Shown: positions 1 to 49,563 of the stretch, in pieces
How the letters are laid out: every line of letters begins with the position of its first letter
Position numbering within the stretch: position 1 is the first letter of the stretch
NCBI GenBank assembly: GCA_024637275.1
Contig: JAGXFS010000122.1
Location: forward strand, 1 to 49,563
DNA length: 49,563 nucleotides
Reading direction: 5' to 3'
Source of the DNA: Acidimicrobiia bacterium
Lineage (GTDB): Bacteria > Actinomycetota > Acidimicrobiia > Spongiisociales > JAENVV01
Made by a program: the position numbers and the translations under genes
Notes under the pieces: generated by a model
What the model was told of the DNA's origin: nothing
The model's database searches: none
What the model saw: the letters and a program-made list of their open reading frames with translations, nothing else

Positions 1-300
1 CAAGCGATCGGCCGCGCCAAGTTCGAATGCCTGATCAAGCGACGTAACCACCTGTGCACCGTCTGCCGAAAAAGCCGGGTTGCGGGTGAGGACAATATTG
101 AGGCGTCCCGGGAGTGGTTTAAGCCACAGAGAATCCCAGGTCCGCCTGCCCATCAAAACCGGATGGCCGTGGGTGAGTCGTTTGAAATGGGCAAGATCGT
201 CTGGCAACGACCATGGCAAAGTTCCACCTGAGCCAATGACACCGTTCTCGGACATGGCCCACACGAGGCTGAGCCCCGAGCCTGGCTGCGGTTGAATCAC
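1..300 (-). CDS. folA: Dihydrofolate reductase, C-terminal part cut by window edge
   Basis: Reduces dihydrofolate to tetrahydrofolate with NADPH, regenerating the cofactor oxidised by thymidylate synthase. The first 100 residues are in the window; the rest lies beyond base 1. The N-terminal signature is clear: [12 protein letters not shown], then [16 protein letters not shown] and the [13 protein letters not shown] segment that binds NADPH. The GTG start at 300 overlaps the thyA stop as GTGA, so the pair is probably translationally coupled. An internal GTG just before WAMSENG is a less likely start, because the family normally has a few residues before this strand. The identification is secure; only the length is unknown. 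Confidence 0.93.
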
Positions 301-1103
301 ACGGCCACAGGCGCAGAGATGTGCGGGTGCGGGTCGTAGTCCACGACCGCCACGTCGTCGAACGTGAAGTCAATGATCGACGTCACCGTCGGATTCAAAA
401 TGAGTTTGGGAAGCGGCCGCGGTTCACGTCCGAGCTGTGTCTGGGCCTGCACGAGATGATTGTCATAGAGATGGGCATCCCCGAGGGTGTGCACAAACTC
501 GCCCGGCTCCAGCCCGGTCACCTGCGCAACCATCGCCAGAAGCAGAGCGTAGGAAGCGATATTGAAAGGCACCCCGAGGAAGATGTCGGCGGAGCGCTGG
601 TACAACTGGCACGACAGTCGACCGTCCGCGACGTAGAACTGGAACATCATGTGACAGGGCGGCAAGGCCATTTGGTCGAGTTCCCCTACGTTCCAGGCGT
701 TCACAATGAGTCGGCGGCTGTCCGGGTTGACTCTGATCTGATCGATGACATTCGTGAGCTGGTCAATTACCCGGCCGTCGGGCGTGTCCCATGACCGCCA
801 TTGTTTGCCGTAGACCGGACCGAGGTTGCCATCGTCGTCGGCCCACTCGTCCCATATCGACACGTTGTTCTCACGAAGGTACTTGACGTTGGTGTCACCG
901 GAAATGAACCAGAGGAGTTCGTGAATGATCGAGCGCATATGCAGCTTTTTGGTGGTGACCATCGGAAAGCCGTCTGCCAGGTCGAAGCGCATTTGGTGCC
1001 CGAACACACTGCGGGTTCCGGTCCCGGTTCGGTCCGATTTGACGGTGCCTTGGTTTAGAACATGGCGCATGAGGTCGAGGTATTGCTGCACGAGTTCGAT
1101 CAT
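297..1103 (-). CDS. thyA: Thymidylate synthase ThyA
   Basis: Makes dTMP from dUMP using methylene-tetrahydrofolate, producing dihydrofolate for the adjacent folA product. At 268 residues it matches the usual ThyA length of about 264. Seen in the sequence: [13 protein letters not shown] near residue 23, the catalytic cysteine in [12 protein letters not shown] (Cys150), [10 protein letters not shown] just before it, and the dUMP-binding stretch [21 protein letters not shown]. The gene runs thyA then folA leftward with a 4-bp overlap. This is the classical folate-oxidising enzyme and not the flavin-dependent ThyX often found in actinobacteria. Confidence 0.97.
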
Positions 1104-1167
1104 AACCGGCCGCGCCTCGACTACGTTCCTTTCGTCCCCGACAACGTCCGGGAAGCAGAGCTAACCG

Positions 1168-4100
1168 CTATTTGGGCAGCTTGGGTGCCTTCATCGAAGG
1201 ATGCTTGGGAAACTTGGGAGTCGGCGGACCCGCCGCAGTCATAATCTTGACGAGTTCCTCAATGCCACGATCCATCTGCGGATCGACCCCGGCTACATAG
1301 TCCTGAGGACGCACGTGCACCTCGATGTCAGGGTCCGTGCCGTAATTTTCAACCCCGAATCCGACATCCTCAAACCAGGAGCCATACTCAGGCTGGGTGG
1401 TCATGGTCCCGTCAACCAGCGCTTGTTGCGGCCAGATTCCGGTCACCCCTCCCCAGGTTCGCGTGCCGATCAGCGGGCCGAGACCGTGAATTTTGAACGT
1501 GTGCGAGAAGATGTCGCCGTCGGACCCGGCTGACTCGTTCGTCAACGCCACCATCGGCCCAGCGGGGGAACCGTACGGAAATCCGGCCGGTTCGTTCCAC
1601 CGGGTGATCCGCCAGCCAAGTCGTCGGCGCAGCAGCTTCTGGAGAAGGAGTTGTGACACGTTGCCGCCGCGGTTGTAACGCACGTCAACGACGATGCCGT
1701 CCTTGTCGACCGCCTGGAGGAAGTTCCGGTGGAATTCGGCAAAGCCACCGACGCCCATGTCAGGGATATGGATATATCCCGCCCGGCCATCGGTCTTGTC
1801 CAGCACGTAATCGCGATTGGCATTCACCCAGGTCCGGTAGCGCAACACACTTTCGGAGGCCAGAGCAGTAACCGCGACCCGATGAGACTTACGACTGCCC
1901 CTGCGCACCTCAAGCGTGACTGGCTTATCCGCGCGGTCAGCGAGTGCTCGTTGGACGGAATGGCGACGATCGACCAACTGGCCGTCGACGCTCACGATGC
2001 GGTCGCCGGCGGCAACGTCAAGTCCTGACCCCGCTAGCGGGGAGGTGGCCGTCTGGTCCCACGGATCGCCGACCAGAATGTCAGATACCGTCGTAACACC
2101 GCGGGCCGTGACTGCTAGGTCGATACCGAGGGCGCCCTGGCGATAGGTCGGCTCCGGCCGATAGTCGCCGCCCATTTCATAGGCGTGCGACGTCCCAAGC
2201 TCCCCTTGCATCTCCCACATGAAATCAGAAAACTCTGATCGGGAGGCAACCCGATCCACTAACGGCAAATAGCGCTTGAGTACGCCGGCCCAGTCAACCG
2301 AAGCCATGTCGGGACGCCAGAAGTATTCGCGCTGGAGTCGCCACGCCTCTTTGGCCATCTGACGCCATTCGTCGGGGGGGGTGACTTCGAGTCGGACCTG
2401 GTCGAGATCTACGAGACCCGATTCACGACCGGGTTTGTCGGGTCCGTTCTTCTCGCCGCCCTTCCACGAAACCGGAACCACGCGAAGCTTCTTCGCAGCA
2501 AGAAGGCCCAGCACTTTGCCATCGGCTGAAACGGTGATTCGACCAACACCTTCGCTTACCGTCTCTACCTTGTTGGCGGCAAGATCGTAAGACTCCAGCT
2601 TTCCTTCCGGTGCTGGAGTAGGGGCCTTCCCAATCGTTCCCGAGATCGGGACTGACGTAAAAAAGACTTTGCCCTGGGCGCCGACCACCTGGTGATATCG
2701 ACCGTGCGGGACCGGGATCGCCCCGATTCGCTGCTCGATGCCAGCCACAGTTACCGAGGTTTCTGGCGGACCGTCGTCTTTTTTGGCGTCGGGTTTCCCA
2801 TTCGATGGCGGTGCACCAGGCGCGCTGGGGGCGCGCATGTCCTCGTTCACGGGCGAGACCGTTGCGGCGTCAAGGACGATGAAATATGGTTTGGTGCTAG
2901 CTGGGAAACCGTAATCGTGCATCAAAGTGTCGGGCACCGGGTCGTACGTCCGACTCGAGAGGAAGTACAGGTACTTTCCTCCCGGATCGAAGGAGGGATA
3001 CCCGTCCTGATGTGCCCCGTCCGTAACCTGATAGACCCGCCCGGAGCGAGCATTGGCGAGGAAGATGGCCGACAGGTTCTCCGTGATCGACGAACCGAAC
3101 GCAATCCATTTTCCGTCAGAGCTCCAGGCGATCCCATGGATCCACGAGTGGGCAGACCGGTGGATCAGGCGAGACTTACCCGTCCCCAGGTTGAACAAGA
3201 TGAGTTCGTGGCGATGATTCGAGATGAGAACTCGATCGGCACCGGTAGGGGCAACCGCCACCGTGCGAGCCCGTCCAAAATCACCTGCGTGATACTCCAC
3301 ATCGGATGAACCGTCCGCGGCGCTGACGACCAGTCGTTCCTCGCCTCCGTCATCGGTAACCGACAACACCCGCTTGCCATCCGGGAGCCACGAAGTGAGC
3401 CGGTAGCGGATCGACGAATCCTCGCCGTGACGTACCGGGGCTCCTCCAAAAGCGGGCATGGTGACGGCGGTGCCGCGCGACACGAGTGCCACAGAATGAC
3501 CTTCCGGGTGCAGATCAACCGACTCAAGACTTTTCGAGGCCGGTACAAAACGCCGGTTGAGCTGAGGACGCGCCGAGGGCACAGTGACGTCGAGGCGATT
3601 CGTCTCACCGGTTGCCGGGTCGAAGAGCCAAAGATCGGCACCACTGTGATAAACGATCCGGCTGCCGTCGGTTGAGGCGAACCGGGCGTAGAAATCTTCG
3701 TGGTGGGTATGACGTGCAACATTCCTACCCGTGGGTGTCACCGAATAGATATTGCCGTGGCCTTCGTGATCGGAGATGAAATAGATGCGCCGTTCGATCC
3801 ACATCGGATCGGCGAGGTTTCCTGGCAGGTCGACCAACGGCGCGTAATCACCTGCGCCTTTGGTATCGGCCCATAACGTGCCCGCCCGACCACCGCGATA
3901 GCGTTTCCACCGGGCCGGGTCCAACGAGTTGCGGCCGAGAACGGTCCCTGACCCGCGCTGAGCCACCGCTCGCGCCGGGCCGACGTTCCAAGCGACCGAC
4001 GGCGACCCGTCAAGTGGCACCGTATGCAGATGCATCGATCCAGCAAACGGTTGCTGCCAGTCGGAGGAGACGATGATCGAAGAGCCGTCCGGAGACCAAC

Positions 4101-4374
4101 CGACACAATGTGTGGTCGCTCCCCAAAAAGTGATGCGCCGGGCCGATCCGCCGGCGGTATTCATCACGAAGATGTCGAGTTGACCTTCGTCCTTGCTCGT
4201 AAACGCCACCTGAGAACCGTCGGGCGACAGACGCGGAAATGTCACGGAACCCGGGTTGGCGGTAAGCCGACGTGCGACCCCACCGACGGCATCTACCGAC
4301 CAGAGATCGTCCTCGGACACGAATACGATCGTGTCGCCGGAGATAGTCGGATGTCGGTAGTACCCAGCAATCAC
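1168..4374 (-). CDS. Tricorn-type S41 protease
   Basis: A 1068-residue homologue of tricorn protease, a large cytoplasmic peptidase that trims oligopeptides. The N-terminal two thirds (to about residue 640) is a chain of beta-propeller repeats with SPDG-type turns such as LSPDGSQVAFTS and WSPDGSSIIVSS, followed by a Pro/Lys-rich linker. The C-terminal part holds a helical segment with GELGTSHAYEMGG, carrying the expected catalytic histidine, a PDZ-like domain (DRIVSVDGQLVD), and the S41 core with NESAGSDGDIFS, where Ser951 is the expected nucleophile. The C-terminus ends in a short Pro/Lys tail. The GTG start at 4374 is preceded by GAGAGGG at suitable spacing. No signal peptide is visible. 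Its physiological substrate cannot be inferred from the neighbours. Confidence 0.93.
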   Translation of the reverse strand: MIAGYYRHPTISGDTIVFVSEDDLWSVDAVGGVARRLTANPGSVTFPRLSPDGSQVAFTSKDEGQLDIFVMNTAGGSARRITFWGATTHCVGWSPDGSSIIVSSDWQQPFAGSMHLHTVPLDGSPSVAWNVGPARAVAQRGSGTVLGRNSLDPARWKRYRGGRAGTLWADTKGAGDYAPLVDLPGNLADPMWIERRIYFISDHEGHGNIYSVTPTGRNVARHTHHEDFYARFASTDGSRIVYHSGADLWLFDPATGETNRLDVTVPSARPQLNRRFVPASKSLESVDLHPEGHSVALVSRGTAVTMPAFGGAPVRHGEDSSIRYRLTSWLPDGKRVLSVTDDGGEERLVVSAADGSSDVEYHAGDFGRARTVAVAPTGADRVLISNHRHELILFNLGTGKSRLIHRSAHSWIHGIAWSSDGKWIAFGSSITENLSAIFLANARSGRVYQVTDGAHQDGYPSFDPGGKYLYFLSSRTYDPVPDTLMHDYGFPASTKPYFIVLDAATVSPVNEDMRAPSAPGAPPSNGKPDAKKDDGPPETSVTVAGIEQRIGAIPVPHGRYHQVVGAQGKVFFTSVPISGTIGKAPTPAPEGKLESYDLAANKVETVSEGVGRITVSADGKVLGLLAAKKLRVVPVSWKGGEKNGPDKPGRESGLVDLDQVRLEVTPPDEWRQMAKEAWRLQREYFWRPDMASVDWAGVLKRYLPLVDRVASRSEFSDFMWEMQGELGTSHAYEMGGDYRPEPTYRQGALGIDLAVTARGVTTVSDILVGDPWDQTATSPLAGSGLDVAAGDRIVSVDGQLVDRRHSVQRALADRADKPVTLEVRRGSRKSHRVAVTALASESVLRYRTWVNANRDYVLDKTDGRAGYIHIPDMGVGGFAEFHRNFLQAVDKDGIVVDVRYNRGGNVSQLLLQKLLRRRLGWRITRWNEPAGFPYGSPAGPMVALTNESAGSDGDIFSHTFKIHGLGPLIGTRTWGGVTGIWPQQALVDGTMTTQPEYGSWFEDVGFGVENYGTDPDIEVHVRPQDYVAGVDPQMDRGIEELVKIMTAAGPPTPKFPKHPSMKAPKLPK

Positions 4375-4458
4375 GGAACGCCCTCTCTACAACGAAGCGA
4401 TCAGGTTAGTGCAGTGCCAACGTCCTGCCAGTGTCGATCGGCATGACCCGGCGGCCGG

Positions 4459-4464
4459 TACCCT
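4459..4464 (+). promoter_or_regulatory. Candidate -10 element for a leaderless small gene
   Basis: TACCCT sits six bases before the ATG at 4471 with no Shine-Dalgarno between them. This is the TANNNT-N6-start geometry of leaderless actinobacterial transcripts. No convincing -35 is seen, so the call is weak. Confidence 0.35.
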
Positions 4465-4470
4465 GCGCAC

Positions 4471-4647
4471 ATGATGGAGTTCCTGTTGCCAGAAACCGAC
4501 GCAGCGGTTGGCTTACAGGCCATCCTGGCGGTCATCATCCTCGTCGTCGGATTCCGTCTGACGCGCAGTCACCCTGACTGGCGGGTGTTCGTGTGGGGTA
4601 TCGCTGCAATTACGGTGGCCGGCTTTGGCCTCCGGGCGCTCCACTAG
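4471..4647 (+). CDS. Small two-helix membrane protein (58 aa)
   Basis: A 58-residue frame from ATG 4471 to TAG 4645-4647 that fits the only free space between two leftward genes. It encodes two hydrophobic stretches, about residues 14-29 (LQAILAVIILVVGF) and 40-55 (FVWGIAAITVAGFG), joined by a short charged loop RLTRSHPDWR. This is a plausible integral membrane hairpin. A TANNNT element six bases upstream suggests leaderless expression. A second ATG follows immediately at 4474. It ends 10 bp before the convergent HAD gene. I do not recognise a family and propose no function. Confidence 0.55.
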   Translation: MMEFLLPETDAAVGLQAILAVIILVVGFRLTRSHPDWRVFVWGIAAITVAGFGLRALH

Positions 4648-4657
4648 ACCAAGGTTC

Positions 4658-5341
4658 TCAATCGGCCGCCTTGACGAGGGCTGGCAGCTCTCCGAGCGAG
4701 CCGATCACCCAATCAGCTTCAGACTTGGTGACGCTCCCGTGACGATCAAGCAGAACCGACCGGATCCCGGCCGCCCTGGCTGCCCCCACGTCAGCCTCCT
4801 CAGAATCGCCAACCAGTACCGCCTGGGTCTCAGGAACGTCCAACTTGGCGAGCGCGAACCTGATAATCGCCGGATCCGGCTTTCCAACGCCAACATCAAC
4901 CGACCGGATGATGTCTTCGAAACGATCAGCGATACCCAGCCGAGCGGCATCGGCATTGCCGTTGGAAACGATCGCCAGTCGAATGCCTGCGAGGGCATCT
5001 AGAGCTGGCAGCGTGTCATCAAAGAGTTTGACGAAGTGCGCTTGATGCGAAAAGTACGACGCGCCCAGTTCCGCGGCAAGTCCCTCCTCTTCGATGCCTA
5101 CTTCCTCGAGGGCCCTTTGGAACGACTCGAGCCGAACGACCGCAAGGTCCATAACCCGGCCAGCAAGCTCGTCGGCCACGCGATTGCGTATCGCGATCAT
5201 CCGGTCAACGGTCAAGCTGGCCGCATCCCGCCCGGGGAAGGCTGTCCAGAGTTCCTCAAGCATCGCGTGCAAAGCGGCCCGCATCGAGCCGTGAAAATCC
5301 CACAGAGTGTCGTCGGCGTCGAACAAAACGAGCGAAATCAC
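4658..5341 (-). CDS. HAD-superfamily hydrolase (YjjG/phosphoglycolate-phosphatase-like)
   Basis: A 227-residue phosphatase of the haloacid dehalogenase superfamily, likely acting on a small phosphorylated metabolite or nucleotide. All four motifs are present: the nucleophile motif FDADDTLWDF near residue 7, the threonine/serine motif as LAIVSNGN, the lysine in GVGKPDPAIIRFAL, and the acidic metal motif VLVGDSEEADVGAARAAGI. A helical cap of about 85 residues lies between motifs I and II, as in YjjG-type nucleotidases. The GTG start at 5341 follows AGGTGGAG. It lies 24 bp downstream of the USP/CBS-type gene and is probably co-transcribed with it. The substrate is not predictable. Confidence 0.88.
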   Translation of the reverse strand: MISLVLFDADDTLWDFHGSMRAALHAMLEELWTAFPGRDAASLTVDRMIAIRNRVADELAGRVMDLAVVRLESFQRALEEVGIEEEGLAAELGASYFSHQAHFVKLFDDTLPALDALAGIRLAIVSNGNADAARLGIADRFEDIIRSVDVGVGKPDPAIIRFALAKLDVPETQAVLVGDSEEADVGAARAAGIRSVLLDRHGSVTKSEADWVIGSLGELPALVKAAD

Positions 5342-5365
5342 ATCTCCACCTCGACATTCACCCCA

Positions 5366-6268
5366 TCACACACCACTGGCGTCGAGCGTCTCGGCGCTAA
5401 TCGTTCCGAGCAGATTCATATCCTGGTCAACGACCGGCAGACTCGGAACCCCGAGCGACCGCAGCATTTCGGCTGCGTCATCGATCGCATCCAACCGATC
5501 GAGCGACACGGCTTCTCGCATACAGTCGGCGACCCGGGGACCGTCGCCAGCCATCGTCAACGCCGTGCCGGTCACGCTCCCGATGAGCACCCCGTTCTCG
5601 ACAACGGCCAGCAAGCCGCCTGGCATGAGTCGGGCGGCGTCGCCCGCACCCATGTATGGCGACACGTACTCGGGTTCGTGCATCTGATGGAACACCCGTC
5701 GGGGCGCCTCCCGGACGGCCACCGCGCCGATGGACGACTTGGCGATAAGGCGAGCTCCCTTTCCGAAGAACTGGCGCTGCAGGAACGAACCACCCGGCGC
5801 ACCCAGCACCAACAGTGTTTTCTCACCGGTGTGTTGAATGACCTCAGAGGCACTACCCGCCTGAACGATGCCTGCCTCGACCCCAGGAACTCGCGCAACA
5901 AGGCGCTCAACAACATTCAGTGCATCCACCTGGTCCCCGTCGTGCTCATAGGCACACTCGAGTTTTGCCGGCACGTCCAGGGATTCCGCCAACCATTGGG
6001 CCAGCCTGGCAGCCAACTCGGAATGCGGGCCACCCGCCACCAGGGCGGACACCGATCGAACTTCTTCGAGGTTGACGTCGAACGGAACGACAGTCGGGAT
6101 TACGTCGAAGGATGCACTAAATCGTTTGGAAACGAGCAGATCAGCCCGGTTCTGGACCGTGAAGTCGGTGAGGTCTCCCTCCACTCGTCGCGCCTCTGGA
6201 TCGAGCAACGTGGCAAGCTCAGAACAGCCGTTCCCCCGGCTCCAGATCACTCGAAGATCGCTAGACAC
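5366..6268 (-). CDS. Universal-stress-like protein with C-terminal CBS region
   Basis: A protein of about 300 residues. The middle resembles a universal stress protein fold, with VSALVAGGPHSELAARLAQWL followed by TLLVLGAPGGSFLQRQFFG, the latter matching the nucleotide-binding glycine loop. The C-terminus has a CBS motif (VADCMREAVSL, then EMLRSLGVPSLPVVDQDMNLLGTIS), suggesting adenine-nucleotide sensing. The frame remains open to 6349, but that would overlap the divergent pntAA start. GTG 6268 is preceded by GGAG eight bases upstream and is preferred. It shares a divergent intergenic region of about 73 bp with the transhydrogenase operon. The role is inferred only from domains. Confidence 0.68.
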   Translation of the reverse strand: MSSDLRVIWSRGNGCSELATLLDPEARRVEGDLTDFTVQNRADLLVSKRFSASFDVIPTVVPFDVNLEEVRSVSALVAGGPHSELAARLAQWLAESLDVPAKLECAYEHDGDQVDALNVVERLVARVPGVEAGIVQAGSASEVIQHTGEKTLLVLGAPGGSFLQRQFFGKGARLIAKSSIGAVAVREAPRRVFHQMHEPEYVSPYMGAGDAARLMPGGLLAVVENGVLIGSVTGTALTMAGDGPRVADCMREAVSLDRLDAIDDAAEMLRSLGVPSLPVVDQDMNLLGTISAETLDASGV

Positions 6269-6341
6269 CAAACCAACTCCAAAAAAAGATCTGCTCAAGA
6301 ACACCAAAACCGCGCTCAGACTCATTAACGTGGTCAGGCAC

Positions 6342-7460
6342 ATGATCATTTCCGCACCAAACCAAACGCATCAAGGTGAACATCGGGTCGCACTCACTCC
6401 AGATGCGGTCCGTTCCCTGGCTGCTGACGGACATACCGTACACGTCGAACAGTCAGCAGGCACAGCCGCAGGTTACCCCGACGAGGCCTATGTGGAGGCT
6501 GGAGCCAAGATTGTCGACAATCCGTGGACTGCAGATGTCATCGCCGTAGTTGAGCCACCGACTGCCGAGAACCGCGCTGACATCCGCCCGGGCGCCATCA
6601 TTGTCGGTCTCTTGCGTCCCCTTGATGAGCCAGGTGGCGTCGCTCAGCTGGCCAAAACCGGCGCTACGTCCCTGGCGTTTGAAACCCTTCCCAGGATTAC
6701 CCGCGCACAATCGATGGATGCACTGTCCTCTCAGGCCACCGCAGTGGGTTACCAGGCTGTCATCGAGGCCGCTTCACGTCTTCCCCGCTTTCTCCCCATG
6801 CTCACCACCGCGGCTGGCACCATTCGCCCCGCCAAAGCACTGATTCTGGGCGCCGGTGTCGCCGGACTACAAGCTATTGCCACCGCCCGACGACTCGGGG
6901 CGGTCGTTAGCGCCTTCGACGTGCGCAGCGCAGCCGCCGAACAGGTAGAGAGCCTCGGCGCCAAGTTCATCGAAGCGGTCACGACGCCACAGGACGCTTC
7001 CACGTCAGGTGGCTACGCCAAAGAACTAGCCGCTGATGAGCAAGCCACCATTGTCGCCAACCTGGCGCCCCACGTCATCGACTCGGACATCGTGATCTCA
7101 ACAGCCCAAATCCCCGGCCGTCAAGCCCCCCTCTTGATAACGGCCGAAACCGTCAACGCCATGCGACCGGGTGCGGTCATCGTCGACACCGCCGCTGCCA
7201 CCGGCGGAAACTGTGCGCTCACCAAACCCGGCGAAACGGTGGTAGTCAACGGAGTCACCATCATTGGAGATCTCGACCTCGCTTCCCGGGTAGCGGGCGA
7301 TGCGTCCCAGATGTACGCCCGGAACGTCACGACCCTGCTGAAACTGGCGCTGGAAGCCAGCCCGATCAACCTTGAAGACGAGGTGCTGGCAGGGTGTGCG
7401 GTAACTCACGGGGGCAAAATCACCAACGAGCGGGTTCGAGCCATGCTCGAGGAGGCCTAA
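6342..7460 (+). CDS. pntAA: NAD(P) transhydrogenase subunit alpha part 1 (NAD-binding)
   Basis: The soluble NAD(H)-binding domain I of proton-translocating transhydrogenase, 372 residues. It starts MIISAPNQTHQGEHRVALTPDA, the hallmark N-terminus shared with alanine dehydrogenase. This fixes the start at ATG 6342, although the frame is open further upstream. Later motifs are the Rossmann GAGVAGLQAIATARRLGAVVSAFDVR and the mobile-loop region with MRPGAVIVDTAAATGGNC. It precedes pntAB by 3 bp and forms a three-gene unit with pntAB and pntB, the split arrangement found in many actinobacteria and alphaproteobacteria. The complex couples the proton gradient to NADPH formation at the membrane. Confidence 0.96.
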   Translation: MIISAPNQTHQGEHRVALTPDAVRSLAADGHTVHVEQSAGTAAGYPDEAYVEAGAKIVDNPWTADVIAVVEPPTAENRADIRPGAIIVGLLRPLDEPGGVAQLAKTGATSLAFETLPRITRAQSMDALSSQATAVGYQAVIEAASRLPRFLPMLTTAAGTIRPAKALILGAGVAGLQAIATARRLGAVVSAFDVRSAAAEQVESLGAKFIEAVTTPQDASTSGGYAKELAADEQATIVANLAPHVIDSDIVISTAQIPGRQAPLLITAETVNAMRPGAVIVDTAAATGGNCALTKPGETVVVNGVTIIGDLDLASRVAGDASQMYARNVTTLLKLALEASPINLEDEVLAGCAVTHGGKITNERVRAMLEEA

Positions 7461-7463
7461 GCC

Positions 7464-7742
7464 ATGCTGATGGTATCCATCACCGTTTTTATTCTCGCGG
7501 CCTTTGTCGGCTTCGAGATCATCACCAAGGTGCCACCGACACTCCACACACCTTTGATGTCCGGATCGAACGCTATCTCCGGGATCACCATCGTGGCCGC
7601 CATCATTGTGTCAGGCCGAGCCGAAGGTACTCTGGCGACCATCCTCGGCGTAGTCGCCGTGATTCTGGCGACGATCAACGTCGTAGGCGGATTCCTCGTC
7701 ACCGACCGCATGCTTGAAATGTTCAAGCGAGATCCACGATGA
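7464..7742 (+). CDS. pntAB: NAD(P) transhydrogenase subunit alpha part 2 (membrane)
   Basis: A 92-residue membrane subunit of domain II with three hydrophobic helices. The conserved GFEIITKVPPTLHTPLMSGSNAISGITIV segment lies near the N-terminus. A GGAGG sequence precedes the ATG inside the end of pntAA. Its stop overlaps the pntB start as ATGA. Together with the PntB helices it forms the proton channel. Confidence 0.96.
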   Translation: MLMVSITVFILAAFVGFEIITKVPPTLHTPLMSGSNAISGITIVAAIIVSGRAEGTLATILGVVAVILATINVVGGFLVTDRMLEMFKRDPR

Positions 7743-9103
7743 ACGAAACCCTCCAGTCGGCCCTCTACCTGGTCGCGGCGGTCGCTTTCATCGTCGGCCT
7801 CAAGCGGCTGACCTCTCCGGCAACCGCCCGCAACGGCAATCGACTGGCAGCGATCGGCATGCTGCTTGCCACGGTCACGACGTTGCTCGGGCAGGAGATC
7901 GTGTCGTACACGGGCATCCTCGTGGGGATCGTGGTTGGATCTGCCGTTGGAGCAGTCGCCGCTCGCCGAATTGCCATGACCGACATGCCCCAGTTGGTCG
8001 CCGCCTTCAACGGATTCGGCGGTGGTGCTTCAGCCTTCGTCGCCGCTACCGAGTTCATCCGGCACCCGGGAGCCATCGACACCCGGATAACCATCGTCTT
8101 GTCGGTCCTAATCGGCTCCATCACCATGACCGGCAGCTTCGTAGCCTTCGCCAAGCTGCAGGGCCTGGTTTCGGGCAATCCGATCAGCTTCAAAGGCCAA
8201 AAGTGGTTTGACAGTCTCCTGGCCCTCGCCATCCTGGTCCTCGGGGTTTTATTGGTTATAGATCCGACCAGCTTGGTCTTCTGGATACTCACCTTGCTGT
8301 CGCTGGTTATCGGCGTGACCCGTATCCTGCCAATCGGCGGGGCCGACATGCCCGTCGTGATTGCCTTCCTCAACGCCGCTTCCGGTCTGGCGGCGGCCGC
8401 GGCCGGTTTCGTGATCGGGTCGACGGTGTTGATCATCGCAGGCGCGCTGGTCGGCGCCTCAGGGCTGATTCTCACCTCGATCATGGTGAAAGCCATGAAC
8501 CGAACGTTGATCGGCGTCCTGGCTGGCGGGTTCGGCGGGACTTCCGGTCCCCAGGAAGAGATCGGCCAGTTACCCGTAAAGCGGGCCACCGCCGATGACG
8601 TTGCCATCACCCTGGCCTATGCCCGAAGCGTCATCGTCGTACCAGGATACGGTCTGGCGGTCGCTCAGGCCCAACACGTCATGAAGGACCTCGCCAACGC
8701 ACTCCAGGAAAGAAATGTCGACGTGCGGTTCGCCATCCATCCGGTCGCTGGCCGTATGCCGGGCCATATGAACGTGCTTCTCGCCGAAGCCGACGTCCCC
8801 TACGACCAGCTTTACGACCTCGAAACCATCAACCGCGACTTCGGCCGAACCGATGTTGCGCTCGTGGTCGGCGCCAATGACGTCGTCAATCCGGCCGCTC
8901 GCACCGACGTCAACAGCCCCATCTATGGCATGCCAATCCTTGATGTCGATGCCGCCACCACCTGCGTGGTGATCAAGCGCTCGTTGTCGCCTGGCTTCGC
9001 AGGAATCGACAATCCCCTGTTCTACATGGAGGGGACTCTCATGATGTTTGACGATGCCCGCAAAGCTTTGAGCGATCTGGTCACCGCCGTCAAGAACGTC
9101 TAG
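7739..9103 (+). CDS. pntB: NAD(P) transhydrogenase subunit beta
   Basis: A 454-residue subunit carrying the remaining membrane helices (about residues 1-260) and the NADP(H)-binding domain III at the C-terminus. Diagnostic stretches are FNGFGGGASAFVAATEFI, and in domain III SVIVVPGYGLAVAQAQH, HPVAGRMPGHMNVLLAEADVPYDQL and LVVGANDVVNPAAR. The final IDNPLFYMEGTLMMFDDARK is also typical. It overlaps pntAB by 4 bp and ends 18 bp before the convergent gene at 9122. It would supply NADPH for biosynthesis, including folA nearby. Confidence 0.97.
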   Translation: MNETLQSALYLVAAVAFIVGLKRLTSPATARNGNRLAAIGMLLATVTTLLGQEIVSYTGILVGIVVGSAVGAVAARRIAMTDMPQLVAAFNGFGGGASAFVAATEFIRHPGAIDTRITIVLSVLIGSITMTGSFVAFAKLQGLVSGNPISFKGQKWFDSLLALAILVLGVLLVIDPTSLVFWILTLLSLVIGVTRILPIGGADMPVVIAFLNAASGLAAAAAGFVIGSTVLIIAGALVGASGLILTSIMVKAMNRTLIGVLAGGFGGTSGPQEEIGQLPVKRATADDVAITLAYARSVIVVPGYGLAVAQAQHVMKDLANALQERNVDVRFAIHPVAGRMPGHMNVLLAEADVPYDQLYDLETINRDFGRTDVALVVGANDVVNPAARTDVNSPIYGMPILDVDAATTCVVIKRSLSPGFAGIDNPLFYMEGTLMMFDDARKALSDLVTAVKNV

Positions 9104-9121
9104 GCGCTGAGGCACTGCCGG

Positions 9122-9484
9122 TTATTCGGTCGGCGGCGCGCCCGGATACCAGAGCACCCGGACCAATCCCGTCGCCAAGCCCCCTGCCAACAAAATCAGG
9201 CTCACGGTCAGGAGCAGGCGGCTACCAGTGATCTCGGACAGAAACCGAACCACCGACAGGTGCGCTCCGATGCCGACCAGCATCAGACCGAACAGCAAAG
9301 GTCGAGGCGCGCCATTCGGCAACGACAGACGATCGACCGGACATGTCGATACCCAATACAAGACTCCTGCGGCCATCCCCGCCACTGCGAACTCAATCGC
9401 CCACGCCGGAGCGACGACCAACAACAGGATTCCCACAACAGAAACCCCGGCTACTGCGAACTCACGTTGTCGTCTCGACAGCAT
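9122..9484 (-). CDS. Small membrane protein of unknown function (120 aa)
   Basis: A 120-residue protein with about four hydrophobic segments: residues 9-28 (FAVAGVSVVGILLLVVAPAW), roughly 30-46, 62-80 (PLLFGLMLVGIGAHLSVV) and 88-108 (SRLLLTVSLILLAGGLATGLV). The N-terminus is basic (MLSRRQR), which suggests the start is cytoplasmic. I do not recognise a family. It converges with pntB, with only 18 bp between the stops, and has no obvious operon partner. Confidence 0.6.
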   Translation of the reverse strand: MLSRRQREFAVAGVSVVGILLLVVAPAWAIEFAVAGMAAGVLYWVSTCPVDRLSLPNGAPRPLLFGLMLVGIGAHLSVVRFLSEITGSRLLLTVSLILLAGGLATGLVRVLWYPGAPPTE

Positions 9485-9632
9485 GCCTTGAGCCTAGATG
9501 CCGTCCGGACAGACGATCCGACGCTCGACCCAACGACCACAGGTCGTCCCAAGTGGGACGGATTGAGTCGGACGTCGGTTCTGTGTTTGGCCAGAATCTA
9601 GGTCGTGACAATCGGCAGATCTGGCGTGGTTG

Positions 9633-9941
9633 TCAACAGCCTGTCGCATCCCTGAGAACTTGGCAAGCTTCCGCCATGCGGACAGGTCCGAGTTGGGTGA
9701 TTCTGCGTCGAAGGGAATCACGCGGCAAGGTGTGAAGATTGTCGAAGGTGGCGACACATTCGGTTGGCACGCCATCGGCTTCGGGCGTCAACTCCAACTC
9801 GGACACGACTCCGCGCCTTATCCGGGTCAGAGCAGCTACAACCACCGATCCAATTCGATCCGCAACGGGGTCTCGAGTAAGAATCAGCACCGGTCGGTCA
9901 CCACTGGGTGTGGCCGCAAACCAGACCTCACCGCGTTGCAT
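9633..9941 (-). CDS. mazF: MazF/PemK-type mRNA interferase toxin
   Basis: A 102-residue toxin of the MazF/PemK ribonuclease family. It begins MQRGEVWFAATPSGDRPVLILTRD, the first strands of the fold, followed by SVVVAALTRIRRGVVSELEL and an Asp/Asn strand ECVATFDNLHTLPR, ending RRRITQLGPVRMAEACQVL as in the family. The start is inside the antitoxin gene, giving a 14-bp overlap (9928-9941), as usual for such pairs. The frame is open upstream, but MQRGEVW is the family N-terminus. It should cleave single-stranded mRNA when freed from the antitoxin. No unusual composition marks it as recently acquired. Confidence 0.88.
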   Translation of the reverse strand: MQRGEVWFAATPSGDRPVLILTRDPVADRIGSVVVAALTRIRRGVVSELELTPEADGVPTECVATFDNLHTLPRDSLRRRITQLGPVRMAEACQVLRDATGC

Positions 9942-10179
9942 CGGCCCAATCCGACCAATCCTCAGCTGGACCCCAATCGGCGATCTTGGCAAGGGCCATC
10001 TCGTCATCAGTGAGCGGAGCCGCCCGCCACGCCTCGACTTCAATCTCAGCCCGGAGTCGCACCAGATGCCGATGCAATGCGTCACGTAACAGCTGAGAGC
10101 GGTCGACTCCAAGCCGGTCTGCCCATTCCTGAGCGACGGCCGCCTCTCCATCGTCTACTCGAAAACTAAACATTGTCAT
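9928..10179 (-). CDS. Ribbon-helix-helix antitoxin paired with MazF
   Basis: An 83-residue protein. Its first 45 residues form a ribbon-helix-helix DNA-binding domain: FSFRVDD strand, then EAAVAQEWADRLGVDRSQLLRDALHRHLV. The rest is an acidic, Trp-rich tail ending in WGPAEDWSDWADATR, the expected toxin-neutralising segment. ATG 10179 lies six bases after a TATGAT element, so a leaderless transcript starting at this codon is likely; ATG 10173 two codons later is the alternative. It lies upstream of mazF and overlaps it. Autoregulation through the inverted repeat over its promoter is likely. Confidence 0.82.
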   Translation of the reverse strand: MTMFSFRVDDGEAAVAQEWADRLGVDRSQLLRDALHRHLVRLRAEIEVEAWRAAPLTDDEMALAKIADWGPAEDWSDWADATR

Positions 10180-10215
10180 ACACCCATCATACTGTGTATG
10201 ACACCCGAGAATCAA
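10174..10215 (-). promoter_or_regulatory. Toxin-antitoxin promoter with operator enclosing the -10
   Basis: A perfect 10-bp inverted repeat, TGTCATACAC (10174-10183) and GTGTATGACA (10194-10203), is separated by 10 bp. On the minus strand the spacer contains TATGAT (10186-10191). TTGATT (10210-10215) lies 18 bp upstream of that, and the antitoxin ATG begins six bases after the -10. A dimeric RHH protein bound to both arms would cover the core promoter. The repeat and spacing are seen directly; binding is inferred. Confidence 0.75.
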
Positions 10216-10245
10216 CCCCTACTATTGGTGACAAGCTCAGTCGGG

Positions 10246-10833
10246 TCAGTTCGGCCAGATCACCTCAGCGGCTTCTGCACAACGGAGAAGTTCTGTGCCA
10301 TCGATTGTCGCGGTACTTTCGGGTACCTCGTATGCGGGCCAAGATGCAACGAAGGTGAGCGGTCCGTTGGATGGCAGCGGCCACATCCAGTAGTTCGAAC
10401 GGAATCTGTCGACACCGCCACTACTGCTCCTTGCCCACACAAATGGACGATCCGGTTCCTGCGAGGGATCCGGCGTTTGCTGGTCGAGGTTGGTCCACTT
10501 CGATCCGTCCGCAAACCGGATCCCGAACCGGAGTAGATCGTCCAATGAGCGATCAGGACGCCGATGGCGCCGATGGGTTTCCCACGGCATATGCCTGACA
10601 TCCTCGTTCTGTTTTCTCAGCACCAGATTGAGGGAGAACATGAGGCCATTCGGATACGCCCGGAAATCGTTCAAGAAAAGAATGTTCTCGTTGGTTTTGA
10701 AGATGGTGGCTTTTTGTTGGGAGTAGCCGGGCAAGACACCCTTGGGAGGACCGAACCATGGCGGCTCGAGGCGCTCGGCCTCCGGTTCTGGTTCGGGCTC
10801 GGGTGGCGGAGTAGGGACGTCGAAAAAGCTCAT
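10246..10833 (-). CDS. Conserved-looking hypothetical protein with Pro/Glu-rich N-terminus
   Basis: About 195 residues from ATG 10833; the frame is open to 10896. It begins MSFFDVPTPPPEPEPEPEAE, then PPWFGPPKGVLPGY, and continues as a beta-rich domain with FLNDFRAYPNGLMFSLNLVLR, FGIRFADGSKW and a C-terminal RSNYWMWPLPSNGPLTFVASWPAYEV. The strand pattern and aromatic content suggest a compact folded domain. I have the impression of an actinobacterial hypothetical family but cannot name it. No signal peptide or membrane segment is seen. It lies between the toxin-antitoxin locus and the end of the purine operon and is probably independent of both. Confidence 0.6.
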   Translation of the reverse strand: MSFFDVPTPPPEPEPEPEAERLEPPWFGPPKGVLPGYSQQKATIFKTNENILFLNDFRAYPNGLMFSLNLVLRKQNEDVRHMPWETHRRHRRPDRSLDDLLRFGIRFADGSKWTNLDQQTPDPSQEPDRPFVWARSSSGGVDRFRSNYWMWPLPSNGPLTFVASWPAYEVPESTATIDGTELLRCAEAAEVIWPN

Positions 10834-10940
10834 CGCCGTTGAAACGCTACTCGCCGACGACCCGACTGGACTTCTGCTGAGACAGTAATTCTCCACCCCA
10901 CACCTGTGTGAAACTGCTGATACGTTGCGTCGGTGCGTTC

Positions 10941-12308
10941 TTACGCCAGGAGTTGTTTAGACCACGAGGTGTGGCGATTGCGCAGTTCGTCGCATTCAAG
11001 ACCCACCACCTCTCCCCGTTCCACGACCACCCGACCATGAACAACCGACCAATCCACCCCGGACCGACTTCCAAACACCAGACCGGCGACCGGGTCAGCG
11101 AAGCCGGAATCTCCGAGCTGGCTTGTGACGTCGATGGCGATGAGGTCGCAGGCTTTGCCGGCCTCGAGCGATCCGAGGTCGTTTCTCCCGAGGACTTCGG
11201 CGCTTCCCCGCGTCGCCATCCGCAGCGCTTCCCTCGCTGACATGAGTGGACCACCCTCCCCCACGCCAGGTGCTACGGCGAGGCGAGCAAGCAGCATCGC
11301 CTGACGGACCTCCGCCAGCAGATTCGAGCTGTCATTCGAGGCGCTGCCGTCAACTCCCAGACCCACCGGGACACCCTGTTGACGGTATCTGGCAATCGGG
11401 GCGATCCCCGAAGCGAGCCGCATGTTGGACGTCGGGCAATGGGCGACTCCGGTTTTGGTGCGGGCCATTCGCTCCGACTCGTCGGCCGAGATGTGCACGC
11501 CGTGGGCGAACCACACATCGTCGCCGAGCCAATCGAGCTGTTCGGCATACTCAACCGGTCGGGCGTCGAATCGTTCGAGGCAGAAAGCTTCCTCATCGAC
11601 GGTTTCGGCGATGTGCGTATGGAGCCTCACGCCAAGTTCCCTGGCGAGAGCGGCCGACTCTTTCATCAGCTCACCGGTTACCGAGAACGGCGAGGCAGGA
11701 GCGAGAACCACCTGTCGCATCGAGCCAGGATCTGGATCGTGCCAGCGAGTCACAGCATCCTGGCTCGCCCGGAGAATCGATTCGTGAGACTCGACGATGG
11801 AATCGGGGGGAAGCCCACCCGATGATTCACCGAGGCTCATCGATCCCCGCGAGGCCACGAATCTGATCGGCACCTGCTTGGCTCCCTCGAACTGATCATC
11901 GATCGAGGACCCGTTCGGCCAGAGGTATTGGTGATCAAACGCAGTCGTACAACCAGATAGGGCTAATTCAGCAAGTCCGAGGGTGGTCGCATCCCGCACG
12001 CTGTCAGGAGTCAGCCGGGACCACAGCGGGTATAGAGCCACCAGCCACGTGAACAGGTCTGCATCCTGGGCTTCCGGAATCGCCCTGGTGAGGGTCTGAT
12101 AGAGGTGATGATGCGTGTTGATCAGACCGGGCATCACCACCATGCCGTCGGCGTCAATGACCACGTCTGCGGTACTCGGTAAGTCCGACGACTTGCCGAC
12201 CTGGGTGATCCAGCCGTCTTCGGCCAGAAGGCTGCCCCCGGCGATCTCGGTGCCGCCGTCATCCATCGTGACGAGGGCGAGGGCATTACGAATCAGGAGG
12301 CTGCTCAC
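10941..12308 (-). CDS. Amidohydrolase, 8-oxoguanine deaminase / ATZ-TRZ family
   Basis: A 455-residue zinc amidohydrolase that deaminates a heterocyclic ring. The metal site reads PGLINTHHHLYQTLTRAIP (His66-68), with later ligands in RLHTHIAETVDE, WFAHGVHIS and GLGVDGSASNDS. The beta-sandwich is complete at both ends, unlike the SsnA-like protein at 23 kb. The His-rich motif followed by QTLTRA resembles 8-oxoguanine deaminase, but guanine, isoguanine or triazine deaminases are close relatives. Its start overlaps the end of the xanthine dehydrogenase large-subunit gene by 4 bp. It is the last gene of the nucleobase operon, which supports a purine substrate. Confidence 0.8.
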   Translation of the reverse strand: MSSLLIRNALALVTMDDGGTEIAGGSLLAEDGWITQVGKSSDLPSTADVVIDADGMVVMPGLINTHHHLYQTLTRAIPEAQDADLFTWLVALYPLWSRLTPDSVRDATTLGLAELALSGCTTAFDHQYLWPNGSSIDDQFEGAKQVPIRFVASRGSMSLGESSGGLPPDSIVESHESILRASQDAVTRWHDPDPGSMRQVVLAPASPFSVTGELMKESAALARELGVRLHTHIAETVDEEAFCLERFDARPVEYAEQLDWLGDDVWFAHGVHISADESERMARTKTGVAHCPTSNMRLASGIAPIARYRQQGVPVGLGVDGSASNDSSNLLAEVRQAMLLARLAVAPGVGEGGPLMSAREALRMATRGSAEVLGRNDLGSLEAGKACDLIAIDVTSQLGDSGFADPVAGLVFGSRSGVDWSVVHGRVVVERGEVVGLECDELRNRHTSWSKQLLA

Positions 12309-14533
12309 CGCGAAAGTCCCTCCAGGACCCGCGATGGCGTGAGTGGGAAGCTGTCAAACCAGACGCCGGTGGCGTCGTGCAGCGCGGCAATCACCGCCGC
12401 CGCATACGGGAGGTATGGCATCTCGGCCATACCCCGAGCGGCAAAGGGGCCAAGCGGATCGCCGTACTCGCCGATGACGGTATCCACCTGGCGGGGGATG
12501 TCGCCGATGCCCGGGATCAGGTATTGCGATAGGCGGGGATTGGTGATCCTCCCCTCGTCACTCACCAACAACTCGGACAAGGTGTACCCGTGGGCTTGAA
12601 CGATGGCACCCTCGGATTGGGTGATGACGAGCATCGGATTGATCGCTTTGCCAACGTCTACTGCGCTCACTACCCGATCGATGCGGATGTGTCCGGTCTC
12701 GACATCGACCGACAAATCAACCGCCTGGGCGACATATCCATATGAGAAGTTGGGCACCGCCGGACCGCCCTGAGGATCAAGCATCTCCGTGGGCGGCGGG
12801 ACATATCGGAAGTCGCCAACCGCCGGCCGATCTCCGTTCATCCATGACTTCTCGGCTTCTTCGGCTGCGCCGAGAATCGAATTGCCCGCCATAAAGGTCA
12901 TCCGCGAAGCCGAGACCGAACCCGAATCGCCGGTGGTGGCCGTATCTGAGAACACTGCCTCCACCGCTGATACATCCATCCCGAGGGCTTCGGCCGTCAT
13001 CTGGATGAGGGCGGTGTGGGTTCCCTGACCCACCTCGGCGGCCGAATGAAAGAGGGTGGCCGAAGTGGGAGATTCGCCATCTCCGTGCAGCTCGATACGT
13101 GCCTCGCATCGCTCCGGGAACCCGAAACTAAAGCCGACGTTCTTGAAAGCGCACGCGAACCCGCGGCCATGTTTCGTGGCCCGGTCGGACCCAGCCAAGG
13201 ATCGAAATGCTTTCACGGGCTCGTAGCTGGCTGGCTCGTCCGCCCAGCTGGCCGAAGCCGCACAATCGTCTACGACTTCTCGGATCGATACGCCCCGGGG
13301 AAGTGGCGTATGGGTGGCGCCGAGGTCGCCTTCACCGATGAGATTGCGCCGCCGCAACTCGACAGGATCCATGCCAAGGGCTTCGGCCAGTTTGTTCATC
13401 TGAGATTCGGAAACGAACGTACCTTGAGGCCCTCCAAACCCGCGGAAGGCTCCGCCGGGTATCGACGTCGTGTAGACGGCATGGCTGTCAACCCGGATGT
13501 TCGGGAGCAAATACGGGCCGGCCAGGGTCATATGTAGGTTGCCGAGCACCTTGTTCGAGGTGTAGTTGTACGAGCCGGCATCGAGGTAGGCATCGGCCTC
13601 GACTGCGACGATCTTGCCGTCGGCGGTCGCCCCCCAACGAGTAGTGACCTGGGCCCGGTGCCGCTTGTGGTGACCAACAATCGATTCTTCTCGGGACCAT
13701 TGCGTGCGAATCGAACGTCGCTCGCCAAGTGCGGCGCACTTTTGGACCGCCAGAGCCAGAACAATCTGCAAACTCATGTCCTCGCGTCCGCCGAACGCTC
13801 CGCCGATAGCCGGATAGATGATCCGAATCTGATCAGCAGGCACACCGAGTGCGTGAGCAATCTGCTCCTGGTCCTCATGGGTCCACTGGCCACCGATCTC
13901 GACCGTCAGCCGACCTTCGTCGTCCACATAGGCGACGGCCGCCTCTGGCTGGAGGTAGGCGTGTTCTTGGTAGGGCAGCTCGTACGTGCCTTCGACTACA
14001 ACTTCGGCCTGCGCCCATCCGTCTTCCATGTTGCCTTTACGAAAGACGTACTCGTAATAGGCGTTGGTGGGTTTTCCGTTTTCGGGATGAATCAACGGAG
14101 CGTCCGGCGCCAAAGCGGCATCGACGTCGCTGGCGAGCGGTAACTGTTCCCATTCGACTTCGATGAGGTCTGCGGCCTGGCGAGCAATGGCGTCGGTTTC
14201 GGCAACGACGACGGCAATATGATCGGCTTCCCACCTGCTCACGTCCGAACGAACCTCACTGCGGCCGGTTCCATCGATGCCGACCAGCACTGGCTGGTCG
14301 AACATAGTCAAGCCGTATTCGTTGAGCGGCACATCGGCTGCGGTGACGATGGTTATGACCCCGTCCAGCGCTGTGGCCTTGGAGGTATCCATCGACGTCA
14401 TCCGAGCATGGGGCTGATCGGAGAAGACGACAACTGCAGACAGCATCTCGGTCGCCCGTATGTCCCCGGGGTAGATGGCTGCTCCGGTGACTTTGCCTTC
14501 GGCATCGGGGCGTTTGAGTGACTCGCCGATCAT
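12305..14533 (-). CDS. Xanthine dehydrogenase family, molybdopterin-binding subunit
   Basis: A 742-residue large subunit that hydroxylates purines (hypoxanthine/xanthine) or related heterocycles at a molybdenum centre. Cofactor-contact motifs seen are AIGGAFGGREDMS, GGAFRGFGGPQG and AAEVGQGTHTALIQM. Near the C-terminus, FAARGMAEMPYLPYAAAV has the catalytic glutamate position (GMAE) where classical enzymes have GVGE. ATG 14533 gives an ATGA overlap with the preceding FAD/2Fe-2S gene. The open frame extends 16 codons upstream, but the family start MIGESLKRPDAEGKVTG favours 14533. The operon context supports purine oxidation; aldehyde or other heterocycle oxidation is not excluded. Confidence 0.9.
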   Translation of the reverse strand: MIGESLKRPDAEGKVTGAAIYPGDIRATEMLSAVVVFSDQPHARMTSMDTSKATALDGVITIVTAADVPLNEYGLTMFDQPVLVGIDGTGRSEVRSDVSRWEADHIAVVVAETDAIARQAADLIEVEWEQLPLASDVDAALAPDAPLIHPENGKPTNAYYEYVFRKGNMEDGWAQAEVVVEGTYELPYQEHAYLQPEAAVAYVDDEGRLTVEIGGQWTHEDQEQIAHALGVPADQIRIIYPAIGGAFGGREDMSLQIVLALAVQKCAALGERRSIRTQWSREESIVGHHKRHRAQVTTRWGATADGKIVAVEADAYLDAGSYNYTSNKVLGNLHMTLAGPYLLPNIRVDSHAVYTTSIPGGAFRGFGGPQGTFVSESQMNKLAEALGMDPVELRRRNLIGEGDLGATHTPLPRGVSIREVVDDCAASASWADEPASYEPVKAFRSLAGSDRATKHGRGFACAFKNVGFSFGFPERCEARIELHGDGESPTSATLFHSAAEVGQGTHTALIQMTAEALGMDVSAVEAVFSDTATTGDSGSVSASRMTFMAGNSILGAAEEAEKSWMNGDRPAVGDFRYVPPPTEMLDPQGGPAVPNFSYGYVAQAVDLSVDVETGHIRIDRVVSAVDVGKAINPMLVITQSEGAIVQAHGYTLSELLVSDEGRITNPRLSQYLIPGIGDIPRQVDTVIGEYGDPLGPFAARGMAEMPYLPYAAAVIAALHDATGVWFDSFPLTPSRVLEGLSR

Positions 14534-15927
14534 TGTCCGGCCGCCACAACCGCGTCGATGATCTTGTAGTACCCGGTACAACGACAGAGATTGCCTGCCA
14601 AGCCTTCGACGACCGCATCGGCGTCAGGGGTGGAAACTTCGTCGAGTAGCGATGCTCCGGCGACGATAAAACCCGGAATGCAGTACCCACACTGCACGGC
14701 AAATTTGTCGATGAACGCTTGTTGTACGGGGTGGAGATCACCCTTGGCGATCCCTTCGACCGTCACCACCGACGCGCCTCCCGCCGAGACTGCTGGTACC
14801 AGGCAGGACATGACCGCACTGCCATTGAATTGAACCGTGCATGCTCCGCACTCGCCTTCCGCGCACCCTTCCTTCGTACCAGTCAACGAGGTACCGATCA
14901 GCGGCCCAGCGACGTCGCGCAGCCAGTCAAGCAAGGTAAGTCCTGCGCCTCCGGCCACTTCGACCTCGTGTCCGTTGACCGTGGCCGATCCGCCTCCCGG
15001 ACCGTAGGCCGATCCGCTAGCGCCAAGCAAGATCGGTGGTCGGTGTTCGGCCGGCGCTGACCGCAGAGACTGCAAACCTCGCTCGACGATCACCCGAACC
15101 GCCTCCGAACGGTAGGTTGCCGTCGCTCGTACATCGTCGATGGGGGTAACGGACGACACTGCCGCCACCGCAGCTGCGCCAATCGCCTCGTCGCTGAGCG
15201 GTTGTCCGATCAAACCCTCAACCGGGGTCTCGACAATCGTCGTGGCTACCGAACCCAGGGCGATCTTGGCGGACGACACCAGGTCGCCGTCAGTGGCCAC
15301 CACCATGGCAGCATGAACAACCGAAATCGCCTGCGCAGCTCGCAGTCCGGCCTTGACGAACACCCCCCGTTCGTTTTCGGCGAGAGTGCGGAACGTTATG
15401 GAGGTGATGAGTTCGTCGGGCATGCGAAGACTACGTCGGACCCCGGTATGGAACTCCTGGAGGGTCACGGTTCGCTCTCCCCGTACCGATCGCAACGTCA
15501 GCTTTGCGTCCAGCACCCTCAACGCAGAAATCGTGTCGTTGGCGGGACTGGCGGTGGCGATGTTGCCGACTACCGTTGCTCGATTGCGCAACTGGGGCGA
15601 GCCAATCTCAAAGCAGGCTTCGGCCAACGGGCGAGCGACTTCCCACAGCTTCGGTGAAGCCACGATCTGATTGTGGGTCACCAACATCCCGATCGTGACG
15701 CGCGTTTGGCCGATCTTAATCTGCCCGCACCCGGCGACTGCGGATAGATCAATGAGTACTTTGACGCCGACATGTTGACGGTGGGCGAATTCGAGAATGA
15801 GATCAGTTCCACCGGCGATGAGGCGTGCCTTGTCGCCGTACTCGCCTAGCAACGTAACCGTTTCATCGACAGTCTTAGGACGCAACACCCGGTTCGGAAG
15901 CGGTCCACGCCGCTGGACTTCATGCAT
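14530..15927 (-). CDS. Xanthine dehydrogenase FAD-binding / 2Fe-2S fusion subunit
   Basis: A 465-residue fusion of the two small electron-transfer subunits of a molybdenum hydroxylase. Residues 1-290 are the FAD domain (AGGTDLILE at 38-46, TVVGNIATASPANDT at 118-132). A linker of about 25 residues follows, then the double 2Fe-2S domain: Cys355, 360, 363 and 375 for the plant-type cluster, and QCGYC plus LCRC (Cys413, 416, 448, 450) for the second. The order, FAD first and iron-sulfur last, is the reverse of eukaryotic XDH. ATG 15927 overlaps the upstream deaminase stop by 8 bp. It should pass electrons from the neighbouring molybdenum subunit to FAD and NAD+. Confidence 0.9.
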   Translation of the reverse strand: MHEVQRRGPLPNRVLRPKTVDETVTLLGEYGDKARLIAGGTDLILEFAHRQHVGVKVLIDLSAVAGCGQIKIGQTRVTIGMLVTHNQIVASPKLWEVARPLAEACFEIGSPQLRNRATVVGNIATASPANDTISALRVLDAKLTLRSVRGERTVTLQEFHTGVRRSLRMPDELITSITFRTLAENERGVFVKAGLRAAQAISVVHAAMVVATDGDLVSSAKIALGSVATTIVETPVEGLIGQPLSDEAIGAAAVAAVSSVTPIDDVRATATYRSEAVRVIVERGLQSLRSAPAEHRPPILLGASGSAYGPGGGSATVNGHEVEVAGGAGLTLLDWLRDVAGPLIGTSLTGTKEGCAEGECGACTVQFNGSAVMSCLVPAVSAGGASVVTVEGIAKGDLHPVQQAFIDKFAVQCGYCIPGFIVAGASLLDEVSTPDADAVVEGLAGNLCRCTGYYKIIDAVVAAGQ

Positions 15928-16477
15928 CACTGCGACCGTTGTAGATAAGAGCGCCCGAGACCGCGTACATGTCCAGTACGGCGGCGGCTTCCTCACGCAT
16001 CACGTCGACCTCAACGGCAATCCCACGGGATCTCAGGGCGTCCTGCCAGTCGGCGACCTTGGGACCCTCGTCAAAACCGATGGAGCGAGCATCCTCATCC
16101 CGAGCGCCCGTGACCAGCTTTCTGACCCCGGACCACACGGTGGCTCCCATACAGAGAGCACAAGGTTCGGTCGACGCCACAAGTTCCATGGCGGGGAGGC
16201 CATCACCGCCGAGGTCGAAGACTCCGAGTCGCTGGTTGGCCAGGCCGATGGCAGTCGTTTCGGCATGGGCGAACGAAATCGCGGTCGGAACTACCCGGTT
16301 CACTCCCGGGGCGACCAGATTCCCGGTAACGGATTCAAAGATGGCTGCGCCAAACGGGCCACCGGTTTGCTCGACGACATTGCGCCGGGCCAGTTCGATG
16401 ACGAACGGCATCCGATCCTTTGGTTCAAACGAGACGCCCGGCGACGCCATGTCGTCGATCCAGTCCGGAACATCCAT
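15920..16477 (-). CDS. Cytidine-deaminase-fold guanine deaminase
   Basis: A 185-residue zinc-dependent deaminase of the CDA/GuaD fold. The zinc site is complete: HAE (His71, Glu73) in SFAHAETTAIGLANQRLG, and PCALC (Cys106, Cys109) in ASTEPCALCMGATVWSGV. The N-terminal helix and GGPFGAAIF strand are as in bacterial guanine deaminases and also tRNA adenosine deaminase TadA; context inside a nucleobase operon favours guanine to xanthine. GTG 16501 would overlap the permease stop, but ATG 16477 has GGAAGG six bases upstream and is preferred. Its product xanthine would feed the next two genes. Confidence 0.85.
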   Translation of the reverse strand: MDVPDWIDDMASPGVSFEPKDRMPFVIELARRNVVEQTGGPFGAAIFESVTGNLVAPGVNRVVPTAISFAHAETTAIGLANQRLGVFDLGGDGLPAMELVASTEPCALCMGATVWSGVRKLVTGARDEDARSIGFDEGPKVADWQDALRSRGIAVEVDVMREEAAAVLDMYAVSGALIYNGRSDA

Positions 16478-16497
16478 AACGACCCTTCCCCACGAGC

Positions 16498-17454
16498 TCA
16501 CGTCCGTTCCTCCCTGGCGTACGGTATCCCGAGCGCGGCCGGGGCTCCGAGGCGGCTACGCAACGATGATGCGGATGACACAAGCACCAGCACCACAATG
16601 GTCATGATGTACGGCGCCATGTTGAGCAGGTTCGGCGAAATGGTCGTACCCGAAGCCTGTAATCGGAATTGAATCGCATTCACTCCCCCAAATAGCAGCG
16701 CACCAATCAAGGCTCTCGCCGGACGCCAACTCGCGAAGATTACAAGGGCGACGGCGATCCATCCACGACCTCCGGTGAGGTTCTCCGACCAACCGGGCGT
16801 ATAGGCGAGCGATAGGTGCGCTCCCCCAAGGCCGGCCAATGCCCCGCCGACCATGGTGTAGATGTAGCGGTACCGCAAGACGGGAATTCCCATCGCTTCG
16901 ACCGTGGCCGGGCTTTCTCCCATGGCACGGAGTTGTTGGCCGGGCGAAGTGCGATAGATATAGAACGAAACGAGCGGAATAAACAGATACATCGAATACA
17001 CGACGAGGTCTTTCGTAAAGAGCGCCTCGCCGACGACGGGCAGTGAGCTAAGTCCGGGTATCGCAACTTCCCGAAAACGCGGGCCTTGCAGACCAACCAG
17101 CGGACCGTTATTCGGGCCAAGGCGCTCGCCGATAAAGCTGGCCAGGCCGGTCCCCGCCAGCGTGAGCGCCAAACCGGAAACGATCTGATCGGCTCGCAAG
17201 GTAATCGTCACAAAAGCGTGCAGCAGTGCCATCAGTGCACCAACCGCCATCGCCACCAGGACGCCGATCGTCAACGACCCAGAATGAAAGGCGGCTGCGA
17301 ACCCGGTCACCGCTCCCATGATCATCATTCCCTCAACGCCCAGATTGAGAATTCCGGAGCGTTCGGTGATCGCTTCGCCAATCGTCGCATAGGTCAACGA
17401 CGTACCGGCAAATATGGCAATTCCGAGGATGGAGGCGATCAGGTCCGCGCTCAT
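16498..17454 (-). CDS. BMP-type nucleoside ABC transporter permease (second)
   Basis: A 318-residue polytopic membrane protein of the branched-chain/simple-sugar permease family, the shorter of two permeases. Typical features are the N-terminal FAGTSLTYATIGEAITERSGILNLGVEGMMIMGAV and the cytoplasmic coupling stretch QLRAMGESPATVEAMGIPVLRYRY. The GVEG motif after the second helix is characteristic of YufQ/NupQ-type nucleoside permeases. It overlaps the first permease by 4 bp. With the ATPase and lipoprotein it should import nucleosides or nucleobases across the cytoplasmic membrane. Confidence 0.93.
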   Translation of the reverse strand: MSADLIASILGIAIFAGTSLTYATIGEAITERSGILNLGVEGMMIMGAVTGFAAAFHSGSLTIGVLVAMAVGALMALLHAFVTITLRADQIVSGLALTLAGTGLASFIGERLGPNNGPLVGLQGPRFREVAIPGLSSLPVVGEALFTKDLVVYSMYLFIPLVSFYIYRTSPGQQLRAMGESPATVEAMGIPVLRYRYIYTMVGGALAGLGGAHLSLAYTPGWSENLTGGRGWIAVALVIFASWRPARALIGALLFGGVNAIQFRLQASGTTISPNLLNMAPYIMTIVVLVLVSSASSLRSRLGAPAALGIPYAREERT

Positions 17455-18563
17455 GCTGTGACCTCAGCATGTTGGCGGACGACCCGGATCCGATAGCGAC
17501 TGAAGATGTCTCCGCCGAGCACAAAGAACAGCATGACGCCTTGCACAACTTGGGCGACAGAAGCGGGCAGACCCATCGTCATCTGGATTTGATCTCCGCC
17601 AACGAACACGGCGGCGAGCAGGATCGACACCAGGACGATCGCCCAAGGTTGCAGCTTGGCCACCCAGGCGACGATGATCGCCGTAAAGCCGTTATTGGCC
17701 GAGAGACCTTGCTGAAGCTTGTGCGAGATGCCGGCAACTTCACCCATGCCGGCCAGTCCCGCCAGACCGCCTGACACGAGCATGACCAGAATGATGTTGC
17801 GAAACATCGATACACCGGCAAACCGAGCAGCCTCCGGGTTATCGCCAAGAAGTCGAATCTCGTACCCTGCCCGGGTTTTGGAAAGCAGCACCCAAACAAA
17901 AACGGCGGCCAGAAGCCCGATGAAGATCGCCAGGTTCACTCTCGTATTGAAGAACCTCGGCAACCAGGTGTATTCGGGGAACAGTGCCGAGCCGGGAAAA
18001 CCGAAACCCGCCGGATCTTTCCATGACGTCGTGAACAGCTGGGAGTACCACAGGATCGCGATGTAGTTCAGCATGAGCGTCACAATGATCTCGCTGACAT
18101 TGAGATAGGCCTTGAGGAGTGCCGGAATCAATGCCCACAACGCCCCGGCGAGAATGGCCGCACCTCCCATGAGCAGGCCATAGACCACCAAGTTCTGAGG
18201 AATGCCGGGTGCGGCATCCGGCAGAAAGAGCGCCACCCCCGATGCGGCAATGCCACCCATGACCAACTGGCCCTCGGCGCCGATGTTCCAAAACTTCATC
18301 TTGAACGCCACCGCTACCGCCAGACCGGTCAAGATGAGTGGCGTGGCCCGAACCAACGTCTCTGAGACACTGTAGAACTCGCCGCCGAAGATATCCCCGA
18401 ACGCCCCATTCCACATGGCTACATACGTGTCGATCGGATTAGCCCCGAATGCGAGAAGAAGGAGTCCGCTCGCAACCAGCGCCAACAACACCGAGACGAC
18501 TGGCACCACCCAGTTGAGGTATCGGGGTGGGTCGAGACGGCGTTCGAGGCGAAACCGAATCAT
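17451..18563 (-). CDS. BMP-type nucleoside ABC transporter permease (first)
   Basis: A 370-residue permease with an extended N-terminus compared with its partner, as in YufP/NupP-type proteins. Motifs are SVSETLVRATPLILTGLAVAVAFKMKFWNIGAEGQLVMGGI near residues 65-105 and the coupling helix EIRLLGDNPEAARFAGVSM. Several long hydrophobic segments are evident. It overlaps the ATPase gene and the second permease by 4 bp each, so the whole transporter is translationally coupled. Confidence 0.93.
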   Translation of the reverse strand: MIRFRLERRLDPPRYLNWVVPVVSVLLALVASGLLLLAFGANPIDTYVAMWNGAFGDIFGGEFYSVSETLVRATPLILTGLAVAVAFKMKFWNIGAEGQLVMGGIAASGVALFLPDAAPGIPQNLVVYGLLMGGAAILAGALWALIPALLKAYLNVSEIIVTLMLNYIAILWYSQLFTTSWKDPAGFGFPGSALFPEYTWLPRFFNTRVNLAIFIGLLAAVFVWVLLSKTRAGYEIRLLGDNPEAARFAGVSMFRNIILVMLVSGGLAGLAGMGEVAGISHKLQQGLSANNGFTAIIVAWVAKLQPWAIVLVSILLAAVFVGGDQIQMTMGLPASVAQVVQGVMLFFVLGGDIFSRYRIRVVRQHAEVTA

Positions 18564-20122
18564 TGGGTAACCGACTCGCCGGCCATCATGAGACCAACCC
18601 GTTCCTTCGTTGCCTGGACGGCATCGACAACGCCCATATTCTCGCCGCTGTGAAGCACCATGACCCGATCGGAGAGGACCAGAAGCTCGTCGAGGTCCTC
18701 CGAAATCAGAATGATTGCCGCCCCGCGCAGTCTCTCGGCCAGCAGGGCCTCACGGACGGCTTCGATCGCACCGACGTCAAGCCCCCGAGTCGGGTAGGCG
18801 GCCACGATAAGCGGGGTGAGGCCACTCTTGGCTCCTGCGTCGATCTCGCGAGCCAGGATCGCCTTCTGTTGATTGCCGCCCGACAGATTTCTGGCTGGCG
18901 TCGCCGATGAAGGCGTGGAAACGGCGAACTTTTTGATGTACTCGTCGGACAAGGTCGTAATGGCCCGCTTACGAAGAAACCGACCTTTTGAGATCGGAGC
19001 CGACTTATACCGCTTCATGATGAAGTTGTCGGTAAGGGGCAGGCCGCCCGCCAAACCCATGCCAAGCCGATCGGCCGGGACATGCGACACTCCCCGTCGT
19101 ATGAACCCTCGGGGTGATATCCCGGTCACATCGTCACCGTGGAGGCTGATCCGTCCGGCGGTCAGGGACCGCAACCCGGTAATACATTCGGCTAATTCGA
19201 ACTGTCCATTCCCGGCTACGCCTGCCACCCCGAGAATTTCACCCGATCGTACCTCGAACGAGACCGCGGCCACTGCTGGCAATCCGCGGCTGTCGTTGGC
19301 CGAGACGTTGTCGCAGCTCAGAACAACCGCTCCGGGGTCATGGTCTTCGCGGTCGGAGTCGAACAGGACCTCGCGGCCGACCATAAGTTTGGCCAGACCA
19401 GCTTTGTCGGCATCTTTGGTGTCGATGGTTGCCACGTTGCGGCCCGCCCTAAGCACCGTGACTCGATCGGAAAACGCCAGCACCTCGTCCAACTTGTGGG
19501 AGATGAAGATCACCGCCCGACCATCGTTGGCGAGGTGACGCAAGGTGACGCCAAGTTCGGCGCTCTCTTGAGGAGTGAGGACCGCGGTTGGTTCATCGAG
19601 AATGAGAATCTCGGCTCCGCGATACAACAGTTTGAGGATTTCGACCCGCTGCAATAATCCAACCGACAACTGCCAGATTTCGGCAGTCGGGTCAACCTTG
19701 AGTCCGAATCGTTCACCGAGTTCGGCTACCTCGGCTTCGACCTTCTTCATATTCGGGACGAAGCCCACCCCCTCGACACCGAGAATGACGTTTTCGGCAA
19801 CGGTCTGGTTCGCGACGAGTTTGAAGTGTTGATAGACCATGCCGATACCGAGGCGAATCGCATCGCGGGGCGAGTGGATATCAACCTGGTGAAGCGGTTC
19901 CCCACCGGTGGCAAGCTCGATGTGGCCCTCGGTGGGACGATAGAGACCGACGAGGCAACTCATCAGGGTGGATTTTCCAGCCCCGTTTTCTCCCAACAAC
20001 GCATGGATCTCACCGCGTCGCACGGTGAGATCCACGTTTTCATTTGCCAGAACTCCCGGAAACCGCTTAGTGAGGCCGCGTATCGCGACGGCGACCTCGC
20101 CTCCCTCCGGTTCCGGTGTCAT
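18560..20122 (-). CDS. BMP-type nucleoside ABC transporter ATPase (double)
   Basis: A 520-residue protein with two ABC domains. The first has an intact Walker A (LLGENGAGKSTLM), signature LSVGLLQRVEIL and Walker B ILILDEPTAVLTPQ. The second has a degenerate Walker A (GVAGNGQFELAE), a good signature LSGGNQQKAILARE, and a Walker B region without the usual Asp-Glu (PLIVAAYPTRGLDVGA). This asymmetry is normal for sugar and nucleoside importers of this class. It starts 9 bp after the stop of the lipoprotein gene. It energises import through the two permeases downstream. Confidence 0.95.
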   Translation of the reverse strand: MTPEPEGGEVAVAIRGLTKRFPGVLANENVDLTVRRGEIHALLGENGAGKSTLMSCLVGLYRPTEGHIELATGGEPLHQVDIHSPRDAIRLGIGMVYQHFKLVANQTVAENVILGVEGVGFVPNMKKVEAEVAELGERFGLKVDPTAEIWQLSVGLLQRVEILKLLYRGAEILILDEPTAVLTPQESAELGVTLRHLANDGRAVIFISHKLDEVLAFSDRVTVLRAGRNVATIDTKDADKAGLAKLMVGREVLFDSDREDHDPGAVVLSCDNVSANDSRGLPAVAAVSFEVRSGEILGVAGVAGNGQFELAECITGLRSLTAGRISLHGDDVTGISPRGFIRRGVSHVPADRLGMGLAGGLPLTDNFIMKRYKSAPISKGRFLRKRAITTLSDEYIKKFAVSTPSSATPARNLSGGNQQKAILAREIDAGAKSGLTPLIVAAYPTRGLDVGAIEAVREALLAERLRGAAIILISEDLDELLVLSDRVMVLHSGENMGVVDAVQATKERVGLMMAGESVTQ

Positions 20123-20131
20123 GGCTGGTCC

Positions 20132-21268
20132 TTATTCCTCGGGTATTTCGCCAATTACACCTTGGACGAAGAAGAACATCCCGAGCATGTCACCGTCCTC
20201 CATGCAGGCACCTGCGGCAACCTGCTCAGTCCCGGCCTGGTCGACGATCGGACCACAGAAGGGATCGAACTCGCCCGCGATCATCTCGGCCTTCTTCGCC
20301 TCGACAAGGTCGATCGTGTCCTGCGTAACCGAAGGACCGTACGACGCCAGGTCAACAAGGCCGGTTTCGAGACCACCCCAGAATGACTCGTCTCCGTCAT
20401 AAGTGCCGGCCCGTACTTCCTCAACGATCGGAACGTACTTGTTGGCCCAGTTCCAAATGGGAGCGCTCAACAGGGAATCCCCGACGAAGGATCGACTGTC
20501 CGTGTTGTAACCAATCGAGTATCCACCGCGGTCGGCGGCGGCTTTCTGGGGTTCGGTGGTGTCCTGATGCTGGGCGATAACATCGGCCCCGGCATCGAGC
20601 AGCGCTTCGGCGGCTTCCTTCTCCTCGGGCGGGCCGAACCAGGTATTGGTCCAAACAACGCGCACTTCGGCATCCGGATTCACAGCCTGAACGCCGAGGG
20701 TGAAAGCGTTGATACCGCGAATCACCTCAGGAATCGGGAAGGCGGCCACGTAGCCGATAATGTTCGACTCCGTCTGAGCTCCGGCGATCATGCCGGTCAG
20801 GTAGCGAGGCTGATACATCCGGCCAAAGACGTTCGACATGTTCGGCGCATTTTTGAAACCAGAGATGTGCACGAACTGAATGTCGGGGAACTCACCGGCA
20901 ACCGCCAGCGTCGGGTCCATGTAGCCGAACGATGTGGTGATGATGATGTCATTGCCGGCCTGGGCAAACTCGCGGATTACCCGCTCGGCATCCGGGCCTT
21001 CCTCGACGTTCTCGATAAAGGTGGTTTCGACACCGTCGAGCGCTTCGACCGCCAGCCGACCCTGCTCATGCGAATACGTCCAACCTAGATCTCCGATTGG
21101 TGCCACATAGACAAAAGCCACCTTGGTGATGTCATCTGTTGCGACGGTATCGGTCGGAGCTTGTGTGTCGTCCGTGCCCGCCACTGTTGTGGTGGCGGTG
21201 TCGCCCCCGCAGGCCGCTAGTGCCAGTAACAGCGCCAGTAGTAAGGCGCTTAGCCGTCCAGTTCTCAC
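20132..21268 (-). CDS. BMP-family nucleoside-binding lipoprotein
   Basis: A 378-residue extracytoplasmic substrate-binding protein. From GTG 21268 it has a short basic start (VRTGR), a hydrophobic stretch and the lipobox LAAC with Cys20, followed by a Thr-rich linker. The start is chosen because GGAGGA lies seven bases upstream and the signal peptide then has normal length; the frame is open 12 codons further. The core has VAFVYVAPIGDLGWTYSHEQGR and IRGINAFTLGVQAVNPDAEVRVVWTNTW, matching BMP/PnrA proteins that bind purine nucleosides. First gene of the transporter-deaminase-xanthine dehydrogenase operon. Confidence 0.93.
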   Translation of the reverse strand: MRTGRLSALLLALLLALAACGGDTATTTVAGTDDTQAPTDTVATDDITKVAFVYVAPIGDLGWTYSHEQGRLAVEALDGVETTFIENVEEGPDAERVIREFAQAGNDIIITTSFGYMDPTLAVAGEFPDIQFVHISGFKNAPNMSNVFGRMYQPRYLTGMIAGAQTESNIIGYVAAFPIPEVIRGINAFTLGVQAVNPDAEVRVVWTNTWFGPPEEKEAAEALLDAGADVIAQHQDTTEPQKAAADRGGYSIGYNTDSRSFVGDSLLSAPIWNWANKYVPIVEEVRAGTYDGDESFWGGLETGLVDLASYGPSVTQDTIDLVEAKKAEMIAGEFDPFCGPIVDQAGTEQVAAGACMEDGDMLGMFFFVQGVIGEIPEE

Positions 21269-21319
21269 GATATTTCCTCCAGTTCGGAATGCATCAACTT
21301 CCAATTTTTCGCATCTGCG

Positions 21320-21331
21320 TGACGCGCGTCA
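21320..21331. promoter_or_regulatory. 12-bp perfect palindrome upstream of the nucleoside operon
   Basis: TGACGCGCGTCA is self-complementary and lies about 52 bp before the GTG of the lipoprotein gene. It is the only such site seen in the window. It could bind a dimeric regulator of the purine transport operon. A 12-bp GC-rich palindrome can also occur by chance, so confidence is low. Confidence 0.35.
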
Positions 21332-21332
21332 G

Positions 21333-21370
21333 CCAGACTGCCACACCGACGGGCCACGCAGCGAGTCTGG
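21333..21370 (-). terminator. Possible weak hairpin after the ygfK-like gene
   Basis: CCAGACT (21333-21339) and AGTCTGG (21364-21370) form a 7-bp stem with a 24-base loop just past the ygfK-like stop. No T-run follows directly, so it is at best an imperfect terminator. The rest of 21269-21377 holds only the palindrome and the lipoprotein ribosome site. Confidence 0.2.
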
Positions 21371-21377
21371 GGCCGAT

Positions 21378-23150
21378 TCATTTGAGCGGAATCGGCCACC
21401 CTTCGTCAGCATGAAAGATCTCGGCGAGTCGCGTCACGTCGGATTCATGGCCCTCGGACGCCGTAATGGTGAAGCCGCTACCCGATGGAGCTACCAGGAA
21501 ACCCTGGTCGACCGTGGCGGCGAATCGAGACGGATCGAGATAGATCTTCGGTTTGATCTGAGCAGGATCCCCAACCTCGGGACAAAAGACCATGCAGTTG
21601 CCGCACTCGTTGCACGCTTCGGCGAGCACGAAGTACTGCTGTCTTCCCGGCACATCCATCGATTTCGGAGTCGGGAGCCGGAAGAAGGCGTCATTGGGAC
21701 AAACAGTCACACAGAAATTGCAGGCGACGCACCCCCACATTTCGAGGTTGTGATCGACATGGCGGGGAAGTTTCTCGTTGCCGGTCAGGTGGTAGATCGA
21801 ATTGAGATCACCGCTCAGCATGGCCACCATATGCGCATGGGCGGCTCCGCGAAATCCGGCTGCCTTGGCCACGTTCCACTCGTGAGTTCGCCAACTCTGG
21901 AGGGAGTAGGCACCAACGGCGCGCATGTCATCGGCCAACCGTGACAACATCGGGGCAATTCGCCCGTAGCCCCCCGGTTTGAGGAGATCTGAGCATACGG
22001 TGGTGGGACGAACTCCCATCCCAATGGCCTCTGAGAGGTTCTCCTTTGTGATTCCGGCAGAAAAGCTCACCTGGACGTCACCATCGTGCCCTTCGACCAT
22101 GAAGGTGTTGGGAAGTGCCGAAATGAGTTCATCAAGCAAGGTGGTTGCCAGCACGTGCAGTGGCGCACCGGAGAGATACATCGGGTCGTCGCCAAGGAAG
22201 CCCTTGTGGTTTTCGACGACGAGCGTGTTTGTAAGTTTGACGCCAAAACGCCTGCCTCGAGCCTTTGCGTACGAGCGGAGCTCCTCAATCAGCGCGACGC
22301 CCCGATCGAATTGGAGGTCGTCGGTGAACGATTGCCGGTTCAACCGGATGTGTTCATAACCCAACTGCTGTTGGACGATCTCGCAGACCCGCCCGAACCC
22401 CAACAAGGTCGGATTGAGCTTGACGATGACGTCGAGGCCGTGATGGTCCATCAAGTACTTTGTGATGGACTCGATCTCGTCGGGTGGGCAGCCATGAAAC
22501 GTCGAGAGCGTAACCGTGTCGGCAACACGCGTCCCGAAATCAAGGTCGCGCATGGCACCAAACGCGTCGGGGATCAAGGGCCGCAGCCGCTCAATCTCAT
22601 CCGATGCGTCCAACATGGCGGTGATGAATCCTTCGACCTTGGGACTTGAAATCCCCGCCAGGTCGTAACCAACCGACATGTCAAAGACAAACGGTCCGGT
22701 GTCGCGACCCAGGTAGGGCCGAAGCGGTTCCCATCGTTTGAGAATTTCGATGATCATCCAGGCTTTGACGTACTCCTCGAGTGATTCGCCGATCTTCAGC
22801 TCTTGACTCCACTCGGTGTTGAATCCCACCGTCTCCATGTCGATGCACGGTCGGGCGATCTCCAGGTCATCGATGATCTGAACCGTCTTCAGCTCGAACA
22901 AGCGAGCTCCGGCCAACCACGACAGGACAATATTCTGAGCTAGCTGACTGTGGGGTCCGGCGGCCGGACCCACCGGCGTTGCTGCGGGCCGTCCCAGAAA
23001 CTCGAACGACAGATCGACATCGGGATCTGGTTTCCAATACCGGGCCGTTGGCAGGTCGTAGATCCGGTTGCGAGTCTCAAACTCCAAGGCGATCCGCCGC
23101 AGCAACACATCCAGCGGAAACGGGGTAAGTGGCGGGACGTCGTGGGCCAT
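21378..23150 (-). CDS. ygfK: YgfK-like iron-sulfur protein (short form)
   Basis: A 590-residue protein matching the N-terminal half of E. coli YgfK, the so-called putative selenate reductase subunit, whose gene set has been tied to anaerobic purine/urate breakdown. The first 470 residues form a dihydropyrimidine-dehydrogenase/DHOD-like barrel (PAATPVGPAAGPHSQLAQNI, then LFELKTVQIIDDLEI and DVIVKLNPTLLGFG). Two ferredoxin-type clusters follow: Cys474, 477, 480, 484 and Cys513, 516, 519, 523 (CNECGNCMVFCP). E. coli YgfK is about 1030 residues and continues with a GltD-like NAD(P)H/FAD oxidoreductase; that half is absent and no separate gene for it is seen. It lies 11 bp downstream of the ssnA-like gene and is probably the last gene of its operon. 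Confidence 0.85.
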   Translation of the reverse strand: MAHDVPPLTPFPLDVLLRRIALEFETRNRIYDLPTARYWKPDPDVDLSFEFLGRPAATPVGPAAGPHSQLAQNIVLSWLAGARLFELKTVQIIDDLEIARPCIDMETVGFNTEWSQELKIGESLEEYVKAWMIIEILKRWEPLRPYLGRDTGPFVFDMSVGYDLAGISSPKVEGFITAMLDASDEIERLRPLIPDAFGAMRDLDFGTRVADTVTLSTFHGCPPDEIESITKYLMDHHGLDVIVKLNPTLLGFGRVCEIVQQQLGYEHIRLNRQSFTDDLQFDRGVALIEELRSYAKARGRRFGVKLTNTLVVENHKGFLGDDPMYLSGAPLHVLATTLLDELISALPNTFMVEGHDGDVQVSFSAGITKENLSEAIGMGVRPTTVCSDLLKPGGYGRIAPMLSRLADDMRAVGAYSLQSWRTHEWNVAKAAGFRGAAHAHMVAMLSGDLNSIYHLTGNEKLPRHVDHNLEMWGCVACNFCVTVCPNDAFFRLPTPKSMDVPGRQQYFVLAEACNECGNCMVFCPEVGDPAQIKPKIYLDPSRFAATVDQGFLVAPSGSGFTITASEGHESDVTRLAEIFHADEGWPIPLK

Positions 23151-23161
23151 GAGTTCCTCTC

Positions 23162-24181
23162 CTAAAGCCGGGCGTGGAGTCGGGCAGCCTGTTCGGATGC
23201 CTTGGCGCGTATCTCGTCTGGATCAACCATGGTGGGGATGCCTGCTTCCAGAACTACCTGGCCATCGACCTCGACCCTAAGTGGTCGTACCCCTGAGGTG
23301 AAGGCGAGGTGCCACGGGTCCATGGGCTGGTACGACCAGGTAACCAGGTCTTCTTTTGCCTGGGGAAACAAGCTCCATCCGGTTTCCAACCAGTTCCAGG
23401 CCGCATCAGGAGAAGCCGTCACGTCCACCGAACGGTGCAGAACGTAGGCCAGTCGGAAAGACTCGATCACGTTGGCGCCAATTCCGTCGGTCCCCAGTGC
23501 AACCGGGTTCTCGAACCGGATCGGATTGGCGTACCCAACCGCGTTGTTTAGGTTCGACATGGGATTGTGCAGGATCGTTCCACGCAATTCGTGCGAGTCA
23601 GGAAGATGAACGCAATGAGCTAGGAGCCAGTCATCTCTCGTGAGGCCGACCAGCTTGGCCGGTGCCTCATGGTCTTCGGGCCCTTCACAGACATGGATGT
23701 GAACGCCGACGCCCAACTCGTCGGCCAGGCCGGCCGCCGCTTCGAGGGTCTCGCGTGAACAAGTAAAAGCCGCGTGAATCCCAACCAGGCCGTTACCGCC
23801 TTCGGAAATGAATCGACGGTTCTCCTCCAAGCCACGTTTCGCCCCATCTGGTCCATGGCGATCCGTAATCCCATAGGCGGTTTTGACCCGCACCCCCACT
23901 TCGGCACACGCCTTGGCAATGACCGAAAGGCTGCCCTCGATGGCGTTTGGCGACTCGTGATGATCGATGATGGCGGTGGTGCCCGATTCGAGTGCTTCCA
24001 GCGCCGCGAGTTTGGCGGACCACTCGATCATGTCAAGGTCAAGAGCGGTGTCCAGGCGCCACCACACCTGCTCGAGGATCTCCTGAAAAGTGGTCGCCGT
24101 CTTGGGAGGAGCCGGCATCCCTCTCGCTAGTGACGAATAGAGGTGGTGATGGGCACAGACCAGGCCAGGCGTTGTATCCAC
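23162..24181 (-). CDS. ssnA: SsnA-like amidohydrolase lacking the N-terminal strand region
   Basis: A 339-residue metal-dependent amidohydrolase resembling SsnA, a partner of YgfK and XdhD in E. coli. Metal ligands are present: CAHHHLYSS (His11-13), GVHIHVCEGPEDH, LLAHCVHLP and ALGTDGIGANV. E. coli SsnA has about 440 residues; here the first 55 or so, which usually build half of the small beta-sandwich, are missing. The GTG at 24181 is immediately preceded by an in-frame TAG, and the xdhD-like stop is 23 bp upstream, so no longer start is possible. The C-terminal strands (RVEVDGQVVLEAGIPTMVD) remain. It may be a functional trimmed form or a 5'-damaged gene. Confidence 0.8.
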   Translation of the reverse strand: MDTTPGLVCAHHHLYSSLARGMPAPPKTATTFQEILEQVWWRLDTALDLDMIEWSAKLAALEALESGTTAIIDHHESPNAIEGSLSVIAKACAEVGVRVKTAYGITDRHGPDGAKRGLEENRRFISEGGNGLVGIHAAFTCSRETLEAAAGLADELGVGVHIHVCEGPEDHEAPAKLVGLTRDDWLLAHCVHLPDSHELRGTILHNPMSNLNNAVGYANPIRFENPVALGTDGIGANVIESFRLAYVLHRSVDVTASPDAAWNWLETGWSLFPQAKEDLVTWSYQPMDPWHLAFTSGVRPLRVEVDGQVVLEAGIPTMVDPDEIRAKASEQAARLHARL

Positions 24182-24204
24182 CTATCGGCCCTCTACCCGA
24201 CGGA

Positions 24205-26802
24205 TCATCCGACGTCCAGAGGCGAGTGGGTATTGAATGGCAACTGAGTTCGCCTGGTGCCATCAACCTCGAACAGTGCTTGAGCCACCGCACCAGCGGT
24301 AGGCACGAGACCGATTTCTCCCACGCCTTTGATCCCATACGGCGAACGTGGCTGCGGTGCCTCGACAAGAATGACCTCGATCTCGGGCACATCCTTCGGC
24401 CGCAAGATGCCAAGACTTCGCAGCGTCATGTTGGTCGGGCGGCCGTTTTCGTCCGTTGGGAAGTCCTCCGTGAGGGCATACCCGAGCCCCATGTGGACCG
24501 ATCCCTCGACCTGCCCCTTGCAGAGCAGCGGGTTTACCGCCCGACCTACATCGTGGGCGGCCACCACCTTTTCGATCTTGCCCGTTTCCTTGTCAGCAAT
24601 CACGATCTGGGCGGCGTAGCCAAACGCAGAATGCAGTATCGGGTTTTCGAGGCCATCGGACAGTTTGTTCGTCCAGTCGACCCGATATTCACCTTCGTAG
24701 TCGACCCCGACCTTGCAGCCATCGGCCACCGCGGCCTGACAGGCAGCTTGAACCGACCCGGCTCCCATCAGGGTGCCGCGCGAGCCGGTGGTCTGGCCGG
24801 CTCCGAGCTCACGGGACGTATCAACAACGACCCGGATCCGACCGGCATCGATCCCCAACTCTTCGGATGCCACCTGGAGCGCGACCGTGTGAACCCCCTG
24901 GCCCATCTCGGTCCAGCAATGACGAACCTCGACTACGCCGTCTTCTTCGAAGCGTACGACCGCCCGGGCGATTTCCAGGAACCCGTTACCCAAACCAGAG
25001 TTTTTGAGAGCCAGTCCGAGACCAACCGCCTTGCCGGCTTGGCGGGCCGCGTCGTAGGGAGCCTTGATGGCATCGAGACACATGCGGACTCCCGCCGAAC
25101 CGTCATCCATGATTTGACCGGGGCCCCACACGACCCCCGGTTCAATGGCGTTGCGACTGCGCATCTCCCAACCGGTGATCCCCACCTGTTCAGCGAGCCG
25201 ATCCATGACGCCTTCCATGGCGAATTGTGCCTGGTTGGCGCCGAATCCCCGGAATGCTCCACAGACGGAGTTGTTGGTCCGAACCGCCGTCGCCTTCACA
25301 TCGATGTTGGGAACCACGTAGGGACCACTGGCATGGCCGGCGGCCCGCTCAAGCACCTTCATCCCGACGGATGCATACGGACCGGAGTCGCCGATCATGC
25401 GAACCTTCAACCCGACCAGCTTGCCATCGGCGTCGCATCCGGCCCGGGTTTCGATCCGGATTGGATGACGTTTCGCATGCATAAAGAAACTCTGCTCGCG
25501 GGTAATCGTGCATTTAACCGGGCGCCCTGACAGATGAGCGGCCAGCGCCGTCTGCGCCTGATTGGACATGTCTTCTTTGCCGCCGAACGCTCCCCCGTTC
25601 GAAACCAGCTGCACGGTGATCGTGGCCTGTTCAACGCCGAGAACCGCCGCTATCTGATCACGGTCGTCCCAGACGCCCTGCCCACCCGAGTAGACATGCA
25701 GCCCGGCCTCCGTAGGCACGGCCAAGGTCGATTCGGGTTCGAGGAATGCATGCTCGATCCGTTGGGTCACGAAAACTTCGTCGACCGTATAGGCCGCTCC
25801 GGCCAGCGCTTGCTCAGCGTCGCCTCGTGCGTACTCGGAGATCGACAGCTGATTGCCATCCAACTCCCACACGGCGTCATCGGACTCAAGTGCGGTCAAC
25901 GGATCTGTGATGGGCGTCAGGACGTCGTACGAGACCTCAATGAGCTCGGTAGCTTCCCGGGCGGTCTGCTGATCCTCTGCCACGACGATCGCCAGGACAT
26001 CACCGAGATAGGACGTGCGACCTCCTACCGGAATGAAGACCGGCCAGTCTTTGTAGATGATCCCGACCCGCAGATCGCCTGGCACGTCGGCGGCCGTATA
26101 CACGGCAATTACGCCGGGCACCGCCAAAGCGGGCGCAGTGTCGATCCCGAGAATGTCAGCGCGTGCGTGATCGGTCAAACGGAGAGCGCCGTGGACCATC
26201 CCGGGCACCCGCAAGTCATCTACGTAGCCACGATCTCCCAGGGCCAGAGCCTCGGCTTCGTACTTGACGCTCGAGGTTCCAATGCCTCCCTCGACATGAA
26301 CCTCGGGGATTTCCTCACCGGAAGCAAGCAGTTCGATGGCATCAACGATCCCGACATACCCGGTGCACCGACAAAGATGGGCACCGAGCCGACCCTCAAT
26401 GGTGCTCCGATCCAGGTCTTTGCCCTTCTGATCGATGAGCGCCTTGGCTCGAACCAGAATCCCTGGTGTACAAAAGCCACACTGAAGAGCACCCTTGGCG
26501 GCAAACGCGCGAGCCAGTCGATCTCGTTCAGCTTCGTCAAACCCCTCGAGGGTAAGGACCTCCTTGCCAGCCGCTTTCTCCATCGACACGAGACAGGCTT
26601 GGATGGCCTTGCCATCGAGCAGAATGGTGCAACAACCACACTGACCCTGCGGAGCACAGCCATCTTTGGCAGATGTCACGCCCACTTCTTCGCGCAGCGC
26701 CGCCAATAGGTGCGGGTGGTACATCCCGACCTCGGTCGTCTGGCCATTGACGACAAGGGTGGTCGTGTCGGTGGTTCGAACATACACCGGGGTTGCCGTC
26801 AT
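24205..26802 (-). CDS. xdhD: XdhD-type molybdenum hydroxylase (2Fe-2S plus Mo domains)
   Basis: An 865-residue fusion of a 2Fe-2S domain and a molybdopterin domain, the architecture of E. coli XdhD and of hydroxylases called selenium-dependent xanthine dehydrogenases. Residues 1-160 hold the iron-sulfur ligands: DGCAPQGQCGCC (Cys49, 55, 58, with one residue more than the usual spacing), QCGFCTPG and LCRCTG. The molybdenum domain has NGGAFGGKEDMS, CGAFRGFGANQAQ, WTEMGQGVHTVALQ and the catalytic GIKGVGEIGLVPTAGAVAQ. No FAD-binding subunit gene adjoins it, unlike E. coli ygfM. ATG 26802 overlaps the D-carbamoylase stop by 4 bp. Selenium dependence of the cofactor cannot be read from sequence. 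Confidence 0.9.
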   Translation of the reverse strand: MTATPVYVRTTDTTTLVVNGQTTEVGMYHPHLLAALREEVGVTSAKDGCAPQGQCGCCTILLDGKAIQACLVSMEKAAGKEVLTLEGFDEAERDRLARAFAAKGALQCGFCTPGILVRAKALIDQKGKDLDRSTIEGRLGAHLCRCTGYVGIVDAIELLASGEEIPEVHVEGGIGTSSVKYEAEALALGDRGYVDDLRVPGMVHGALRLTDHARADILGIDTAPALAVPGVIAVYTAADVPGDLRVGIIYKDWPVFIPVGGRTSYLGDVLAIVVAEDQQTAREATELIEVSYDVLTPITDPLTALESDDAVWELDGNQLSISEYARGDAEQALAGAAYTVDEVFVTQRIEHAFLEPESTLAVPTEAGLHVYSGGQGVWDDRDQIAAVLGVEQATITVQLVSNGGAFGGKEDMSNQAQTALAAHLSGRPVKCTITREQSFFMHAKRHPIRIETRAGCDADGKLVGLKVRMIGDSGPYASVGMKVLERAAGHASGPYVVPNIDVKATAVRTNNSVCGAFRGFGANQAQFAMEGVMDRLAEQVGITGWEMRSRNAIEPGVVWGPGQIMDDGSAGVRMCLDAIKAPYDAARQAGKAVGLGLALKNSGLGNGFLEIARAVVRFEEDGVVEVRHCWTEMGQGVHTVALQVASEELGIDAGRIRVVVDTSRELGAGQTTGSRGTLMGAGSVQAACQAAVADGCKVGVDYEGEYRVDWTNKLSDGLENPILHSAFGYAAQIVIADKETGKIEKVVAAHDVGRAVNPLLCKGQVEGSVHMGLGYALTEDFPTDENGRPTNMTLRSLGILRPKDVPEIEVILVEAPQPRSPYGIKGVGEIGLVPTAGAVAQALFEVDGTRRTQLPFNTHSPLDVG

Positions 26803-27728
26803 GAACTCTCTCCTGTGCGAGACACTCCGCGCTGTTCAGTAATCCGACGGTAGGCAGCCGGGACCCGATATCGCTCAAAATCGAACAGTGTGGTCTTGTA
26901 AAACCGGGTGTGGTCGAGGTCGACCCTGGCCACGATGACCTCATCCCCCGTGGTAATGGCCTGGGCGATGATCTGGCCCGAAGGGGCAATGATCACTGAC
27001 TGAGCCAGAGATTCAACCCCCTCCTCGAACCCGCCTTTCGCAACCCCGACGACATACGTACCGTTCTGATAGGCGCCAGCCTGCATGACCAGATGATTGT
27101 GAAAGGACTGAAGCGGATTCTGGGTCGGATCGGGCGCATAGGCCAACGGAGTGTTGTAGCCGATGAGAATAAGTTCGACGCCCTGCAGGCCCATGACGCG
27201 ATACGTCTCTGACCATCGCCGGTCGTTGCAAAGAGCCATGCCAACGACTCCCCCGAATGCATCCGACACGGGAAAGTCCTCTCCTGGCTCAAAATAATGG
27301 CGCTCAGCATGCTGAAACTGGCGCCAGGGTTCGTGTTCTGCATGCCCGGGGATGTGGACCTTTTCGAACACGTTCACCGTCTCACCTTCTCGATCGACCA
27401 GGTGATAGACGTTGTGTCGTCGGCCATCGTCGCCGAGCCGGGCATAGCCGAGCGCAAAGCCGATCCCGAGCCGTCGCGCTTCATCCCACAACGGCTTTGT
27501 ATGCCGGTTGGGCATCTCGTGTTCGTAGAAACGATCGGCCTCGTCGAAGGGCATATGCCACCTCGGAAAGAAGGTGGTCAAGGCGAGTTCGGGAAACGCC
27601 ACGATTTCGGCGCCAAGCTCCGAAGCTTCTTGGAGCATCACAATCAGGCGTTCAACGACTTCATCCCGTGGGGTGTCTCGCTGGACGGGGCCCATCTGGG
27701 CTGCGGCAATGGTCAGTAGACGAGGCAT
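26799..27728 (-). CDS. N-carbamoyl-D-amino-acid hydrolase (D-carbamoylase) family
   Basis: A 309-residue nitrilase-superfamily enzyme that removes carbamoyl groups as CO2 and NH3. The Glu-Lys-Cys triad is visible: FPELALTTFFPRW (Glu47), FEKVHIPGH (Lys123) and LCNDRRWSETYRVMGLQG (Cys167). The PRW after the first motif and CNDRRW around the nucleophile are specific to D-carbamoylases such as the Agrobacterium enzyme, with which it also shares SFHNHLVMQAGAYQNG. First gene of the operon that continues with xdhD, ssnA and ygfK-like genes. TATAAT lies seven bases before the ATG, indicating a leaderless transcript. In this setting it more likely acts on a ureido intermediate of ring breakdown than on hydantoin products. 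Confidence 0.88.
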   Translation of the reverse strand: MPRLLTIAAAQMGPVQRDTPRDEVVERLIVMLQEASELGAEIVAFPELALTTFFPRWHMPFDEADRFYEHEMPNRHTKPLWDEARRLGIGFALGYARLGDDGRRHNVYHLVDREGETVNVFEKVHIPGHAEHEPWRQFQHAERHYFEPGEDFPVSDAFGGVVGMALCNDRRWSETYRVMGLQGVELILIGYNTPLAYAPDPTQNPLQSFHNHLVMQAGAYQNGTYVVGVAKGGFEEGVESLAQSVIIAPSGQIIAQAITTGDEVIVARVDLDHTRFYKTTLFDFERYRVPAAYRRITEQRGVSRTGESS

Positions 27729-27735
27729 GCCGGAG

Positions 27736-27741
27736 ATTATA
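27736..27741 (-). promoter_or_regulatory. -10 element of the D-carbamoylase/xdhD/ssnA/ygfK operon
   Basis: Read on the minus strand, a perfect TATAAT is followed by seven bases and then the ATG at 27728, so transcription should begin at or next to the start codon. No good -35 exists at 17-18 bp (TAAGTT there), which would fit dependence on an activator. Confidence 0.7.
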
Positions 27742-27763
27742 CCGGACCGGGGCCAGCGAACTT

Positions 27764-27780
27764 ATACAAAACGTAAAGTT
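27764..27780. promoter_or_regulatory. Candidate regulator site upstream of the D-carbamoylase operon
   Basis: TACAAAACGTAAAGTT (27765-27780) contains an imperfect inverted repeat TATAC-N5-GTAAA. It matches 14 of 16 bases of a site before the thiamine-binding/HTH regulator genes at 34694-34709. Its centre is about 42 bp upstream of the inferred start of transcription, the usual place for an activator touching the polymerase. Confidence 0.5.
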
Positions 27781-27810
27781 TGGTCGAACCGGGTAGGCCT
27801 CGGGACCCTG

Positions 27811-28752
27811 TCAGGGCGTGAACCGGGTGCCCGCCCGACCGGCAATGGCCTCTTCGATAGTCGACGGCGACGTCACAATGGCTTCGCTACCGCCCGCATC
27901 GAGGAACGCCAGGATCGCCCGAATCTTCGGTTCCATACTGCCTGGCCGAAAGTGAGTTCCGTCCACCAGATACCGGCGGGCTTCGTCGCCCGACAAGTGA
28001 TCAACCCACCGTTGATCAGGTTGTCCGAAGTTCAAGGCCACCTGCTCGACCGACGTTGATATAAGCAGCAGATCGGCGCGGAGTTCGGTAGCGAGCAACG
28101 CCGACACGTGATCCTTGTCAATCACCGCCGGGACCCCGACCAGAAACCCCTCATCGTCCGCCACCACCGGAATGCCACCACCGCCGGCGGCGATCACAAC
28201 GTACCCGGCCTTGAGCAGTCGATCGACAGCGTCTAACTCCACAATCCGAAGCGGATGCGGCGATGCCACTACGCGCCGCCACCCCCGACCGGAGTCTTCC
28301 ATCACGTCCCAACCGTCGACCCGCCCCCGCTCAAGCGCCTCGGTTTCGGTCATAAAGGCACCAATCGGTTTGGCGGGATGTTGAAACGCCGGATCGTCAG
28401 GACTGACCTGCACCTGGGTCACCAACGTCACGACCCGCTCAGGAAGGCCCATCCGTTTGAAGTCATTGAGAAGGTTTTGCTGAAGGAGATACCCGATCGC
28501 CCCTTGCGTGTCGGCCCCGCACACCTCAAGGGGCACCTCATGCAACTCATGACGGGCTAATTCGGACCGCCGCAGGATAAATCCAATCTGGGGACCGTTG
28601 CCATGGGTGACCACCACGTTCCAACCGGAAGCCACCATGTTGGCGATGTGATGATCGGTCTCTGCGGCCGCCAGATACTGGTCTTGCACGGACTGGTGCT
28701 CGGGGTCGGTGATGAGGCTGTTCCCACCAATAGCCACTACTGCGGTTGGCAT
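27811..28752 (-). CDS. Carbamate kinase
   Basis: A 313-residue amino-acid-kinase-fold enzyme that converts carbamoyl phosphate and ADP to ATP, CO2 and NH3 in catabolic settings. Motifs: AIGGNSLI at the N-terminus, VVTHGNGPQIGFILRRSEL, the product-binding VIAAGGGGIPVV and AVIDKDHVSALLATEL, and the final GSMEPKIRAILAFLDAGG. It corresponds to YqeA/ArcC. It starts 7 bp after the stop of the YgeW-like gene, so the three carbamoyl genes probably form one operon. An 82-bp gap with a separate promoter follows before the D-carbamoylase gene. Confidence 0.95.
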   Translation of the reverse strand: MPTAVVAIGGNSLITDPEHQSVQDQYLAAAETDHHIANMVASGWNVVVTHGNGPQIGFILRRSELARHELHEVPLEVCGADTQGAIGYLLQQNLLNDFKRMGLPERVVTLVTQVQVSPDDPAFQHPAKPIGAFMTETEALERGRVDGWDVMEDSGRGWRRVVASPHPLRIVELDAVDRLLKAGYVVIAAGGGGIPVVADDEGFLVGVPAVIDKDHVSALLATELRADLLLISTSVEQVALNFGQPDQRWVDHLSGDEARRYLVDGTHFRPGSMEPKIRAILAFLDAGGSEAIVTSPSTIEEAIAGRAGTRFTP

Positions 28753-28759
28753 CTCTCCC

Positions 28760-29731
28760 TCACATCGTCAAGGCCATAGCGGCCTTCTGGACGTGGAGGC
28801 GGTTCTCGGCCTGGTCATACACAACGCTTTGTGGCCCGTCGATCACCTCATCGCTCACTTCGAGGTTCCGATCGGCCGGGAGCGGATGCATGTAGATGGC
28901 GGCCGGATCCGCCTTCGCCAACTGCGCGGCGTCCACCATCCAATCTGTGTACCGACGGCCGATGTCCGCCGATTCATCCGCACTAGATGTGGTTAGGGCT
29001 CCCCACGACTTGGCGTACACGACGTCGGCGCCCCCCAGGCCCTCCGCAAAGGTTTCAACCACATCCAAGGTGCCTCCCGCAACGCGGGTGTTCTCGCCGG
29101 CCTGGCGCATAACTTCTTCCTCGAGAGCAAACTCGGGGGGCCGGGCCAAACGGACGTTCATGCCGAACCGGGTAGCAAGAAGCAGAAGGCTCTGGGCTAC
29201 CGAAATGGGCTTCTGATAGCTCGACGCGTGCGCGTAGCTGATATCGAGCGTCAGCTGCCGCGGGTCTCCCTTCTTTTCCATGATCGTTAACAGGTCGGCC
29301 AAGGCCTGGAAGGGGTGATAGCGGTCACACTGCATGTTCAAGACCGGCACGCGGGCCGCTTTGGCCACTTCGGTGATGTACTTGTTTCCGACGCCCCAGT
29401 CGACGTTGCGGATCGCCAAACCGGCGGTATACCGACCAAGAATGTCACCAATCTCTTTGGCGGTATCACCGTGAGCAATCTGGGTGGTCTGAGACTCCAT
29501 GAACATCGCGTGGCCACCCAGTTGAGCCATGCCAGCTTCAAAACTCGCCCGCGTACGTGTCGACGAGAAAAAGAACAGCATGGTCAGGACCTTGTCACGA
29601 AGGAGCGGATGCGGTTCACCCATCGCCCGCTGAAGTTTTAGGTGTTTGGCAACCGCCAACAGGGTCTCGAGCTCTTCGACCGACCAATCCTGAGTGGTGA
29701 TCAAATCGCGCCCACGAAGATCGGTGATCAT
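28760..29731 (-). CDS. YgeW-like carbamoyltransferase
   Basis: A 323-residue aspartate/ornithine carbamoyltransferase-fold enzyme. The carbamoyl-phosphate motif is FFFSSTRTRASFEAGM (SSTRTR at residues 56-61), with CDRYHPFQALADLL in place of the usual HPTQ or HPCQ and MHPLPADR near the end. The stretch SYQKPISVAQSLLLLATRFGM strongly recalls E. coli YgeW, the paralogue in the ygeW-yqeA-ygfK cluster, though YgeW has about 396 residues. ATG 29731 overlaps the upstream carbamoyltransferase stop by 4 bp; the open frame extends 23 codons further. Catabolic use (ureido compound plus phosphate to carbamoyl phosphate) is inferred from the adjacent kinase. Confidence 0.87.
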   Translation of the reverse strand: MITDLRGRDLITTQDWSVEELETLLAVAKHLKLQRAMGEPHPLLRDKVLTMLFFFSSTRTRASFEAGMAQLGGHAMFMESQTTQIAHGDTAKEIGDILGRYTAGLAIRNVDWGVGNKYITEVAKAARVPVLNMQCDRYHPFQALADLLTIMEKKGDPRQLTLDISYAHASSYQKPISVAQSLLLLATRFGMNVRLARPPEFALEEEVMRQAGENTRVAGGTLDVVETFAEGLGGADVVYAKSWGALTTSSADESADIGRRYTDWMVDAAQLAKADPAAIYMHPLPADRNLEVSDEVIDGPQSVVYDQAENRLHVQKAAMALTM

Positions 29732-30681
29732 GGCGTTGCGCCCAGGACTAGCGCCAACAGAGCCATCCGGATCACCAGCCCGTTGTAGGCCTCTTGCCAA
29801 TAGCGGGCATAGTGCGTGTCATCGACATTCGTCGACAACTCATCCATCCTCGGCAAGGAGTGCAGCACGATCGACGATCGTTTCGCTTTCGTGGCCAGCA
29901 ATTCGGCGGTGACCTGATAACGGGGGTCGGTCGTTGCCAGCGTGTCACCGCGCTCGTCACGGCCCTTGCCGTAGTCGGCCTGTACGACCGGTTCTATAAA
30001 GATCACGTCGGCTTCGTTGACCACTTCAGCTACATGCTCGGCCCGGCGAATTCGGAGGCCGCGATCACGAACCGATTTGATCAATCCCTCATCGGGCTCT
30101 TCGTCGGGCGGGCAGACGTAGACGAGTTCTGCGTCGAACTGGGTCAAGGCATACGCAAGCGAGTGCATGGTTCGCATCCGCCAGTCCCCAACGGCGACGA
30201 ACGTCAGCCCGTCGACCGTCCCGAGTTCCTTCCGGACCGTGAACAGGTCCGTGAGTACCTGCGTCGGATGTTCCCCCCATCCATCACCACCGTTGATCAC
30301 CGGAATCGAGGCCCATCGAGCCATCTCGTGAGGAGCTCCGATCTGGGGATGCCGCATCACGATGACGTCGCCGTAATACTCCAACATGTGAGCGGTGTCT
30401 TTAAGGGACTCCTGGTAGAAGTCACCGGCTCGAGTCATCTTGGAATCGGCGAACCCGGTCACTTGACCTCCGAGGCGCAGCATTGCTGACTCATGAGCGA
30501 GCCGGGTTCGCGTCGAAGCCTGAAAGAAAGCACTGACGAGGATCTTGCCCGCCAACAAGTCGATACTGCGCCGGCCTTTCGCAACGGGATCGAATTGATC
30601 ACCCGCTTCGAATACGGACTCGAAGTCCGCCCGGCTGAAGTCCTCCAGAGACAAAATGTCTCGCCCTGCAAACTCACGCAT
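29728..30681 (-). CDS. Second carbamoyltransferase, aspartate-carbamoyltransferase-like
   Basis: A 317-residue homologue of the PyrB catalytic chain: FFQASTRTRLAHESAMLRLGG (STRTR at 56-60), IVMRHPQIGAPHEMA, GEHPTQVLTDLFT, and a PyrB-like end LHSLPRMDELSTNVDDTHYARYW. The usual HPLPR is HSLPR, and the lysine loop reads KMTRAGDFYQESLKDT. No pyrI or other pyrimidine gene is nearby. Its tandem position before a YgeW-like enzyme and carbamate kinase suggests a catabolic ureido substrate and not pyrimidine synthesis, but an ordinary PyrB cannot be excluded. ATG 30681 is preferred over the open extension to 30717, matching the family N-terminus. Confidence 0.82.
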   Translation of the reverse strand: MREFAGRDILSLEDFSRADFESVFEAGDQFDPVAKGRRSIDLLAGKILVSAFFQASTRTRLAHESAMLRLGGQVTGFADSKMTRAGDFYQESLKDTAHMLEYYGDVIVMRHPQIGAPHEMARWASIPVINGGDGWGEHPTQVLTDLFTVRKELGTVDGLTFVAVGDWRMRTMHSLAYALTQFDAELVYVCPPDEEPDEGLIKSVRDRGLRIRRAEHVAEVVNEADVIFIEPVVQADYGKGRDERGDTLATTDPRYQVTAELLATKAKRSSIVLHSLPRMDELSTNVDDTHYARYWQEAYNGLVIRMALLALVLGATP

Positions 30682-30776
30682 GACACGCTCCCGGGTCGTA
30701 GTCGTTCCACTGTGCAATCGGCCGCCGACTGGCGCTAGTGGCGTTGGTCATATTCCTGCCCCGGTCGCATCGGGAG

Positions 30777-30782
30777 TACAAT
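30777..30782 (+). promoter_or_regulatory. Candidate -10 for the beta-ureidopropionase gene
   Basis: TACAAT lies 25 bases before the ATG at 30808, leaving room for a short leader with GAGGAG. A -35 is not clear. The divergent region 30682-30807 separates this gene from the carbamoyltransferase operon. Confidence 0.45.
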
Positions 30783-30807
30783 GTCGTCGCCTAACCGAGG
30801 AGCAACG

Positions 30808-31647
30808 ATGACCATGAATGTGAGAGCTGCCCTTGTGCAGGCGGAGTGGACCGGCGACACGGAGTCGATGATCGAAAAGAACATCGGATACGCCCGGGAT
30901 GCCGCTGAACAAGGCGCTCAGGTGCTTTGTTTTCAGGAGATCTTTTCGGCTCCATACTTCTGCACCGTGCAGGACCGCAGCTATTTCAGCTATGCGGAAG
31001 AAATGCCAGGACCGACCACGAATCGGATGGTCGACCTCGCCAAAGAAACCGGCATGGTGATGGTCGTTCCCATGTTCGAAAAGGTTGACGACGGGACGTA
31101 CTACAACACCGCGGCCGTCATCGACGCCGACGGAACCTTCCTTGGCAAGTACCGCAAGAACCACATTCCCCAGGTGCAGGGTTTCTGGGAGAAGTTTTAC
31201 TTTCGTCCCGGAAACCTCGGCTATCCCGTATTCGATACTGCCGTCGGGAAGGTGGGCGTGTACATCTGTTACGACCGCCACTTCCCCGAAGGCTGGCGAG
31301 AGCTCGGCCTCAATGGCGCCAAGATCGTCTTCAACCCGTCAGCGACAACCCGGGGCCATTCGAAGTACCTCTGGCAACTTGAACAACCTGCCGCAGCAGT
31401 AGCCAACGAATACTTCGTGGGCGCCATAAACCGGGTGGGGCCCGAACCCGCCGAAGACACCGACTATTACGGGTCTTCCTACTTCGTTGACCCACGAGCC
31501 CGTCTCATCGGCGAGGTCGCCTCGGACGAAAAGGACGAAGTGGTCGTGCGGGACCTTGACATGTCGATGATCGAGGAAACCCGCAATTACTGGCAGTTTT
31601 TCCGGGACCGACGCCCCGATACGTACACGCAAACCGGGGCTATCTAG
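30808..31647 (+). CDS. Beta-ureidopropionase-like carbon-nitrogen hydrolase
   Basis: A 279-residue nitrilase-superfamily amidohydrolase. The triad is Glu44 in CFQEIFSAPYF, Lys117 in KYRKNHIPQVQGFWEKFYF and Cys154 in YICYDRHFPEGWRELGLNGA. The GFWEKFYFRPG and RHFPEGWR signatures are those of beta-ureidopropionase/N-carbamoylputrescine-type enzymes, distinct from the D-carbamoylase at 26.8 kb. ATG 30808 has GAGGAG seven bases upstream and is chosen over 30781. It is divergent from the carbamoyltransferases. It would hydrolyse an N-carbamoyl (ureido) acid to the amino acid, CO2 and NH3. Confidence 0.87.
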   Translation: MTMNVRAALVQAEWTGDTESMIEKNIGYARDAAEQGAQVLCFQEIFSAPYFCTVQDRSYFSYAEEMPGPTTNRMVDLAKETGMVMVVPMFEKVDDGTYYNTAAVIDADGTFLGKYRKNHIPQVQGFWEKFYFRPGNLGYPVFDTAVGKVGVYICYDRHFPEGWRELGLNGAKIVFNPSATTRGHSKYLWQLEQPAAAVANEYFVGAINRVGPEPAEDTDYYGSSYFVDPRARLIGEVASDEKDEVVVRDLDMSMIEETRNYWQFFRDRRPDTYTQTGAI

Positions 31648-31662
31648 CCAAACCGATCACGC

Positions 31663-32484
31663 CTACGGGGCGATGAACGCCAACCCGGCAGTAAGCACGA
31701 CGAACAAGCCGAGCACCACTTGCTGGGCGCCAATAACGGGGATTGCTGACGGTGGCCGCCGAACGAGCCAGGAATGCACGATCGCCAAAACGACGATCGA
31801 CCCCCACGCCGCCCACGGGACCAGACCGACAACGGCCCCGACCGTCACGGCAAGTACCGCCAGGGCCTGTCCTGTATGAGCACCAGCTCGCTTGTATGGC
31901 TGCTGCTTGGCCCGACGCAGTTGAACGCGAACGAAAATTACGGCCGCGACAGATCTCGCCGCGATCACCAACCACAGCCCGGCCGCTACTGACGCTGAGG
32001 CACCGCCGATCAAGGCCACGGCTGTGGCCACCGACCCGATACCCACCGTCCCCGCCAGTTCCGGCACCAACCGCCGACTACGCGATCTGATGTCGTACCA
32101 GAACTCGATCGCCACCAGCGGGACGGCCATCAGCAGCGGAACGACGAACCGGTGAGTCGGCCCGACGAACACCACCCCGAGCAGGCCGATCAACGTCACC
32201 GCTTCGATGGTCGCCACGTTCCGTGCGATGATCGTGCGAGGAAGAATGCGGTGACGCCGCCGATCGACCATGACGGTTTTCAGCGGAGTTCTCAGCAAGA
32301 ACCCGAGCAGCGCAATGAGACCAAGCAAGACCCCGCGCCACGAATAGGCTACGAGCAGACCAAGGAGGACCGGCTCGAGGGTGAACGCCCATCCTCCGTG
32401 TTCGGATGGCACTGCGACAGCCGACCACGACGAGGCAGGATGGATTCGCGAACCGTCCGTCGGTACTGCCGGATCAAGAGACAC
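31663..32484 (-). CDS. YwiC-like membrane protein
   Basis: A 273-residue polytopic membrane protein with around eight hydrophobic segments. The N-terminal signature VAVPSEHGGWAFTLEPVLLGLLVAYSWRG and the cytoplasmic loop FLLRTPLKTVMVDRRR match the YwiC-like family of Bacillus and actinobacteria, whose function is unknown. A further Arg-rich loop (RSRSRRLVPE) and RVQLRRAKQQPYKRAG place positive charge inside. The GTG start follows TAGACT by six bases, suggesting a leaderless transcript. It converges with the beta-ureidopropionase-like gene (15-bp gap) and is divergent from adenine deaminase; a role in the purine island is not evident. Confidence 0.83.
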   Translation of the reverse strand: MSLDPAVPTDGSRIHPASSWSAVAVPSEHGGWAFTLEPVLLGLLVAYSWRGVLLGLIALLGFLLRTPLKTVMVDRRRHRILPRTIIARNVATIEAVTLIGLLGVVFVGPTHRFVVPLLMAVPLVAIEFWYDIRSRSRRLVPELAGTVGIGSVATAVALIGGASASVAAGLWLVIAARSVAAVIFVRVQLRRAKQQPYKRAGAHTGQALAVLAVTVGAVVGLVPWAAWGSIVVLAIVHSWLVRRPPSAIPVIGAQQVVLGLFVVLTAGLAFIAP

Positions 32485-32490
32485 CCGGCA

Positions 32491-32496
32491 AGTCTA
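32491..32496 (-). promoter_or_regulatory. Candidate -10 for the YwiC-like gene
   Basis: On the minus strand TAGACT is followed by six bases and then GTG 32484. This is the leaderless geometry seen at several other genes here. No ribosome site is present. Confidence 0.4.
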
Positions 32497-32539
32497 CAAA
32501 TCCAATAGGCTTTGCCGTCCTAAGTCGAACAGGTGGGTC

Positions 32540-33541
32540 ATGGACACATTTATCCGGAGTCTCCCCAAGGCAGAACTGCACCTGCACATCGAGGGCACGC
32601 TTGAGCCAGAGATGCTGTTCGATCTTGCTAGGAGAAACGGGCTCGCGTCATCGTACGGATCAGTTGCCGAGCTGCGGGCAGCCTACGACTTCTCGGACCT
32701 GCAGTCGTTCCTCGATATCTATTACGAAGGCGCCTCTGTGCTGCGAACCGAAGAAGACTTTTTCGACCTGACCTGGGCCTATCTGAATCGGGCGGCCGCC
32801 GATGGCGTACGCCGTGCAGAAATCTTCTTTGACCCACAAACCCATACAGAGCGGGGCGTATCGATCGAAACCGTCATCAACGGCATCGGCGGTGCCCTCG
32901 ACCGCAGCCACGAGCTGGGAATGTCGACCGGACTGATCCTGTGTTTCCTCCGCCATCTATCCGGCAAGCAGGCACTCGAGACCCTCGAAATGGCCTTGCC
33001 CCACCGCGACCGCCTGCTGGGAGTGGGCCTCGACTCGTCCGAAGCGGGTCGGCCTCCCGAACTGTTCCGCGCCGCCTATGACCTGGCGAGGCAGGAAGGG
33101 TTGCACCTGGTCGCCCATGCCGGAGAAGAAGGCCCCCCTGAGTACGTTTGGCAAGCTCTCGACGTTCTTGGGGTGGAACGAATCGATCACGGCGTTCGAT
33201 CCATCGAAGACCCGGTGCTCGTTGATCGGCTGGTCGCCGATCAGATCCCACTTACGATGTGCCCACTCTCCAACTTGAAGCTCAAGGTCGTCGACGATCT
33301 CAACCATCACCCGCTGGCCCAACTGCAGGACTCCGGGGTGCTGGTCACGGTGAACTCCGATGATCCGGCCTACTTCGGGGGGTATGTCGGCGACAACTAT
33401 GTAGCGATTTCGGCGGGTCTCGACCTGCGCCAGTCCGAAACCGCCCAACTCGCCCGCAACAGCCTGACCGCCTCGTTCATCTTTGACGATGATCCGCTGT
33501 TCGCCGAGTTCGATCGTGTCGCCGGTGACCAGAAGATCTGA
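32540..33541 (+). CDS. Adenine deaminase of the adenosine-deaminase superfamily
   Basis: A 333-residue zinc hydrolase. Metal and catalytic motifs: ELHLHIEGTLEPE (His14, His16), LVAHAGEEGPPEYVW and TVNSDDPAYFGGYVGDNY. The long DDPAYFGGYV form after the metal aspartate, and CPLSNLKLKVV, are marks of the adenine deaminase (Aah1-like) branch, whereas true adenosine deaminases usually have DDP followed by other residues. ATG 32540 follows AGGTGG; the frame is open upstream but that part is not conserved-looking. It converts adenine (or possibly adenosine) to hypoxanthine (or inosine), supplying the xanthine dehydrogenase. It converges with the next gene, with one base between stops. Confidence 0.88.
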   Translation: MDTFIRSLPKAELHLHIEGTLEPEMLFDLARRNGLASSYGSVAELRAAYDFSDLQSFLDIYYEGASVLRTEEDFFDLTWAYLNRAAADGVRRAEIFFDPQTHTERGVSIETVINGIGGALDRSHELGMSTGLILCFLRHLSGKQALETLEMALPHRDRLLGVGLDSSEAGRPPELFRAAYDLARQEGLHLVAHAGEEGPPEYVWQALDVLGVERIDHGVRSIEDPVLVDRLVADQIPLTMCPLSNLKLKVVDDLNHHPLAQLQDSGVLVTVNSDDPAYFGGYVGDNYVAISAGLDLRQSETAQLARNSLTASFIFDDDPLFAEFDRVAGDQKI

Positions 33542-33542
33542 A

Positions 33543-34277
33543 CTAGGCCATGCGCACCCGTGGGTCCAAACGCCCGGCTGCGGTTCGGAGCGTTCCGTAA
33601 GCCTCGTTGTAGAGGGCACTGCCTGCCGAAATCCGTCGAACCCCTAAATCGAAAAGCTCCGATATGGACGGCCCACCCGTCATCGCCAGAACGTTGACGG
33701 GTGCTCCGGCCTCACGTACGACTCGACCGATGTCGGCAGGGACGGTCAACCCCGGCGCATACAGAACGTCGGCTCCCGCCAGGCGGTAACGGATAAGTCT
33801 CTCAAGCGTATCTTCGAGATCCTCCTGCCCGTAGAGATAGTTCTCCGCCCTGGCGGTAACCACAACGCCCGATGGCCCGGCAGCAGCACACACCCGGGCA
33901 ACCCGTTCGGTCGCTACTTCAATCGGCTCGATGGATCCGATCTGGGGGTCAAAGTCCTCTACCGATATCCCGGCCGCTCCGGCATCCACCAGCAGTTGGA
34001 CCGTCCGCTCGACGCCACCCGGGTCGTGCGGAAACATCTGTTCGCTGTCAACATTTAGGGGCACTGCGATGAACGAAGCGAGATCAGCTACGTGAGCAAC
34101 CAGTTCATCGCGCGTCACCTCTTGGTCCTTCTTGCCGATCGCCCGGCCGAATCCGGCGCTCGTCGTTGCCAACGCCTGAAAACCGAGCTCCTCAAGGACT
34201 CGAGCGGAGCCTCGATCCCACGGATTGGGCATCACAAAGCCCCCCTCAGCATGCATCCGTCTAAAGAGACTGACCAT
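33543..34277 (-). CDS. Isocitrate lyase / PEP mutase superfamily protein
   Basis: A 244-residue TIM-barrel protein. Visible landmarks are FVMPNPWDRGSARVLEELGF, TTSAGFGRAIGKKD, the metal-site region LNVDSEQMF, AGISVEDF, VVTARAENYLYG and ADVLYAPGLTVPADI. This is the short subfamily often annotated isocitrate lyase/phosphoenolpyruvate mutase family protein, which includes oxaloacetate decarboxylases and carboxyvinyl-phosphonate-type lyases; the exact reaction is unknown. ATG 34277 is chosen although the frame remains open to 34622, because the upstream part is antisense to the selenoprotein candidate. In this context it could cleave a C3-C4 acid, but that is speculation. Confidence 0.82.
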   Translation of the reverse strand: MVSLFRRMHAEGGFVMPNPWDRGSARVLEELGFQALATTSAGFGRAIGKKDQEVTRDELVAHVADLASFIAVPLNVDSEQMFPHDPGGVERTVQLLVDAGAAGISVEDFDPQIGSIEPIEVATERVARVCAAAGPSGVVVTARAENYLYGQEDLEDTLERLIRYRLAGADVLYAPGLTVPADIGRVVREAGAPVNVLAMTGGPSISELFDLGVRRISAGSALYNEAYGTLRTAAGRLDPRVRMA

Positions 34278-34322
34278 CGAACCACCCGGAGTAATCCTCG
34301 ACTGCCTAGTGTTGGCAATTGT

Positions 34323-34616
34323 ATGCACCTTGATGTCACCCCTGAAGCCGTCAAGCTCGTTCGTAAGAAGGGCGGGGTCATGGCCATCGACTTCATCCCG
34401 CCCATCGGTTGAGGCGGCACGTTGGAGGTGTCGGTCGACACCTATCTCAAAGGCAAAGACCTCAGCCCGTACCAGCAGCTGACCGTGGACGACGTCGAAC
34501 TCCACGTTTCTCCAGCCCTGTCGACCTGGGCCGATCGTGCCACCGTGGCCGTCAAGTCGAGCCTGCTCGGGAAGAAGCTCGAAGTCCTGGCAGACCACAA
34601 GCACCAGCCGACCTGA
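34323..34616 (+). CDS. Candidate selenoprotein, small HesB-like / CC-Se motif family, in-frame UGA
   Basis: A 97-residue reading frame from ATG 34323 to TGA 34614-34616 is interrupted only by TGA at 34410-34412 (codon 30). On both sides the frame reads like one small protein: MHLDVTPEAVKLVRKKGG, then MAIDFIPPIG, the UGA codon, GGTLEVSV, and further on VDDVELHVSPAL and GKKLEVLADH. The strand order and the reactive residue just before GG fit small HesB-like proteins in which a Cys pair or Cys/Sec occupies this place. A hairpin begins about 12 bases after the UGA (separate entry). If UGA is a real stop, only a 29-residue stub and an orphan downstream frame remain. It is the first visible sign that this organism may decode selenocysteine. 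Confidence 0.65.
34410..34449 (+). other. SECIS-like hairpin after the in-frame UGA
   Basis: After UGA 34410-34412, GGTGTC (34427-34432) pairs with GACACC (34437-34442) around the loop GGTC. An extra A-T pair extends it, and TTG (34422-34424) can pair with CAA (34447-34449) across small bulges. The apical GGUC and its distance of 20 bases from the UGA fit bacterial SECIS elements; the E. coli fdhF element also has GGUC in its loop. No selA, selB, selC or selD gene is in the window to confirm. Confidence 0.6.
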
Positions 34617-34690
34617 AGTCACTAATCCCGGTGCCCGGTGGGCATCTTTCGAAAACGCAGTCCCTCAAGCTCGCACACCTCACACCAACG

Positions 34691-34709
34691 TTTTACAATC
34701 CGTAAAGTT
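34691..34709 (+). promoter_or_regulatory. Promoter and candidate operator of the HTH regulator operon
   Basis: TACAAT (34694-34699) is a good -10 element. It lies inside an inverted repeat TTTAC-N5-GTAAA (34692-34706), so a bound regulator would block it. The following GGAGGGAAGGG is a strong ribosome site for ATG 34721. The 16-base core matches the site at 27765-27780 at 14 positions. Confidence 0.55.
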
Positions 34710-34720
34710 GGAGGGAAGGG

Positions 34721-34975
34721 ATGTCCGTGGAAGTAGCTGCCGAGTTCTTGGTCGAACCGTTCTCAGAGGGCCGCCCGGGACCGCACGTAAAGGCGGCCGT
34801 GGAGGCCGTAGAACAAGCCGGCCTTACGGTGGTCGTTGGCCCGTTTGGCAATATCACTACCGGCGACGCCACGACGGTTCTCGGCGCAGTCGCGGCGGCC
34901 TTGGCCGCAGCTCTAGACCATGGCGCCACCCGCGTCAGCCTCAGCATTGCTCGCCGGGAAACGCCAGGGTCGTGA
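34721..34975 (+). CDS. Thiamine-binding-type protein (MTH1187/DUF77 family)
   Basis: An 84-residue ferredoxin-like-fold protein beginning MSVEVAAEFLVEPFSEGRPG and including VEQAGLTVVVGPFGNITTGD and ALDHGATRVSLSI. These match the small MTH1187/YkoF-type family reported to bind thiamine or its pyrimidine moiety. The family usually has the EPF and GPFGT-like turns that are visible here. The stop overlaps the regulator start as GTGA, so it may act as ligand sensor or partner for that regulator. No thiamine genes are nearby. Confidence 0.78.
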   Translation: MSVEVAAEFLVEPFSEGRPGPHVKAAVEAVEQAGLTVVVGPFGNITTGDATTVLGAVAAALAAALDHGATRVSLSIARRETPGS

Positions 34976-35334
34976 CCCAGCGATCCGACTTCGGCGCCGC
35001 GCTCGAGCCGTTGCTGCTGGTACTTGGTGCCGAAGCCGTCGACGTTGCAGAGGCCACCGATTCGGATGTTGTGCTGAGCTGGGACGGATCCCCCACCATC
35101 GCCATTCGGCTCGACTTTTCAGAAACCACCGCTGCCCAGGTTCGCTCTGTGGAAAGCGAGTTGGGCGGCAAACTATCCGACCTCTCGCGAGAACAAAAAC
35201 AGGCGGCTATCCGAATTCTCGACGACCGAGGAGCCTTCGCTCTGCGCAAAGCGATCGAGGACGTAGCGGACGCCATGAGCGTCAGCCGGATCACCATCTA
35301 CAACTACCTCAACGCTATTCGTGACTCCCGATGA
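34972..35334 (+). CDS. YheO/DauR-type HTH transcriptional regulator, short form
   Basis: A 120-residue protein whose C-terminal 55 residues are a helix-turn-helix of the HTH_22 type: SREQKQAAIRILDDRGAFAL, RKAIEDVADAMSVSRI, TIYNYLNAIRDS. The YNYL ending of the recognition helix is diagnostic of YheO/DauR-like regulators. The usual N-terminal PAS-like YheO domain (about 110 residues) is absent; instead there is a short beta-rich segment with DVVLSWDGSPTIAIRLDFS. GTG 34972 overlaps the preceding stop. The only other regulators visible in the window are the antitoxin and YerC, so it is the best candidate to control the purine/ureide genes through the shared site. Confidence 0.8.
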   Translation: MTQRSDFGAALEPLLLVLGAEAVDVAEATDSDVVLSWDGSPTIAIRLDFSETTAAQVRSVESELGGKLSDLSREQKQAAIRILDDRGAFALRKAIEDVADAMSVSRITIYNYLNAIRDSR

Positions 35335-35359
35335 GCCCGATCTCGGGTGCCTTGTTTTC

Positions 35360-35365
35360 TAGAAT
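35360..35365 (+). promoter_or_regulatory. Candidate -10 for the PLP-enzyme operon
   Basis: TAGAAT lies 22 bases before the GTG at 35387, and AAAGGAG sits six bases before that GTG. A -35 is not convincing. Confidence 0.4.
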
Positions 35366-35386
35366 CAATCCACCCAAAGGAGCAGC

Positions 35387-36874
35387 GTGACAAGTTCAAT
35401 CATGGGTCTCTTCGACGACGTGGTCGACGACCAAGCCCTCAACAACACCGTCGATCGGTTCCGCGAACGCGAAATTGCCCTGCCGACTTTCGCGCAACTG
35501 GCCGACCCGTCAACCATGCCAGCGGGAGTTATGGACGCTCTGGCGGGCGTCGGACCGGATGATCCGGATCCGCGCAACCTCTGGCGGGTGAACTGGTACA
35601 ACGATGCCAGCCGAACCGGCCGGACCGACGTCCCTGCCTATCTTGAGATTCCTTCGGAGCTGAGCGGCGTCGACGCCAAAATCCTCCTCGCCCTCGGGAA
35701 CAAGTTCCCGATGATCCGGGCACACAAAGTGCTGGCCGCCTACGCCTGTCTCGCTCCCCGGATCGTGACCGGAGCCTTCGATCCCACCACCCACCGGGCT
35801 GTGTGGCCCTCCACCGGCAACTACGCCAGAGGTGGCGTGGCGATTAGTCGGATCATGGGCTGTCGCGGCATGGCCGTGCTGCCAGAAGGAATGAGCCAGG
35901 AACGATTCGACTGGCTGAACGAATGGACGTCCGGCCCCGAAGACATCATTCGCACCACCGGAACCGAGTCAAACGTCAAAGAGATCTACGACGCCTGCAA
36001 CGAACTCGCTAAAGACAGCACCAATGTGATCCTCAACCAGTTCTCCGAATTCGCCAATCACCTCGGCCACTACTTCGTGACTGGCAGAGCTCTTGAACAC
36101 ATCTATGAAGCTGCAGGTGGCGGGAACCTGGTTTCGTTCGTATCAGCTTCCGGGTCCGGCGGAACCATCGCCGCCGGCGACTACCTGAAGGAGCGACACG
36201 GCTCGCGTATTGTCGCAGTCGAGGCGCTGGAGTGCCCGACCATGTTGTACAACGGGTACGGCGAACACAACATTCAGGGCATCGGCGACAAGCACATCCC
36301 GCTCATTCAGAACGTGATGAACACCGACGATGTCGTCGCCATCTCGGATCAAGCGACTGACACGCTCCTTCTCCTGTTCAACACCGAAGCCGGCAAGCAG
36401 TACCTTGTGAGCCAGGGTTTAGACGCGACATTTGTCGATCAACTGCAGCACCTGGGCTTCTCCTCGATCGCCAACATGCTTGCGGCGATCAAAGTAGCCA
36501 AGCTCCATAACTACGGAGCGGGCGATGTGATCGTGACCGTTGCCACCGACGGGTTCGAGCTGTACCGGTCCGAGGTCGACAAGATCACGTCGCGCGATCA
36601 TCCCGGCGGGTTCGACGACATGGCGGCCGCCGCAGCGTACGCCCGATTCATCGAAGGCGTGGACACCGACCACACGGTTGACCTGGGGGCGATCGGAAGA
36701 AACCGAATCTTCAACCTTGGCTACTACACCTGGGTCGAACAACAGGGCGTCGATTTCGACTCGTTCGAAGCCCGCAGATCGCAGTCCTTCTGGACGGACC
36801 TGCACGGACACGTGACGCGTTGGGACGATCAGATCGCGGAGTTCAACCACCGAACCGGGGTTTCGGTTGACTGA
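35387..36874 (+). CDS. Fold-type II PLP enzyme, cysteine-synthase-like (495 aa)
   Basis: A 495-residue pyridoxal-phosphate enzyme of the cysteine synthase/threonine dehydratase fold, with about 90 extra N-terminal residues. Expected features: NKFPMIRAHKVLAAY with Lys114 as the likely Schiff-base lysine, the substrate loop PSTGNYARGG (141-150) and the phosphate-binding glycine loop SASGSGGTIAAG (253-264). The C-terminal part (DMAAAAAYARFIEGVDTDHT to the end) is an additional helical region. I recognise an actinobacterial family usually called only PLP-dependent lyase/thiolase. GTG 35387 has a good AGGAG. It overlaps the second PLP enzyme by 8 bp. An ammonia-lyase role at the end of ureide breakdown is possible but unproven. 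Confidence 0.8.
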   Translation: MTSSIMGLFDDVVDDQALNNTVDRFREREIALPTFAQLADPSTMPAGVMDALAGVGPDDPDPRNLWRVNWYNDASRTGRTDVPAYLEIPSELSGVDAKILLALGNKFPMIRAHKVLAAYACLAPRIVTGAFDPTTHRAVWPSTGNYARGGVAISRIMGCRGMAVLPEGMSQERFDWLNEWTSGPEDIIRTTGTESNVKEIYDACNELAKDSTNVILNQFSEFANHLGHYFVTGRALEHIYEAAGGGNLVSFVSASGSGGTIAAGDYLKERHGSRIVAVEALECPTMLYNGYGEHNIQGIGDKHIPLIQNVMNTDDVVAISDQATDTLLLLFNTEAGKQYLVSQGLDATFVDQLQHLGFSSIANMLAAIKVAKLHNYGAGDVIVTVATDGFELYRSEVDKITSRDHPGGFDDMAAAAAYARFIEGVDTDHTVDLGAIGRNRIFNLGYYTWVEQQGVDFDSFEARRSQSFWTDLHGHVTRWDDQIAEFNHRTGVSVD

Positions 36875-37985
36875 AAACCCGTTCCTCAAATATCGGACTC
36901 GTCTTGATTCCTACCGGCGAGCGATGGATGGTGGATGGACCGACACCCGGTTTGTGGATCTCGTGGATCGTCTCGACACATCGATCGCAAGCCTGGAAGG
37001 GCATGGATTCGAGGTCACTCCGCTGGCGCCGTTCCCCGAACTGCACCCGGGTGGTGCCGTCCTATGGGTCAAAGACGACACCGGCAACGTTGGGGGCTCG
37101 CACAAATCCCGACACCTCTTTGGCGTGCTCCTGGCTGAGGCGGTTGACGGGGCGGGGGGTGGGGACCTGGCGATCGCCTCATGCGGCAACGCCGCCATCG
37201 CCGCATCGGTCATCGCAAAGGCCACCGACCGTCCTTTGCATGTCTTCATTCCCACCTGGGCCGACCAGGCGATCGTCGATGTGCTCCAATCCAACGGGGC
37301 ACGGATCGAGGTTTGCCCACGTCGGTCAGGCGAATCCGGCGACCCCACTTATCTCCGTTTTCTCGAAGCGGTGTCTAGTGGTGCAACACCGTTCTCCGTG
37401 CAAAGCCCGGCTACCCCCACCACGCTGGACGGTGGCCGTACGATGGGCTGGGAGCTCGCCGACCAACTCGTTGCGGGCCAAGCTCACGGAACGGTCAACG
37501 TGTTTATCCAAGTCGGGGGTGGTGCTCTGGCCAGCGCAACCTGGGCCGGCCTAACCGAGGGGTTAAATACCACGCCGAACATCCAGCCCGTGCTCTTTAC
37601 CGTTCAGACCGAAGCATGCGCACCGCTCGCTCGAGCCTGGAACGAACTGATGGCCCCGGGGTTGTCGGCTACCGGGAGCCTCGATCTAGCAGTGGCCGAG
37701 CCGGATCGGTTTATGAGACCGTGGGAGCCCATCGGACAATCGGAAGCAACCGGCATCCTTGACGACGTCACCTATGACTGGTTGCCGCTCATATCTGGCA
37801 TGCTCATGTCCGGCGGCGAACCAATCGTCGTCGACGAGACAACCATCGTGGCCGCTCACCAGCGGGGTCGGGCGATCACCCACGTCGACGTCGAACCGAC
37901 CGGCACGGCGGGGTACGCCGGATTATTGGCGTCACGGCGACCCGAACCAGCCGTAGTCCTGTTCACCGGCGTCTCGCGTTTCTGA
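36867..37985 (+). CDS. Fold-type II PLP enzyme, threonine-synthase-like (372 aa)
   Basis: A 372-residue fold-type II enzyme. The N-terminus NPFLKYRTRLDSYRRAMDGG is threonine-synthase-like. Lys80 in DTGNVGGSHKSRHLFG is the likely PLP lysine, SCGNAAIAAS (105-114) the substrate loop and QVGGGALASATW (215-226) the phosphate loop. It begins with TTG, overlapping the first PLP gene by 8 bp; GGGG upstream is its ribosome site. Possible reactions include beta-elimination of diaminopropionate or threonine, which would replace YgeX of the E. coli cluster. The sequence does not show which. Confidence 0.78.
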   Translation: MTENPFLKYRTRLDSYRRAMDGGWTDTRFVDLVDRLDTSIASLEGHGFEVTPLAPFPELHPGGAVLWVKDDTGNVGGSHKSRHLFGVLLAEAVDGAGGGDLAIASCGNAAIAASVIAKATDRPLHVFIPTWADQAIVDVLQSNGARIEVCPRRSGESGDPTYLRFLEAVSSGATPFSVQSPATPTTLDGGRTMGWELADQLVAGQAHGTVNVFIQVGGGALASATWAGLTEGLNTTPNIQPVLFTVQTEACAPLARAWNELMAPGLSATGSLDLAVAEPDRFMRPWEPIGQSEATGILDDVTYDWLPLISGMLMSGGEPIVVDETTIVAAHQRGRAITHVDVEPTGTAGYAGLLASRRPEPAVVLFTGVSRF

Positions 37986-38007
37986 CCAACCAGGTAACGT
38001 CGTTTCG

Positions 38008-38598
38008 ATGGAGTTCTCCGAAACCCTCGCCAAACGCCGCATGGTCCGCAACTACACCGACGAACCGGTCACCCGCGAGCAACTGGAGCGGATTGCTCAG
38101 GCTGGCGCCCGGGCACCGAGCGCCGGAAATACCCGGGGTCAGTCTTTCGTTGTCGTGACCGACTCAGCAACCCGCCAGGCGATTGCCGGGTTGGCCGGCG
38201 AGTCGCATTACGTCGATTTGGGCTTCGACCCGTGGATCTCCCGGGCCCCGGCTCACATCATCATCGGTGTCTCAGAAGCGGCCTATCACAATCGCTACCA
38301 AGAAACCGACAAGCTCGGGCCGGACGGGGAAATCGAGTGGCCGGTTCCGTACTGGTGGGTCGATGCCGGCGCCTCGCTCATGGCGATCCTGCTGGCCGCC
38401 ATCGACGAAGGCTTGGCGGCCGGGTTTCTCGGCGTACACGCATTCGACGAACTCGAGGCACTGGTCGGCATGCCTGAAGACGTTTCGGCGATAGGGATCG
38501 TAACGATTGGTCATCCCGCCGCCGATCGCCGTTCGGGGTCGTTGAATCGACCCGCTCCGATCGGGATCCATTGGGAACGCTGGCACGCGCAAACATGA
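38008..38598 (+). CDS. Nitroreductase-family FMN oxidoreductase
   Basis: A 196-residue flavoprotein of the nitroreductase fold. The N-terminus has KRRMVRNYTDEPVTREQLERIAQAGARAPSAGNTRGQSFVVV, the FMN-phosphate and ribityl contacts, and the C-terminal half has WWVDAGASLMAILLAAIDEGLAAGFLG with IGIVTIGHP. It starts 22 bp after the PLP enzyme and ends 10 bp before the MenC-like gene, so it is in the same operon. Substrates of this family range from quinones and nitroaromatics to F420-type cofactor steps; none is indicated here. Confidence 0.88.
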   Translation: MEFSETLAKRRMVRNYTDEPVTREQLERIAQAGARAPSAGNTRGQSFVVVTDSATRQAIAGLAGESHYVDLGFDPWISRAPAHIIIGVSEAAYHNRYQETDKLGPDGEIEWPVPYWWVDAGASLMAILLAAIDEGLAAGFLGVHAFDELEALVGMPEDVSAIGIVTIGHPAADRRSGSLNRPAPIGIHWERWHAQT

Positions 38599-38608
38599 GC
38601 ACTCCGCC

Positions 38609-39682
38609 GTGGTGATCGATTCGGTCGCCCTGCATACGGTCGGGCTGTCTTTGCGAGATCCATTCGTAACGGCCGCCAGTGCTCTGACTACGAGAACGCT
38701 CCTCCTGGTTTCCATCACGAGCGGCAACGAAGTCGGGTGGGGCGAGTGCAGTGCGGACGGATCAAGTTATTGCCGCGGGGAAAGCGCCGATACTGCTCGA
38801 CTGGCGCTCGGCCACGTGGCCCAGGGGTTACTCGGATCACAGGTAGTTGAACCCGTGACGAACAGCGACCTGGTTGCGTCTCCCATGGCGGCCGCCGCCC
38901 TCGAAGCTGCCAGATGGGATCTCTACGCCAAATCCGAAGGCCTTCCGCTGGCCCTGGCTCTTGAGGGAAGTTTGGACCGCGTACCTTCGCGAGCGGTACT
39001 CGGCCGGTCCGACCATCTCCTTGACCGGGCCGAACAAGCGATTGGCCAGGGCTATCGGTCACTCAAGGTCAAACTGACGCCGTCTGACGATCTGGCGAAC
39101 CTCCGCTCCGTGCGAGCCGCCTACCCCGACATCGGGATCGCGGTCGATTTCAACGGATCGGCGAGTCACGAGCACGAAAGCCCCGGGTATTGGGATGAAC
39201 TCGACGACCTTCGCCTCGAGTTCATCGAGCAGCCGTTTGAGCCAGCGGACAACCATCGGAGCGGACAGTTGATCGAGCGGTCAAGGACCCCGATCTGTCT
39301 CGATGAGAGCGTGCGCGACCGGCACCAGGCGGCCTGGGCCGCCTCGCGCGGGTTCTTGATCAACCTGAAAGCCGCCAAGTCCGGAGGAGCCACCGAAGCC
39401 CGATCCATCTGGAGGGACCTTCCAGCCGGCCAGGGCTGGTGGGGCGGAATGCTCGAGACCGGTATCGGACGAGCCCATTCTCTGGCGCTCGCCACGCTCC
39501 CTGGCGGGTCGCTGGCAACCGATCTGGCAGCCTCAGATCGTTACTACGCAACGGACCTCACCGAATCATTTCCCCTACATGACGGCGGGATCACTCCCAG
39601 CGGGCTGCCCGGTATCGGTGTCGAGGTCGACATGGACGCTCTTGACCACCTAAACATCCGACCACCCGACCGGTTTCTCTAA
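38609..39682 (+). CDS. MenC-like enolase-superfamily enzyme (OSBS / N-acylamino-acid racemase)
   Basis: A 357-residue enolase-superfamily enzyme. The capping domain begins VALHTVGLSLRDPFVTAASA, with GWGECSADGSSYCRGE. The barrel supplies SLKVKLTP (catalytic Lys-x-Lys), IAVDFNGS, FIEQPFEP and ICLDESV for the metal, and INLKAAKSGG for the second lysine. This is the o-succinylbenzoate synthase/N-acylamino-acid racemase group. No other menaquinone gene is present, while a D-carbamoylase lies 12 kb away, so racemisation of an N-substituted amino acid is a real alternative. It starts at GTG 38609; a second GTG follows directly. Confidence 0.8.
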   Translation: MVIDSVALHTVGLSLRDPFVTAASALTTRTLLLVSITSGNEVGWGECSADGSSYCRGESADTARLALGHVAQGLLGSQVVEPVTNSDLVASPMAAAALEAARWDLYAKSEGLPLALALEGSLDRVPSRAVLGRSDHLLDRAEQAIGQGYRSLKVKLTPSDDLANLRSVRAAYPDIGIAVDFNGSASHEHESPGYWDELDDLRLEFIEQPFEPADNHRSGQLIERSRTPICLDESVRDRHQAAWAASRGFLINLKAAKSGGATEARSIWRDLPAGQGWWGGMLETGIGRAHSLALATLPGGSLATDLAASDRYYATDLTESFPLHDGGITPSGLPGIGVEVDMDALDHLNIRPPDRFL

Positions 39683-39741
39683 GATTTCCTGTAACACTTG
39701 CCCGCTACCAGGCACTTCTTGGTTGGAGGCTGAGATACACC

Positions 39742-40461
39742 ATGAGTACATCCCCGATGGATGACCTGAAAGCATATGCCGCATCATTGACGGATTCCGT
39801 CTCTTTTGAAGAGACCGATACCGTAGTTGCAAGCGTCCTCCGCGCCCCCCGTGGTGGTCGCTTGCCGCTCAAACAGCGAGTGACCGCTGTTGGTGTCGTG
39901 ATCGCAACTTTCCTTTCAGCGAACGTGGGGTTGGCGGCTGCTGCGCAGAACGCCGCCCCCGGGGATGCTCTTTATGGAGTTGATCGTGCCTACGAACGAA
40001 TTGCTGCGTTTGTGGGAATCAGCAATTCACGTACCGAGGAACGCCTCCAGGAGGCGAACGACTTGGCCGAGAGAGGCGACGCATCTGCTGCGTTGGCTGC
40101 GGCGTCAGCTGCTCTCGATGCCTTGAGTTCGTCCCTGGAGGACCCCGGTTCGGGCGCGGACGACGAGTCGGCTGCGTCCATCCGCGAAGCTTCGGCGGAA
40201 ATAACCCAGGCCATCCCCCAGAACGGCAATTCACGACCCGAATTCGTGAACGACATGATGGCCGAAACCCGCATGATTGTTCAGTTGGCTCAGGAGATGC
40301 GCGAAGCAGCCGCCAATGGAGATGCCTCCGAAGCCGCCAAGAAGCTCAAGGACCAGGCCAAGAAACTTTCCGATAAGGCCAAGAAAGAAAAGGCCAACAA
40401 CTCGGAAAAGGACAAGCCGAAGAGCAACAACGGCAACGGTAGCGATAACGGCACTCCTTAG
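39742..40461 (+). CDS. Single-pass membrane protein with DUF5667-like external domain
   Basis: A 239-residue protein: a cytoplasmic N-terminus of about 45 residues, one transmembrane helix near 47-68 (VTAVGVVIATFLSANVGLAAAA), then APGDALYGVDRAYERIAAFVG, a motif of DUF5667 proteins in actinobacteria. An Ala/Glu-rich helical region follows, then a Lys-rich tail (KLKDQAKKLSDKAKKEK) ending in Asn/Gly repeats. It lies 58 bp upstream of an ECF sigma factor, an arrangement that suggests it influences that sigma factor, perhaps as a membrane anti-sigma partner. This is inference, since no known anti-sigma motif is visible. Confidence 0.72.
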   Translation: MSTSPMDDLKAYAASLTDSVSFEETDTVVASVLRAPRGGRLPLKQRVTAVGVVIATFLSANVGLAAAAQNAAPGDALYGVDRAYERIAAFVGISNSRTEERLQEANDLAERGDASAALAAASAALDALSSSLEDPGSGADDESAASIREASAEITQAIPQNGNSRPEFVNDMMAETRMIVQLAQEMREAAANGDASEAAKKLKDQAKKLSDKAKKEKANNSEKDKPKSNNGNGSDNGTP

Positions 40462-40519
40462 GCTGATAACCCCGGCTAATTGCCAGCTCGGGCCGCGATA
40501 CCGTTAGAGTTGCCGGGCC

Positions 40520-41086
40520 ATGACAGAATCCGCCGGGGACAGATCATCGACGTGGCCGCCCTCTCTCGAGGCAATCGAGCAAGCCCGCAACGGCAACAAC
40601 TCGGCTCTTGCCGACATCCTCCGAGCCGGACATCCCCGCCTCGTCGCCTATTTCTCTGGCGCCGGACCCCAGCGAGCCGATGCAGAGGACCTGGCCGCTC
40701 ATACCCTTGAAGCAGTCGTCACCTCAATCCACCGACTCAAAAACCCCGACGCCTTTGAGGGTTGGTTCTGGCAGATAGCTCGCTATTCGTTCAGAGGGTG
40801 GATCCGGAAAACCCGCCGACCCGACCGATTTGAGCCCAGCTACATTCCCGATCGGAATGCCGAAGACAAGGTCGAGTTGAACGACGAGCACACGCAAATC
40901 CGCCAGGCACTTGCTGCTCTGAGTCCCAAAGACCGCAGCCTGCTGTGGCTCCGCGACGTCGAGGACCTGTCGTATGAAGAGATCGGCGGGCGCCTCGGCT
41001 CGGCGATCGGAACCGTTCGGGTTGCCTGCCATCGAGCCCGCAAACGCCTGGAAGAGGCGTACGCTGCCCTGGAGCAAGATGCGTGA
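40520..41086 (+). CDS. ECF-type RNA polymerase sigma factor
   Basis: A 188-residue sigma-70 family protein with regions 2 and 4 only. Region 2: ILRAGHPRLVAYFSGAGPQRADAEDLAAHTLEAVV with AFEGWFWQIARYSFRGWIRK. Region 4: ALAALSPKDRSLLWLRDVEDLSYEEIGGRLGSAIGTVRVACHRARKRLEE, a typical helix-turn-helix that contacts the -35. The preceding DUF5667-like membrane protein is its likely partner. It overlaps the SpoU methyltransferase gene by 8 bp, an odd but common packing in compact genomes. Confidence 0.92.
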   Translation: MTESAGDRSSTWPPSLEAIEQARNGNNSALADILRAGHPRLVAYFSGAGPQRADAEDLAAHTLEAVVTSIHRLKNPDAFEGWFWQIARYSFRGWIRKTRRPDRFEPSYIPDRNAEDKVELNDEHTQIRQALAALSPKDRSLLWLRDVEDLSYEEIGGRLGSAIGTVRVACHRARKRLEEAYAALEQDA

Positions 41087-41834
41087 AATCACCTCGCCAA
41101 CCAACCCACTAGTCAAATCGATCGTTCGCCTGCGCGACCGCCGCTCTCGGGACGAATTGCGCACGTTCATCATTGAAGGCTTCGATGAGTTGAACCGCGC
41201 CCGCCTCCGGTCAGATCTGGTCATCGATACGGTTCTCATTTCCCAAGGCGAGTCGTACACGCCCCTGGCTGGCGAACGCATCATCTCGGTAACCGACGCC
41301 ATCCTGGAAAAGGTGGCCGTGCGAGGCCCGGCGGCCAGGGTTCTGGCGGTCGCCCAACAATTCGACACGTCACTCGCTGGCATACCGGAAACAAACGATC
41401 TGGTGCTCATTGCTGAGCGCATCGAAAAGCCTGGCAACCTCGGCACGATGCTCAGGACGGCCGACGCCGTCGGGGCGGCAGTCGTGATCTGTGACCCGCT
41501 CGTCGACGTGTTCAATCCGTCGGTAGTACGGGCGTCACTCGGTTGCCTGTTTACCGTCCCGATTGCTACCGCCTCGATTGATGAGGCCCTCGCCTTTGTG
41601 ACGGGCTACACGACCGTGGTCGCGACTCCCGAGGCAAAACAGACGCTCTATGAACTCGACCTGACCGGTCCGACCGCCATGGTTATCGGATCTGAGCACG
41701 ACGGGGTTTCACCGGCATGGAAAGAAGCCGCCGACGCACTCTGCTCGATTCCGATGGCCGGTCACGCCGATAGCCTGAACGCGGCTACCTCGGCTGCGGT
41801 GATGTTGTACGAAGCGGTTCGCCAGCGTCAATAA
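41079..41834 (+). CDS. SpoU/TrmH-family RNA 2'-O-methyltransferase
   Basis: A 251-residue knotted methyltransferase acting on rRNA or tRNA ribose. The N-terminal substrate domain (NPLVKSIVRLRDRRSRDELRTFIIEG) is as in TsnR/RlmB-type enzymes. The catalytic domain has the three SpoU motifs: IAERIEKPGNLGTMLRTADAVG (motif 1), MVIGSEHDGVSPAW (motif 2) and IPMAGHADSLNAATSAAVMLYEAVR (motif 3). ATG 41079 lies within the end of the sigma gene; the longer open frame overlaps it and is unlikely. Confidence 0.94.
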   Translation: MREITSPTNPLVKSIVRLRDRRSRDELRTFIIEGFDELNRARLRSDLVIDTVLISQGESYTPLAGERIISVTDAILEKVAVRGPAARVLAVAQQFDTSLAGIPETNDLVLIAERIEKPGNLGTMLRTADAVGAAVVICDPLVDVFNPSVVRASLGCLFTVPIATASIDEALAFVTGYTTVVATPEAKQTLYELDLTGPTAMVIGSEHDGVSPAWKEAADALCSIPMAGHADSLNAATSAAVMLYEAVRQRQ

Positions 41835-41845
41835 CCGACCAATCG

Positions 41846-41874
41846 TTGAATCGAACACCTGTTCGGGCTAGGCT
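41846..41874 (+). promoter_or_regulatory. Promoter of the exonuclease/UvrC gene
   Basis: TTGAAT (41846-41851) and TAGGCT (41869-41874) are separated by exactly 17 bp. The GTG start at 41907 lies 33 bases after the -10. Both boxes match housekeeping consensus reasonably well. Confidence 0.5.
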
Positions 41875-41906
41875 CTCTTCCCCGCCACCGAAGGGGCATC
41901 GAGCCA

Positions 41907-43526
41907 GTGGACCTGCTTCAGCGAAGTTTCGACGACCTTGGTGCTCCCCTGTCCGCTGTTCCCTTTTGTGTGTTCGACGTCGAGACCACAGGTGGGTCGC
42001 CAACCACCGACTCGCTCACCGAGATAGGTGCCGTCAAATACCTCGGCGGCGAGGTCGTTGGTGAGTTTCAAACTCTCATCAACCCTGGCCGGGAGATCCC
42101 GCCGTTCATCACGATTCTGACGGGAATCACCCACGCGATGGTCGTCGAGGCACCCCGGGTCGAAACGGTGCTGCCGTCGTTCCTTGAGTTCATCGGCGAG
42201 TCGGTCCTGGTTGGACACAATGTTCGCTTCGACATCGGTTTCCTCAATGCCGCCGCGCTCCAGTGCGGATACAGTCGGGTAACCAACCGATCGGTCGACA
42301 CCCTTGGACTAGCGAGGCGTTTGGTCCGTAACGAGATACGAAACCTGAAACTCGAATCGTTGGCCGCCCACTTCCGGTCACCGGTTAAGCCAAACCACCG
42401 GGCCCTCGAAGATGCCCGGGCGACCGGCCACGTTTTGCATGCGCTTCTCGAACGAGCGGGAACTCTTGGGGTGACAGCGCTCGAAGACCTGCTCCAGTTG
42501 CCAACCGCACGCGGTTCGACGAACTATCCGAAGATGCGACTGGCCGACGAGCTACCAAGGCGTCCCGGCGTCTACCTATTCAAGGACCGGCAGGACAACG
42601 TCATCTATGTGGGGAAAGCCAAGAATCTCCGTACCCGCGTTCGGTCCTATTTCTATGGAGATACTCGACGGTCCATCACCAATCTACTGAACGAACTCGA
42701 CTCGATCGAAGGACGGGTTTGCCAGACCGAACTCGAGGCCGCGATCACCGAGCTTCGCCTTATCCACACCTTTCGTCCCCGACACAATCGCCGATCAAAA
42801 CCACCGAAAGCAAGTCACTGGGTGAAGCTGACCAAAGAACAGTTCCCCCGTCTATCGCTTGTCCGAACGCTTCGCGACGATGGTCTCGCCTACCTCGGTC
42901 CGTTCCGAAGCCGCAAGTCCGCCGAGCTCGTCATGACGGCGATTTGGGATGCGCTTCCGATAAGACGATGCCTGACCAAACCCGGGAGCCGATCGACAGT
43001 GTGCGCCTTCGCACAGCTCGGAGTTGCTCGCTGTCCTTGTGACGGCAGCTTGAGTGCTGATGAATATGACGACGTGATCCGGCAGTTCATGAGTGCCCTC
43101 AATGGTGACCCTGGCCTCCTGCTCGCGCCGATCCGTCACAAGATGGTCGACCTCGCGGCCTCCCAACGTTATGAGGAGGCGGGCTGGATGCGAGACCGTT
43201 ACCGGGCGCTCGCCAGGGCTATGGACCGAAGGTCCGCCTGGCAGTCGATGCTTTCGGCCGGAGCAATCCGCGCTGAACACGGCCAGGAAGGAGCCTTCAT
43301 CGAGGACGGGCGTTTCGTCATGGGATGGCTGGCGCCCAATCAGCCGCTCCTGCCGATCGATGCCGAATCTCCTTCGAGGACGGTCGCTGACAGTGTCCCT
43401 CCGTCGGTTCTGGCCGCTGAAGAAGCACATCTGATCTGGTCATGGCTGTCGCTGTTCGAAACAGCCATCATCGGCACTTCGCATCCATTTCATCGCCCTG
43501 CGCAAGTTCCGGAGCTGGCCGCCTAG
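41907..43526 (+). CDS. DEDD exonuclease fused to UvrC-type GIY-YIG nuclease
   Basis: A 539-residue fusion. Residues 15-185 are a DnaQ-like 3'-5' exonuclease: FDVETTGG (Asp24, Glu26), VGHNVRFDIGFL and HRALEDARAT (His164, Asp169). From about 215 it is GIY-YIG: RPGVYLFKDRQDNVIYVGKAKNLRTRVRSYF and the glutamate in TELEAAI (276). A UvrC-like Cys-containing region and a UVR-like helix pair (KMVDLAASQRYEEAGWMRDRYRAL) follow. The C-terminal RNase-H/HhH half of UvrC is missing, as in Cho and in actinobacterial DEDD-exonuclease proteins. A role in DNA repair is likely. It starts with GTG 41907. Confidence 0.9.
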   Translation: MDLLQRSFDDLGAPLSAVPFCVFDVETTGGSPTTDSLTEIGAVKYLGGEVVGEFQTLINPGREIPPFITILTGITHAMVVEAPRVETVLPSFLEFIGESVLVGHNVRFDIGFLNAAALQCGYSRVTNRSVDTLGLARRLVRNEIRNLKLESLAAHFRSPVKPNHRALEDARATGHVLHALLERAGTLGVTALEDLLQLPTARGSTNYPKMRLADELPRRPGVYLFKDRQDNVIYVGKAKNLRTRVRSYFYGDTRRSITNLLNELDSIEGRVCQTELEAAITELRLIHTFRPRHNRRSKPPKASHWVKLTKEQFPRLSLVRTLRDDGLAYLGPFRSRKSAELVMTAIWDALPIRRCLTKPGSRSTVCAFAQLGVARCPCDGSLSADEYDDVIRQFMSALNGDPGLLLAPIRHKMVDLAASQRYEEAGWMRDRYRALARAMDRRSAWQSMLSAGAIRAEHGQEGAFIEDGRFVMGWLAPNQPLLPIDAESPSRTVADSVPPSVLAAEEAHLIWSWLSLFETAIIGTSHPFHRPAQVPELAA

Positions 43527-43597
43527 CCATCGCACAGCCCGTTCATGTCGAACCAGACCCCCAGCCCACGCTCCGACCGGCCGGGCGACTCAGGCGA

Positions 43598-43603
43598 TAA
43601 CAT
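43598..43603 (+). promoter_or_regulatory. Candidate -10 of the AAA ATPase gene
   Basis: TAACAT is followed by six bases and ATG 43610, the leaderless pattern. No Shine-Dalgarno sequence is present before the ATG. Confidence 0.4.
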
Positions 43604-43609
43604 GGCCGA

Positions 43610-45562
43610 ATGCGTTTTATCGTTCGTGAGGGCACCGACCCGATAGCCATCGCCGACTCGACCATGCTGGCGGCAATGGGCATGCCAGGCGGCGGGGTTC
43701 TGGCAGTGGGAAACAGCCACATCCGGGTCAAAGCCGGGCGTGTGGGGGAATCCTCGGCGCTGTCTGTTGGCGAACTCGCCCGAACCAATGCGGGCCTTAC
43801 GCTCGGCTCGACCGTCGATGGTACCAGGGCAATATTGACGAGCGCTCAAGACGTGTGGCTGTCCGAACCGGTAACCGGCGACCTGGTTCGATCCCTCGCG
43901 TCGCATCCGGTCACGACCGGCGATCGACTCGACATTGATGGCCAGATGGTGACCGTTGAGAAGGTCAGCCCCCAGAATGCCGGCCTCATCAGTGCAAGTA
44001 CCCGGTTCCAGGCTGGCGACACCCAACTGACGCCGGCCCATGTACCTCCTGTCACCACAGACCCTTCGAAGCCCGCCGCCCCTACCACCGCCGAAGCGCT
44101 TCTGGCAGGACTCGACACAGAGCGAGACCTATTGACCGGTTGGCTCTCACTCCTTACCGGCCACGGAGACCTCCCCACGGCTTGGGGACTCCCATCGGTA
44201 GCTGGCGTCGTTCTCGAAGGACCCCACGGATGCGGCAAATCCGAGCTGGTCGCGGCCGCCGCCCACGCCGCTGGTTGTAGCGTCAAATCGATAGATCTCA
44301 ATCTCATCTTCAAACCAGCCCGACTCCTGGACCTGCTCGAAACGGCGGTCAAAACGGCTCCGCCATCGACGGTGATCTACGTCGATCGCTTTGAAGCCGT
44401 CGCAGGGGAAGAAGGCCTCACCCCGTTCAAAACCCAGGTGGCCGCCATCATGCGTTGGTTTCTAGACGCGGTCGCGGAGCGTCCCACCATTGCCTGTGTT
44501 GTCGGCATCACCTCGCACACCTCCGTTGAGGCCCTGCAATCGCCACTGCTACCGCGCACACTTCAGGTACCGCCACCCGATGCCCGTCGCCGGACGTTGC
44601 TCTTTGAAGCGGCGCTCGCCAAGGTACCGACCGACGAGATCGACTACCCACAACTCGCCGGACGAAGCGCCGGGTTCTCGGGCGCCGACATTCTCGGTGC
44701 GGTACTTCAAGCATCGACGGAAGTGGCCAGGCTCGGAGAACCGCTAACCACCGAGCGAGTGGCCGCCGCCATCGACGCAACTACCCCGTCGCTGGGATCG
44801 GTCGGTTCCGGTGAAGTTCCTTCATACGGGTTCGAGCGGGTGGCAGGGCTCCAAGACGTCAAGCAACGACTCACAGAAGCGGTCATCTGGCCGATGACTC
44901 AGCCCGAACGGTTCCAAAAACTCGGGATCGAACCACCGCGCGGGATCCTTCTCTACGGCCCGCCTGGAACCGGGAAAACCTTCGTTGTTCGGGCACTAGC
45001 CCATGAGGCTGGCGCAGCCTTCTTCCCGATCAAGGGAGCGGAACTGCTCGACAAGTTCGTTGGCGAGTCCGAACGGGGCGTGCGCGAGGTGTTTGCGAGA
45101 GCGCGGGCGGCCGCACCTTCTCTCATGTTCTTCGACGAGATTGACGCGTTGGCCCCGGTGCGAGGCACCTCATCGTCGTCGGTGACCGACTCGGTCGTCG
45201 CCGCCCTCCTGACCGAACTTGACGGCTTTGGTGGACGAGGCGACGTCGTGGTGATCGGAGCAACCAATCGCAAGGACCTCATCGATCCCGCCCTATTGCG
45301 TTCAGGCCGATTCGAGGTGCACATCGAACTTGGCCTCCCCGAGCAAGAAGCCCGCCGGGCACTTCTGAACATCGTTGACGTTCCCTTCAGCAAGGACGTC
45401 GACCTTGACAAGGTCGCCGCCGACACGGAAGGGTTATCGTTCGCCGACATGACCGGCATGTTGCGTGAGGCTGCACTCAACACGCTCAGGAGCGACGATC
45501 ATGCGCTCACCGTAGGGCCTGAGCATATCCAGCAAGCCCTGGAGCGGTTTCTCAACCGCTGA
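43610..45562 (+). CDS. Tandem AAA ATPase, CDC48/VCP-like
   Basis: A 650-residue unfoldase-type ATPase with an N-domain (about 1-145) and two AAA modules. D1 has Walker A GPHGCGKS (204-211), but its Walker B is TVIYVDRFEAV, with Arg where the catalytic Glu is expected, so D1 probably binds ATP without hydrolysing it well. D2 is canonical: GPPGTGKT (450-457), LMFFDEIDALAPVRG (505-519), GATNRKDLIDPALLRSGRFE and the pore loop KFVGESERG. Partner proteins are unknown; the tricorn protease 40 kb away might be served by such an unfoldase, which is speculation. Its stop overlaps the convergent hisA stop by 11 bp. Confidence 0.9.
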   Translation: MRFIVREGTDPIAIADSTMLAAMGMPGGGVLAVGNSHIRVKAGRVGESSALSVGELARTNAGLTLGSTVDGTRAILTSAQDVWLSEPVTGDLVRSLASHPVTTGDRLDIDGQMVTVEKVSPQNAGLISASTRFQAGDTQLTPAHVPPVTTDPSKPAAPTTAEALLAGLDTERDLLTGWLSLLTGHGDLPTAWGLPSVAGVVLEGPHGCGKSELVAAAAHAAGCSVKSIDLNLIFKPARLLDLLETAVKTAPPSTVIYVDRFEAVAGEEGLTPFKTQVAAIMRWFLDAVAERPTIACVVGITSHTSVEALQSPLLPRTLQVPPPDARRRTLLFEAALAKVPTDEIDYPQLAGRSAGFSGADILGAVLQASTEVARLGEPLTTERVAAAIDATTPSLGSVGSGEVPSYGFERVAGLQDVKQRLTEAVIWPMTQPERFQKLGIEPPRGILLYGPPGTGKTFVVRALAHEAGAAFFPIKGAELLDKFVGESERGVREVFARARAAAPSLMFFDEIDALAPVRGTSSSSVTDSVVAALLTELDGFGGRGDVVVIGATNRKDLIDPALLRSGRFEVHIELGLPEQEARRALLNIVDVPFSKDVDLDKVAADTEGLSFADMTGMLREAALNTLRSDDHALTVGPEHIQQALERFLNR

Positions 45563-46265
45563 CGGCGCTGATGGCTTCCTGAAGCGAGAAGACTCCTTCG
45601 TACAAGGCTTTGCCGACCACCACCCCGCTGGCGCCGCACTCGTCCAGCGCCACCAGGTCGGCGAGAGTACCGACTCCCCCGGACCCGATCACCCCGGCAC
45701 TGCCAGCTTGTTCGACGGCTGCTCTCGTGAGTTCGAGGTCGGGTCCAGCCATGGTCCCGTCTTGGGAGATTCCCGTCGTCAGAATCCATCCGACGCCTGT
45801 CTCCGCTACCCCGGCGATCACCTCCAAGAATGGACGCCCCTTGTCGAGCCAACCCGATCCGGTTGCCAGTCCAGCCTTGACGTCGACCGCCGCAACTACC
45901 CGTTCCGGCCCGTATACCCCAACCAACTCCGCCAACACTTCCGGCTGCCACACGGCGACCGACCCAAGCACCACCCGCTGCGCTCCGGCCTCAATCACCC
46001 GGCGGGCAGCTTGCACCGAACGCACGCCCCCACCGATTTGAAACGGCACGTTGGTCGACGCGATCTGCTCGACCAATCCGAGGGACGGTGCCCCCAACCG
46101 GGCTCCCTCTAGATCCACGACGTGCACCAGGGTCGCTCCGGCCGCAGCCCACGACCTGGCCGCTTCCGCGGGAGCCGAACCGTAGGTAGTCGTTTGGCTG
46201 TAATCGCCCTTCAGAAGCCGGACGACCTGACCATCGAGGACATCGACGGCGGGGATGATGTGCAT
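45552..46265 (-). CDS. hisA: Phosphoribosyl-formimino-AICAR ribotide isomerase HisA
   Basis: A 237-residue half-barrel-repeat TIM barrel for the fourth step of histidine synthesis. The phosphate and catalytic motifs are IIPAVDVLDGQVVRLLKGDY (first Asp), FQIGGGVRSVQ, VLGSVAVWQPEVL, AAVDVKAGLATGSGW (a position where PriA-type enzymes also act in tryptophan synthesis), ILTTGISQDGTMAGPD (second Asp) and VIGSGGVGTLADL. ATG 46265 follows GAGG. A bifunctional PriA role is common in actinobacteria and cannot be excluded. It is divergent from the other his genes and shares the palindrome at 46291-46320 with them. Confidence 0.95.
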   Translation of the reverse strand: MHIIPAVDVLDGQVVRLLKGDYSQTTTYGSAPAEAARSWAAAGATLVHVVDLEGARLGAPSLGLVEQIASTNVPFQIGGGVRSVQAARRVIEAGAQRVVLGSVAVWQPEVLAELVGVYGPERVVAAVDVKAGLATGSGWLDKGRPFLEVIAGVAETGVGWILTTGISQDGTMAGPDLELTRAAVEQAGSAGVIGSGGVGTLADLVALDECGASGVVVGKALYEGVFSLQEAISAVSG

Positions 46266-46290
46266 GAGTAACCTCAACTTGCCAAGCGGT

Positions 46291-46320
46291 TTTAGTGTTG
46301 TAGCATGTTACAACACTAAA
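46291..46320. promoter_or_regulatory. 30-bp palindromic operator between hisA and yerC-hisGBHFI
   Basis: Perfect 12-bp arms TTTAGTGTTGTA (46291-46302) and TACAACACTAAA (46309-46320) flank GCATGT. It is centred in the 77-bp space between two divergent transcripts, 25 bp from the hisA start and 22 bp from the yerC start. It is most likely the binding site of the adjacent TrpR-fold YerC protein. Confidence 0.8.
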
Positions 46321-46342
46321 CCACGATTGAAACCGGACCCGC

Positions 46343-46639
46343 ATGACCACCGATGATTGGAGAACCGAACCCGTGATCGCCCTCAGCGAGGCGATCGCCT
46401 CGCTCGATGACGCCGACGAGGTTGCCGGATTGTTGCGCGATCTGTGTACCCGGCGCGAGATCACCGAGATGGCCAGTCGATGGCAGATCGTTCGATTACT
46501 CGATTCCGGACTCTCCTACCGCGATATCGCCCAACAGACCGGGGCGTCGACGGCCACCGTCACGAGGGTCAGTCAGTGGCTCAATCATGGAACCGGAGGC
46601 TATCAGATGGCCCTCGCTCGCTTTAAGGAAGACTTATGA
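46343..46639 (+). CDS. YerC/YecD-family TrpR-fold regulator (likely HisR)
   Basis: A 98-residue Trp-repressor-superfamily protein. The core is LLRDLCTRREITEMASRWQIVRLLDSGLSYRDIAQQTGASTATVTRVSQWL, with the TrpR-type helix-turn-helix at SYRDIAQQTGASTATVTRV. YerC proteins next to his genes have been proposed as histidine-operon repressors (HisR). ATG 46343 lies 22 bp after the palindrome. Its stop overlaps hisG as ATGA, which makes it part of the operon it probably controls. The effector is presumably histidine, by analogy. Confidence 0.87.
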   Translation: MTTDDWRTEPVIALSEAIASLDDADEVAGLLRDLCTRREITEMASRWQIVRLLDSGLSYRDIAQQTGASTATVTRVSQWLNHGTGGYQMALARFKEDL

Positions 46640-47496
46640 CCCGCACGATGCGACTGGCCATACCCAACAAGGGCCGCCTGCGAGACACGACTTCCTCGTT
46701 GCTGTCCGATGCCGGGCTCGAATTCGAGAAGTCGGATCGAACGCTGTCCGTGTCGGTTAGAAACGTTGACCTGGACCTCCTCTTCGTCAGAACCGAGGAC
46801 ATCGCCGAACTCGTCTCGGACGGGACGGCGGATCTGGGAATAACGGGCCAGGATCTGTTGGCCGAGAACGGCGTTGACCTTCCGGTACTAGCCGAGCTCG
46901 GATTCGGGCATTGCCGGCTGGTGGCCGCCGTCCCGAAAGCATCCCCTGCCGAAAAGCTGGAGGATCTTGCCGGAGCCCGCGTAGCCACCGCCCACCCCAA
47001 CGCCACGCGACGGATTTTCGAAGAGCGTGGCATCGACGCCGACATCGTCACGTTGCGAGGGTCGGTTGAGGTGGCGCCCAAACTGGGCGTCGCCGACGCG
47101 ATCGTCGACCTTGTCTCGACCGGCTCGACCATGCTCGTCAATGGCCTCCGGCAACTGGACACCATCCTCGTATCCCAAGCCGTACTGATCGGCTCCCAGG
47201 CTTCCCTTGAGGCACGGTCGGCCGAAGCGGACGCCGTAGTTACCGCACTCACCGCAGTAACGGAAGGTCGCCGCAAGCGATACTTGCTCCTCAACGCCCC
47301 GGCTAGCTCAGTGGGTGCCATCCAGAGGATCATCCCGGGGATGGGCGCACCCACCGTTGTCCCCCTCGCTGACGACACCATGGTGGCCGTGCACTCCGTC
47401 GTCGATGCCGGTTCGATCTGGAACCTGCTCCCGGATCTCAAGGCGGCCGGTGCCCGCGACATTCTTGTATTACGCATAGAACAACTCATCCCGTAA
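46636..47496 (+). CDS. hisG: ATP phosphoribosyltransferase HisG (long form)
   Basis: Catalyses the first committed step of histidine synthesis, joining ATP and PRPP. The 286 residues include the catalytic domain (LAIPNKGRLRDTTSSLL, VRTEDIAELVSDGTADLGITGQDLL and the PRPP-binding SVEVAPKLGVADAIVDLVSTGSTM) and a C-terminal ACT-like regulatory domain of about 75 residues (RKRYLLLNAPASSVGAIQRIIPGM), so it is the long form, normally feedback-inhibited by histidine. It overlaps yerC by 4 bp. Confidence 0.96.
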   Translation: MTRTMRLAIPNKGRLRDTTSSLLSDAGLEFEKSDRTLSVSVRNVDLDLLFVRTEDIAELVSDGTADLGITGQDLLAENGVDLPVLAELGFGHCRLVAAVPKASPAEKLEDLAGARVATAHPNATRRIFEERGIDADIVTLRGSVEVAPKLGVADAIVDLVSTGSTMLVNGLRQLDTILVSQAVLIGSQASLEARSAEADAVVTALTAVTEGRRKRYLLLNAPASSVGAIQRIIPGMGAPTVVPLADDTMVAVHSVVDAGSIWNLLPDLKAAGARDILVLRIEQLIP

Positions 47497-47510
47497 GGAA
47501 GACGAACCCC

Positions 47511-48095
47511 ATGCCACGTATCGCAACCATCGAACGGACCACGCTCGAGACCAAGGTCTCGGTCACTGTCAACCTTGACGGGGCGGGTATCACAACCGTG
47601 ACGACCGGGGTCGGCTTCCTCGACCACCTGCTCACCTCACTCGGACACCACAGCCTCATTGACCTGTCTATCTCGTGTGAAGGAGACGTACACATCGACG
47701 ACCACCACACCGTTGAAGACACGATGTTGGTGCTCGGAGAAACCCTCGCTACAGCTCTCGGAGACCGGGCGGGAATCTCACGGTATGGCAACGCCATCGT
47801 GCCGATGGACGAAGCACTCGGAACCTGCGCCATTGACGTGGGCGGACGACCGTACTCGTCAATTCAGGCGACGTTACAGGGGCCAAGCATCGGGAACTTC
47901 ACCACGCAGAACTTTGAGCATGGTCTTGAGGCTCTGGCTCGGACCGGAGGTTTCACGCTGCATCTGACCGCCACCGGTCGCAACGATCACCACGTCGCCG
48001 AGGCTGGCATCAAGTCTGTCGCCAGGGCACTACGTATGGCAGTCGCCGTCGACGACCGCCGGGTCGGCATCGCATCGACCAAAGGGACCACGTGA
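47511..48095 (+). CDS. hisB: Imidazoleglycerol-phosphate dehydratase HisB
   Basis: A 194-residue monofunctional dehydratase. Metal-binding motifs are present: GVGFLDHLLTSLGHHSLIDL, HIDDHHTVEDTMLVLGETL, FEHGLEALARTGGFTLHL and NDHHVAEAGIKSVARALR. It follows hisG by 14 bp. hisD and hisC, which sit between hisG and hisB in many actinobacteria, are not here. It overlaps hisH by 4 bp. Confidence 0.96.
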   Translation: MPRIATIERTTLETKVSVTVNLDGAGITTVTTGVGFLDHLLTSLGHHSLIDLSISCEGDVHIDDHHTVEDTMLVLGETLATALGDRAGISRYGNAIVPMDEALGTCAIDVGGRPYSSIQATLQGPSIGNFTTQNFEHGLEALARTGGFTLHLTATGRNDHHVAEAGIKSVARALRMAVAVDDRRVGIASTKGTT

Positions 48096-48688
48096 CGACG
48101 ATCGCCGTCATCGACCACGGCGCAGGCAACTTGGTGTCCATCGCTCAGAGCCTGGCGCGAGTTGGAGCGGACGTAATCGTGGCGACCGAACCATCGGATG
48201 TTGTGCGGGCCGACGGATTGGTGCTTCCCGGCGTTGGAACTACCCGGGGCGTCATGCACGGAATCGATGCTGCCGGCTTCAGGACCGCGATTGCGCAGTG
48301 GGACCGACCGTTGCTCGGGATCTGTGTTGGCTTGCAAGTGTTCTTTGACTCCTCTCAAGAGGATGACGCCCGATGCTTCGGGTTTGTCCCCGGAACCGTC
48401 GAGCGCCTCGCAGACGCTCCCCGACTCCCCCACATCGGCTGGAACGACGTATCGATGGACGATGACCCGCTATTCGCCGGCATCGAACCTGAGGCGACAT
48501 TCTATTTCGTCCATTCGTACGCCCCCCGGCCAGCCCAAAAGGACACTGTCATCGGAACAAGCACCTACGGCGAAACGTTTGCCTCGGCGATTCGTTCGGG
48601 TCGTCGGGTCGGCACTCAATTTCACCCGGAACGTTCAGGCGAAAACGGTCTCCAACTGCTCACCAACTTCGTGGCGATGGCCGCATGA
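48092..48688 (+). CDS. hisH: Imidazole glycerol phosphate synthase glutaminase subunit HisH
   Basis: A 198-residue class I glutamine amidotransferase that feeds ammonia to HisF. Motifs: [18 protein letters not shown], the nucleophile elbow [19 protein letters not shown] with its cysteine, and the His-Glu pair in [13 protein letters not shown]. The GVG before [10 protein letters not shown] marks the oxyanion strand. It overlaps hisF by 4 bp. Confidence 0.96.
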
Positions 48689-49449
48689 CCCTGCGAACCC
48701 GCATCATTCCCTGCTTGGACGTCAAAGACGGCCGCGTCGTCAAAGGCGTCAACTTTGTGAACCTCGCCGATGAGGGCGACCCGGTCGAACTGGCGACTCG
48801 CTACGCCGCCGAAGGAGCTGACGAGATTTGCTACCTCGACATCTCCGCATCGCCCGAGGGTCGCGGCACGTTGCTCGACGTTGTCCGTAGGACTGCATCC
48901 AATGTCTTCGTACCCCTCACAGTCGGTGGTGGGGTCAGAACCGCCGACGACATGCGGGCCGTGTTGCGGGCTGGCGCCGACAAGGTCGCTGTCAACACCG
49001 CCGCAGTGGCGGACCCCGCCCTCCTGGAATCGTGTGCGATTCGCTTTGGCCGACAATGCGTCGTCCTTGCGATCGACACCAAGCAGCGCGACGGCTGGTT
49101 CGAAGTCGTCGTCAATGGAGGACGCCAGCCAACCGGACTCGATGCGATCGACTGGGCCAGACGGGCCACCAAGCTCGGCGCGGGAGAGATTCTCCTCACG
49201 TCGATGGACGCTGACGGTACCAAGACCGGTTTCGACCTCGCGGTCACCAAAGCGATTACCGACGCGGTCGACGTTCCGGTCATCGCTTCGGGTGGCGCAG
49301 GAACGGTGGATCACTGCATCGACGTAGTCCTCAGGGCCAATGCGAGCGCCGTTCTGGCAGCTTCCATCTTTCACCGGCGCGAGATCGAGATCTCCACCCT
49401 CAAAGCCGCGATGGCGTCCGCAGGGATCCCCGTGCGGAAGGTGGCCTGA
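48685..49449 (+). CDS. hisF: Imidazole glycerol phosphate synthase cyclase subunit HisF
   Basis: A 254-residue TIM barrel homologous to HisA. Signature segments: [113 protein letters not shown] and [17 protein letters not shown]. Both catalytic aspartates are visible in CLDVKDG and SMDADGT. It is followed directly by hisI with no gap. Confidence 0.97.
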
Positions 49450-49563
49450 ATGGTCGTATTCAACGCGGAGGGACTGGTACCTGCCATCGTCCAGGACGTC
49501 GACACTGGTCAGGTGCTCATGATGGCCTGGATGAATGAGGAATCCATGCAGGCCACCCGAGAG
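49450..49563 (+). CDS. hisI: Phosphoribosyl-AMP cyclohydrolase HisI, truncated by window end
   Basis: The first 38 residues are in the window: [20 protein letters not shown], then [18 protein letters not shown], the classic HisI N-terminus (GLVPAIVQD and VLMMAWMN). ATG 49450 immediately follows the hisF stop. The rest is outside the window; whether it is fused to HisE cannot be seen. Confidence 0.93.

Follow-up and report, generated by a model that had tools for sequence, protein, structure and literature searches.

A predicted actinobacterial selenoprotein with two distant selenocysteine codons and a fold resembling A-type iron-sulfur carriers

Prokaryotic selenoproteins have been sorted into 119 families, most of which carry one selenocysteine (Sec) residue and a few of which carry two or three (PMC13188914, a 2026 review). 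For the multi-Sec proteins (e.g., FrhD/VhuD, FTR, FmdB-like, and the UxxU metal-binding protein), the motifs that are given are short, i.e., CxxU, UxxU, CxU, and UxxT (PMC13188914). Families with one Sec include NF041239, with the motif CxxU, and the HesB-like family TIGR01911, with the motif UxGP (PMC13188914). The bacterial SECIS is modelled as a hairpin with a loop of 3–9 nt, a stem of 4–16 bp, a G in the first two loop positions, a distance of 16–37 nt from the UGA, and an MFE ≤ −7.5 (PMC13188914). We compare these systems, together with the A-type Fe-S carriers IscA and SufA, to a gene in a 49,563-nt stretch of DNA (hereafter, the window) from an Acidimicrobiia bacterium.

The gene occupies 34323–34625 on the forward strand and is 100 codons long, the 30th and the 98th being UGA, as supported by the frame itself, an alignment of 39 homologues, and an AlphaFold2 model. 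The original prediction described a frame that is open save for the TGA at codon 30 (34410–34412) and that ends at 34616; the first part stands, while the coding frame in fact reaches the TAA at 34623–34625. This UAA is taken as the true stop codon, with a stop found two or three codons past UGA98 in 16/16 distinct sequences with TGA at that position. We thus propose with high confidence that the gene encodes a 100-residue selenoprotein resembling the A-type carriers (IscA/SufA fold), containing Sec30 and Sec98, with one bacterial SECIS for each UGA and an end at UAA 34623. We infer that Sec is genuinely inserted at both positions: SelB with Sec-tRNA-Sec would read UGA30 and UGA98, SECIS1 would act from inside the coding frame, SECIS2 would start just past the UAA stop, and translation would terminate at UAA 34623. 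At the level of sequence, the evidence comprises the two UGAs, the exchange of Sec for Cys at each of them, the hairpin that follows each, the Sec machinery, and the predicted fold. An antisense ORF (window 33543–34622, reverse strand) overlaps the gene and belongs to the PEP-mutase family; as its PEP-mutase domain starts only at residue 120, the overlapping N-terminal part is probably non-coding.

The AlphaFold2 model of the 100-residue product, built with 39 homologues, has a mean pLDDT of 84.6, falling to 57 in the last ten residues. Its best nine PDB matches by Foldseek are all A-type or related Fe-S proteins, among them SufA (E 2.7e-4) and IscA (E 3.3e-4), and profile comparison with IscA, SufA, and a twelve-row A-type set gave E 1.9e-6, with Sec30 falling on IscA Cys35. 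In IscA, Cys35, Cys99, and Cys101 are the cluster-binding residues. A pairing of Sec98 with Cys99 and of His100 with Cys101 appears only in a forced global or full-length alignment and is of low confidence. The likeness to the A-type carriers IscA and SufA (PF01521) thus consists of the predicted fold, the distant profile similarity, and the alignment of Sec30 with IscA Cys35. The differences are that the window protein itself has no match to Pfam PF01521 (one of the 39 family members has one, at E 0.02) and that it has Sec-x-His where IscA has Cys-Gly-Cys. A PDB sequence search with the family profile returned no match. Among relatives assigned to family f9, members L057, L061, L066, L067, and L069 have Cys-rich tails (DDCC, SCNVC, RDCC) in place of C-x-H, i.e., another ligand arrangement.

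The claim that this is a HesB-like/CC-Se-type protein was borne out, both by a match to NF041239 at E 7e-8 and by the predicted fold, which is of the HesB/IscA kind. NF041239, whose first predicted member came from Moorella thermoacetica, is a CC/Se motif family of (seleno)proteins; its profile is matched by the window protein over positions 1–88 of 91 with 32.4 bits, which lies under the curated cut-off of 40 bits, and 31 of the 39 family members match at E ≤ 0.01 (best 7.7e-10). A search of the source genome with NF041239 gave no match, but as the controls were likewise without one, this absence carries no information. Unlike NF041239, the window protein lacks CxxU (it reads IPPIGU, with Pro at position 27) and has an extra, C-terminal Sec. 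With the HesB-like selenoprotein TIGR01911 it shares a Sec at the first HesB/IscA Cys position and a HesB-like fold; however, it has no match to that profile at E ≤ 1 and carries a second Sec.

Tentatively, the Sec30 and Sec98 selenolates, encoded on one short mRNA bearing two SECIS elements, may together with His100 replace the three thiolates of IscA. The protein would then bind or hand on a metal or Fe-S cluster via Sec30, Sec98, and His100. We favour such a carrier, binding a metal or Fe-S cluster through selenolates, while giving it about even odds with a selenol redox protein. The main alternative is a redox site made of Sec and Sec or of Sec and His. A considerable share of the probability, somewhat short of half, goes to the reading in which both Sec residues are real and the protein works in thiol/selenol redox chemistry, through a Sec30–Sec98 diselenide or a selenenyl-sulfide with a partner, and carries no metal or Fe-S cluster; most uncharacterised selenoproteins are indeed expected to be redox proteins (PMC13188914). 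Against this, the fold is that of the Fe-S carriers, and the conserved His two residues past Sec98 suits a ligand set, although neither point is decisive.

The carrier reading with selenolate ligands depends on the second UGA (34614–34616, forward strand), which the original prediction had taken as the stop. Here that view is revised: codon 98 is very probably a second Sec codon, as argued from its alignment with Cys, the kept tail, and a covarying hairpin. The UGA98 column corresponds to the C-terminal Cys of relatives that end in C-x-H-stop. In the window, UGA98 is followed by codons 99–100 (34617–34622, forward strand), which encode Ser-His, an x-H tail like the C-x-H tail of many relatives with Cys at position 98. 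All 16 distinct TGA98 sequences, which span the genus of the window and three other families of the same order, retain x-H(-G/D)-stop behind the UGA, where x is Ser, Thr, Arg, or Gln. On the best tree, the distribution of TGA98 takes three changes; a single origin is compatible with the well-supported branches.

Past the stop codon lies SECIS2 (34630–34646, forward strand; GGUGCCC-GGU-GGGCAUC), which agrees with the bacterial SECIS model in having a 3-nt loop that starts with GG and lies 20 nt after UGA98, a 7-bp stem, and a folding energy of −11.0 kcal/mol. When the longest uninterrupted stem with a G-loop was sought behind UGA98, 15 of the 16 TGA98 sequences gave a stem of 6–13 bp with its loop 17–22 nt from the UGA, with loops of GGUC (ten sequences), GGU and GUC (two each), and GUU (one). 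The exception, L031, counts against the hairpin: the search chose another stem, and the expected CUGGUACCC-GGU-GGGCGCCAG has one mismatch. Mean stem length was 7.4 bp for TGA98 sequences vs 4.1 bp for 21 Cys98 relatives (Mann-Whitney p 2.5e-6); in the latter, an equivalent of SECIS2 is absent, and the shorter stems are found at scattered places.

Since a stem located past the stop codon is free to vary, SECIS2 also yields clean covariation. Across nine sequences whose loop is GGUC, pairing holds for 95% of cells and each of the 7 pairs has both of its bases altered in at least one sequence, with a covariation score that was approached neither by shuffles nor by slid pairings; these nine were picked for equal loop length, and the result therefore concerns the stem only.

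Two other accounts of this region fare poorly. In the first, only UGA30 encodes Sec and UGA98 is a real stop, the order having lost its C-terminal Cys tail; UGA is a usual stop, and a 97-residue product would cover the whole conserved core, yet the survival of the x-H tail and its stop in every distinct sequence, on at least three separate branches, and the presence of a covarying hairpin at SECIS distance that is missing in Cys98 relatives make this account improbable. Still less probable is an intrinsic transcription terminator, for which the G+C-rich character of the hairpin and its place just past the gene end could be cited: there is no U-tract (over the 9 nt that follow, T runs reach at most 3 and usually 1–2), the GGU(C) loop is nearly fixed while the stem varies, and the hairpin is absent behind Cys98 genes. 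We thus retain UGA98 as a very probable Sec codon served by SECIS2.

At codon 30, the evidence extends over a broader set of sequences. A collection of genomes, together with 395 genomes from the class, yielded 38 distinct actinobacterial homologues with TGA at this position (34410–34412, forward strand), and TGC is found in L039, L041, L093, and L097, in agreement with the expectation that the column would hold Sec or Cys. The original prediction had also placed a hairpin near bacterial SECIS geometry after this UGA. Such a hairpin is present, and it fits the model summarised in PMC13188914: SECIS1 (34427–34442, forward strand; GGUGUC-GGUC-GACACC) lies inside the coding frame, with GGTGTC at 34427–34432, GGTC at 34433–34436, and GACACC at 34437–34442. 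It starts 14 nt past UGA30, has a 6-bp stem and a 4-nt loop that begins with GG 20 nt past the UGA; the folding energy of the 16-nt core is −8.1 kcal/mol. The SECIS element of E. coli fdhF has a bulged U; SECIS1, unlike it, has none, and this counts against the assignment.

The core of SECIS1 is identical in the TGA30 members and disrupted in the Cys30 members. Its codons GTG-TCG-GTC-GAC show zero synonymous change in 38/38 distinct TGA30 homologues, even though GTG, TCG, GTC, and GAC have background frequencies of 0.31, 0.29, 0.57, and 0.74, respectively, in the same genes, and for this reason we do not regard the hairpin as a product of chance. The P-values for this freezing assume independent sequences, an assumption that does not hold here, yet the constraint still far exceeds that on neighbouring codons. 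In the Cys30 forms, VSVDT becomes VAIDT, AAIDT, or IAFDT, such that protein and hairpin change together and SECIS1 is lost. That TGA30 might be a sequencing error or the mark of a pseudogene, a reading that would suit a lone TGA of this kind in a single draft assembly, is refuted by the recurrence of the same TGA among the homologues and has a negligible probability, given also a dN/dS of 0.07–0.09 past TGA30 against three congeners, i.e., purifying selection. Decoding of UGA30 as Sec, as first proposed, is instead supported by the homologues, by SECIS1, and by the presence of selA, selB, and selD.

These genes were found by profile search of the genome, in which selA and selB are adjacent on contig C80 with scores over their cut-offs, and selD, also over its cut-off, is present in two copies on contigs C58 and C51. 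Of the genes against which the proposal was to be checked (selA, selB, selC, and selD), tRNA-Sec (selC) was not found in the 90.6%-complete draft assembly, nor specifically on the contigs that carry selA/selB or selD, which counts against the proposal; it was found in three congeners. These three are among 13 of 16 family-positive genomes in which ARAGORN detected a tRNA-Sec with anticodon TCA. The neighbourhood of a congener's tRNA-Sec matches the draft only at query positions 2820–3091, where the match stops 5 bases short of the edge of contig C90; the tRNA-Sec of the source genome may accordingly lie in an assembly gap near that contig end, for which this match is suggestive and not proof. 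Across the class, a selA match occurs in 30/30 family-positive genomes (29 strong and one partial, the latter in a 72%-complete genome) and in 275 of 395 genomes overall, linking selA to the family at a hypergeometric p of ~1e-5 if kinship is ignored. The two selD copies (L029 on C58 and L030 on C51) are very similar to each other, consistent with duplication or with mixed strains in the assembly. SelD itself would be a selenoprotein, since both copies have an in-frame TGA at the Sec position, with a hairpin and a Sec-type context behind it. The genome also has a separate gene for an ordinary A-type Fe-S carrier (L106, C80:12511–12819), ~7 kb from selA/selB.

The surroundings of the gene within the window had likewise been linked to selenium, through neighbours of the ygfK/ssnA/xdhD type. 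The cluster of a selenium-dependent xanthine dehydrogenase is real, with window 24205–26802 (reverse strand) matching TIGR03311 at 833.1 bits, over the NCBIfam cut-off; the SsnA-like and YgfK-like ORFs beside it (23162–24181 and 21378–23150, also on the reverse strand) are shorter than their profiles and score below cut-off. However, family members do not share any conserved neighbour (no protein family recurred in more than 4 cases among 85 neighbouring proteins scanned), and the cluster is thus no evidence for the function of the selenoprotein. Elsewhere in the window, 12305–15996 and 16498–21304 (both on the reverse strand) hold a second xanthine dehydrogenase-type gene pair along with an ABC transporter like a putative B6 transporter family. 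Rfam gave no match across the window.

With the prokaryotic selenoproteins that contain two or three Sec residues, such as FrhD/VhuD and FTR, the window protein shares the presence of several Sec residues in one small protein. It differs from them in that its two are 68 residues apart, with one lying three residues from the C-terminus and having its SECIS past the stop. Among the open-licence papers searched, none was found to describe a member of this family with two Sec residues, nor such a form whose SECIS lies beyond the stop codon. Gene callers would end the protein at residue 29 or 97, and C-terminal tails of this type are missed as a result. Ultimately, the gene would extend the small set of prokaryotic proteins in which several selenocysteines are genetically encoded, here with the Sec residues distant in sequence, and SECIS2 would be a bacterial SECIS acting from beyond the terminating stop codon. 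If both Sec residues and the His bind metal, the protein would represent a selenolate counterpart of the Fe-S carriers.
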